The translations under genes and the position numbers were made by a program. A stretch of 49,684 nt of DNA from a bacterium (GTDB taxonomy: Bacteria > Patescibacteriota > Saccharimonadia > Saccharimonadales > SZUA-47), in the NCBI GenBank assembly GCA_030427125.1, contig JAUHXF010000007.1, positions 1 through 49,684 on the forward strand, read 5' to 3'. This document shows, one piece after another, positions 1 through 49,684 of this stretch. How positions within the stretch are numbered: the stretch's first letter is position 1; the number at the start of each line of letters is the position of its first letter. The notes beneath the pieces were generated by a model that was not told the DNA's origin, searched no databases, and saw only the letters and a program-made list of their open reading frames with translations.

Positions 1-515
1 CCAATGTTCATGGTGAGCCAGAGTGGTTGGCTCCAGTCAATGTTTGGGAGAGCAGTCACATCACCAAGATAGACAGAATAGTAGCCATCACGAATGGATA
101 CTTGGTTACCACCAGTTCTGGTTTCTACCCAGACACAGTCATCAGTGCCACCACCAACACAGGCACCTTGGCTAGATGCCCCAGCTGCAGCAGAGTCATA
201 CAGCTTGAACTCGATGTTGTAGTCACCATCAGGGACTAAGGAGCCTGTGTTGGTGAGGATCCTACCCTGGAAGTTAAGGGTGTTGGTTTGGGCGGTGGCT
301 GTATCAAATTGTAAAACACCAATAACCGCACTGAGTGGGACGAACACAAAAGCAATTGCGATCACTGCTCCTATGTACCTCAGTGCGGATACGGATGTTT
401 TACTCTGTTGGACTTTTTTTGCTATAAAAAAAGCACAAACCTTGGCTTTAACCAAAGCTTGTGCATCGCTTATAACTTCTAACGCTTTGCGGGCGTCCCT
501 TCCCGATTGGAGCAT
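1..515 (-). CDS. 5' end of a tail-fibre-like secreted surface protein, truncated by the window edge; paralog of the 3252-aa ORF
   Basis: Not in the ORF track. Minus-strand translation from ATG at 515 reads MLQSGRDARKALEVISDAQALVKAKVCAFFIAKKVQQSKTSVSALRYIGAVIAIAFVFVPLSAVIGVLQFDTATAQTNTLNFQGRILTNTGSLVPDGDYNIEFKLYDSAAAG...IRDGYYSVYLGDVTALPNIDWSQPLWLTMNI. This matches AQTNTLNFQGRLLTNSGTLVPDGNYHIEFKLY...IRDGYFSVYLGDVTSLPDIDWSQALYLGMNV in the 3252-aa ORF. Confidence 0.85.
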   Translation of the reverse strand, partial: MLQSGRDARKALEVISDAQALVKAKVCAFFIAKKVQQSKTSVSALRYIGAVIAIAFVFVPLSAVIGVLQFDTATAQTNTLNFQGRILTNTGSLVPDGDYNIEFKLYDSAAAGASSQGACVGGGTDDCVWVETRTGGNQVSIRDGYYSVYLGDVTALPNIDWSQPLWLTMNI

Positions 516-735
516 TTTGTTTTTACCTATTTTTGTTTCACTTCTTTTTTTGGTTGTTTTTATTTGAAGTGATTTTTGATGTTTTACGAACGCAGTCCGT
601 GACTTGAAAATACCGTAAGCAAGTTACGAAAGCAAGGTTTTTGTACACTTTTTTTGTTCAATATGGTTGATTCTGTGGATTAATGTTGTTAATTATTACA
701 ACATTATGAGCAACCCTACTTCTTGCTCAACAGCA

Positions 736-1362
736 CTACCGCGTATTTGAGGTATGAGCAAAAATATACCGCATTTCGTCATCAAATCTTGCATGATCAT
801 CATGATCATTGAGGAATCGTTCGTATCCGCCCCAATCATATAATCTGTATATTCTATCTGGTACTACCCAGTCTGATTTCCAGTCCCCGATGTAGTACTG
901 CAGACTTGAATAAGGATATGAATAGTAGTCCTTTGGATTCTTGTGGATGTACCTCGTTATATGCAGCAGATATGGATCACTGGTGATTCGAGAGGCTTTA
1001 TATACTCCCTGGAACAGCGGACCTACTCTTCCGTACTTCTTATTAAAGTATTGCGTATACGTTCCGATGACTTTTCGCATAAGCTCTGGAATAGAATCGA
1101 TATCGTTGTTCAGATAAAAGAACAGGTGATAGTGATTGGGCATCAGGCAGTATGACAAAAGCTCCACCCTACCTGCATAAGATTCATACTCTTTACCGCG
1201 ACTATTTTTTTCTTTATCTCGCGTGAGGTGTCGTTTCAACAAGCCAAGGAACATATGATAATCTTGTTCATCCTGAAAAATGATACGCTTATCTACACCA
1301 CGGTTATAGATGTGGTAGTATGCATCCTCCTCATATTGCTTCACGATATTCCTACTCGGCAT
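736..1362 (-). CDS. IS200-like Y1 transposase of the REP-associated (RAYT) type
   Basis: 208 aa; HUH motif in CLMPNHYHLFFYL, then TYTQYFNKKYGRVGPLFQGVYKA with the Tyr region typical of Y1_Tnp/RAYT proteins, and YIHKNP. Palindromic repeats lie immediately upstream. Confidence 0.85.
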   Translation of the reverse strand: MPSRNIVKQYEEDAYYHIYNRGVDKRIIFQDEQDYHMFLGLLKRHLTRDKEKNSRGKEYESYAGRVELLSYCLMPNHYHLFFYLNNDIDSIPELMRKVIGTYTQYFNKKYGRVGPLFQGVYKASRITSDPYLLHITRYIHKNPKDYYSYPYSSLQYYIGDWKSDWVVPDRIYRLYDWGGYERFLNDHDDHARFDDEMRYIFAHTSNTR

Positions 1363-1404
1363 ACCCCAACCCTACCACAACCACGTACCACACCGCAACC
1401 CTTC

Positions 1405-1484
1405 ATGCAGAGGTCGGACCTCTGCATAAGTGTACTCAAACTCTTCTGACTTATGTATGTTATGCAAAGGTCCGACCTCTGCAT
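1405..1484. repeat. REPIN-like inverted pair of 23-nt palindromes
   Basis: 1405-1427 ATGCAGAGGTCGGACCTCTGCAT (perfect 11+1+11 palindrome) and 1462-1484 ATGCAAAGGTCCGACCTCTGCAT (the reverse complement of the first with one substitution), 34 nt apart. Confidence 0.85.
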
Positions 1485-1571
1485 AGGGGTTGCTAGATTT
1501 AGGTGTCTGTGTGGTGCGTATAAAGAGGCTTTGGTTTTGCACTAGAGCCCTAGCCTGTAGATACTTGTTGG

Positions 1572-4500
1572 TTATTGGATGACGATGTAGTCGAACGAGT
1601 AGTCTGTGTTCTCTTCTGGCGCATCAACAAAGTTGATGGTAAATCCTGTCGCGGTTGTTTCAACAAAGTATCGTACTGACGCGCTGGCTGCGTCTTTCGC
1701 TGTAACTGCGATACGCGGCTCAACATCATATGCTTCGTCGAATGTTACCTCGATTTGTTCCCCATCGCTAACTGTTGTGCCTGTCTGTACTTCAACGAAC
1801 CCTGCTGTATCGTTACCTTCCACAATGTAGTATGAACCAGTTCCGGCTGATGCGCCTAGAACTGCAGTAGCAGTAGCACCTGCTGTGATAAATTTACCGT
1901 TAACCTTTAAGTCTTGCACTTCAGTTACACCAGTTACTGTTAGCGATGCAACTGTTGCAGTTTCTGTTACAGTAAGTTTTTCTGTAGTAGTTTGATTAGT
2001 TACAACAAGATTCTTTTTTGTCAGATTGTTAGTTGATGACTCAAGCACGTCAAGTCTTGATTCATTATTCTGTACAATCACGTCTAGTTGCTTTATTCCA
2101 TTAATTGAGAGTGCACTCATTTCAGTGTATTTCACGCCTTTTAGAGTGCCACCCGGCTTATCATATTCTGCCAGCAATGGAGACACAGCTTCTACTTCTT
2201 CGGCGATAAAACCAAGACTGTGCCCTTCTCCTACAGTATTCCAGTCATATTCACGAGGTCTCAATTGACGAATCTCTTCTAGACCCAACGTAAGATCTTG
2301 TTTATTGTCCTTGTACTTGGCAAGTGATGTACAAGCGCCTATTTGATAATTGCCAAGCCCGTCGATTCCGCTCCTACATACGTTCGCGCTTGTTCCATAA
2401 GCAGACGGAGTACCTAATACGCTCGAAGCAGATATGTAAGTACCAAAAAAGCCAGCGCTTGTAATTGTTGCGTTTTGAGGGCGTAAGTACAAATTAGAGT
2501 TAGAACTTCCATTACCTGTGTCAATATACCCATTTGTTCCATTATGGTGTACCCGAGTGAAGTTCGTACCGCTACCTGAGGCCCGGACATATACATCACC
2601 ACCATTAGCATCCACATCGTTAAAGTCAAAGTTTGCACCGTTGCTTATTTCGGAGTTTCCTACAGCATTGGCTGCAATCTCCGCAGCTGCTACACCATTT
2701 GTTGCGATCTCGCTTGTTCCAACACTATTCGCTGCTAAGTCGCTCGCTGTAAGTGAATTATTTGATACCTCAGACGTGCCAACACTACCTGCTGCAAGAC
2801 TTCCAGCAGTAAGGCTGTTGTCAGCTATTTGGGCATCACCGATACAGTTGCCTGTTATACCGACTGTTGTAGTTCCTACACTTATACATGTGCCCGCACC
2901 TACCGTGAGAGTAACCCCTCCAGATGCACCACCACCTGTAAGTCCGTTACCTGCTGTTACTGCTGTGATGTCACCACCACTGTTTGTGTCTATATCAGCC
3001 TGACAGGTGCCGCCCGTGATGATACCACCGGCTATGATTATGCTCTCGATATACGCATTACCACCACAGCTTACGGTCACACCATTTGATGAACCAACGC
3101 GGAATCCAGTACTAGAGCTGATGATACCCGTCACATCTAGTGGGAAGGCTGGTGTTGTGTTTGCGATACCTACGTTACCTCCGGTACTGATGACAAGGTT
3201 ACTTGCTCCAGATATGCCGAGACGTAGATTACCTTGGTCTGCACCTGCCGCTTCTATAACACCGAGGCTATAGTCACGATCTGAGCCACACTCTGCAGCA
3301 TTACAGAATATGTGTAGACTTGCTGGCCCAAGGTAGAGATCTTGCCAACGAGCTGCAGAGCTACCAAGATCATATGTATCATCTGCACTCGGCAATACGT
3401 TTGAGTCTACTTCGCCATTAAACGTGATTGTGTCTGTATCGAGGTTACCCAATTCTACGTTTCCGTCAACAAGCAAGTCGTTAGTAAAGCGTCCAGTACC
3501 TTCAACGTCTAGCTTATAACTCGGGGTGTTGTCGCCGATTCCAACGTCACCACTTCCATCAACAGTCAATACAGAAGTACCACTATTCTGGACATCAAAC
3601 ACTTGTGTATCAGCGCCTTGGATATTTACGATGAAGTCTGAGTCTGTTGTCGTGTTCGTGAGGTTGAACAATATATCACGATTGTTTGTTGTGTCTAATT
3701 GGTTGCCATTGTCGTACGCTGTCTGAAGCGTAACCGCACCTGCACCTGAACCACCACAGTTACCCCAGGTAGGGGCGCCCGTACCGTTTGATAGTAAACA
3801 CTGCCCAGAAGTACCAGCTCCACTATTTGCAAATGCCGCACCTGTAGAGTAGTAAATTCCTCCAGCTGCACCTGCAGCAGTTAGACCAGTACCGCCGTTG
3901 GTAGTTGACAGATTTCCTGTATAGCTCAATGAGTTGAGAGCGAGCGTCCCTGATGAAAGCGTGCCGCTGTTATCTCCGTCAAATATGTAGGCCTCAACAG
4001 TTGCTTCATCGGCACCGACTGCAGAAGGGACGACCCATGTAAAGCCACCCGTTGCATTGTCATATGTTAGGAGGAAGTCATCAGTCGGTGCATTTGTCGC
4101 TTCGAGATCTACTTCTTGAATAGTCCCGTTAGCTATCTCACCACTATCAATTGTGGTACCAAACTCATTATTAAGTGTTACTGAACCTCCAGCACCAAGT
4201 GTAATTGAACCACCACCAGTTAACCCTGTGCCTGCTGTTACCGTTAGTGTTGTATTTCCTTGCACAGCAGTACCTGCGATAGATCCATAATCTACTTCTA
4301 TGTCGTTTGCATTAACAGATATACCTGTTCCTGCTCCAACTGACACATCATATATGCCAACTGTGCCGCCACCAATTAATCCTGAGCCTGCAGTCACACC
4401 AGTAGTAGCATATGTTGCAATATTACCGGTTGTGAGTACAGTACCACCGTTCGTAAATGTGAATGTCTGATCTCCGGTGAGAACACCTGCATCGATTGTA

Positions 4501-7500
4501 GCGAAGTCAGTACCACCTCCAGACTCTCTGACTCGTAGTTCACTATCTTGGTTGTTCAATTCTATATCAAACGCCCCTGTCTGACTCCAGCTTGAGGTAA
4601 GGGCTCCTAAGTTGAATGTCGCTGAGCTTCCAAGTGCTGTTACACCTCCACCAGACAGACCGTTGCCGGCAGTTAGAGTGAGTGATGAGTTAGCTAGTGC
4701 TCCATTCGCCACTGTACCTGCACCGAGTGCAGCACCATCGACGTTACCTGAAGAACTAATAGTAAGGTTGTTGGCTATTTGTCCGTCGTTTAGGTCACCT
4801 GTGTAGCTGAGTGAGTTAAGAGCAAGAGTGCCTGAGCTGAGGGTACCGGTGTTGTCTGCGTCGAAGATATAGCTTTCGACAGTAGCTTCATCGAGGGTGG
4901 TACCAAGGGTAGCTGGATCTACCCAGGTAAAGCCACCAGTAGCTAAGTCATAGCTCAGGATATAGTTGTCTGTTGGTGCATTAGTTGCTTCGAGGTCTAT
5001 CTCTTGGATAGTTCCATTCACTATCTCACCACTATCTACGTTAGTGCCTAAGGTAGAGGCAATAGTGATTGTCCCTGCTCCGTTCGTGACGGTGATGCCA
5101 GTGCCTTGGGTGAGGGTTGCTGCGGTTGGGGCACCTGAGCCATCACCAATGAGGAGTTGACCGTTGCTTAATGTACCAGTTGAAGTAATAGCTCCTGTAC
5201 CGTTACCGAATAGGACACCAGCTGCAAGGGTGGTGGCGCCGGTGCCGCCTGAGCTGACTGGCAGTGTGCCTGTAAAGCTAATTTGACCTGAGGCATTAAG
5301 GGCGATGTTACCTGTTGCAGATACTGCGACAGTACCTGATGCATCAGGAAGGGTGATCGTCCTATCTGCAGTAGCGTTAGCTGCGGTGAGGAGTGTTTCG
5401 TTTGTATTAGCTGAGCTACCTTCAAAGAGAAGACCTGTGGTACCAAAAATAACTTGGTTGGCGGAGAGAGCTGGGTTAGAGGCAAGGGTTTGTGATTGAT
5501 CTAGGGAAATCGTAGGTGTAGAGCCTTCACCGCTACCACCAGTGACAGTGAGACCACCAAGACTTGCTGCTGAGATAGATTGGACGTAGTTGCCTGATGT
5601 ATTCGTACCAAGAGTGGCATTTATTGCAGTATTACCTGCTGCAGTGAGACGACCATCTGCATCAACTGTGAAGGTTGCGACAGTTGAAGCTGAGCCATAG
5701 CTACCAGAGCCAACAGTCGTACTTGCAAGCTCTGAAGCTCCGACCGCATTAGCAGCTATCTCTGCAGAGTCGACACCGTTTGTGGCTATTTCTGATGTAC
5801 CAACAGCCCCCGCCGCTATCTCATCAGAATCAACAGAATCTGTTGCTAGAGAAGCGGCTGTCAGTGAGTTGTCCTGTATCTCTGAGTCATCTAGGGTGTT
5901 CTGTGCTAGTTCTGTTTCAAGGATTTCTCCTGCATCAAAGGTGACGGTAGCTCCAGTGAAGTCGGCAGTGTCTACATCAAGGAGATCAATACCACCAGAG
6001 TCAACACGGAAGAGAGTTGAGCCATTGTTTTGGAAGGCTATTTCTGAGGTTGAGCTTGCTGCTATGTTGACGATGAAGTCTGAGTCAGTAGTGGTGTTGG
6101 CAAGGGTGAAGCCAATGTTACGGTTGTTGGTTGTGGTGATGATGTTGCCTTGGCCATATGCTACTTGAAGGGTAACAGCACCTGCACCTGAGCCACCACA
6201 GTTACCCCAGGTTGGTGCACCTGCACCGTTACTGAGGAGACATTGACCTGCAGTACCTGCACCTGAGTTAGCAAAGGCTGTACCTGTTGAGTAGTAGACA
6301 CCTCCGGCTGCACCTGCTGCAGTGAGGCCTGTACCACCTTCAGCTACTGTTAGGTTTCCTGTGTAGCTGAGAGAGTTAAGCGCAAGGGTGCCTGAGCTGA
6401 GTGTGCCTGAGTTATCTCCATCAAAGATGAAGGCTTCTACTTCAGCTTCTGAGAGAGTCGTACCAACGGTACCGCCATCAATGTAGGTGAAGCCACCGGT
6501 GGCATTGTCATAGCTGACAAGATAGTTATCTGTACCAGCACCTGCAACGTTAGTAGATTCTAGGTCTATAGCTTCAAGAGTGCCGTTGGTTATTTCTGAG
6601 CCTTCGATGCTTGTACCAAGCGTAGATGCAATCGTGATGCTACCTGCTCCATTGGTGACGGTGACACCTGAGCCTTGGGTAAGCGTCGCTACAGTTGGTG
6701 CACCTGTACCGTCACCAATGAGGAGCTGACCATTTGTTAAGACACCTGAGTTTTGAATAGCGCCAGTACCGTTACCAAGCAATACTCCTCCACTTGTGAG
6801 AGTAGCTGCGCCAGTACCACCACGGTTAACAGGCAATGTGCCTGAAGTCACTGCTGATGCGTCAATTGCAATTGGCGCGTTGCCAGCAGTAGTGAGCCGT
6901 CCGTCTGCGTCTACTGTAAATGTCGCTACACTTGATGCTGAGCCATAGCTACTTGCAGTGACTGCAGTAGAAGCAAGTTGGGTTGCACCAATGCTACCTG
7001 AAGAGATACTTAGGTTAATATCACTGCCTGTTGGTGAGACACCGATCTGAGAGTTGCCAACAATATTAAGACCACCAGTGAGAGAGTTAAGTGATGTGAC
7101 CCCGCCTGCACCTGCAATAGATGCTTGAGATACCCAGGTGAAGCCACCTAATGCATCGTCATAGGTTGCTACATATGCATCTTCAGAAGCACCAGGTGCA
7201 ACAGTGTTGTCTAAGTCTGCAGCAAGAATAGTGTCGTTCGTTATCTCACCTGTCTCAATGGTGCTTCCAAGATCACTATTGAGGGTGAGTGTACCACCGG
7301 CACCAAGAGTTAATAATCCACCACCAGATAAGCCAGTACCACCATTGATGGTGATAGTGGTGTTACCTTCGACGGCAGAGTTTGCAACGACACCATATAT
7401 TACATCTATATCATTTGCATTAGCTGTGAGTCCATTGCCTGCTCCAACGTCTAGAGTAAGAATTCCGTTTGTTCCACCGCCCGATAAACCAAACCCTGCA

Positions 7501-10500
7501 GTTACACCTGTTGTCGCGTATGTATCTACATTACCCGTCGTTAATACTGATCCTCCGGACCCAAAGGTATACGTCTGATCAGAAGCCAATCCACTGACAT
7601 TAAATTCACCGTAATATGTGCCCGTGTCGTTAAGTATTGCTAGTTGACTGTCTACGTTGTCTAGAACTATATCAAAGGCTGCTGTTTGGCTCCAGTTCGC
7701 AGTGAGATCACCTAATGCAAGGGTTGGAGTTGAACCAACTCCTGCTGTGCCACCCTGCAACCCATTACCAGTTGTAATGCTTTCTACGTAATTGCCTGTT
7801 GTTTCTGTACCAAGTGCTATGCTTGCACCAAGAAGTGACACATTCGCAGATAATGCACCGTCGTCTACGGTGCTTGAAGAGCCTATTGTTAGAGTATCGT
7901 TAACATTTACATCATCCAATGTGCCTGTATAACTAAGACTATCTAATGCAAGTGTACCTGAGCTTAAGGTACCAACGTTATCTCCATCAAAGATGAAGGC
8001 TTCTACTTCTGCCTCTGAGAGCGTGACACCAACTGCAGATGGATTAACCCATTCAAAGCCACCTGTTGCAGAGTCAAATGTCAAAATATAGTCATCAGTT
8101 CCAGCTGCAGTCACCTCTAAGTCGACACCTTCGATAGTGCCATTAGTAATCTCAGAGCCTTCGATGGTAGTGCCAAGTGAGGAGTTGAGTGTGACAGAAC
8201 CACCAAGTGACGGTGTGCCGCCTCCTGTAAGACCTGTTCCTGCGGTAACTGTAATACTACTATTTGTAAGCTCGGCGTTTTCAATTGTTTGACCAAGCAC
8301 ACTCACTTCACCGTCGGCATTTGGAAATGTGTATAGTCTGTCTGCTGTAATATCCGCAACATCTAATTCACCATAGAATACACCCGAAGCCTCTCTGATT
8401 CGCAGCTCAGAGCCAGCGTTGTCCAAAACAATATCAAAACTAGCAGACTGCACCCAGTCGGCGGTGAAGTCGCCGAGGTCTAGTGTGCGTGAACCTCCTA
8501 GGGTTATTGCGCCACCACCAGTTAAACCATTCCCGGTGTTAACACCTAGAGAGTCATTGACTAAGTCTGTAACACCGGATGAATTTATAGTTACTTCACC
8601 GGTTAGTGTTGTAAATGTTGGAACACCCAAAGCGTCTGCAAGAAGTACTTGGCCTGCTGTGCCAATTGCTGTCTGGATTGCGTTTGTACCGTCACCGTAA
8701 ACGACTCCGTTCACAGCTATTGAAGTAACACCCGTACCACCGTTACTCACTGCAAGCGTACCTGTTATCTCACTTGTCAGATCGATGCTACTCCCGAGCA
8801 GTGATACATTTGCTGAGAGTGCACCATCGGCTACTGAGCCTGCCGCTGAGATAGTAAGGTTATCGTCAACTTCTAAATCCTGAATACTGTTTCCAAGCAA
8901 CGATACATTGGCACTTAAGGCGCCATCTGCGACAGAACCTCCAGCAGATATTGTGAGATCATCTGCTGCTTCAGCGTCTGATATGACACCATCATCGGCG
9001 ATAGTGTCAGGAGTTGCGTCATACGTACCAGTTGTTTCTGTACCAAGAGTGATAAGTCCGTCGTCTAGTGCATCAAGATCAGCTTCGCTGAATGTTGTTG
9101 TTCCTACAATTAAGTTACCTGTGACGGTTAGGTCACCGCCAATTGTTGCATTGTTTGTTACGTTCAACGCTGTACCAGCTCCTGTTAGTGAAAGTAATCC
9201 TGTGATAGTTGGAGCCGAGTCGAGATTTACAGTGACCGTATCGGTTGCTCCCACTACTGTATTAATGTTAGTACCACCTGCGATATCTATTGTGTCTGTA
9301 TCATCTATTGTTTGAGTTGTGCCACTGTCTGCAGTCAGGCTAAGGTTAGTAAAACCACCACCGCCAACAACACAGCTACCCCAAGTAGGAACACCACTAG
9401 ATACTAATAGACACTGACTCTCGCTACCTATGCCTAGGCTTGATAGAGTATTCGCTGCAGATGCAAATACTAAATCACCGGTCGTGTAGCTTGTTAGGCC
9501 CGTACCGCCGTTAGAAACAGCAAGTGTACCAGTTATTTCACTTGTTAAATCTATTGAGCTACCTAATAGTGAGACATTGGCAGACAAAGCTCCATCAGCC
9601 ACTGAGCCTGCAGCAGAGATAGTTATCGCATCGGATACCTCCAGGTCTTCAATTGTTGCACCAAGTAAGGATACATTCGATGATAACGCCCCATCAGCAA
9701 CAGAGCCACCAGCTGAGATCGTGAGATCATCGGCTGCTTCTGCGTCAGATATGACACCGTCATCGGCGATGGTGTCAGGTGTTGAGTCATAAGTGCCTGT
9801 TGTTTCCACTCCTAGTGTAATAGTTCCGTCGTCTGCAATCGTATCAGGAGTAGTATCACCACCACCACCCGACACAACAGAGCCTTGTGAAACCCATGTA
9901 AAACCACCTGTTGCATCATCATACGTGAGAACATAACCGTCTTCAGTAGCTCCAGGTGCTACGGTGTTATCAAAGTCGACAGCTAGGATTGTGTCATTAT
10001 CTATCTGTGTTGTTGTGACAGAATTTAGAACTGCAAGAGTCCCTAATCCTAGATTGGTTCGAGCTGCAGCAGCTGTCGTTGCGCCAGTACCACCATTAGA
10101 TACAGATAGTGTACCTACTATTTCACTGGTTAGATCTATTGAGCTTCCAAGCAATGACACGTTCGTGGACAATGCCCCATCAGCGATAGAACCGCCGGCT
10201 GAGATGGTGAGGTTGTCGTCAACTTCTGCGTCCTGGATACTATCACCAAGCGTTGTTTCCAGTTGACCAGCAACAACCTGGAGTCCAGCGCCGGTGAAAT
10301 CTGTAATAGTATCTAGACCTCTTGTGATGCTTGCTATCGTGAGTCCATTAAATACAGGTGAAGAAGTTGCAGCAAGATCTTGAGGCGTGGAAAGAGTTAT
10401 CGTCGAACCAACCGATGCTACGTTTATTTGGTTAGAGGTACCCTGAACCAATAGAGCTCCTGTCAAACCATTTACAGAAGCTACACTTCCGGCTGCACCT

Positions 10501-11516
10501 GGTGCTGCCTGCGTCGATATAGCTGTAATTCGCCCATCAGCATCAACCGTGACAACAGGGAAATTATTTGTATCTCCAAATGTTCCAGAGGTGACACCAG
10601 TATCAACCAGCTCACTAGTGTCTACTGTGTTGCTATTCAATGATAGTGCACCTGAGGCGCTTAGCGATGCATCACCGCTTAATGACCTAAATTGTGGTTG
10701 ACCACTCGCATTAGCAACAACTAATTGGCCAGACGTGGCGCTATTAGTCGTTCCGATCGCCCCGCTTCCATTCCCTATTAATAATGTATTGTTCGCAAAA
10801 CTAGAGACACCGGTTCCACCTTCACTCACTTCTAGTGAGTTAGACAAATTTAAGCCTGTAAATGTAGGTGTTGCCGTAACTGCAAGATCTTGAGGCAGCT
10901 CAATCTGTTCGGGAAAATCAGGTATATTTGGAAAGTCAGGAATTGTCGGTATGTCATCCAAGGTCGCAAAGCCACAATCCTCACCCACATAACATAACTG
11001 TCGACCAACTTCCTTCTCTAGAAGAGAAGAGTACCCCTCTCCGGTGAAGATACGCACTTCTTGCGTTAGCTGATCATAGTATATCTGTCCAAGCACCGAC
11101 TCTGTAGGCTGCAACGCCGGAGAAAGCACAAGAGCGCCATTCGCGATCACTTTATTATTAAAGACAACTTCTGTCGCCTGGTTCTCAGAAATAACATCGA
11201 ATGGAATCTCAGGTAACTTAGTAGTATCAACTTGGTTCGTAGGCTGTTGACGTGATACTGAATTTTCTTCTAAGTCTTCCCCGTTAGAAAAAAGTACAGC
11301 TATCCCAACCAAAAGCAACAGCAATATAACAATGACCGGTACTAAAACAGTCATTAATGCATTGCGCTTCAGTTTTGACTCTCCTTTAGTCAACGGGTTT
11401 GTGGCTGCAAAAGAGCTATCCATACCTGAGTTAGTCGCATCAGTAGCGTCGATAGCAGTACCGTTGCCTGCTAGTGGTGCTTCTTTCAGCTCTGGCAGTT
11501 CTTCACCTGGTTCCAT
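1572..11516 (-). CDS. Giant membrane-anchored tail-fibre-like surface protein with Peptidase_S74-like domain near the C-terminus
   Basis: 3314-aa ORF. N-terminal TM segment (ALMTVLVPVIVILLLLLVGIAVLF). Many degenerate repeats (GTGLTGGG...LGGSVTLN, SEITNGTI..., AEVEAFIFDGDNSGTLSSGTLALNSLSYTG). Near the C-terminus SLAKYKDNKQDLTLGLEEIRQLRPREYDWN...GFIAEEVEAVSPLL...KGVKYTEMSALSINGIKQLD, S74-like. Confidence 0.85.
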   Translation of the reverse strand: MEPGEELPELKEAPLAGNGTAIDATDATNSGMDSSFAATNPLTKGESKLKRNALMTVLVPVIVILLLLLVGIAVLFSNGEDLEENSVSRQQPTNQVDTTKLPEIPFDVISENQATEVVFNNKVIANGALVLSPALQPTESVLGQIYYDQLTQEVRIFTGEGYSSLLEKEVGRQLCYVGEDCGFATLDDIPTIPDFPNIPDFPEQIELPQDLAVTATPTFTGLNLSNSLEVSEGGTGVSSFANNTLLIGNGSGAIGTTNSATSGQLVVANASGQPQFRSLSGDASLSASGALSLNSNTVDTSELVDTGVTSGTFGDTNNFPVVTVDADGRITAISTQAAPGAAGSVASVNGLTGALLVQGTSNQINVASVGSTITLSTPQDLAATSSPVFNGLTIASITRGLDTITDFTGAGLQVVAGQLETTLGDSIQDAEVDDNLTISAGGSIADGALSTNVSLLGSSIDLTSEIVGTLSVSNGGTGATTAAAARTNLGLGTLAVLNSVTTTQIDNDTILAVDFDNTVAPGATEDGYVLTYDDATGGFTWVSQGSVVSGGGGDTTPDTIADDGTITLGVETTGTYDSTPDTIADDGVISDAEAADDLTISAGGSVADGALSSNVSLLGATIEDLEVSDAITISAAGSVADGALSANVSLLGSSIDLTSEITGTLAVSNGGTGLTSYTTGDLVFASAANTLSSLGIGSESQCLLVSSGVPTWGSCVVGGGGFTNLSLTADSGTTQTIDDTDTIDIAGGTNINTVVGATDTVTVNLDSAPTITGLLSLTGAGTALNVTNNATIGGDLTVTGNLIVGTTTFSEADLDALDDGLITLGTETTGTYDATPDTIADDGVISDAEAADDLTISAGGSVADGALSANVSLLGNSIQDLEVDDNLTISAAGSVADGALSANVSLLGSSIDLTSEITGTLAVSNGGTGVTSIAVNGVVYGDGTNAIQTAIGTAGQVLLADALGVPTFTTLTGEVTINSSGVTDLVNDSLGVNTGNGLTGGGAITLGGSRTLDLGDFTADWVQSASFDIVLDNAGSELRIREASGVFYGELDVADITADRLYTFPNADGEVSVLGQTIENAELTNSSITVTAGTGLTGGGTPSLGGSVTLNSSLGTTIEGSEITNGTIEGVDLEVTAAGTDDYILTFDSATGGFEWVNPSAVGVTLSEAEVEAFIFDGDNVGTLSSGTLALDSLSYTGTLDDVNVNDTLTIGSSSTVDDGALSANVSLLGASIALGTETTGNYVESITTGNGLQGGTAGVGSTPTLALGDLTANWSQTAAFDIVLDNVDSQLAILNDTGTYYGEFNVSGLASDQTYTFGSGGSVLTTGNVDTYATTGVTAGFGLSGGGTNGILTLDVGAGNGLTANANDIDVIYGVVANSAVEGNTTITINGGTGLSGGGLLTLGAGGTLTLNSDLGSTIETGEITNDTILAADLDNTVAPGASEDAYVATYDDALGGFTWVSQASIAGAGGVTSLNSLTGGLNIVGNSQIGVSPTGSDINLSISSGSIGATQLASTAVTASSYGSASSVATFTVDADGRLTTAGNAPIAIDASAVTSGTLPVNRGGTGAATLTSGGVLLGNGTGAIQNSGVLTNGQLLIGDGTGAPTVATLTQGSGVTVTNGAGSITIASTLGTSIEGSEITNGTLEAIDLESTNVAGAGTDNYLVSYDNATGGFTYIDGGTVGTTLSEAEVEAFIFDGDNSGTLSSGTLALNSLSYTGNLTVAEGGTGLTAAGAAGGVYYSTGTAFANSGAGTAGQCLLSNGAGAPTWGNCGGSGAGAVTLQVAYGQGNIITTTNNRNIGFTLANTTTDSDFIVNIAASSTSEIAFQNNGSTLFRVDSGGIDLLDVDTADFTGATVTFDAGEILETELAQNTLDDSEIQDNSLTAASLATDSVDSDEIAAGAVGTSEIATNGVDSAEIAANAVGASELASTTVGSGSYGSASTVATFTVDADGRLTAAGNTAINATLGTNTSGNYVQSISAASLGGLTVTGGSGEGSTPTISLDQSQTLASNPALSANQVIFGTTGLLFEGSSANTNETLLTAANATADRTITLPDASGTVAVSATGNIALNASGQISFTGTLPVSSGGTGATTLAAGVLFGNGTGAITSTGTLSNGQLLIGDGSGAPTAATLTQGTGITVTNGAGTITIASTLGTNVDSGEIVNGTIQEIDLEATNAPTDNYILSYDLATGGFTWVDPATLGTTLDEATVESYIFDADNTGTLSSGTLALNSLSYTGDLNDGQIANNLTISSSGNVDGAALGAGTVANGALANSSLTLTAGNGLSGGGVTALGSSATFNLGALTSSWSQTGAFDIELNNQDSELRVRESGGGTDFATIDAGVLTGDQTFTFTNGGTVLTTGNIATYATTGVTAGSGLIGGGTVGIYDVSVGAGTGISVNANDIEVDYGSIAGTAVQGNTTLTVTAGTGLTGGGSITLGAGGSVTLNNEFGTTIDSGEIANGTIQEVDLEATNAPTDDFLLTYDNATGGFTWVVPSAVGADEATVEAYIFDGDNSGTLSSGTLALNSLSYTGNLSTTNGGTGLTAAGAAGGIYYSTGAAFANSGAGTSGQCLLSNGTGAPTWGNCGGSGAGAVTLQTAYDNGNQLDTTNNRDILFNLTNTTTDSDFIVNIQGADTQVFDVQNSGTSVLTVDGSGDVGIGDNTPSYKLDVEGTGRFTNDLLVDGNVELGNLDTDTITFNGEVDSNVLPSADDTYDLGSSAARWQDLYLGPASLHIFCNAAECGSDRDYSLGVIEAAGADQGNLRLGISGASNLVISTGGNVGIANTTPAFPLDVTGIISSSTGFRVGSSNGVTVSCGGNAYIESIIIAGGIITGGTCQADIDTNSGGDITAVTAGNGLTGGGASGGVTLTVGAGTCISVGTTTVGITGNCIGDAQIADNSLTAGSLAAGSVGTSEVSNNSLTASDLAANSVGTSEIATNGVAAAEIAANAVGNSEISNGANFDFNDVDANGGDVYVRASGSGTNFTRVHHNGTNGYIDTGNGSSNSNLYLRPQNATITSAGFFGTYISASSVLGTPSAYGTSANVCRSGIDGLGNYQIGACTSLAKYKDNKQDLTLGLEEIRQLRPREYDWNTVGEGHSLGFIAEEVEAVSPLLAEYDKPGGTLKGVKYTEMSALSINGIKQLDVIVQNNESRLDVLESSTNNLTKKNLVVTNQTTTEKLTVTETATVASLTVTGVTEVQDLKVNGKFITAGATATAVLGASAGTGSYYIVEGNDTAGFVEVQTGTTVSDGEQIEVTFDEAYDVEPRIAVTAKDAASASVRYFVETTATGFTINFVDAPEENTDYSFDYIVIQ
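2030..2345 (-). other. Peptidase_S74-like (intramolecular chaperone) domain within the 3314-aa ORF
   Basis: TSLAKYKDNKQDL...LRPREYDWNTVGEGHSLGFIAEEVEAV...GVKYTEMSALSINGIKQL resembles the S74 pattern (S..YK.NI...LRPV.F.W...GFIAQEVEEV...V.Y..L..L...AI.EL). Boundaries approximate. Confidence 0.7.
3700..10300 (-). repeat. Degenerate tandem protein-repeat region of the 3314-aa ORF
   Basis: Recurrent modules visible in both protein and DNA, e.g. CLLSNGAGAPTWGNCGGSGAGAVTLQ twice (DNA near 3730 and 6175), SLLGSSIDLTSEI(T/V)GTLAVSNGGTG several times, and ISAGGSVADGALSANVSLLG many times. Confidence 0.8.
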
Positions 11517-11518
11517 GA

Positions 11519-12382
11519 CTATAGTGCCAATACAGCGTAAGCTACCGCTGTCCCCGTTATGATAATTACGACTGATAGAATGGCAACTCGAACCATGCCC
11601 TTATGTATTGAGGCACTTGCCATTGGATTCCTTCCAATCGATATGAAACTTCCTTTTACAGAAGATGTGATAAACATTGCTGCTACGATAAGGCTAACGC
11701 TGAACAAGATAGAGCCGATAACAGCACGAGTGATTGATACATCCTTACCAACCACGGACGAGAGAACTCCTTGTACCGCATTACTTTCAGATGCACTAGC
11801 GAGTGGACTTTCTTTATCGAAAAGCCGAACTTTGATCACTCCGACACTAACGTCTTTACGACCATTTTCAGTATCAATACCTCCGTACTCTTCAGCTTTA
11901 ACACTATCTAGACCCTCCTGAGCAACTCCTAACAATTTTTGCTTTTCATCATCAATAGCCTTCATGCCGACACCTTCTAACCATGAAGCACCAATGAAGT
12001 CTCCTCTGACGATGTCTCCGTTTGCATCGCTAACCAGAACTTCTACCTCACCTGAAAGTGCGACTGAAACGTTTGATGATTGTTTTTTAAAACTTATTGA
12101 GCTCTGAGAGTCATCTGCAACTACACCGAGCAAGTACTCACTGTTGTTCAAATCGGTAAGCTCAATATCTCCTGGCTCGCCTTTCTTAATACTAACTACA
12201 GACCCCTTAGGATATGAGCTTTCTCCGTTGAAATCCTCTGTTATGGTACTTGCAGATACAGCTATAGAGTTACTAATAAAAAGCGCTAAAACCACAAAGA
12301 GGCCAAAAGCTTTGTATAAGCCTTGGCCCTTATTAGTCAAAGGGTCGGTATGTCGACCCACGCGAGTCTTGGGTCTTTGCAT
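11519..12382 (-). CDS. Secreted/membrane protein with N-terminal signal segment and C-terminal TM hairpin
   Basis: 287 aa; signal-like GLFVVLALFISNSIAVSAS; central VSVALSGEVEVLVSDANGDIVRGDFIGASWLEGVGMKA...LLGVAQEGLD; C-terminal two-TM segment around SIGRNPMASASIHKGM. Stop lies 2 nt upstream of the 3314-aa start (operon-like). Confidence 0.75.
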   Translation of the reverse strand: MQRPKTRVGRHTDPLTNKGQGLYKAFGLFVVLALFISNSIAVSASTITEDFNGESSYPKGSVVSIKKGEPGDIELTDLNNSEYLLGVVADDSQSSISFKKQSSNVSVALSGEVEVLVSDANGDIVRGDFIGASWLEGVGMKAIDDEKQKLLGVAQEGLDSVKAEEYGGIDTENGRKDVSVGVIKVRLFDKESPLASASESNAVQGVLSSVVGKDVSITRAVIGSILFSVSLIVAAMFITSSVKGSFISIGRNPMASASIHKGMVRVAILSVVIIITGTAVAYAVLAL

Positions 12383-12559
12383 TTTTGATTTTTTGTTTTT
12401 GTTTTGGTCAGTCTTTTTATTTTTTTGACCTACCTAAATTGTACACATCTGTTGTTCGTTACTTAAGTGAAATTGTTATAAGTTTTCCACAGTTTATCAA
12501 TTATACAAAGAGCATTCGTACAACTATATCGTTGAATTTTACTCAACGATATATGCCGT

Positions 12560-13309
12560 TCATATCTGTAATTCTTCGACTAAAGTAATGATTTGATCAT
12601 CGTCTACAAGATTATTAGACCGAATAAAGAATAGGAATACGCCCTCTTGATACACAGCAGTAACAACACGCTGCTTCTGATTAGAGCCAATAAATAGCGG
12701 CCCTTTTTCAGTCTGAACCTCTCTGTTGATATCAAAAGACTGGGCTACAGATAGTAAAAAGTTCTCACGACTTGCATCTGCGGCACTTATCTCTTGTTGA
12801 GATATAATCACATCTGTTCCGGAGTCCAAGGTTACGCCAAAACTTGCCACCTTTCTTTCGGCGTCATACGCTACTTTTGTAGATTCGTATTCACCACCTA
12901 TAGTTGCGGTGGCAAATTCAGGCTCTACAGCCTCGATCTCAGTAGCCGTCCCTTGCACTGATGGTGTACCATCTTGCTTATCCCTTGCGAACATTCCACC
13001 TATTAAAAGCAGAAACAATAAAATTGCTGCTATAGAGCCTACACTCAACACAGTTTTTCTACGAAGCCTTAGAATAGAAGTGTTCTTTGATCGCAGAGAA
13101 TCAACTGTTTTTTTGGTTTGACCAACTACTTTCCTATATAGCTTCTTCAGTTCAACTACAAAATCATTTTCTTCTTGATCAGAGTCTGTACTCTTTTTAC
13201 CGTACTTCTTTAACTTTTCATCGCTCGAAAAGAATTCAGCAAGCTTTGAGTCCACCGACTGGTCCGGTGTTTTTGCTTTTCGTAATCTGTTACGTAAATC
13301 GTTATTCAT
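12560..13309 (-). CDS. Single-pass membrane protein, function unknown
   Basis: 249 aa; basic/charged N-terminus; TM KTVLSVGSIAAILLFLLLIGGMFA; start preceded by AAAGGGCGCGG. Confidence 0.7.
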   Translation of the reverse strand: MNNDLRNRLRKAKTPDQSVDSKLAEFFSSDEKLKKYGKKSTDSDQEENDFVVELKKLYRKVVGQTKKTVDSLRSKNTSILRLRRKTVLSVGSIAAILLFLLLIGGMFARDKQDGTPSVQGTATEIEAVEPEFATATIGGEYESTKVAYDAERKVASFGVTLDSGTDVIISQQEISAADASRENFLLSVAQSFDINREVQTEKGPLFIGSNQKQRVVTAVYQEGVFLFFIRSNNLVDDDQIITLVEELQI

Positions 13310-13331
13310 CCGCGCCCTTTATGACATTGTA

Positions 13332-16300
13332 CTACGGGAGCGGGCAGTTTGGTTGACTGCCAGCTGGATTAGCTCCACTTACACGACACGGCGTGTCTAG
13401 AGGCTGTTCTACGCCCTGAATGAACGTCTTGCCGTGCCTTAAACGCTTATTTGGGTCTGCAGTAAAGAATAACGTAAAGTCATCAATTGTAGGCCCTCTT
13501 GTGACATCATCTGGATAGCCAAAAGTCTGTGATGCATCAATAGACATAGTTACGTAGAAGTAGCGTGCAAAATTGGTAGGCACACCCGACTCATCAATAG
13601 GGGTATATTCTTCAACCCGGCCCAATGTAACATCTCCAAAGTCCGTATCTTGACCCCATGATCTTTCTGGCCCTCCCACCCAATCCGAGCTGGAACTTTC
13701 AAAATCATCTATGTTGAATGCATAGTTATTGTTAGTTGGTGCGTTAATACCCACTCGTATCTCGTTAAATTCGTCCGCTGTTGCAGAGTCTAGATCTATA
13801 GTCACTTCGTTATCCGGTGTAGTGCCCTGGAAATTACTATCACGATAAATACGAACTGTCATCTGATCATTAACAAGACCAACTTCTACTCTGTGCCATG
13901 TATCAATGGTTAGCGCGGGAAACGTCTGGTCTGTAGTAAACTTATCACGCACTTCTATGTCTCCATTAGCTGCCATATACAAAGCTCCTATTGTCTCATA
14001 TGATGGACTCGTACTTGCCGCTTGATAAAACCGCACTGAAGAAAATAGAGTCGCATAGCTTTGAGGCCTTATATAGAACTTGTCATACCGAACAACTGAG
14101 TCATCCGTCGTATCATAACAACCAGCATAGGAAGCTCCGCCATTAGCAACAAACTCTGCGGATGTAGATGCACTAACACTATGAGTCGTATCAAATTGTG
14201 CTGTTGCCGAAGAAGACCCGTTAACTGCATAGCAAGTATCGAAATCTGTGGTATCTGCAGGGGTCAATGAAGCACCATCGGTACCGGTGAATGTTTCATT
14301 TAAAAATACATTAGAGGCGTCCGCACTAGAACGATATCCGAACTGCCACCGAGCACCGATATTATTGTCGAGTCCATTAAGCAGCCAAGAATTAGGAAAT
14401 ACATTAGTATCTGCATCAACGTAATAAGAGTACCGAGCAACCTGTGGCTGAGAACGAAGCGTACCGTAATAGTGTTGGTTAGACGTTAGCTCTGTACCAC
14501 AACCACCCCCAGTGATATATACCTTACCTTCGTTGTAGGCAACACCTGCAGAGTAACGATCACCCGTATATTCTACGTTTGTCTGATACCACTCGCCAAT
14601 TCCTGTCGGATTATTGCCAGATGCTATAGTTGTATTCGCGCTGATTGGGGCAACATAACTATTATTTGTACAGGTGCTGACAGCCGACCTACCACCAAAC
14701 AGATACAAAAATCCATTAGAAGCGAATCCGTCGGCATCGCTGACATATTGCGGCAAACTTGTTGTAAACGTCCAGTTACCTACCGAACCATCATCAATCA
14801 GATAGCGAGAGCCGGCTGTGACCGTTTTACTTGCGTCAACGGTGAGTGACGTTGCGCTATTGAATGCTGTAATTGTCGCAGTCGATCCGTCAGCATACTG
14901 CAGCTCTTCGCCAACCATACTAGAGGTAAATGCTGTTCCTGACCCCGTTACTGTGTTCCCAGATTGTCCTATTGTACCTGTCTTATAGCCTATTGAAGCA
15001 AACTGTACATCAGATAGATAATTTGTACCATCGTTCCCACCCAGCAAGTAGATATTGTTTGCATACGTGATTACTGCGCCACCACTTCGTGCAACGTCTG
15101 GTTGGATGGCATTTGTAGCCCACGCAGACGTAATATTACCGCCATTACTTAGTTTTGGTGACACATATACAGTGTTAGTCTCTGATCCGCTGTCGTTCAA
15201 CCCTGCGACCACATATATTCGGTCATTCCAGACAGCTGCACCGTGACGCGTTCTATCAGCAGGAAGACCATTCGAGGCAGTTGACCAAGAATTGATATCT
15301 ACCACGCCAGCATTTCCAGCCATATTACCGAAGTCGACTGACTGCAGCCAACCAGCATTATCTTGACCGCTATAGTCTCTGGAGATACTCACGGTTGTGT
15401 CGTTCGTGTAGTAGTTTGAGTAACCAGCTACACGAGTATACGCAGTACCAGTACCTGTAGACGAATAGTAGAACAACGGAATCCTGTATCCTTCAGAGCT
15501 TGTAATATTGCCGACTGTCGCAACAGATTCTGGCTCGATAGAAGAGTCAACGGACTCCGTAAATGAGGTTGAGCTACTTTCTGTATGGAAACGATAATCA
15601 ACAGCGACATTACTGCTCTCCATTACATACACCGTATCGTCTCTCACATCCGCACTGTCGTTATATCTAGAACCTAACGAAATCTCCGAAACAGTTCCTG
15701 TTGGATCGGCGACACCATCACCAAGTGTCAATACTTTACCAAATGCTCCATCACCAAGCCCGTTCTGCTCTGACGTTCCTGGCGACTTCCAAACCCAAGT
15801 ATTTACACCAGTCACAGATGTTATGCTCTCCTGGTGGTATTCTCCTGTAGCGTCGACACCAGCCCCACCTTCACTCCAATTATCTACATTAACTTCTTGT
15901 ACACTCCAGCTTGACCCCCAATCAACAACATATATCGTTATATCAGCTGCAGCAGCAGTACCCTGAGTATCATTTCGTTCGACACGAATTTGGTTCGTAC
16001 TATTTTTTCGTACTCTCACACCTGCCGTTGCGTTAAAATTATTCTGACCAGTATCTGAAGTGACTAATCCTCCACCCAAATAACCACCAAACGGTACGGT
16101 GTTTGTACCATGAGCTGCCCCAAGCGTGAAATCTTCGCTCAAATCACTGGCTGGAAGCGTCCCATCGATTACTTCTGCCAGCTGAAAACCATCCGTTGAG
16201 CATGAACTAATACACTCTACTACAGTTACCGATCCGTTCCAGTTATCGTCTGAACTACCTCGTTCTAATCGTATTTCGTCTGACGACGTTGTTGCAGTTA

Positions 16301-19300
16301 AATTGCCAAACGGATCACCGTCTACCCTTATTTGAGAACTATCCGGTCCGCTCGTACCCCCAGTATCATCTCCACCAGCTACCATGACAAAATAATCAGA
16401 CTCTAGATCATTATTAAGTGTAAGCGTGTAGTTTGCACCGCTAAACTCGGTTGAGTTAAGTTTATACGTTGTACTGCGAACAACATCATTTGTAGCAACA
16501 CCACCAGTTGGAGTCGCATAGTATACTTCCGATTTTTCGTCACCACCAGTGTCTTCTCCACCTACGTAGTACAACGAACCCCCTACAGCTTCAAGCTGGC
16601 CATAGGCCCTACCTGCAGGAAGTGAAGCAGAAGTATCCGACCAAGATCCTATTGTACCGTTTGGATTTATAGGCGCGTACTGAACATTGCTCGTTACACT
16701 GCCACTGTTCTCTCCACCTGCAACATAAATATACCCATCTAAAATTGCTGCGCTGGAACCAATCCGACTATTCAGTGTTGCAAAATTCCCAGTTGATTCT
16801 GTGTAGTTTGCCTGTGCACCCGAGTCGTTGTTGTAAAGCTGAAACGTCTGAACCGATGGTTCAAATGAAGAGCAGTTGCTTGGGCTTGCGCCGCTGTCGC
16901 AACCCCCTATCACATAGGCAAAAGAGTTAGAAACCACCATACTCAATCCCCATCGCTGATTGATCGTCACATTTGAGGTCACAAAGGATTCGAGGCTACC
17001 ATCACTGACATTAATTTTTGCCCACTCAATAAAAGGAATAATTGTCCCTCCGCCACTGGCATCGTATCCACCAACGGCATAGATGTGCCCATTATAGCCA
17101 AACGCCCACCCCCGGCGACGCCCAATTGATAGTTTGCTTGGAGACTCAATCCAATCAGAACCTGATACGGCAACTACGTCATTATTATCGTCAAATCTGG
17201 CATACAATACGTCATCTTTATCATTCTCAGCTTGACTAAACCCACCAATCAAATAAATATAGTTTGCATATACAGTACCGGAGTGAATCCCCAGCCCGTC
17301 AGAGCCACCGCTGCCTGGTGTTGAATCGATTTGTAGCTGACCTGCTGTAGTGCAATCGTTAGCGTTCGCCTCTTCAATATCACCGTTGGTCTCAATATTA
17401 CATTTATACACTTCTGTTTCGTAATCGCCATTAGCACAGCCTGCACCACTACCACCGTCTCCACAACCTCCGAAGACGTATAGATTTCCTGGGTAGGTTC
17501 CTGCTTCATTCGGATTAGCTCGAGCGTAAGCATAGGTATAGAAAATATCTTCAGTTATACCAGCGTTTCCGAGGTCTTGCGTTGACCAATTGCCTGAAAG
17601 TTCACCTGTAGTTGGGTTTACAGAGTTATGGTAGAGTTCGCCCGTCGTATTTCCCGAAGAGTCTATACCGCCAATTATATAAATTCTATTATTGAACGAG
17701 GTGACCCCAGCTGCAGCGACACCGTTGGCACCATTAATAGTATTAGTACTATTAACACACCAAGCTCCATAGCTCGTGCCGCTACAACTGCTGGGCGCAG
17801 CCAAAGAACCGTCTGAGGCTATAGAAACATGTGCAGTGTTACTGGATATGTTGTCGTTCGTCGGAGAGTTTCCATTGTCGTTACAGTCGTACTCAGCACA
17901 CCCGCCGATTACGTACAAAAATCCGTTTAGTACAACAGACATATTTAGCATATGGCCCAGCTCACCAGCATCATCACCAACAGTCGGTAAGTCGCAGTTT
18001 GTCGGTGAACCGCCCGTACAATCACCGGAGCCACTAGGTTCAGTAATGTTGACGGTCGAGACCTCTCCAGGAGGGTTAATGACTCCAAATGCTGTTTCAG
18101 GAGAAGTCACACTACAATCACCTGAAGCATTGAGTGTTATACAACCACCCAATCTGTACACATTGCCTTCCCATGAATGTAAGCCGTACCCTAATCTCTG
18201 GTTTGTGGTTGCGCTGTCTGTACTCCAAGTCCCTAGACTGCCATCTGCGAAAATACTAGCAATTTGTATTTCATCCCCAATAGCCTGACAATTGCCACTA
18301 CTCACAGACGTACAGCCACCCATAATGTATAAGTACGCTCCATAAATAGTCGTAAAGCTTCCACCTTCGGATCGCCGTGCCCCACTAAAACTAGAAGTCG
18401 TTTCCCACGAGCTACTAAACGTTCCGTCTGCGGCTAATTTCACGTACTCTACGGTGTTAAGTAGCGCTCCCGTTGCATTTGAATCACCACCGACAACATA
18501 CAAATAACCGTTGTAGACTTCAGCGCTATGCATGAAACGAGAGGTGCTTAAGGCTGCGGTCCCAGAAGTAGTCCATCCACTCAAAGTGCCTGTGGGGTTG
18601 AAATTCGTATAGGCGACTGTAGTTACACCGCCTGGCGACCCTGCGGTTGCGCCACCCATGAAATATAATCTGTTGTTATAAGCTACAGCTGCTCCGTACT
18701 TTGTCGCTGTTGTTAAAGGAGATCCTACGTCTTCATACCAATAAACCCAGTTACTCTTATCTGGGTCAGACGGGTGCCATAAACTTGGCTCTCCATTTGC
18801 ACCAAGCTTCGCAATGTATACAGTTGCTTCTATGTTACCCAGATCGTCTTCACCTCCGATAGCGTACAAAAAACCATTGTATGCTACGAGGCTAAACCCG
18901 CGACGATCTTCAGGCAGATCATATGCGCTATCTGTACACCAGTCGGTACATGCACCGTCTCCAGGATTTGGGCTGGTTAGCGCTCCACTATTATCGTCTA
19001 TATTTGCCCAATACAGCTCTGCTTTAGTCTCGTTATTAAGAATTGGAGTGATGATGATTTTTCCATCCGATCCATCGGTTCCGCTGCTAGAAGTGGCACC
19101 ACCCGTGCCTCCGTCACCAGCACCGCTCCGATTTGAATCACCACTGTTACCAGGGTCTGTACCTGATCCAGGTGCAGAGCTCGTAGCACTCGCTGATCCT
19201 TCGTAGTAGCTCACCCCAGAGCCACCTCCACCTCCACCAGCTTGCCCAGAGTCTGACCCACTACCACCGCCACCGCCGTAATAACCAGAACCGCCACCAC

Positions 19301-21140
19301 CGCCGCCTGCGAATCCTGCTCCGTCAGCCTGGTCACCGTTTCCGCCATCGCCGCCGCCGTTAGACCCTCCGTTATTTTTCGAACCATCAGTTCGACCGCC
19401 ATCTTGTGATGCTCCATCAGCTCCTTCACCGCCAAATTCAGAGCCGCCATCTTCGCCATCATTCTCATCACCGTTTCCACCTGAACCACCAGACCCCGTT
19501 GTCGCCCCCGAACCACCTGGCGCATTCGTAGAACCTTCTGAGCCATCCTCTCCAGAGGTAGCGTCACCTCCAGGCGCACCATCACCTCCGGCACCGTTGC
19601 TCGCTGTTCCTCCAGAGTTATCTCCACCACCGCCGCCGCCACCGCCAGCAGCGACAACAAGAGGAGTACCCGATCGATTGACTTCAGAATGACCGCCACC
19701 ACCGCCGCCATCACCGCTTGCGTCTCCTTGAGTACCGGTACTAAAATCTCCTCGCCCACCGCCTCCGCCGACAACAACATTGAGACTCTCAAAAGCAGAC
19801 ACATTCACAACAGCTGTAGCGTAGGCACCGCCGCCACCATCACCACCGGATCCATTGCTACCATTCGTACCACCACCACCGCCACCACCACCGCCGCCCC
19901 ACATCTCGATTAGTATTTGAGTGATGCCTGCTGGTACGCTATACGTATCAGGTGTGGTTGAAGTGTACTCTGTAGATGAGGCGACACCAGCACTACCGAC
20001 ACCGCCGAGATAATACACATACCCACCTGCAATCGCACTTCCTCCATCAGTAAGTCCAGAACTGAATGACATAGTGTTTGTCCAATCCTCAAAACGAGCA
20101 CCAGTTGTCGATCCCTTCTGAATTAGTTCATTATCTACATCAAAATCTATATTAGTTTCGTTGTTACCTCTCATGAATTTTCTAGCTGTTTCGACATATA
20201 CACTCGGGTCGATAGACAAAGGATAGCTTGCTTGTCGTAAATTAGTCGCGACAGTAGTTAGCGTATTACCCTCTAGGGTGAAGAATGTGTCGACATTTGA
20301 ATCTTTTCTGTTCGTCTCAACAACATATGGGGCTGGAATTCTGAACAATAAATTTGTTTTTTCGCCATTCTGGCGTGCACTCTCAAGTAGCTTAGCATCT
20401 GAATCACTTCCCGTGCTTACATTACCGAGAAGCACTTCTTCAACACCGTAAAAGCCGACAGATCCATCAGCCTCTAAACGTGCATCAACCCCAGAAGGAA
20501 TCTCTAGTTCGTATGAAAAGCGAACAGATGAGCCTTGATATGAATTAAGAACTATATCTTCCTTATAGCCAATGCCACCTAGACTAATAACTTTAACTGC
20601 GTCTCTACCGGGAATCGGATATACAACTCTATTTTGATCTCGCTGACCATTCCCAACAGCAAAATTAGGCGTGACTTTAATGGCAGTGCCGCTTGATGGA
20701 TCAATGATAGAGCGCGCTTCAGCACCATTCAGTGGGAACGAAGCGCTAAATTTTGGTGATCCCTTGGTGCCAAAAATTCCGCCACCTGCTTGATAGCCTT
20801 TGTTGTAGACAAATTCTTGTTTTTCGCTGTCAAATTCAAGATAATTTCCAAAAGAAGGAATCGGCTCAACTAATAGTTTATTTACCTCTGGCGTTATTCG
20901 ATCTAGCGCACCTGCTGTATTTAAGAAAAGGAATGATTCACTAAGCAGCGAAAAGCTGAATAATGCAACAAGTGACAAATAACCGAGCCGTTTATGGGTT
21001 GGGTGCGAATGCCACTTCTTTGCAGTCCGAAAACGCAACATTCTACCTCGAGACCCAAACACCTTATCAAATACCGAAGTTAGCCATGGAAGTGTAATAC
21101 TACTGTGGTAAAACCTCAGAATAAGACTTTTTAGTTTCAT
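13332..21140 (-). CDS. Giant secreted surface protein with Gly-rich domain and Kelch-like repeats
   Basis: 2602 aa; N-terminal hydrophobic segment LGYLSLVALFSFSLLSESFLFL. Many Kelch-like repeats (GFLYAIGGEDDLGN, NRLYFMGGATAG, GYLYVVGGDSNATG, SFAYVIGGCDSG, GYIYVAGGENSGS). Gly-rich stretch GGGGGGGGTNGSNGSGGDGGGG... Confidence 0.85.
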   Translation of the reverse strand: MKLKSLILRFYHSSITLPWLTSVFDKVFGSRGRMLRFRTAKKWHSHPTHKRLGYLSLVALFSFSLLSESFLFLNTAGALDRITPEVNKLLVEPIPSFGNYLEFDSEKQEFVYNKGYQAGGGIFGTKGSPKFSASFPLNGAEARSIIDPSSGTAIKVTPNFAVGNGQRDQNRVVYPIPGRDAVKVISLGGIGYKEDIVLNSYQGSSVRFSYELEIPSGVDARLEADGSVGFYGVEEVLLGNVSTGSDSDAKLLESARQNGEKTNLLFRIPAPYVVETNRKDSNVDTFFTLEGNTLTTVATNLRQASYPLSIDPSVYVETARKFMRGNNETNIDFDVDNELIQKGSTTGARFEDWTNTMSFSSGLTDGGSAIAGGYVYYLGGVGSAGVASSTEYTSTTPDTYSVPAGITQILIEMWGGGGGGGGGGTNGSNGSGGDGGGGAYATAVVNVSAFESLNVVVGGGGGRGDFSTGTQGDASGDGGGGGGHSEVNRSGTPLVVAAGGGGGGGGDNSGGTASNGAGGDGAPGGDATSGEDGSEGSTNAPGGSGATTGSGGSGGNGDENDGEDGGSEFGGEGADGASQDGGRTDGSKNNGGSNGGGDGGNGDQADGAGFAGGGGGGSGYYGGGGGSGSDSGQAGGGGGGSGVSYYEGSASATSSAPGSGTDPGNSGDSNRSGAGDGGTGGATSSSGTDGSDGKIIITPILNNETKAELYWANIDDNSGALTSPNPGDGACTDWCTDSAYDLPEDRRGFSLVAYNGFLYAIGGEDDLGNIEATVYIAKLGANGEPSLWHPSDPDKSNWVYWYEDVGSPLTTATKYGAAVAYNNRLYFMGGATAGSPGGVTTVAYTNFNPTGTLSGWTTSGTAALSTSRFMHSAEVYNGYLYVVGGDSNATGALLNTVEYVKLAADGTFSSSWETTSSFSGARRSEGGSFTTIYGAYLYIMGGCTSVSSGNCQAIGDEIQIASIFADGSLGTWSTDSATTNQRLGYGLHSWEGNVYRLGGCITLNASGDCSVTSPETAFGVINPPGEVSTVNITEPSGSGDCTGGSPTNCDLPTVGDDAGELGHMLNMSVVLNGFLYVIGGCAEYDCNDNGNSPTNDNISSNTAHVSIASDGSLAAPSSCSGTSYGAWCVNSTNTINGANGVAAAGVTSFNNRIYIIGGIDSSGNTTGELYHNSVNPTTGELSGNWSTQDLGNAGITEDIFYTYAYARANPNEAGTYPGNLYVFGGCGDGGSGAGCANGDYETEVYKCNIETNGDIEEANANDCTTAGQLQIDSTPGSGGSDGLGIHSGTVYANYIYLIGGFSQAENDKDDVLYARFDDNNDVVAVSGSDWIESPSKLSIGRRRGWAFGYNGHIYAVGGYDASGGGTIIPFIEWAKINVSDGSLESFVTSNVTINQRWGLSMVVSNSFAYVIGGCDSGASPSNCSSFEPSVQTFQLYNNDSGAQANYTESTGNFATLNSRIGSSAAILDGYIYVAGGENSGSVTSNVQYAPINPNGTIGSWSDTSASLPAGRAYGQLEAVGGSLYYVGGEDTGGDEKSEVYYATPTGGVATNDVVRSTTYKLNSTEFSGANYTLTLNNDLESDYFVMVAGGDDTGGTSGPDSSQIRVDGDPFGNLTATTSSDEIRLERGSSDDNWNGSVTVVECISSCSTDGFQLAEVIDGTLPASDLSEDFTLGAAHGTNTVPFGGYLGGGLVTSDTGQNNFNATAGVRVRKNSTNQIRVERNDTQGTAAAADITIYVVDWGSSWSVQEVNVDNWSEGGAGVDATGEYHQESITSVTGVNTWVWKSPGTSEQNGLGDGAFGKVLTLGDGVADPTGTVSEISLGSRYNDSADVRDDTVYVMESSNVAVDYRFHTESSSTSFTESVDSSIEPESVATVGNITSSEGYRIPLFYYSSTGTGTAYTRVAGYSNYYTNDTTVSISRDYSGQDNAGWLQSVDFGNMAGNAGVVDINSWSTASNGLPADRTRHGAAVWNDRIYVVAGLNDSGSETNTVYVSPKLSNGGNITSAWATNAIQPDVARSGGAVITYANNIYLLGGNDGTNYLSDVQFASIGYKTGTIGQSGNTVTGSGTAFTSSMVGEELQYADGSTATITAFNSATSLTVDASKTVTAGSRYLIDDGSVGNWTFTTSLPQYVSDADGFASNGFLYLFGGRSAVSTCTNNSYVAPISANTTIASGNNPTGIGEWYQTNVEYTGDRYSAGVAYNEGKVYITGGGCGTELTSNQHYYGTLRSQPQVARYSYYVDADTNVFPNSWLLNGLDNNIGARWQFGYRSSADASNVFLNETFTGTDGASLTPADTTDFDTCYAVNGSSSATAQFDTTHSVSASTSAEFVANGGASYAGCYDTTDDSVVRYDKFYIRPQSYATLFSSVRFYQAASTSPSYETIGALYMAANGDIEVRDKFTTDQTFPALTIDTWHRVEVGLVNDQMTVRIYRDSNFQGTTPDNEVTIDLDSATADEFNEIRVGINAPTNNNYAFNIDDFESSSSDWVGGPERSWGQDTDFGDVTLGRVEEYTPIDESGVPTNFARYFYVTMSIDASQTFGYPDDVTRGPTIDDFTLFFTADPNKRLRHGKTFIQGVEQPLDTPCRVSGANPAGSQPNCPLP
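19200..19910 (-). repeat. Low-complexity Gly-rich coding region
   Basis: Dense ccaccaccgccgcc-type sequence on the + strand, encoding Gly/Ser/Asp-rich protein on the minus strand. Confidence 0.85.
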
Positions 21141-21259
21141 GCGCGCCCTTAATTGTTTGTCTTATGTCAATCCGTACTAACAGTTTAGCATAAGGGGCAT
21201 AAAATCAATACTTTTTTGATCTACTTTGAACACTTTTTTTACACATGCATTTTCTCTGT

Positions 21260-24200
21260 TTATCGACCTGTTGTCACGAAGGATAGGGTTGATACATACG
21301 CGTTCGCATTACTTTGAGCCTTAAGGTTTATCTTGAAGATAATGAAGTCACCTGCAGCTGCGGCATTCAGACCACAACCTGTTGATTCATTTCCGTTTAT
21401 TCCGTAACTATACCAAGTGTCTGCAGAACCACCTCCACCTGTAATGACATCTGTTTCACCTGTTCCACACTGTGACACATCAGAACCTGTTGATCTAAAC
21501 ATCTCATACGTTACAGATGCATTTGAGGTGTTATCCACTCGGCCCACGAGCTGGACAGTATCATCACTGCTAAATCCGTTGAACGTCTCAGGTAACTGAT
21601 AGGTTACGTAAATGCTGTACGTTTGTTCAGTAGCTTGTGGAGATGTCCAGTTGTAGAAGTTCTTAGCTTCTCCAGAGCCACAGAACGTTGAATTTACAGA
21701 TAGATCGACGTCGTTAGAACAGAAGTCGGCCGTCATCGTACCTACACCTGATCCATTCAATACAGCACCTGCATACTCTGGGTTTAGGTTCACGACGTTA
21801 TCAGGTGCGGCACCACACGCGCCCCATCCATCAGCTTCATAACACTGAATACGTCCGGTAATCGTATCGTAGTACATTGAACCGAGATACGCTTCGTTAT
21901 TGTCAGCAATCGGGTTGCCTGCGGATCTATCAAGTGTGAACAGTGTTACTGGACCACCTAGATTACCCCCGCCTACTTGCACATTGTTTGAGTTATTTGT
22001 GTTCAGTGTAATCGATAACGCGTCAATAAATATTGATCGAGCCGTAGAATCAGTTTGATATATGACGAGGTCTGGGTTTGTTATAGTTGTTCCTGTTGTA
22101 GTAAATAAACATGTAACTTTTGTCCACACTCCAGCGGTCAGAGACTGAGTGTTGTAATCTGTACATGCAGCAGTACCGCTTGGAGTGCTTGTGCCACCTG
22201 TTGGCAAGAACCCGACCGCAAGACTACCGCTCATAGTAGTATCTGTCCGAGCATAGAAGCTGACAAGATACTGTGTGTTAGTAGCAGGGTCAATTGCAAG
22301 GTTGTTACGGATGCCTTGATTAGCGTTGGCAGATGTTGCCACTTCCGCTGATGCGCTAGTATCATAAATGATACTTGTTTCCTCTGTTACTACAGATGAA
22401 CCTGCGCCACCATCAAAGTTTGTCCAGTTGGTTCCAAATGCTCCAGAGTTATCTACGCTACCGTCAGCGGCATATGTTGCTGACGCATTGATATTTACAC
22501 TGAGATTGTCTATGTAGAATGTTCTAGCTGTGCCATCACTTTGACGAATAAATATCGCGTTACTTGCTGTTATTCCACTTGAAGGAGCAGTGAATGTACA
22601 GGTGATGCGTGACCACTGACCACTTGTTACCGTTCGTCCTGTGTCGCAAGCTGTAGTGGAAGTGTTAGTGCCATCCCTTGAGTAGTCAACATCGAGGGTT
22701 GTAAAGTTCGTAAGACCTCGCACAGTAAATGAAACGGTATACTCCAAGTTCGGCGTAAGCGCTGTGGCTAGATCATTTGCAGCACCATCGTCAGTGCCTG
22801 CAGTTACTACCTGGACAGAGGCCTGTCCCGTCGCCACATTATTGCCAGTGGTTGTAAAGCGAGATACAGTACCGCCCGTTGGAGGCGCAGACCAAGTACT
22901 AGATGGGAAGACCCCTGCAGATGCACCAGCGGTTTCGGCACCACCGTTAGAAGCGAATTCCGTAGCATTATTGTTCACACTGAATAGGTTTGAACCAATA
23001 GACGTTTGTATTTCAAGGAGTCCACCTGTAATAGGCGTTGTTGCATTATTTCTTACGGTCAAACCATCTGCAGCGCCACCTGGAGCATTCAAGATAAGCT
23101 CAGCCCCACCCGCAGATGTTGCAGTATTGTTGTAGGCTGCCTGAAGGTCGGTTGAGCTAGATGCACCCGCAGCCGTCCAGTCAGAGCCATTCCAAACCAT
23201 TGTTGCAGAGGTATTTGGCTTGAGTGTCACTTCTTGTAACGAGCCACCACTGTTAGCTGCTAATGTCATATCAAATGATCCTGTGTTGGTTACGTATACA
23301 AGCCGTCCTGCTGTTGCACTCGTAGGATCTTGCAATGTAGCCGTGTAGCCTGCAGCATCAGAGCTGATTAGGATAGTACCGAAGCCGTCAATGTTTGACT
23401 GAGTTATGTTGCCACTGCCAGTAAATGCTTGAACTGTCGCTGCATCAAATACTGTGCTCTTTACCGTGATAAGTTCGTTGGTGGTGTCGACGTTTAGCAG
23501 TGTTCTGTTCGTGCCCGCAGCAGCAGTTACAACCTGGAACGCAGACGTAGAATCAGATGCATTTTGGAACAGACCTGGACCATTAACAGTTAGACCATTG
23601 TTTACTGTCGTAGTGCCGGTTGCCGCACCCAGACTGATAGAAGTTGCCGCACCGAATGCATTGACTGTCGTTGCATTCGTATCTACTAAGTTGAATGTTC
23701 CTGCTGTAGTCGTAAGATCGCCTCCATCGACTGCTAGATCAACAACGTCTGCATTACTTGAGACCGACAGTGTACCCGATATGCTCGTGTTACCTCCACT
23801 TGGAGTAATCGTGAAGTCACCTGCTCCATCAGTGTAAAGATTTGTGTACCACGTTGCATTATAAGTAATGCGTAGTTGATCTGTAAGACTTGCTCCCGCG
23901 ACTTCGAGTAAAGCGTTAGGGGTAGCTGTGCCTATCCCCACACGCTCGTTCGTTGTGTCCACATTGAATACCGGAAGACCACCATCTGCATCTAGCACCT
24001 GGAAGCCTGTGGTTGAATCTGTCTCGTTCTGTACTGTTATTGCTCCGCCATCTGCGATAGTAAGAGCATCCACACCGCCGACTTCAAACACTAGTGAGTT
24101 TGCGTCATTTGTACCTAGTGTAGCTGTCCCGCCGAAGTCGTTACCGCCGTTACGGAAGAAGCCCGTTGCAGATGTTGTATCTACACTCAGAACACCACCA

Positions 24201-27200
24201 GTATTTATTAACCCGCCGCCAGTGAAGTCGGTGAATGCATCAGAGTTGAAGGTGAACGTATCACCAGCTTCAACAGTAAGGCCACCGTTGAGGGTCGTGA
24301 GGCCGGCAACCTGCAATGCGCCAGTTATACCGACGTCACCAACAGAACCTGCATCAGTTATAGTAAGCAAACTATCGAATGTAGACCCGTTGTATCCATT
24401 AAAAGTATATGTTCCACCATCTCCTACAGCAAACACCGCGTCAGTATCAGTTACAGAATAATCGATATCATATCCTCCGCCTGATGCGTAGGCCACCTCC
24501 CAGGTATTAGCGTATCCAGTTATTGGAGCGGCGTATACAGCGGCTAGGTTGTCATAATCACCTCCGTTAACGCTCGTAGGCTGCACAAGTAAGCCAACAA
24601 CCTGGTCCTGGTCAGCGTCATCACCCAAAGTAAAGTTAATTATCTGGGCAGCACCAGTGTTTGTTATAGTGCCTGCATTCTGAGTTAACGTATTATTAAA
24701 TACACTTGGACCAGCTACCGTCAATGTGCCACTTCCTAAGAAGTTGTAGCTAGGGTTAGTTGTAGCGTTACCGAAGCTTATATTCTCTAAAGAATTAGTT
24801 GTATTGATGTTGATGTAGTTGTTGGTTCCTTCTTGAATGTCTAGAGCATTAGTAATGTTGTCGGTGAGATTAGGGTTCAAGCTCGCACAGTTATTTAATC
24901 CCTGCAAACAGAATGTATCGTTTGAGGAAATGGTAGGCACAGAAACCGTATAATCTCCAGCAAGAGCCTGAACGTCTACTGACAAAGTGTTCGATGACCC
25001 ATCAGATATTCTTAGTAGGCCTGATGTGCCTCCATTTCCTACGAGCAGATTGCCTGAGCTAACAATAACATTCCCGGAGGCCTCAATAGCTAAGCGCTCT
25101 GTGTCACTGGTTTCAAAAGATAAGCCGTAGGCATCATCAGTACCTAACACAGCAGTAGCTCCAAATGTATTACCGCCATTTTGGAAGAAGCCTGATGCAG
25201 ATGTTGTATCTACAGAGAGGACACCGCCTGTGTTAACTAGGCCACCACCGGTAAAGTCTGTAAACGCATCTGAGTTAAAGGTGAATGTATCACCTGCTTC
25301 GATAGTGAGACCGCCGTTGAGGGTCGTGAGGCCGGCAACTTGAAGCGTGCCTGAGTTACCTATATTCACTGCATTTGCGCTCGCATCGACGTACAAGGTG
25401 CCGCTATCAAACGTAACGTCGCCTAGGCTTGCACTGTTTAGATCGATAGCAAACGCCTCCTGGAAGCTGATTGGGTTACCCGCTGTACCTGCTGCTGCAG
25501 CGTAGAACCTGTAGAAATCAGCACCTTCGTCTTGCCATTGCTGAACTGCAGACCCATCCGCCAGATACACATCGTTTGCCCCGTTGTAGTATGCGTTCCA
25601 CTTCAATGCTCTATTTGAGGCGACAGAAATGTCTGTAGCTACTTCGAATCCAGCGACAGGTGCGCTTGTACCGATTCCAACGCGTTCGTTAGTGGTATCG
25701 ACTGTGAATATTGCTGTTCCACCATCTGCATCAAGTATCTGGAACCCAGCTGTCGAATCTGTTGTGTTCTGCAGAACAACAGCACCGCCATCGGCAATAG
25801 TGAACACTGCTGTGGCAGCATCTTGGACCTCAAGGATATTTCCAGTACCAGTGTGGTTGTTAATCGTGAGGGTGTTTGCTGCCGTACCAGGACCTGTTAA
25901 TAGAGTAGAGCCACTCTGCACAGTGAATGAATTACCACTCAATACGGATGTATTGCCTGATGTGTACACGTTTCCGCCATCGATAGTTGTAGTGCTTGAG
26001 TTATTACCAATGTTGATCGCCGTTGCAACTGTTGCTCCGATGTTGATTGTCGGCTGAGCTAGTGTGATAGACGTCTCGTCTACAGTCAGTACAGCGGTGC
26101 CGCTATCCTGGATCTGGAAACTACCCGTACCAGCAACGTCAACAATGAAGCTCGTTGCTTCCGAAACTTCAAAGTCGATATCCCCTTCGGCATCCGTTGC
26201 AAGAAGAGTGTTGCCCCCCTCATAAGCGCCCTGTAGCGAGATAGTTGCAGACGTTAAATATGTACTTGTGTCACAGCCTAGGTTACCAGACGCATCGGAG
26301 TTGATTGCCGTACAGCTGGTGAAGTTATTGGCAAATTGTATAGAGCCAGCATTCACCGTGAGAGTATCGCCAGAAGCATCACCGATAGTCGTGTTGCCGT
26401 TTACCTCTAAGTTTTGGTTCAATTCTAAGTTACCAGCAAAGTAGTTATCCAGAACAGAAGAGTTGTAGATTGAGTAGTTTCCAGTTGGTATTGTGCCGGT
26501 ACCGATCAAGAGGTTCGTCGAGTTATCTCCTTCGGCAGTATTAACCACTAGACTTGCAGCATTATCAATGGTGCCGGACCCATCATTGTACACACCGACG
26601 ACAAGTCCTCTTGCATTAGTGATGTCTCCACTACTACCACCCTGAGTAGCAACGATAATTTCACTTCCTGTTGCAGATGAAAGTGTACCTGACGATGCAT
26701 TTAAGACCTTTGTGACATACCCACTTAGAGTGTCAGTGTCAGAAGATCCGTTCACAACAACACCAAGATCAGTTCCTATCAGTTCAGCAGATGAAGATGC
26801 TGCAGGGTTAAGCGTTAGCCATGTACTATTGCCTGCATAGATATTCGCAGCTGTATCAGTAATCGTCTGGTTGTTTTGTACATAAATCTCGTCACATAAA
26901 CCAAAAGGTATAACACCACAACCATTAAACCCTGAACCTATTGTTAGTCTACCGTCAATCACAGTATCAGAGTTAATCAATACATCTGCCGTGCCAGACG
27001 CCTGGAGTACGAGGTTGTCGGACGCATCCATCTGGTTGGCGTAAATTGTAGATGTACTAGAGTCTGCTACAGCTCCAACATTGTCGATAAGGTTATCCGC
27101 TACATATGTAGTGGCGTTACCAGACGCAATCGCAATAGAAACCGAACCATCACTTGAGCTTTCACGAATGACGTTATTTGTAACTACGTTGTTAGCGCCT

Positions 27201-30200
27201 GACCCACCAAGATTAATATGACTATCAACGCCTGACGCGTCATTTGTATAGAATTGGTTACCAGTTATTGTGTTGTGGTATGCATTTACAGAAGTAAATC
27301 CTCGATCCGTGTTGTTGCCTATATAGTTGTTACTGATAATGTTGTACTGTTTTGCGCCTCCTCCGCTGAGCTCAATACCATGATCACTGCTATTCGTAAT
27401 CCTGTTACCATCTATAACGTTGTCTCGAGTTGCTCCATTTAGTTCTAAACCATTATTCCCATTGTCGTCGATAAAGTTACCGTACACAATATTATTGTCC
27501 GAAGCACTTATAAACAGTCCGTCGGCTAAGCCATCGATTATGTCGCTACCTTCTATCCTAATATAGTCAGAATCTAGCAAGCGAATACCGTTTGCGGCAC
27601 CAAAGTCTTTTACTGTTACGTTCTTGATTGAACCGTTTGCAGATGTATCGATGTCTATACCATTACCTTCAGTATCAGTGACCGTCACATTTTCAATTAA
27701 GAAGCCTCGTACGTACGTAGCGCCACTTCCAGAACCGACTGTATCGAATAGGATACCCTCTACGTTGTTACCCGTGACGTTATCCTTATTTCCATCGATT
27801 GTTAGGTCACGGATTGTAATATTGTTATCTGTAGACCCTGGGTTAGCGTTTTCGATAACATCGTACTGAGCGGCCAATGCACCAGCTTCAGCAATGATTG
27901 TAGTTGCTTCTTGGCCCGATCCTGCAAGTGTGACATTACTTGTTATTTCGATTGAACCATCTACCGTGAATGTACCCGGAAGAAGCTGTACCGTTCCACC
28001 GTTAGCCCCAAGTGATGTAATAGCCGTATTAATAGTCAGATGGTCATCAGTATTGTCTGCCACATAATCAGCCGCGGCTTTCTGTGCTGCTGTTGAATCG
28101 TCTGCTGCAACTGTAATGATTTCATCTGAGCCTGTGTCTGGATCAGCACATGCCCATGAGCTTGAACCAGTTGAGTACTGGAGGATTTGTCCATCACCAC
28201 AGTCGACGAGAGAGATACCATTAGCGTCTACTTCAAGGCCTTTGTTTGCTTGCACTTGGAGTGTTAATGCGTTAGATGATACTTGGAGTCCATTTCCTGT
28301 GAGATCAGTGAAGGCATCGCTGTTGAATGTGAAGGTATCACCTGCTTCGATAGTGAGGCCGCCGTTGAGGGTCGTGAGGCCGGCAGCTGTAAGTGCTCCT
28401 GTAACACCAACATCACCAACTGTTCCATTCACGTCTATTGTAAATAGATCATTTCCCGTACTGCCCGTAAGGTCTGTAATCCTAAGAACATCAGCGATTG
28501 CAACCCTAGCTGACGTATCTTGAAGCGCCAGTGCAACGTCCCAGTTGTTGCCAATAAGTATCGCAGCCTCTCCAACTGTAGGGTTGTCACCAGCAAGATC
28601 CTGTATGTAAAGACCAACGAGCTGATCAGCGTCCCCAGTTGCTGCACTAGTTGCACTAACTGAAAGTGCACTTACAACATCCACATCAGCATCATTGCCA
28701 AGAGTCACACTTATAGACTGTGCTGAGCCTGAGTCGGTGATTGTTCCAGGGTTAACAGTAAGAGTGTCATTAAACGTCTTAGCACCTGCGAATGTCTGCG
28801 CTCCCGCAGACACAAGTCCAGGATATGTTGCATCTGCGGTCTGTAAATAGATTGCATTGGCACTAATAACAGCACCGTCGGCACTCTTAGTCTGTGAATC
28901 AATTGTTCCTATAGTATTAACAACGCTGCCGCTGAGAGATACTGTCGTGATCCAAGCGCTTCCGTTCCATATGAACGTATTACTCTGGCCAGCAGCGATA
29001 ACACTGTCGTACATCGTAAAGCTTACTGATCCAACGTTGTTTACGAATGCTATACGGCCAGAAGTTGCAGTTGTAGGATTCGGCAAGGTTAGTGTTTGGC
29101 CAGCAGTCGTTTGGTTGACGTCAAATGTTGTAGCTACGTCTACTGTCGTTGCAGCAGTGCCGATGTTTCCACCACCTGCCACATCAGCCACAGCGATAGA
29201 GTCAAACAACGTACTACCTTGATTAACAAAGTTCTCACCCACACTTACTGTTAAACCGCCAGCAGCGACAAGCTCATCATTAAAGGTCTTAACACCTGCA
29301 AATGCTTGACTTGCAGTATTAATAAGACCTGGCTGAGTAGCAGAAGCTGACTGTAGGTATAACGTTGTGCCGCTAATCTCAGCTCCGTTCGCGCTCGGTG
29401 TACCGCCGTCGAGCGCACCAATTGTATCTACGCCAGTGTTAGAGAACGATACTGAAGTCGTCCAACTTGAGCCATTCCATATAAATGTACTACTACTTCC
29501 CGTCTCAATTGTCTCTCCGTACATTGTGAAGTTTGTGCTGCCGACGTTGTTAACATAGACAATCCTTCCTGATGCAGTATTTGTAGGTGCCGGGAGCGTC
29601 AGAGTCTGGCCAGCAGTCGTTTGGTTTACATCAAATGTTGTAGCAACATCCACTGTCGCAGCCGCACTACCTATATTGCCACCACCAGCTATATTCCCAA
29701 TAGCGGTAGCTCCAAACAAGGTTGCACCTGCATTTGTGAACACATCCCCACTAGATACTGTTAAGCTGCCATTGAAGGTAGCATCTGCTTCCACGGTTAG
29801 TGTATCTGATGTATCAGAACCGAGAGTTGTGTTGCCATTAACCTGTACATTATTTGTGACAGTTAGTGCTGTGCCAGTACCTGTAAGGGACACTGGACCC
29901 TGTAGTGTTGTAGTTGCTGATGTGTTGCCTATCGTGATTGCACTTGCATTTGTAGCTCCTAGCGACACTGAACCAGCGTTTTGCGTGGCAGTACCTACAT
30001 CTATAGTTATGTTTCCTGAGTCACTAGTTGCACCAAGCGCATCACCTGTCTGGATAGTAACGTTGTCTGAGTCTGTAGATACTGCGTTTGTGTCATTAGT
30101 AGCCACATTTCGTGAAGTAAACGCATACGGAACTGAGGTTAGACGGAATCGAGGGCTCATCTCTCCATCCCAGCTCGCTGCACCTGCATCTCCACCAACG

Positions 30201-30934
30201 TTCATGCCTAAGTATAGTGCCTGGCTCCAGTCGATATCTGGGAGTGATGTCACGTCACCAAGGTATACAGAGAAGTATCCGTCCCGTATCGTGACAAGAT
30301 TTCCAGTAGAGAGGGTCTCAGTCCATAGACAGTTAGCATCACCGGCACATGACCCCTGTGATGACCCGACAGAGCTAAGTGCGTTATAAAGTTTAAACTC
30401 TATGTGGTAATTGCCGTCTGGGACAAGCGTACCTGAGTTGGTGAGTAACCGACCCTGGAAGTTTAGAGTATTAGTTTGAGCGTCCACTTGTTGCGGCTGC
30501 ACAAATAATATGCTGAGTGGAATTGCCATAGCGAAAACAAGAGCACCAAACAGGCTCAACGCTCGGGCGCATGAGGTTGAGCCTGTTCGAAGCTCATTAT
30601 TTTCAAAGCCGTCAAGCGAGCTCAACACTCGGGCGCATGAGGTTGAGCTCGCACGACGGCCTTTTTTACCAGACCAAAGTTGGCTCAACACTCGGGCGCA
30701 TGAGGTTGAGCCAACTTTAGTCTGGTTCATAGCAAAAAGACCGCTCACGGTGTTCAGTATCCGGGCGCATGGAACTGAACACCGTAAACGGTCTTTACCA
30801 ATGAAAAGCGGCTTAAACGCGTATCTTACGATTGCATTTAAGCCGCCTAACGACACAAGGGATAGCTTAGCCATCCCTTGCGCACTTTTAGTAATAAGTA
30901 CGTTTTTGTATTTTTTTGAGAATTTATTTTTCAT
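21260..30934 (-). CDS. Giant secreted tail-fibre-like surface protein with parallel beta-helix and C-terminal carbohydrate-binding-like modules
   Basis: ORF track runs 21260-31018 from a GTG. The ATG at 30934 (MKNKFSKKYKNVL...) is a more plausible start. Signal/TM ALSLFGALVFAMAIPLSILFVQPQQVDAQ; beta-helix-like NNIVYGNFIDDNGNNGLELNGATRDNVIDGNRITNSSDHGIEL; two CBM-like modules (NLEYTVSFTVRGLTNFTTLDVDYS...FYIDNLSVN and NTQYLVSFYARTDTTMSGSLAVGF...IFIDALSITL). Confidence 0.85.
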   Translation of the reverse strand: MKNKFSKKYKNVLITKSAQGMAKLSLVSLGGLNAIVRYAFKPLFIGKDRLRCSVPCARILNTVSGLFAMNQTKVGSTSCARVLSQLWSGKKGRRASSTSCARVLSSLDGFENNELRTGSTSCARALSLFGALVFAMAIPLSILFVQPQQVDAQTNTLNFQGRLLTNSGTLVPDGNYHIEFKLYNALSSVGSSQGSCAGDANCLWTETLSTGNLVTIRDGYFSVYLGDVTSLPDIDWSQALYLGMNVGGDAGAASWDGEMSPRFRLTSVPYAFTSRNVATNDTNAVSTDSDNVTIQTGDALGATSDSGNITIDVGTATQNAGSVSLGATNASAITIGNTSATTTLQGPVSLTGTGTALTVTNNVQVNGNTTLGSDTSDTLTVEADATFNGSLTVSSGDVFTNAGATLFGATAIGNIAGGGNIGSAAATVDVATTFDVNQTTAGQTLTLPAPTNTASGRIVYVNNVGSTNFTMYGETIETGSSSTFIWNGSSWTTSVSFSNTGVDTIGALDGGTPSANGAEISGTTLYLQSASATQPGLINTASQAFAGVKTFNDELVAAGGLTVSVGENFVNQGSTLFDSIAVADVAGGGNIGTAATTVDVATTFDVNQTTAGQTLTLPNPTTATSGRIAFVNNVGSVSFTMYDSVIAAGQSNTFIWNGSAWITTVSLSGSVVNTIGTIDSQTKSADGAVISANAIYLQTADATYPGLVSAGAQTFAGAKTFNDTLTVNPGTITDSGSAQSISVTLGNDADVDVVSALSVSATSAATGDADQLVGLYIQDLAGDNPTVGEAAILIGNNWDVALALQDTSARVAIADVLRITDLTGSTGNDLFTIDVNGTVGDVGVTGALTAAGLTTLNGGLTIEAGDTFTFNSDAFTDLTGNGLQVSSNALTLQVQANKGLEVDANGISLVDCGDGQILQYSTGSSSWACADPDTGSDEIITVAADDSTAAQKAAADYVADNTDDHLTINTAITSLGANGGTVQLLPGTFTVDGSIEITSNVTLAGSGQEATTIIAEAGALAAQYDVIENANPGSTDNNITIRDLTIDGNKDNVTGNNVEGILFDTVGSGSGATYVRGFLIENVTVTDTEGNGIDIDTSANGSIKNVTVKDFGAANGIRLLDSDYIRIEGSDIIDGLADGLFISASDNNIVYGNFIDDNGNNGLELNGATRDNVIDGNRITNSSDHGIELSGGGAKQYNIISNNYIGNNTDRGFTSVNAYHNTITGNQFYTNDASGVDSHINLGGSGANNVVTNNVIRESSSDGSVSIAIASGNATTYVADNLIDNVGAVADSSTSTIYANQMDASDNLVLQASGTADVLINSDTVIDGRLTIGSGFNGCGVIPFGLCDEIYVQNNQTITDTAANIYAGNSTWLTLNPAASSSAELIGTDLGVVVNGSSDTDTLSGYVTKVLNASSGTLSSATGSEIIVATQGGSSGDITNARGLVVGVYNDGSGTIDNAASLVVNTAEGDNSTNLLIGTGTIPTGNYSIYNSSVLDNYFAGNLELNQNLEVNGNTTIGDASGDTLTVNAGSIQFANNFTSCTAINSDASGNLGCDTSTYLTSATISLQGAYEGGNTLLATDAEGDIDFEVSEATSFIVDVAGTGSFQIQDSGTAVLTVDETSITLAQPTINIGATVATAINIGNNSSTTTIDGGNVYTSGNTSVLSGNSFTVQSGSTLLTGPGTAANTLTINNHTGTGNILEVQDAATAVFTIADGGAVVLQNTTDSTAGFQILDADGGTAIFTVDTTNERVGIGTSAPVAGFEVATDISVASNRALKWNAYYNGANDVYLADGSAVQQWQDEGADFYRFYAAAAGTAGNPISFQEAFAIDLNSASLGDVTFDSGTLYVDASANAVNIGNSGTLQVAGLTTLNGGLTIEAGDTFTFNSDAFTDFTGGGLVNTGGVLSVDTTSASGFFQNGGNTFGATAVLGTDDAYGLSFETSDTERLAIEASGNVIVSSGNLLVGNGGTSGLLRISDGSSNTLSVDVQALAGDYTVSVPTISSNDTFCLQGLNNCASLNPNLTDNITNALDIQEGTNNYININTTNSLENISFGNATTNPSYNFLGSGTLTVAGPSVFNNTLTQNAGTITNTGAAQIINFTLGDDADQDQVVGLLVQPTSVNGGDYDNLAAVYAAPITGYANTWEVAYASGGGYDIDYSVTDTDAVFAVGDGGTYTFNGYNGSTFDSLLTITDAGSVGDVGITGALQVAGLTTLNGGLTVEAGDTFTFNSDAFTDFTGGGLINTGGVLSVDTTSATGFFRNGGNDFGGTATLGTNDANSLVFEVGGVDALTIADGGAITVQNETDSTTGFQVLDADGGLPVFNVDTTNERVGIGTATPNALLEVAGASLTDQLRITYNATWYTNLYTDGAGDFTITPSGGNTSISGTLSVSSNADVVDLAVDGGDLTTTAGTFNLVDTNATTVNAFGAATSISLGAATGTTTVNNGLTVNGPGLFQNASDSTSAFQVVTAAAGTNRTLLNVDTTNELITVKSTVFDAATVQAFTGSGNITQSNIDGFGTILISSDAAGYTATLQDPTSATAGRLVYVTNTGSFDMTLAANSGGSLQEVTLKPNTSATMVWNGSDWTAAGASSSTDLQAAYNNTATSAGGAELILNAPGGAADGLTVRNNATTPITGGLLEIQTSIGSNLFSVNNNATEFASNGGAETAGASAGVFPSSTWSAPPTGGTVSRFTTTGNNVATGQASVQVVTAGTDDGAANDLATALTPNLEYTVSFTVRGLTNFTTLDVDYSRDGTNTSTTACDTGRTVTSGQWSRITCTFTAPSSGITASNAIFIRQSDGTARTFYIDNLSVNINASATYAADGSVDNSGAFGTNWTNFDGGAGSSVVTEETSIIYDTSASAEVATSANANQGIRNNLAIDPATNTQYLVSFYARTDTTMSGSLAVGFLPTGGTSTPSGTAACTDYNTQSLTAGVWTKVTCLFTTTGTTITNPDLVIYQTDSTARSIFIDALSITLNTNNSNNVQVGGGNLGGPVTLFTLDRSAGNPIADNNEAYLGSMYYDTITGRIQCYEADGWGACGAAPDNVVNLNPEYAGAVLNGSGVGTMTADFCSNDVDLSVNSTFCGSGEAKNFYNWTSPQATEQTYSIYVTYQLPETFNGFSSDDTVQLVGRVDNTSNASVTYEMFRSTGSDVSQCGTGETDVITGGGGSADTWYSYGINGNESTGCGLNAAAAGDFIIFKINLKAQSNANAYVSTLSFVTTGR
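24227..28399 (-). repeat. Three dispersed ~95-nt coding repeats in the 3252-aa ORF
   Basis: Copies at about 24227-24322, 25256-25351 and 28304-28399, all containing ccgttgagggtcgtgaggccggca exactly. They encode AGLTTLNGGLT(I/V)EAGDTFTFNSDAFTD(F/L)TG.GL. Confidence 0.85.
30541..30796 (-). repeat. Array of four in-frame hairpins with invariant octaloop ATGCGCCC (mRNA sense)
   Basis: Hairpin arms 30549-30560/30576-30587; 30608-30626/30642-30660; 30669-30689/30705-30725; 30736-30758/30774-30796. Octaloops GGGCGCAT (+ strand) at 30565-30572, 30631-30638, 30694-30701 and 30763-30770, spaced 66, 63 and 69 nt. Confidence 0.9.
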
Positions 30935-30990
30935 GTGTTGCTCTTTTTGTTTAGCAACACAGAGATCAGAAAACTGCGAGATTTTCTGAT
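30808..30990 (-). repeat. Four further consecutive hairpins preceding the octaloop array, without the octaloop
   Basis: gcggcttaaa/tttaagccgc (30808-30846); caagggat/atcccttg (30856-30880); gtgttgct/agcaacac (30935-30960, directly before ATG at 30934); atcagaaaa/ttttctgat (30965-30990). Confidence 0.75.
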
Positions 30991-31095
30991 ACTGCGCCCG
31001 TCTATAGTGCAATAACACCTTAGACTCACTAAGTGTATAACAATTGTGTTCAGTAATACAAGGGTTTTACGTTTATGTTTTTTAAGTTTTCCACA

Positions 31096-31120
31096 AGAAA
31101 AAAGCCCCTAACTGGGGCTC
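31096..31120 (-). terminator. Rho-independent terminator of rplU
   Basis: Minus strand agccccagttaggggcttttttctt: 6-bp GC stem followed by a T-run, just after the rplU stop. Confidence 0.8.
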
Positions 31121-31141
31121 CTCTTTGCAATACTGGTTTAA

Positions 31142-31453
31142 CTACGCAGCGATTTTTTCGATCTTGATCTTGCTCAAAGTCTGGCGATGACCACGCTTTG
31201 TGTTTACTCGCTTCTTAGCTTTATAGCGAATTGCCACGACTTTGTCGCCTTGCAAGGTATCTTCGACGACTTTAGCTGTTACCTTTGCAGATGAAAGCTT
31301 CTTCGCATCAACGACAGAACTCTTTCCATCAACAATCATAACAGGAGTAAAATCGACAGACTTCTTTGCGTCAGGAATATGGTTAACTGTGAGCTCTTCA
31401 CCTTCTGAGACGAGATACTGTACACCACCACTGACTATAACTGCTTTTTTCAT
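31142..31453 (-). CDS. rplU: 50S ribosomal protein L21
   Basis: 103 aa; MKKAVIVSGGVQYLVSEGEELTV...VVAIRYKAKKRVNTKRGHRQTLSKIKIEKI typical of L21. Confidence 0.93.
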   Translation of the reverse strand: MKKAVIVSGGVQYLVSEGEELTVNHIPDAKKSVDFTPVMIVDGKSSVVDAKKLSSAKVTAKVVEDTLQGDKVVAIRYKAKKRVNTKRGHRQTLSKIKIEKIAA

Positions 31454-31530
31454 TCGTATTCTACTTTCTTTAGAATTTTGAGTTGAAGTAAATCATAGCA
31501 AATCTACCTCTGTTTGTAAAGGTTAAGACT

Positions 31531-34416
31531 CTACGATTTCTTAGCCAGTTTTATAGAGAGCTCCTGACCGTCCACTTTCTGCAAGGTCTCGAATCCGTTT
31601 ACAACAGTCACCATATCAACTGTGAGTGTCTCATTGGTGATGTAGTCAGCATGCCGCTTTATGGCTAGCTTAACACTGTCTGCCTCTGTTATAAGCTCTA
31701 AATTGATACGGTCGTCAACTTCAAGTCCTGCCTGTTTACGTGCTGCCTGTACGTGCCTGACAATTTCTCGTGCCAACCCCTCTGATCTCAGCTCATCTGT
31801 TATTTCAGTGTCCAGTGTGACCTTATACTCTCCCGAAGAGTTCCAGACAACTTCTTTCACATTCAATTCTTCCTTGAGAACATCTGTATAGACTGTTTCG
31901 CGAGGTCCAAGATCCTCCCCGCCGTCCACATGAACACTCTGCAGGGGTTGACGAACTTTCAATTGCGACTTCGACCGCTGTGACAGTCCTTCATTTACAA
32001 CTGCACGTGCTGCATCCATTTCACGTATGACCTGCTCATTCACGTGCCCGACTTCCGGCCAGTCACGCAAATGTACGGACTCATCGCCCGTCAAATTTCT
32101 ATACAGCTCATCCGCCAAGAATGGCGTGAATGGTGCGATAACATGCGCCAACTGAACCAAAACATAGTGCAACGTTTTGTACGCCAGTGCCTTATCGCCA
32201 TCGTCTTCAGACTTCCAAAATCGCTTTCGACTTCGTCGCACGTACCAGTTACTCAGTTCGTCTATATACGGCAATACATAGCGAGTTGCTCTCTGTAAAT
32301 CGTACTCTTTTGTTGCGTTTTCGACATCATGTATAAGTTGGTGTGTTTTGGACAAAATCCATGTATCGAGGATGTTCTCGCATGACTTAGAATGGTCATC
32401 CAACTCGCCATTCCACTCCCAGCCATCAACATCTGCATACATCGTGAAGAAATCATACACGTTCCAAATCATACTAAGTTTTCGCGCAATGTCACCGACG
32501 TCTTTATCTATGAGTGCAAAGTCTTCTCCATTCATTAGAGATGAGCTGAGGAATAAGAACCGTAGTGAATCAGCGCTATACGTATCCATGAGTTCGTTCG
32601 GATCTGTGTAGTTTCCGAAACTCTTGCTCATTTTACGACCGTCGTTACCGGCAACCGTTCCATGAACCATGACATTCTTAAATGCATTCTCACCGAAAAG
32701 GCCAACGCTGATAGCGTGGAGGACATAAAACCACGCCCTCACCTGAGGTACATACTCAACGATGAAATCAGCTGGAAAGCTTTCTTCAAACTTCTGCACA
32801 TTCTCAAACGGATAATGAAACTGGGCAAACGGCATTGATCCAGACTCAAACCAACAGTCAATTACCTCTGGGATGCGCTCGTAGAATACCCCTTCAATTT
32901 CGAACGTTATGTCGTCCACCCATGGACGGTGATAATCATCTAGTTCTTTACCACTCAACTCTTTCAATTCTTCGTAGCTGCCAATGATTTTTATTTGTTC
33001 ATTACCGTCCTTGTCCTTACCCTTCCAGACCGGAAGTGGTGTTGCCCAGAACCGATTTCTTGATAAGTTCCAATCCGGAGCTGATTGCACCGTTTTTTCA
33101 AATCTTCCATGTTTTATATGATTAGGATGCCAGTTAATATCTCCATTCTGCTGGAGCATATCTTGTTTTTGACCATCAATATCCATAAACCAGCTTGGTA
33201 CCGCACGATACATAAGCTTCGTGCCGCAGCGCCAACAGTGAGGGTAGCTGTGTGTAATATAGTCGATCTTCAAAGCTATCCCTTCCTTCAGTAAATCTTT
33301 AGCTATCTGCTTATTCGTATCCCACACGTTTAGACCTTTCCATCGGCCTAGAGTGAACGTACCGCTCTCATCTGTAGACATGACCCATGGAATACCGTTC
33401 TCTTTCGCCAAAACATAGTCATCCTCACCATATGCCGGAGACTCGTGCGCAATACCTGTTCCGTCCTCGTCGGTAACGAAATCTGCATGCCAAATTTTAA
33501 ATGCATTTGAGTCTTCAATCTCTAAACCAAGTGGTTGATCGTATGATTTCCCAACAAGCTCAGAACCATTAAATGTGTTCATTTTTTTGTACTCTAAGGG
33601 TTGGTGTTTTTCATCAGTCATAACCTTCTCGACCAATTTATCCGCCATAATTAACGTCTGATTTTCGTATTCAATTTCAGTATATTTTATAGACTTATTT
33701 ACAGCGATAGCACTGTTAGAAGGTAGTGTCCATGGTGTTGTAGTCCATGCAACGACAAATCGCCCATCTTCAAGCTTAAACTTTACATATACACTAGGGT
33801 CAGTATCGTCTTGGTAAGAATTATCCATGCTAATCTCTGCCTTTGATACAGGTGTCGCATCACGCGTACAGTACATAAGGACTTTCTCACCCTCATAGAT
33901 TTTGCCCTTCTCATGAAGCTGCTTAAATGCCCACCAGACAGACTCCATATACTCTTTATCCATCGTCTTATAGGCACCCTTAAACTCTACCCATCGACCA
34001 ATCCTATCAATCGTATCTTCCCAGAGGCTACCAGTCTGCACCATATTGTCACGACATGTTGTAATGTATTCTTCAAGACTTATCTTTATACCAATGTCTC
34101 TCTTGTCTTCTATACCGAGCTTCTTTTCAGTAAATACTTCTGCTGGTAATCCGTGACAATCCCAGCCCCAGACGCGCTCTACACGCTTTCCCTGCATTGT
34201 CCAGAACCGCGGTACGGCATCCTTCACAACAGAACTAAGCAGTGTACCGTGATGCGGCACACCGGTAATAAATGGAGGGCCATCATAAAAGACATATGAA
34301 TTATCTTTTGATCTTTGCTCTACAGACTTCTCAAATGTCTTATTCTTCTTCCAAATCTGAGCAAGATCCTTCTCGTACTCTAATGCTCGCCTTCTGCTGC
34401 CTGATGTGAACTTCAC
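31531..34416 (-). CDS. ileS: Isoleucyl-tRNA synthetase
   Basis: 961 aa; YDGPPFITGVPHHGTLLSSVVKDAVPRF, WGWDCHGLPAE, VAWTTTPWTLPSN, GRKMSKSFGNYTDP. Confidence 0.95.
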   Translation of the reverse strand: MKFTSGSRRRALEYEKDLAQIWKKNKTFEKSVEQRSKDNSYVFYDGPPFITGVPHHGTLLSSVVKDAVPRFWTMQGKRVERVWGWDCHGLPAEVFTEKKLGIEDKRDIGIKISLEEYITTCRDNMVQTGSLWEDTIDRIGRWVEFKGAYKTMDKEYMESVWWAFKQLHEKGKIYEGEKVLMYCTRDATPVSKAEISMDNSYQDDTDPSVYVKFKLEDGRFVVAWTTTPWTLPSNSAIAVNKSIKYTEIEYENQTLIMADKLVEKVMTDEKHQPLEYKKMNTFNGSELVGKSYDQPLGLEIEDSNAFKIWHADFVTDEDGTGIAHESPAYGEDDYVLAKENGIPWVMSTDESGTFTLGRWKGLNVWDTNKQIAKDLLKEGIALKIDYITHSYPHCWRCGTKLMYRAVPSWFMDIDGQKQDMLQQNGDINWHPNHIKHGRFEKTVQSAPDWNLSRNRFWATPLPVWKGKDKDGNEQIKIIGSYEELKELSGKELDDYHRPWVDDITFEIEGVFYERIPEVIDCWFESGSMPFAQFHYPFENVQKFEESFPADFIVEYVPQVRAWFYVLHAISVGLFGENAFKNVMVHGTVAGNDGRKMSKSFGNYTDPNELMDTYSADSLRFLFLSSSLMNGEDFALIDKDVGDIARKLSMIWNVYDFFTMYADVDGWEWNGELDDHSKSCENILDTWILSKTHQLIHDVENATKEYDLQRATRYVLPYIDELSNWYVRRSRKRFWKSEDDGDKALAYKTLHYVLVQLAHVIAPFTPFLADELYRNLTGDESVHLRDWPEVGHVNEQVIREMDAARAVVNEGLSQRSKSQLKVRQPLQSVHVDGGEDLGPRETVYTDVLKEELNVKEVVWNSSGEYKVTLDTEITDELRSEGLAREIVRHVQAARKQAGLEVDDRINLELITEADSVKLAIKRHADYITNETLTVDMVTVVNGFETLQKVDGQELSIKLAKKS

Positions 34417-34429
34417 TTTTCTCTCCCTT

Positions 34430-34620
34430 AAAATAAAAAATCAGCTATTACTAGCTGAGAGCCCCTTTAGGTGAGGCGGTACCATCTCGCTTTTCACTCG
34501 ATTCGTCTGTTACGGAAGACTCCCGAGGAGGTCTAGTTAGCCTTTCAGACTGTTCTTCTCCTAGCTTGTGGGTGATAGCCACTCTAACGCTCTTACTTGC
34601 TATTTTACACCGCTACAGGT
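34430..34620 (-). promoter_or_regulatory. T-box-like leader upstream of ileS with intrinsic terminator
   Basis: Minus strand contains GCGAGATGGTACCGCCTC (T-box core TGGTACCGC at 34476-34484), followed by terminator TCAGCTAGTAATAGCTGATTTTTTATTTT (34430-34458). Upstream segment includes AGCAAGTAAGAG and a candidate Ile specifier ATC (34574-34576). Confidence 0.8.
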
Positions 34621-34925
34621 GTGGATTGCAACTGGCCGGCCACTTGACCAACAATCGGCATCGGCAGGCCTTCTTCATGAAACATGACTCTACCGTCAAA
34701 CGTCGTGACGATAACTGCTGGATACTGCATAACTCCGTACAAGCTAGCAGATGCAGCACCTTCCCTAGTATCTACATTCTCTAGTTCGGCTTTCTTATCC
34801 GGATAATGACGACGCATCATCTCGACAAATGTCTCAACCTCGCGTGCGTGCTCGCTTTTCTCTCGGTACAAAATTGTTAGTCTCATAGCACTTGCAAGTA
34901 TAACGCCATCCCGCTTATCCTTCAA
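34605..34925 (-). CDS. Thioredoxin-fold-like small protein
   Basis: 106 aa; MRLTILYREKSEHAREVETFVEMMRRHYPDKKAELENVDTREGAASASLYGVMQYPAVIVTTFDGRVMFHEEGLPMPIVGQVAG, thioredoxin-like layout with cis-Pro-like QYPAVIV; no CxxC seen. Confidence 0.65.
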   Translation of the reverse strand: MKDKRDGVILASAMRLTILYREKSEHAREVETFVEMMRRHYPDKKAELENVDTREGAASASLYGVMQYPAVIVTTFDGRVMFHEEGLPMPIVGQVAGQLQSTPVAV

Positions 34926-34971
34926 CCAACCTCTTTATTCAAACCCTCAACACTCTCCCCACTCTCTTCCC

Positions 34972-35050
34972 ATGCAGAGGTCGGACCTCTGCATATTTCT
35001 TATTCTTACATCTTATAGAAGAGTCTTGTGCAAAGGTCCGACCTCTGCAT
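34972..35050. repeat. Second copy of the REPIN-like palindrome doublet
   Basis: 34972-34994 ATGCAGAGGTCGGACCTCTGCAT (identical to 1405-1427) and 35028-35050 GTGCAAAGGTCCGACCTCTGCAT (22/23 match to 1462-1484), 33 nt apart. Confidence 0.88.
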
Positions 35051-35080
35051 GTAGTGCTTGTATTAGAAAGATTTAGCTCA

Positions 35081-35115
35081 ACAAAAAGGCCCCTCGTAAC
35101 GGGGGCCCTTTGCTA
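35081..35115 (-). terminator. Likely intrinsic terminator downstream of nrdJ
   Basis: Minus strand aaagggcccccgttacgaggggccttttt: GC-rich stem followed by T-run. Confidence 0.7.
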
Positions 35116-35134
35116 CTATTTTTTATTTGTTTAT

Positions 35135-37954
35135 TTATGAACAACCGGTTGTTGAACCGCATGTCGTACATACATAACAGCTACCAGATCGTTGCGTTTG
35201 GTTGCCGCAGCTATAACACATAGGTGCTTGCTCAACGCTCGCGCTGCTTGTAGTAGGTGCTACTGTTCGCTGCTTCTCTACTTTTGGTGCTTCACTCACC
35301 GTCGCTGGTCGTTGCTGTTCAAGAACAGGCGACTCAACCGGTGCAACCTTTGGTGCTTCGACAGCATCTACTAGCGTCGTCTGCTCCATCGGCATATCGT
35401 CGATTGAAGCAAGACCTAGCTCGAGTCGGTCATCAAAGCTAAGATAGCTTAATGCTAATCGTCTAAAAACGTAGTCAATGAGCGATGTTGCTGTTCGGAT
35501 ATCTGCATCATCGGTAATACCTGCTGGCGCAAAGGAGACACTAGTAAGTCCTTTGACATAGGTCTTCAATGGAACTCCGTGCTGCAAGCCAAAGCTGACT
35601 GCTCTACCGAATGACTCCATAAGACCTGAGAGTGTTGAACCCATCTTTGCTGTGTTGATGAATAGCTCACCAGGTCGACCATCATCATACTCACCAACGG
35701 TAAGGTAACCGTGACAGTCCCCTACTTGGAATGAGAATGTCTTTGAATTCCGTACCTTTGGTAGTTTCTCTCGTATACCTGAGCCACTAGTGATTCTTTC
35801 ATTTACCTGTTGAACAGTCTGCTCAACTGTTGCTGCAGTCTTTTTCTCTTCTTCTGAACCTTCTTTTTTCGCCATAGATAGTGGCTGTGCAACCTTACAG
35901 TTGTCTCGATAGATTGCAACGGCTTTAAGACCAAGCTTCCATGAGAGCAGGTGCAGCTCTTCTATGTCTTCGACAGATGCTTCTTCTGGCATATTTACGG
36001 TCTTCGAGATAGCTCCCGATAGGAATGGTTGCACCGCACCCATCATGCGCACGTGACCTTCATAGTGGATTGGGTTATCACCCATTGAGCAAGCAAACAC
36101 TGGCACATGTTCTTTTTTGAGATGAGGGGCGCCAAGGATACTCTTTTCTGTATCGATATAGTCGACAATATCGTCAACCTGCTTCTTTGTATAACCAAGA
36201 ACCTTTAGTGATCTAGGCACTGTCTGGTTAACGATAGACATCGTTCCACCACCGACAAGCTTCTTCACCTTCACAAGGCCGAGATCGGGCTCAATACCTG
36301 TGGTGTCACAGTCCATCATGAGGCCAATCGTGCCTGTCGGAGCAAGCACTGACGCCTGTGAGTTTCGTACACCAAATCGCGTACCAAGCTCTACTGCCTC
36401 GTCCCATGCAGCGGATGCTGCACTCAAGAGCTCCTCTGACACAAGTGTTGCATCAATGTTTGAGACTGCATCTCGATGCTTACTAAGTACACGAATCATT
36501 CCCTGCTTGTCTTTCGTGAATCCTGCGAATGGACCAACTCGATTAGCAATCTTTGCACTTGTTGCATAGGCATGACCTGTCATGAGCGCTGTGATGGCGG
36601 CGGCTTGTGCGCGACCCTCTGCTGAATCGTACGGGAGCCCTTGAGCCATTAATAGTGCACCGAGGTTTGCGTACCCAAGGCCAAGCTCACGATATGCTCG
36701 AGCATTCTTGCCAATTGTCTCTAACGGATAGTCAGAGTAGCCGACGAGAATTTCTTGACCAGTAAATACTAGTTCAACAACATGCTTGAATTCTTCAACA
36801 TTAAATGTGCCATCGTCACGAAGGAACTTGAGAAGATTGATGCTCGCGAGGTTACATGCCGAATTATCAAGGTGCATGTACTCAGAACATGGGTTTGATC
36901 CGTTAATCCGACCGGCGTTCGGTGTTGTGTGCCAGTCGTTAATAGTAGTATCAAACTGAAGACCAGGATCAGCACATTCCCATGCAGCTTCTGCGATTTG
37001 TCGCCAAATATCACGCGCTTTTACCTTCTTGTATGATTTGCCATCCGCAACTCCACGTAGATCCCAGTCAGTATCGTTCTCAACAGCTTCCATAAACTCA
37101 TCAGTCACACGCACAGAGTTGTTCGCGTTCTGATATTGCACAGAAAAGATGTCTTTTCCGTCGAGGCTCATGTCAAAACCAGCCTCTTCGAGTACACGTG
37201 CTTTTCGCTCTTCAACAGCCTTACACCAGATAAACTCTTCAACATCTGGGTGGTCAACGTTCAAGATAACCATCTTTGCAGCACGACGCGTCTTACCACC
37301 ACTCTTGATAGCACCTGCTGAAGCGTCGGCACCGCGCATAAAGCTCAGCGGACCTGAAGCAGTTCCAGCGCTCTTACCAAGCGGTTCATACGATGATCGA
37401 ATTGGACTAAGATTAACACCTGAGCCTGAACCACCCTTGAAGATCATACCTTCATCTTTGTACCAGTTCAGAATTGATCCCATAGTATCTTCGATACCAA
37501 GTATGAAACACGCACTTGCCTGCTGTGCTCGTCCTTCTGCACCGATGTTAAACCATACTGGAGAGTTGAATGAAGCTCGCTGCGTTGCAAGTACATACTT
37601 TAACTCTTCGCGGAATGTTTCAGCTTCGTCATCACTTTCAAAATACCCTTCTTGTACACCTTGTCGTGTGATAGTGTCGACAACACGATTAACAAGTGTC
37701 TTGAGCGAATTTTCTCTCTCATCTGTCCCCGGTGTACCAGTAAAGTACTTTTGAGAGACAATGTTAACGGCGTTTAGTGACCAGCCTTCAGGGAACTCAG
37801 CACCAAGCTGCTCGAATACCTTTTCTCCTGTCATTGGGTTGCTGATAACAGCATCCTTCTTTGTCCATTTTATCTGGTCATACCCCTTTTGACCGTCTTT
37901 TGTGTATTTTCTCGAGAATCCGAGACTCGTTGTTTGTGACATTTTTACCCTCAC
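35135..37954 (-). CDS. nrdJ: Class II (adenosylcobalamin-dependent) ribonucleoside-diphosphate reductase
   Basis: 939 aa; RASFNSPVWFNIG, ACFILGIEDTMGSI, GGSGSGVNLSPIRSSYEPL, NPCSEYMHLDNSACNLASINL, and C-terminal Cys-rich MCYSCGNQTQRSGSCYVCTTCGSTTGCS. Confidence 0.92.
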   Translation of the reverse strand: MRVKMSQTTSLGFSRKYTKDGQKGYDQIKWTKKDAVISNPMTGEKVFEQLGAEFPEGWSLNAVNIVSQKYFTGTPGTDERENSLKTLVNRVVDTITRQGVQEGYFESDDEAETFREELKYVLATQRASFNSPVWFNIGAEGRAQQASACFILGIEDTMGSILNWYKDEGMIFKGGSGSGVNLSPIRSSYEPLGKSAGTASGPLSFMRGADASAGAIKSGGKTRRAAKMVILNVDHPDVEEFIWCKAVEERKARVLEEAGFDMSLDGKDIFSVQYQNANNSVRVTDEFMEAVENDTDWDLRGVADGKSYKKVKARDIWRQIAEAAWECADPGLQFDTTINDWHTTPNAGRINGSNPCSEYMHLDNSACNLASINLLKFLRDDGTFNVEEFKHVVELVFTGQEILVGYSDYPLETIGKNARAYRELGLGYANLGALLMAQGLPYDSAEGRAQAAAITALMTGHAYATSAKIANRVGPFAGFTKDKQGMIRVLSKHRDAVSNIDATLVSEELLSAASAAWDEAVELGTRFGVRNSQASVLAPTGTIGLMMDCDTTGIEPDLGLVKVKKLVGGGTMSIVNQTVPRSLKVLGYTKKQVDDIVDYIDTEKSILGAPHLKKEHVPVFACSMGDNPIHYEGHVRMMGAVQPFLSGAISKTVNMPEEASVEDIEELHLLSWKLGLKAVAIYRDNCKVAQPLSMAKKEGSEEEKKTAATVEQTVQQVNERITSGSGIREKLPKVRNSKTFSFQVGDCHGYLTVGEYDDGRPGELFINTAKMGSTLSGLMESFGRAVSFGLQHGVPLKTYVKGLTSVSFAPAGITDDADIRTATSLIDYVFRRLALSYLSFDDRLELGLASIDDMPMEQTTLVDAVEAPKVAPVESPVLEQQRPATVSEAPKVEKQRTVAPTTSSASVEQAPMCYSCGNQTQRSGSCYVCTTCGSTTGCS

Positions 37955-37987
37955 TTTAATTAGTATATTTTTTAGTTTTTTATATTG

Positions 37988-38102
37988 TTGAGCCCAAAGG
38001 CTCGCGTAACATGCGACACGCTACAGTCTCTCTTGTAGCGAGTTCACTTATGCTAGCTCCCGCAGAGGACCTATCCCCCGCGGCAACCAGCATGGACCTA
38101 CT
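37988..38102 (-). ncRNA. Structured leader RNA candidate upstream of nrdJ
   Basis: Minus-strand helices: AUGCUGG/CUAGCAU (38087-38093 with 38050-38056); CCGCGGGGGA/UCCUCUGCGG with UAGG loop (38083-38074 with 38069-38060); CGCUACA/UGUAGCG (38040-38034 with 38025-38019); GAGCC/GGCUC (37990-38003). G-U pairs only make sense on the minus strand. Confidence 0.6.
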
Positions 38103-38104
38103 TT

Positions 38105-38563
38105 TTACGTTCTTTTTGTCTTGATATCTGATAGCTCTTTTTCAAAACTAGCAAGATCTTTAAACCGTCGATAGACACTAGCAAAACGCACATATGCTAC
38201 TTCGTCTATATCAAAGAGGCGCTTTGTAACCTCTTCACCAATACGACTCGATGGGACCTCTACGTCCCCACACTCATACAGTGACCGCTCTACATCGCTT
38301 ACAAGCTTCTCAACTTGCATGCTAGTTACTGACGTCTTCTCACACGCTCTAAAGACACCGGCTAGGAGCTTTTCACGACTATACAGCTGTCTTGTGCCAT
38401 CGTTCTTGACGATGACAAGCTGCGGCTTCTCTATCCGCTCATACGTCGTAAATCTATTTTGGCATTTAATGCACTCTCGACGTCTGCGGATTGAGTCGCC
38501 TTCTGATACATCACGAGATTCGATAACTTTTGTATCAGTAGCCTCGCATTGATTACATCGCAT
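38105..38563 (-). CDS. nrdR: Transcriptional repressor NrdR
   Basis: 152 aa; MRCNQCEATDTKVIESRDVSEGDSIRRRRECIKCQNRFTTYERIE zinc ribbon plus ATP-cone. Confidence 0.95.
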   Translation of the reverse strand: MRCNQCEATDTKVIESRDVSEGDSIRRRRECIKCQNRFTTYERIEKPQLVIVKNDGTRQLYSREKLLAGVFRACEKTSVTSMQVEKLVSDVERSLYECGDVEVPSSRIGEEVTKRLFDIDEVAYVRFASVYRRFKDLASFEKELSDIKTKRT

Positions 38564-38607
38564 TATTGCTTTTCACTCACTTTCCGTTGGTTTTTGTAAG
38601 GTACATT

Positions 38608-38655
38608 ATGCTATATATAGCGTTTACATATACATACTAACGCTATCTATAGTGT
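38608..38655. promoter_or_regulatory. Two NrdR boxes upstream of nrdR
   Basis: 38608-38623 atgctatatatagcgt and 38640-38655 acgctatctatagtgt; both resemble acaCwAtATaTwGtgt and are offset by 32 bp. Confidence 0.8.
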
Positions 38656-38696
38656 GATTCAATCGTTTTTTAGTTGTATTTTTTATGACGAGAACG

Positions 38697-40046
38697 TCAC
38701 TTTGTCTCTGTTTCGTCTTGCGTTTTTTTGGTTTTGTTCTTTTTAAACCGTCTTAAAAACGAGGGCTTATCGAGCTCAGACTCTTCGTCTGATTGTTCGT
38801 CGCTATTTTTATCATCGTCATCAGATTTTTTTACTTCGTCTTTTTTAGACTTAGCATTATCAGATTTCTCGTCATCAGTATCTTCTTTTTGAGAATCCAT
38901 TGACCAGATACTTGGACCTGTGTCTTCTTTGTCATTAAGCTCACCAAGTGATGCGTCAGAACTTGATACCGTAGCGTCTGACTCAAGATCCATATCAACA
39001 TCTTGAATATCGGCATCTTCTTTCTGAGAAGGGGTTGTAGCAGAACTTGCACTAGTGACTACCGGAGCGGCTGCTGTTGAACGAGCATGATAAGACGCAT
39101 CGAATCCTGTTGCCACAACAGTTACAATCACCTCGCCTTCGACATCATCGTTTATTGTTGCTCCGAAGATAATATTGGCACTTGGATCCGCAGCAGCAGT
39201 AATCGTCTCTGCGGCAGCATTAATCTCATGCATAGCCATGTCTGTGCCACCAATAACATTGAAGAGCACGCCACGAGCACCATCAATTGACACCTCAAGA
39301 AGCGGAGATTCAGTTGCCTGCTTTGCAGCTTCAACTGCACGATTCTCGCCAGAAGCACGACCGATACCCATGAGTGCGCTTCCCGCGTTGCTCATAACAG
39401 CCTTCACGTCAGCAAAGTCGAGATTAATTAGACCATGAACAGTGATTAGATCTGATATTCCCTGAACACCCTGTCGCAGCACGTCATCAGCTACCTTGAA
39501 AGCTTCCAGTAGCGGTGTTTTACGATCAATGGTCTGCAGCAACCGATCATTCGGTACAGTTATAAGTGTGTCAACGTGCTTGCCAAGGCTATCAATAGCT
39601 GTTTCTGCATTCACTTTTCGCTTCTGGCCTTCAAAAGCAAACGGCCGAGTTGCAAATCCAACGACGAGCGCACCGCCTTCATGGGCGATTTGCGCAACTA
39701 CATGACCCGCTCCGCTACCTGTACCACCACCGGCACCAATGGTAACGAACACCATATCGGCACCATCTAAAGCAGCTTTTATCTCGTCCTTCGACTCGTT
39801 TGCTGCCCGCTCTCCAACCGATGGATCTGCACCCGCACCAAGCCCCTTAGTCGTATCTTTACCGATGTGAATTTTTGTAGATGCTTTAGAGTGGTGTAAT
39901 GCTTGTGCATCAGTATTTACGGCGATGAATTCAACACCTTCAACGCCAGCTTCAACCATACGGTTAATAGCTGCGCCTCCGGCACCACCAACACCAACAA
40001 CTTTAATCCTTGCAAACGTCTCTATAGCCGGCGCTACCTGTGGCAT
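38697..40046 (-). CDS. ftsZ: Cell division protein FtsZ
   Basis: 449 aa; [42 protein letters not shown]; acidic, charged C-terminal tail. Confidence 0.95.
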
Positions 40047-40122
40047 ATGTTATGTCTCCTCAAATATCTATAAGAACAGTATAGCGACCGAATATATAAC
40101 TTGCAACAAACCAAAGGAGCTT

Positions 40123-41346
40123 CTAACGATTCTTAAAACGCTTGAACAGAGATGTAATGTTGTCAATCATACCTGAATAATTATTTGGGTGACCCGCTGG
40201 ATGTTGCCCTTCGAGCAGCATGTCAAGAAGCATCAAACCAATTGGTGTCGCAAAACGTAAATCTGCAGCTGCATCAGCCAATCCACCTACTTCTTGCATG
40301 ACACCTATTCGTGCTGGCAGCTCTAATTTCTCTTTTGCGAAATCGTCTAAACCCTTAATCTGCGAAGTCCCACCAGTAAACACGACACCTCCAGGTAATT
40401 TTCGTGAACGATTTGCTCGCTTTAGTTCTTTATCGACGAGCTCAAGCAACTCTTCAATGCGCGCCTCAACAACCATATGCACGTCATCAGCATCAAAAAT
40501 ATGTTGCTTTTTATCATAAGTAACGGATACGGTAGATCGAACGGGCTTCAATATGGATGCGTGTTCTATCTTCACCTTTTCAGCGACATCAAGATCAGTT
40601 TTAAGCCCAATAGCAAGATCATTGGTCACATGTACGCCACCAACTGGTATAACAGCGACATGCTGGACTTCCCCATCTTCAATAATAACGACATTAGTAG
40701 TGCCAGCACCTATATCTATAACTGCAGTACCTGCTTCACGCTGTTGTCGAGTCAACACTGCTTCGGCAGATGCGAGACTTGAAACAGTGCGATGTTTCGG
40801 TGCGACCGAGCCTTTTTCAAGTGCCGACTCAAGCAATCTAAGATTCGGCGTTGCAGCAGTCACGATGTGTGTATCAACTTCGAGTCGCACACCCTGCATA
40901 CCAATTGGATCCTTAATATTATCTTGTCCATCGAGACGATATGCCTTTGGAAACACTTGAATAATCTCCCTGTTCGCTGGGAGCTTCATCACAGCGGCTG
41001 CCTCTTCAACACGCAATCTATCTTCAACTGTTATTTCCCGATTAGCAGCGCTGATTGCGATGACACCTCTAGAGTTAAACCCTTCAACGTGAGCACCATT
41101 AATATTAATGGTGCCACCATTAATATGTCTTCCAGATAATCGCTCAGCATCAGCTAGAGCCTCAGAAATGGCAACAGCGGTTTCCTCAGCATGAGCCACT
41201 ACACCGCGCCGCATGCCGCTATTTTCGACACTACTGTATCCAATAATTTCTGGACGCCCTTGCTCGTCTACACTCCCTACGACAACGCGCACAGCAGAAG
41301 TACCAATATCAATTCCGACAAAATGTGGTGTGTTTGTTTCGCGCAT
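40123..41346 (-). CDS. ftsA: Cell division protein FtsA
   Basis: 407 aa; FVGIDIGTSAVRVVVGS, AVIDIGAGTTNVVIIEDG, GGVVFTGGTSQIKGLDDFA. Confidence 0.93.
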   Translation of the reverse strand: MRETNTPHFVGIDIGTSAVRVVVGSVDEQGRPEIIGYSSVENSGMRRGVVAHAEETAVAISEALADAERLSGRHINGGTININGAHVEGFNSRGVIAISAANREITVEDRLRVEEAAAVMKLPANREIIQVFPKAYRLDGQDNIKDPIGMQGVRLEVDTHIVTAATPNLRLLESALEKGSVAPKHRTVSSLASAEAVLTRQQREAGTAVIDIGAGTTNVVIIEDGEVQHVAVIPVGGVHVTNDLAIGLKTDLDVAEKVKIEHASILKPVRSTVSVTYDKKQHIFDADDVHMVVEARIEELLELVDKELKRANRSRKLPGGVVFTGGTSQIKGLDDFAKEKLELPARIGVMQEVGGLADAAADLRFATPIGLMLLDMLLEGQHPAGHPNNYSGMIDNITSLFKRFKNR

Positions 41347-41400
41347 GACGCTTGCAGTATATCGCTATTGGTTACCTTATAGCAAGCAGTTACCTCTTAT

Positions 41401-42165
41401 TTATCTGGTGAGGATTTCTACGCCATCTTCTGTAATCAAAAGCGTATCTTCAAAGTGCGCAGACTTTGATCCATCGCGAGTACGAATAGTCCAACCGTCT
41501 GGATCAACGACCACACGCCAGTCTCCAAGTGTTGCCATTGGCTCTACTGCAATCGTCATACCTGTTTTCAGAACACTTCCCATGCCTTTAAATCCATAGT
41601 TTGGAATTTCAGGCGCTTCATGTAAATCATGCCCAACGCCATGCCCAACTAACTCGCGAACGATACCCAATCCGTTGTCATCTAGCACTTTTTGGACCGC
41701 AGCGCCGATGTCGCCTGTCCGTGCACCGTTCTTAATGACGTTTATACCCTCGTCAAGCGAGCGCTTTGTATTCTTTACGAGATCTTCTTCTTCCTTCGAG
41801 AGGGCCTTACCACCAACAATAAACGTACGTGCTGCGTCAGTAATCATCCCTCCATACAGAACGCCAAAGTCAAACCCAACAATATCACCTTCTTTAAATG
41901 GCTTATCGGTTGGGATTCCATGTACAACTGCATCATTTATAGATATGCAAACAGACGCAGGAAAATCCGGGACTCCTGGGCCAGCAGGCACGCCTAGAAA
42001 AGCGGGTTTTCCACCCATTTTCTTCAACGCTACACGCGCCATTGCATCAATTTCAACACCAGTTACACCTGGTGCAAGCTTTTGCTCAATTAAATCCAAT
42101 ACACGGCGCAGCATGTCACCGCTCTTTCGAATGGCTTCAATCTCGTTAGCGTTCTTTGGTCGCAC
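41401..42165 (-). CDS. map: Methionine aminopeptidase
   Basis: 254 aa; VSINDAVVHGIP-like CISINDAVVHGIPTDKPFKEGDIVGFDFG, VGHGVGHDLHEAPEIPNYG, GMTIAVEPM. Confidence 0.95.
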   Translation of the reverse strand: MRPKNANEIEAIRKSGDMLRRVLDLIEQKLAPGVTGVEIDAMARVALKKMGGKPAFLGVPAGPGVPDFPASVCISINDAVVHGIPTDKPFKEGDIVGFDFGVLYGGMITDAARTFIVGGKALSKEEEDLVKNTKRSLDEGINVIKNGARTGDIGAAVQKVLDDNGLGIVRELVGHGVGHDLHEAPEIPNYGFKGMGSVLKTGMTIAVEPMATLGDWRVVVDPDGWTIRTRDGSKSAHFEDTLLITEDGVEILTR

Positions 42166-42166
42166 G

Positions 42167-42721
42167 CTACCCTCCTATGCGTAAATCTTCGATGACGCGT
42201 GCGATTCGTGCACGTACTTCTTTTTCCGTACCATTGCCGTCTACTCGTGGTGATGGCACGCCTTGTTTTTCAAAAAAATCAAGAATTGGTTTTGTTGATC
42301 TATCATATTCTTCAAAGCGAGTTTTAATTACAGACTCTGTATCATCCGGTCGACCACGAGCGAGCAAACGCTTAGTAACGACATCCTGGTCCGCCTCAAG
42401 CCTGATAATGCAATCTATTGGCGCATTATGCTTTTCAGTGAACGCCTGCAACCACTCAGCCTGTGCACGTGTGCGTGGAAATCCATCTAGGATAACCTTT
42501 ACCTTACCATCGTGCACGTGCTCCGTAAGAATTGGATCTACCATTTCAAATAACTCTTCGTCAGTAAGTAGTTCTCCCTTATTCATGCGTTCACGCTTTT
42601 CACCGCTGATATGCTGACGCAAAATTTCGCCTGTAGAGATCCATGGATATCCAAGCATGTCAGACAAATGCCTGCCTTGCACACTCTTACCTGCACCAAC
42701 CACTCCCATGAATAGAATCAT
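42167..42721 (-). CDS. adk: Adenylate kinase (family member with atypical P-loop)
   Basis: 184 aa; GVVGAGKSVQGRHLSDMLGYPWISTGEILR, VILDGFPRTRAQAEWL. Confidence 0.82.
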   Translation of the reverse strand: MILFMGVVGAGKSVQGRHLSDMLGYPWISTGEILRQHISGEKRERMNKGELLTDEELFEMVDPILTEHVHDGKVKVILDGFPRTRAQAEWLQAFTEKHNAPIDCIIRLEADQDVVTKRLLARGRPDDTESVIKTRFEEYDRSTKPILDFFEKQGVPSPRVDGNGTEKEVRARIARVIEDLRIGG

Positions 42722-43173
42722 TATGCCGTAATCCTGTCTTTTACGATTTGAGCCAGGAGAGCTCCATCAATGTTATCAGCTTTTGCTTTCACGACACCGA
42801 TTATACGCCCCATGTCTTTCATTGATATATCGCCTTCTAAGGAACTGACCACCTCATCGACCAACTTCTTGACGTCATCTTCGCTCATTTCCTCAGGAAG
42901 ATACTTTTCAATAACCTCTAATTGATATTTCTCAATGTTGGCCCGCTCTTGCTCGCCAGCTTTCTGGTAGACATCCAAAGACTCCTTGCGAGATTTTTGT
43001 TCTTTCTTAAGAACAGCAACTATCTCATTATCTTCCAAACCTTGGTCTCGCTTATTTTCAGCGACCTCTTTAGAGAGAATTGCGCTTTTCAAATCACGCA
43101 GAATACCAACGAGCGGCTTGTCCCCTGCCAACATTGCTGCCTTAAGGTCATCACTCAATTGCTGTTTAAGCAT
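42721..43173 (-). CDS. yqeY: GatB/YqeY domain protein
   Basis: 150 aa; LKQQLSDDLKAAMLAGDKPLVGILRDLKSAI...EKYLPEEMSEDDVKKLVDEV...KDMGRIIGVVKAKA. Confidence 0.9.
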   Translation of the reverse strand: MLKQQLSDDLKAAMLAGDKPLVGILRDLKSAILSKEVAENKRDQGLEDNEIVAVLKKEQKSRKESLDVYQKAGEQERANIEKYQLEVIEKYLPEEMSEDDVKKLVDEVVSSLEGDISMKDMGRIIGVVKAKADNIDGALLAQIVKDRITA

Positions 43174-43182
43174 GCGGCTGAA

Positions 43183-43398
43183 CTACTTCTGTCCGAGTCG
43201 GATTTTCTTGAACTTAACTGCTTTTCGTTCTTTGCGGATAATCGCCTTGTCACGACGGTCTCGCTTGCTCATTGGCTTTTCGAACCGCTGTGTTGCCTTA
43301 ACCTCTGCAAGAACACCTGACTGAGAAACTTTACGCGTAAAACGGCGCAATAAATTCTCAAGAGGTTCTTTTGGATCTTTTTTGCTCACTTGAATCAT
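43183..43398 (-). CDS. rpsU: 30S ribosomal protein S21
   Basis: 71 aa; EPLENLLRRFTRKVSQSGVLAEVKATQRFEKPMSKRDRRDKAI. Confidence 0.85.
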   Translation of the reverse strand: MIQVSKKDPKEPLENLLRRFTRKVSQSGVLAEVKATQRFEKPMSKRDRRDKAIIRKERKAVKFKKIRLGQK

Positions 43399-43444
43399 AG
43401 GATTTCTATTCTACCTCAGTTGACTGTCTTTATCAAGAGTTGTT

Positions 43445-43735
43445 TTAAGGAGTTTGCTGTCTTTTCTGCGCAGCACGCTGTGACTTAAGCACAATACTCT
43501 GTAATTCTTTGAATATTAAAAAGTGCTTATTTGTGTAATACACTTTCGTATTGCCCTGCTTTTCAGAAATAAGGAAGCCAGCTTTCTCGAGTTTTTTTAG
43601 CTCTCGCTGTATATTTCCTGCATCCTCTTTAATAAGCTTTGCAAGGCCCCGTACATGTGTTTTGAAGTCAGGATATTTGGCATAAACAACAACGATTTTG
43701 CGTCTGACCCTTGATGTAATGAATGTATCTAACAT
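43445..43735 (-). CDS. Winged-helix (ArsR-like) DNA-binding protein
   Basis: 96 aa; GLAKLIKEDAGNIQRELKKLEKAGFLISEKQGNTKVYYTNKHFLIFKELQSIV. Confidence 0.75.
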   Translation of the reverse strand: MLDTFITSRVRRKIVVVYAKYPDFKTHVRGLAKLIKEDAGNIQRELKKLEKAGFLISEKQGNTKVYYTNKHFLIFKELQSIVLKSQRAAQKRQQTP

Positions 43736-43845
43736 AAGCCTTTTATTGTTATTAGAACAACGTACATACGAGTATAGCGTTGTCTTGTTTTTGTTGCAAC
43801 ATATTTTTGCATTAATTCATATCAATTGATGAGATACTAGCTAGT

Positions 43846-45756
43846 ATGTACTACTTTGAGGTCGCAGTCGGTGTTGATAAGCACTGGAACAGTGCAGTCT
43901 TTACCTACGCGAGTGACGACAAGCTAGAAAAACACACTTTCGTTCGAGTGCCTTTTGGAGAGAAGAAAAAGCTCGGCTTAGTGCTGTATGCAGTTAAAAA
44001 ACCGTCGTTTGTCGTAAAGCCAATTATCGGAAAGTATGATGCCGCAATGGATGATGCCACATATAAATTCATGCAGTGGTTCAAAGCATTCTACGGAGCA
44101 AGTGACGGTCAAACATACGCACAGTTCTTACCAAGTTATGTCGGCAGGCAGCATATGAATAAATTTAACCAGCCAAATACAAGCGATCTTCCGCCACTAA
44201 CGGGCCCTCAAAAACACGCCGTTCAAGAAATAGGCGCAGCGCAAAAGACATCGGTACTGCGCGGCGTTACTGGTTCAGGAAAAACCCGAATCTACCTTGA
44301 GCTCATACGAAAAAATATAGCCGCTGGCAAAAATTCGTTAGTCCTCTACCCTGAAATAGCATTAACAAATCAGTTGGTTAGCGAGCTAGAAAAGCTTGGT
44401 CACGTCGTCCGATTTCACTCGCAACTCACAAACAAGGAGAGGTCTGAACTGTGGCAGCAGATAGCCTTATCAGACGAGTCGCTCATCATTACCGGACCGC
44501 GTTCATCACTATTTTTACCTCATAAAAATCTTGGCCTCATAATTATTGATGAAGCGCACGAAAGTAGCTTTAAACAAGAGAATGATATTCGGTACAACAC
44601 TTTGCTCGCTGCAGGTGGCCTAGCCAATGCACACGGCGCAAAACTCCTGCTCGGGAGTGCGACACCGCCAATAACTGAGACTGAGCTCATTCTGCGCAGC
44701 GGCGGCACGCTTGTTGAGCTTAATGAAAAAGCAATTACCTCGAACTACTCTCGAGAAGTTCATATTATCGACTTGAAAGACAAACAGAGCTTCAAGAAGC
44801 ATAATCTACTATCAGATGTACTGCTGCACTCTATAGAACATTCGCTCGAGAAGAATAAGCAGTCGCTCCTCTTTATTAATAGGCGCGGAACTGCAAAGCT
44901 TTTGTTTTGCGACAAGTGTGACTGGCAGGCAGAATGCGAAAAATGTGAACTCCCGATGACATATCATCACGATAAACATAAAATGATTTGCCACACATGT
45001 GGGCTGACAAAAACTGTACAGAAAACCTGTCCAGAGTGCGATAGTGCACTGTCTCTAAAGAGCCTAGGAAGCAAGGCGCTCGTAGAAGAAGTGTCTTCGC
45101 TGTTCCCAGAAGCAACTATAGGACGATTCGATAGCGATACAGTTGCAAACGATAGCTTTATTGAGCAATACGAAGACATAAAAGCCGGAAAAATAAACAT
45201 ACTTATCGGTACACAACAATTAGCAAAAGGCTTGGATTTACCAAATCTACGAACTGTAGGCGTTCTTCAAGCCGACTTGTCTATGCACTTTCCAGACTAT
45301 TCAAGCAGTGAGCGCACCTTTCAGCTCATCTCTCAAGTCGCCGGTAGAGTCGATCGTGGTCACGGGGATTCTGAGATAATCGTTCAGACTTTCCAACCGT
45401 CGAGCGATATTCTAGCAAAAGCACTTAAAGAGGATTGGGGTGCATTTCGCAGCAGTGAGATCAAAGAGCGAAAATCACATGGCTTTCCTCCAGACAAGTT
45501 CACTGCTAAAGTTATCGCTCGCGATAAGTCTATGACTAAAGCGATGAATACTCTTACGAAAGCGAAAAGCTCTATCCAGAAACAAGACAGTGCTGTAATC
45601 ATTGACGGTCCACTGCCCTCTTTCTACGCCAAGAAGAACGGCTATTACTATATGCAATTACAACTCCGGTCCTCTACACGATCTGCACTCTTGCGCGCAA
45701 CTGAATCATTACCGGCAACGTTAATTAAAGATTTTGACCCTCTCACCCTTCTGTAG
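43846..45756 (+). CDS. priA: Primosomal protein N' (PriA helicase)
   Basis: 636 aa; RGVTGSGKTRIYLELI, IIIDEAHESSFKQE, zinc site FCDKCDWQAECEKCELPMTYH...CHTCG...CPECDS, GTQQLAKGLDLPNL. Confidence 0.93.
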   Translation: MYYFEVAVGVDKHWNSAVFTYASDDKLEKHTFVRVPFGEKKKLGLVLYAVKKPSFVVKPIIGKYDAAMDDATYKFMQWFKAFYGASDGQTYAQFLPSYVGRQHMNKFNQPNTSDLPPLTGPQKHAVQEIGAAQKTSVLRGVTGSGKTRIYLELIRKNIAAGKNSLVLYPEIALTNQLVSELEKLGHVVRFHSQLTNKERSELWQQIALSDESLIITGPRSSLFLPHKNLGLIIIDEAHESSFKQENDIRYNTLLAAGGLANAHGAKLLLGSATPPITETELILRSGGTLVELNEKAITSNYSREVHIIDLKDKQSFKKHNLLSDVLLHSIEHSLEKNKQSLLFINRRGTAKLLFCDKCDWQAECEKCELPMTYHHDKHKMICHTCGLTKTVQKTCPECDSALSLKSLGSKALVEEVSSLFPEATIGRFDSDTVANDSFIEQYEDIKAGKINILIGTQQLAKGLDLPNLRTVGVLQADLSMHFPDYSSSERTFQLISQVAGRVDRGHGDSEIIVQTFQPSSDILAKALKEDWGAFRSSEIKERKSHGFPPDKFTAKVIARDKSMTKAMNTLTKAKSSIQKQDSAVIIDGPLPSFYAKKNGYYYMQLQLRSSTRSALLRATESLPATLIKDFDPLTLL

Positions 45757-45800
45757 AATTTTAGCTGTTTTTAAGTAGTTACGATACAATACTGGCTATC

Positions 45801-46379
45801 ATGAGTGACAAACTAATAACACTACCCCACGAGAATCTACGTCAACGCTCAAAACGCGTGCCATTCGTCGACGATAAAATTAAGCAATTAATTGCTGAGA
45901 TGGAGAAAGCAACGCTTGACTGGGAAGCTACACGAGACCATGAAGTTGGTGTTGCGCTCGCCGCAGTACAAATAAATGTACTCAAACGAGTCGTTGTAAT
46001 ACGTAATAATTTTGACAACAAAAATGATAAAACGTTTCAGGTTTTTATTAATCCTGAAATTGCAAAATACGATGGTGACGTTGTTGAAGAGTTCGAAGGA
46101 TGCCTCAGTGTCAAGGACGTCTACGGTAAAGTTCCACGATACACTAAAGTAAAAATAAAGGCGAAAGATATCAACGGAAATGATGTAAGACTTACAGCGG
46201 AGGGATTCTTAGCCCGGGTCTTCCAGCATGAGATTGACCACACCAACGGCATGCTTTTTGTCGATAGAATCAAAGCCAATCCAGACGCGTTTCACAAGCT
46301 TGGCAACACTAACGGAAAGATCGTGAAGCTCGATGAAGACGAACGAAAAGCAATCTTCGAACAACTTTTCGAAGACTAA
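45801..46379 (+). CDS. def: Peptide deformylase
   Basis: 192 aa; EEFEGCLSVKDVYGKVPRY (motif II) and FQHEIDHTNGMLFVDRI (motif III). Confidence 0.9.
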   Translation: MSDKLITLPHENLRQRSKRVPFVDDKIKQLIAEMEKATLDWEATRDHEVGVALAAVQINVLKRVVVIRNNFDNKNDKTFQVFINPEIAKYDGDVVEEFEGCLSVKDVYGKVPRYTKVKIKAKDINGNDVRLTAEGFLARVFQHEIDHTNGMLFVDRIKANPDAFHKLGNTNGKIVKLDEDERKAIFEQLFED

Positions 46380-47247
46380 AATTATATTCATTGGTAGCGG
46401 TCCAGTCGCAGCGAAGAGTTTGAAGCTACTCTCCAACACGTTCGACATAGAAGCAGTAATTACCAAACCAACAACGCAATCAGAAATGGCCTCATCTGGA
46501 GGAGAATCTCCTGTATACACCGTTAGTTCACGATTAGAGCTAGACAAATTGATCGAACAAAATCGGTTTTCAAGCAGTGTTGCAGTGCTCATTGATTTCG
46601 GTATTATCGTTAGTCAAAAAGTAATTGATTACTTCACACACGGCATTATTAATAGCCACTTTTCGTTGCTGCCAAAATTGCGCGGTGCAGATCCAATATC
46701 TTTTTCAATCTTAGAAGGCCTAAAAGAAACGGGCGTTAGTTTAATGCTTCTCGTTGAAGCGATGGATGAAGGACCACTACTTGAGCAGAGAACCCTCTCT
46801 GTTGAACCCCACGACACAACGCCATCGCTTACCGATAAGCTTATTGAGCTCAGTTACACCATGCTTCATGACACGCTAGATAACTATATATCAGGAGACA
46901 TTTCGCCTGTAGCACAATCAGGAAAAGCAACATATACTCGAAAGCTCTCTAAGTCTGACGGTATACTTGATTGGTCCAAGCCTGCGGCGCAGCTAGAGCG
47001 GGAAATACGTGCATTTGCAGACTGGCCAAAAAGCAGAGCGACATTTAATGATATTGATTGCGTTATATTGAGATCTTCTGTACTAAGAAAGCAAGGAAAT
47101 CCAGGAGCATTATTTATCCATGATAAAGAACTTGCCGCGTACTGCAAAGAAGACTCCTTGCTGCTACACGAGCTTAAGCCAGCAGGCAAAAAAGCGATGC
47201 CCTCGCAAGCTTTTCTTGCTGGATACAAATCAAGAATTGGTTTATAG
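46333..47247 (+). CDS. fmt: Methionyl-tRNA formyltransferase
   Basis: 304 aa; KIIFIGSGPVAAKSLKLL, INSHFSLLPKLRGADPISFSILEG...TGVSLMLLVEAMDEGPLL. Starts inside def. Confidence 0.88.
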   Translation: MKTNEKQSSNNFSKTKIIFIGSGPVAAKSLKLLSNTFDIEAVITKPTTQSEMASSGGESPVYTVSSRLELDKLIEQNRFSSSVAVLIDFGIIVSQKVIDYFTHGIINSHFSLLPKLRGADPISFSILEGLKETGVSLMLLVEAMDEGPLLEQRTLSVEPHDTTPSLTDKLIELSYTMLHDTLDNYISGDISPVAQSGKATYTRKLSKSDGILDWSKPAAQLEREIRAFADWPKSRATFNDIDCVILRSSVLRKQGNPGALFIHDKELAAYCKEDSLLLHELKPAGKKAMPSQAFLAGYKSRIGL

Positions 47248-47249
47248 GC

Positions 47250-47939
47250 CTATTGTCGGGGTGGTTGGTACGGCTGAACAGGCGGCTGCTGTGGCTGTGG
47301 TGCTGGATTAGGATTTAGCGCTGGGTTAGAAACCTGTTGCTGCGGCTGGTTTTGCATTGGCGGCTGCTGTGGCTGTGGTGACATTGCAGGCTGCTGAAAT
47401 TGTGGTTGCTGTGGCTGAGGCTGCACTGGAGCAGGCGCTGCCACAGGTTGCTGTGGTGATGCGGTTACCGGGGGTTGTAGGGAGGGCTGTGACTGCTGTA
47501 TTGGTGCTTGTTGAAATTGTTGAGGACTCTGACTCTGTGGCGCCGGAGACGGCTGTGGGGCAGCAGGCTGCTGTGGCTGAGGCTGCACTGGAGCAGGCGG
47601 CTGCTGCATGTTCGGTGCTTGCTGAGCGGCCATGGCAGACTGCACAATTTGTGGTGCCACCTGTTTGATTTCGCCCTTCAGCTTATCTAATTCTTCTGCA
47701 ACCACTTGCTTATAATTCGGGAAGTTTGACTCAAGCCACTTAAGCGCCCCACCTTCGTCATTTTGCTTTATAAAACTCTCGAACTCATCAAGCTGTTCAT
47801 TGCTCATTCGCTCTGCAAGGCGCATGCCGACTCGCATCTCGAGTGTTTCATAGATGTGAGCAAGCATTTTGTTCTTGTCAGCGGGCGGTAGAGATCCAAG
47901 GCCTAGTTCGATTAAAAAGTTGTCGTCAAGTTTAAACAT
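47250..47939 (-). CDS. CPR-type protein with short helical N-domain and Pro/Gln-rich tail (possibly DUF5663)
   Basis: 229 aa; MFKLDDNFLIELGLGSLPPADKNKMLAHIYETLEMRVGMRLAERMS..., followed by a low-complexity PQ-rich C-terminus. Confidence 0.75.
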   Translation of the reverse strand: MFKLDDNFLIELGLGSLPPADKNKMLAHIYETLEMRVGMRLAERMSNEQLDEFESFIKQNDEGGALKWLESNFPNYKQVVAEELDKLKGEIKQVAPQIVQSAMAAQQAPNMQQPPAPVQPQPQQPAAPQPSPAPQSQSPQQFQQAPIQQSQPSLQPPVTASPQQPVAAPAPVQPQPQQPQFQQPAMSPQPQQPPMQNQPQQQVSNPALNPNPAPQPQQPPVQPYQPPRQ

Positions 47940-47951
47940 ATTGTAATTCTA

Positions 47952-49684
47952 CTATTTCAGTGAGCGTTCCTTCAATTCTTTTGTAAAGAATTCGAGATTA
48001 TCGCCTTCCTGGAGGTTTAGCTTTGCTTCTGTCTCGAGCGTAACACCACACTCTTCACCCTTCTCTACGGTCTTTACTTCCTGAGGACCACGTTGCAAAC
48101 GGCTCGCATCCACTTCCATAATTGTTTCTTTGTCGCGAACAACACGAACTTTTGCGGGTACCATTATTGAGCCGACTGTCACTTCACCACCAGCAATAAC
48201 TTCTTTTTGCGTTGTCTTGAACACTTTCTTCACTTTGAGACGTCCAAGATCGGTCTCGATAACTTCAGGTGCGAGTAACTCAGATAGTTCTGCTTTCGCA
48301 TCATCTAATAGTTCATAGATAACATCGTATAGACGAACTTTAAGATTATCGCGAGCTGCTACTTGTCGCAGGCCAGTCGGTAGTGTTGCGTGGAAACCAT
48401 ACAGAATTGCTCCTGTTGAAGCTGCTAAGTGCATATCATTGTCAGTGAAAGCACCAACTCCTGATGAGATAACTTTAATTGCTACCTCCTCGGTATTAAG
48501 CGTCTTTAATGAGTCAATTACTGAAGTAACTGAACCCTGTACATCTGCACGAACAATAACATTCAGCTCTTGCAGCTCATTCCGGCGTGAAATGGCTCGA
48601 AGCAAGTCACTGTCTGATGCACCGGATAGACTACCACGGGCATCTTGAGATGCAGCAGCATCTTGGCTCTTTGCACGTGCTTCTTTCTCGTTCTTCACGA
48701 CTTCGAATGGCGTACCAAACTCAGGCAATGACTTAAAGCCACTCACATTAACAGGCGTTGATGGTCCTGCTTCGTCTATTGCTCCGCCAGTGGTGCTCTC
48801 AAGTGTTCGAACTTTACCGTAGACACCTCCGGCAACAAGAAAGTCACCCTTCGTAAGAGTCCCTTGTTCAACAAGCACTGATGCCATCGGACCCTTACCC
48901 TGCTCCATGTGTGACTCAATTACAAGTCCTTTCGCCAGACCCGTGTGCGTTGACTTCAAATCTTCAACATCTGTAGTGAGCAGAATCATATCGATGAGCT
49001 CATTAACGCCCTTACCGGTCTGCGCCGAAATAGGCATAACGATTGTATCTCCACCATAATCTTCTGGAATCAGCTCTTGCTCGGCAAGTTGCCCCTTCAG
49101 ACGATCGAGGTTAGCACCTTCTTTATCCATCTTGTTTGCGGCCACAATCATCTTAACCCCTGCTTTGCGAGCAAAACGGATAGCTTCAAGTGTCTGCGGC
49201 TTGATGCCATCGTCAGCAGCAATAACCACGACGACGAGATCTGTAAGATACGCACCATGTTCACGTAGCGCTGCAAAAGCCTCATGCCCTGGTGTATCTA
49301 GGAAAGTAATCTTCCGCCCGTCGTGATCTATCTGATAGGCCGAAATGTGCTGTGTAATACCGCCACTCTCGCCGTCTGCGACCTTCGCACCACGAATTCG
49401 ATCAAGCAATGATGTCTTCCCGTGATCAACATGGCCCATAACAGCAATCACCGGTGGACGACTAGTTGCATCAGGATCATCGGAAGTTTTCTGACGAGTC
49501 GGCATTGCAGCCTCTTCTTCGTTGAGCTTTAGCTCGGCTTCAATGCCAAGCTCTTCGACAATGATCTGTGCTGTATCAATATCGAGCCGCTCGTTAACAG
49601 TGAGCATCATACCGTTCTTAAATAGCTCACCAATCAGCTTGGTAACTGGTATTTCAAGTTTGTCGGCGAGGTCACCAACTGTAA
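47952..49684 (-). CDS. infB: Translation initiation factor IF-2, N-terminus truncated by the window edge
   Basis: PPVIAVMGHVDHGKTSLLDRIRGAKVADGESGGITQHISAYQI, FLDTPGHEAFAALREHGA, AANKMDK. The frame continues upstream of the ORF-track start: TVGDLADKLEIPVTKLIGELFKNGMMLTVNE up to the window edge. Confidence 0.95.
   Translation of the reverse strand, partial: TVGDLADKLEIPVTKLIGELFKNGMMLTVNERLDIDTAQIIVEELGIEAELKLNEEEAAMPTRQKTSDDPDATSRPPVIAVMGHVDHGKTSLLDRIRGAKVADGESGGITQHISAYQIDHDGRKITFLDTPGHEAFAALREHGAYLTDLVVVVIAADDGIKPQTLEAIRFARKAGVKMIVAANKMDKEGANLDRLKGQLAEQELIPEDYGGDTIVMPISAQTGKGVNELIDMILLTTDVEDLKSTHTGLAKGLVIESHMEQGKGPMASVLVEQGTLTKGDFLVAGGVYGKVRTLESTTGGAIDEAGPSTPVNVSGFKSLPEFGTPFEVVKNEKEARAKSQDAAASQDARGSLSGASDSDLLRAISRRNELQELNVIVRADVQGSVTSVIDSLKTLNTEEVAIKVISSGVGAFTDNDMHLAASTGAILYGFHATLPTGLRQVAARDNLKVRLYDVIYELLDDAKAELSELLAPEVIETDLGRLKVKKVFKTTQKEVIAGGEVTVGSIMVPAKVRVVRDKETIMEVDASRLQRGPQEVKTVEKGEECGVTLETEAKLNLQEGDNLEFFTKELKERSLK

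Follow-up and report, generated by a model that had tools for sequence, protein, structure and literature searches.

In the ultra-small Saccharibacteria, judging from sequence comparison, an RNA device probably controls the production of a giant surface protein. In the window (the whole stretch of 49,684 nucleotides that was analysed), an array of four hairpins lies between the start codon of the giant gene and its transmembrane (signal-sequence) codons, and the leader of the same gene carries the motif GGGCGC, the reverse complement of the array loop (GGGCGCA against UGCGCCC). As aligned among relatives, loop and leader change together, whether the comparison is between families or between two paralogs in a single genome. 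The element is apparently an undescribed RNA device. A search of window 30400-31500 against Rfam returned no match at gathering score, the best being sub-threshold microRNA-precursor models, and no description of the element was found in the open papers searched, within the limits of that library.

The hairpin array and its gene

Re-examination of window positions 30541-30796 found the four hairpins where the initial annotation had placed them. They are real and far above chance expectation, since the 261-nt array RNA folds at -165.4 kcal/mol, compared with -78.9 +/- 4.9 kcal/mol for dinucleotide shuffles (z = -17.5). Their consecutive arrangement and in-frame phasing of 66/63/69 nt were described correctly, and the spacings in relatives are likewise always multiples of three, with a constant reading phase. 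The hairpins had been read on the plus strand; their place was right but the strand was not, as the gene lies on the minus strand and the functional-strand loop is therefore ATGCGCCC. On the mRNA of the giant gene the loop reads AUGCGCCC, and all four occurrences of the nine-base motif GGGCGCATG in the 0.92-Mb genome fall within the array. In mRNA order and on the minus strand, the hairpins are H1 (30736-30796; loop ATGCGCCC at 30763-30770, collar TCC/GGA, followed by a U-run), H2 (30668-30726; loop 30694-30701, collar CTC/GAG), H3 (30605-30663; loop 30631-30638, collar CTC/GAG) and H4 (30542-30594; loop 30565-30572), directly after which come the transmembrane codons. The bulge previously noted is present, but on the mRNA strand it is a pyrimidine, and in relatives it can be C, T or A, so that a bulge is conserved there but not the identity of its base. 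Similarly, the proposed peptide (S)(T)SCAR(V/A/I)L(S/N) holds for three units, which read S-T-S-C-A-R-V/A-L-S, but not for the first unit in mRNA order, which reads CSVPCARILN. We also observed a wobble patch (U·U, G·U, U·G) at stem positions 14-18 from the loop, for instance in H1 (30736-30796), which recurs in many copies; within the patch, roughly a helical turn below the bulge, G·U falls at stem position 15 and U·G at 17.

The giant gene (21260-30934, minus strand) encodes a surface protein of 3224 aa with a signal-type N-terminus; its open reading frame spans 21260-31018 (minus strand), with ATG at 30934-30932 as the likely start codon. The protein has no NCBIfam match, and its N-terminal 406-residue stretch has no Pfam match. 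Translation places the hydrophobic codons of the predicted signal/transmembrane segment (GALVFAMAIPLSILFV; topology from sequence only) at 30500-30547 and the first mature domain (NFQGRLL..VPDGNYHIEFKLY..), which is common to homologous surface proteins of the order, at 30098-30472, both on the minus strand. The gene lies directly downstream of rplU (31142-31453, minus strand; named from sequence as ribosomal protein L21), a conserved upstream neighbour: the giant gene follows rplU in most array-bearing genomes and also in many homologs without hairpins. A second giant gene with Kelch motifs (2602 aa; 13332-21140, minus strand) is directly downstream of the first and a third (3314 aa) is found at 1572-11516, so that giant surface-protein genes appear to cluster behind rplU.

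Upstream of the start codon, the minus strand carries a predicted promoter, TTGTAT-16-TATACA (31034-31061), recognised by consensus match only; the promoter block GAACA..TATACACT is conserved in the eight family members. It is followed by a leader hairpin at the predicted 5' end, P1 (GTCTA..TAGAC; 31000-31025), whose arms vary between genomes and stay complementary, and by the leader motif 5'-GGGCGCA-3' (30993-30999), predicted to be single-stranded between P1 and P2. P2 (30965-30990) has a loop block, TCTCGCA, that is invariant in eight genomes while its stem varies, P3 (GTGTTGC..GCAACAC; 30935-30960) adjoins the start codon, and P4 (GCAAGGGAT..ATCCCTTG; 30856-30881), conserved in the family, is a coding-region hairpin in the first codons. 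Alignment of the eight family members gives the common order promoter, P1, GGGCGC(A/G), P2, P3, start codon, P4. As folded, the RNA forms nine hairpins in succession, nearly back-to-back, that reach from the putative 5' end as far as the transmembrane codons, which makes the array part of a larger structured leader. A coding role of the leader was rejected because the distances between leader motif and start codon are not in one reading phase.

Distribution among Saccharibacteria

A covariance model (R1) built from the four window units found arrays in seven other genomes of the home family, all at the 5' ends of homologous genes. With 2-6 copies per gene, the element is present in all eight members where the locus was found, and each of these loci combines the hairpins with one GGGCGC in the leader, upstream of them. 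Recurrence in eight MAGs excludes an assembly artefact, a doubt that the initial annotation had raised. The exact build (8-nt loop, 3-bp collar, 1-nt 3' bulge and long stem) is restricted to the home family. Three other families of the order, each represented by one genome (G033, G035 and G045), have one or two hairpin copies, one of which, G033a, is without a bulge. In all four families a hairpin directly precedes the transmembrane codons. Both this recurrence across families and the complementary leader motif had escaped the initial annotation.

Of 295 genomes of the order, 116 proved by protein search to have homologs of the first mature domain, and about 900 bases upstream of 80 of these homologs were inspected, two being cut by contig ends. 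The element is absent from most homologous genes of the order and is thus not essential for this protein class. A second model, R2, gave no further credible matches in overlapping samples of 393 genomes from the order, 393 from the class and 380 from the phylum, and a loop-motif scan found no copies elsewhere in the genome of the window. In an exact-pattern scan of GTDB, paired hairpins occurred only in MAGs of Candidatus Saccharibacteria/Saccharimonadia or in MAGs labelled 'bacterium' that have the same gene and array. Five matches outside Saccharibacteria (two Chloroflexi, Hyphomicrobiales, Rhodopseudomonas and Sphingobium) have unpaired flanks and were attributed to chance, as were three extra matches of R2 (G432, G450, G551) and one of R1 (G052), which lie outside a homologous gene or have a different loop. 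A GCGCCC hairpin in G110 was set aside, its build being different and the motif distant. Viral contigs gave no match at the pattern used, and a viral origin was rejected on this ground.

In G002 (L010, 1500-1652), at a contig end, a hairpin unit is repeated in tandem as an exact 69-nt copy, and G005 (L011) has two near-identical units; in both, the array has grown recently. These duplications make the process of in-frame array growth visible. A single hairpin ahead of the membrane segment may be the ancestral form, with further copies added upstream through in-frame tandem duplication. Several forks in the tree of the first mature domain are too weak for a count of independent events.

Evidence for selection on mRNA structure

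We consider it highly likely, from covariation and the choice of wobble pairs, that the structure of the mRNA is under selection. Among 25 hairpins, two-sided changes were seen at 13 of 15 pairs and 94.7% of cells were paired; the covariation score was 0.776, against 0.271 +/- 0.022 for shuffled and at most 0.171 for slid alignments. The constraint on nucleic-acid structure proposed earlier is thus borne out, and the non-Watson-Crick pairs pin it to the mRNA strand. When G·U and A·C were treated alike in stem extension (a symmetric count), there were 55 G·U and 7 A·C on that strand (p = 2e-10), a count in which related hairpins are not fully independent, also because the wobble patch recurs at stem positions 15 and 17. 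The inner 14 pairs, from hairpins that are likewise related, gave 12:1 (p = 0.003). A DNA-level or purely mutational cause is strand-blind and would give equal numbers of the two pairs. The large excess of G·U on the mRNA strand therefore indicates that the selected molecule is the mRNA and not the DNA or the peptide.

The peptide had been expected to persist without the pairing if the initial reading were wrong, and the opposite is seen. Between the H1 orthologs of two genomes of the same genus, 14 of 70 sites differ and 9 of 24 amino acids have changed while pairing is kept. In other families the corresponding peptides are SVSCALRLG, SVASARYLG and SVLHALVLG. Conservation of the pairing while the peptide changes suggests that the mRNA structure is what is kept and that the peptide follows.

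Complementarity between loop and leader

GGGCGC is invariant in the eight leaders of the home family, whereas the preceding P1 varies. The loop:leader pair is UGCGCCC:GGGCGCA in four genomes, CGCGCCC:GGGCGCG in two, AGCGCCC:GGGCGCU in G045 and UUGCGCCCU:AGGGCGCAA, a 9-nt match, in G035. The paralogs of G033 have ACGCCUU:AAGGCGU (two exact copies) and ACGCCC:GGGCGU (three copies). Calculated duplex energies range from -11 to -17 kcal/mol. In the exceptions, G003 and G006 (loop C, leader A), six of the seven pairs are kept and the seventh is A·C. The leader motif is upstream of the start codon in most cases and just after it in G035.

A match of 7-9 nt in one leader has a chance probability of p = 0.002-0.05 each; the concerted change of loop and leader, above all between the G033 paralogs, is a stronger argument than such single matches. 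Within the home family, six of the seven loop-leader positions are invariant, so that the covariation of this kissing contact rests on few independent changes, at pairs 1, 6 and 7. For that reason physical pairing in cis is something we infer, and we regard it as likely that leader and loop form a long-range pseudoknot or kissing contact.

A possible role in expression and its alternatives

We propose that the 5' leader and the first ~130 codons of the giant mRNA may form one cis-acting structured RNA domain. Pairing would join the single-stranded leader GGGCGCA to the 8-nt loop on a bulged hairpin immediately ahead of the transmembrane codons and close a loop of about 130-560 nt, enclosing the start codon in all cases but G035. 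In-frame duplication in the home family would offer each leader motif 2-6 alternative partners. The contact could lower ribosome entry, P3 adjoining the start codon, or protect the 5' end against decay. As ribosomes moved through the array, the hairpins would open and the leader would be freed, so that translation of the signal region would itself meter initiation on this ~10-kb secretory mRNA; having several hairpins would provide redundancy, with some hairpin folded at all times. Because a ribosome on the signal region must unfold the hairpins and break the contact, the contact would lend itself to gating or metering initiation, or else to clamping the 5' end against decay. We favour the gate over the clamp, although the two are not separable.

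Control of translation or of mRNA decay would be the likeliest role of the element. That the leader-loop pairing acts in cis on the expression of the giant-gene mRNA seems rather more probable than the contrary, and translation control as its purpose is a tentative choice, to which we would give somewhat less than even weight. A link with secretion is also suggested, since four families have a hairpin just ahead of the membrane-segment codons.

The consecutive hairpins and closed 5' end could instead serve mRNA stability only, guarding a long message from ribonucleases while initiation is uncontrolled. P1 at the predicted 5' end, the nine consecutive hairpins and closure by the leader-loop contact would all fit, but the hairpin adjoining the transmembrane codons in four families is left unexplained, and we hold this explanation to be unlikely. 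Slightly less credible still is that the bulged hairpins are binding sites of an RNA-binding protein, for product feedback or membrane localisation of the mRNA, with the leader motif competing for the protein or forming an additional part of its binding site. Multiple copies suggest avidity, and the conserved bulge, 3-bp collar and 8-nt loop, with the wobble patch in many copies, would suit such a site; however, a plain protein site does not need a loop that changes in step with the leader, collar and bulge vary in identity, and the G033a hairpin does without the bulge.

We judge it improbable that H1 works as a conditional intrinsic terminator inside the coding sequence, with leader pairing or the trailing ribosome opening it, so that transcription of the ~10-kb gene would depend on its translation. 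The gene is indeed very long and a U-run follows the first hairpin in five of eight family genomes (G000, window 30735-30796; G001; G003; G006; G008), but the U-run is missing in G005, G010, nearly all later hairpins and the other three families, and the conserved loop-leader match does not need it. Neutral template switching in quasi-palindromes, which would keep the arms complementary with no RNA function, could generate long near-perfect stems of unrelated sequence and the tandem duplications of G002 and G005, yet as a strand-blind process it accounts neither for the 55:7 ratio nor for the leader match and is most improbable. Equally improbable is a peptide-driven repeat or a mobile in-frame palindrome of the Rickettsia type, with structure as a by-product: reading phase is kept in all copies and STSCAR recurs in three window copies, but peptides vary between families and orthologous copies while pairing is kept, and the element has no copies elsewhere in the genome and always occupies one homologous position.

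The leader-loop pairing that we prefer may have counterparts in other genes. Folding of the 240 nt ahead of the first mature domain gave z below -3 in 24 of 69 other homologous genes (L035-L111), against 6 of 69 for an upstream control window, and strong structure before membrane codons looks widespread among homologous genes. Immediately downstream of the start codon, four paralogous genes (L050, at window ~1-520 on the minus strand, L081, L096 and L076) have GGGAAGGGACG (or GGGAAGGGATC; ..GATC in L076), whose complement CGTCCC (GATCCC in L076) lies in the internal loop of a hairpin that covers the membrane-segment codons. The pair GGGAAGGGACG/CGTCCC looks like a second version of the leader-hairpin principle, with one compensatory variant, and is a lead only. 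A generic search of all homologs for long complementarity between leader and pre-membrane region gave mostly AT-rich noise. It is conceivable, though less likely than not, that a general, undescribed mechanism exists in Saccharibacteria in which the start of surface-protein mRNAs pairs with hairpins overlapping or preceding the codons of the membrane segment. Such pairing would couple the loading of ribosomes to the signal region's translation or membrane insertion, with strength tuned by tandem copies and with at least two unrelated sequence versions (the other being GGGACG/CGTCCC).

Comparison with known systems and significance

Pseudoknots in ribosomal-protein mRNAs (alpha operon, rpsO) form around the start codon and control initiation; they are short-range, single and bound by a ribosomal protein, whereas the present element has a long span (130-460 nt), hairpin arrays and no known ligand. 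Hairpins in the coding region of flavivirus RNA affect start-codon choice or genome cyclisation. Here, too, a hairpin or pairing site in the early codons would work as RNA, some of the flavivirus cases being long-range, but those are single elements of eukaryotic viral RNA with another purpose.

Another close comparison is with repZ of the IncI-alpha plasmids (ColIb-P9; Asano and Mizobuchi, 1998, as cited in PMC8383071 and PMC10724649). Long-range pairing in the repZ mRNA leader decides translation, and the pseudoknot, which lies upstream of the ribosome-binding site, is blocked by an antisense RNA. The likeness to repZ is long-range pairing inside one mRNA, here inferred from sequence. In the Saccharibacteria, complementary single-stranded partners covary in one mRNA, with few independent changes and one mismatch in two genomes. 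Unlike in the repZ leader, the loops are in the translated region and repeated in tandem, and the start codon lies between loop and leader motif; we claim no sequence relation. By analogy, the element may be in kind a cis-acting leader pseudoknot, working like those of the repZ type.

Rickettsia palindromic elements are about 150 bp long, inserted in frame in many unrelated genes and translated (PMC10969869). Palindromic DNA that is in frame within coding sequence and translated is common to both, but here it is confined to one gene family and one position, with a 60-96-nt period and a leader partner. The dispersed copies of such elements, or of MITE-like mobile palindromes, are lacking, as the model matches only at homologous genes and its weak extras are unsupported. 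The mobile palindromic element first suggested was accordingly abandoned: the genome has no loop motif outside the array, and the array sits at one homologous position where it has grown by in-frame tandem duplication. An integron attC site was likewise rejected. The R-box GTTRRRY/RYYYAAC is not kept (GTTGAGC in many copies, ACTGAAC, GCTGAGC and GTCGAGC in others) and the constraint falls on the mRNA strand.

Little is known of gene regulation in the Candidate Phyla Radiation. If our reading is true, this group would have a cis RNA element with its working parts inside protein-coding sequence, in tandem and tied to a leader motif, and it would be a clean case of RNA structure overriding protein sequence. 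The giant surface protein is of a kind that may meet the host cell, and the element would give an approach to the control of the largest proteins that a minimal cell secretes.
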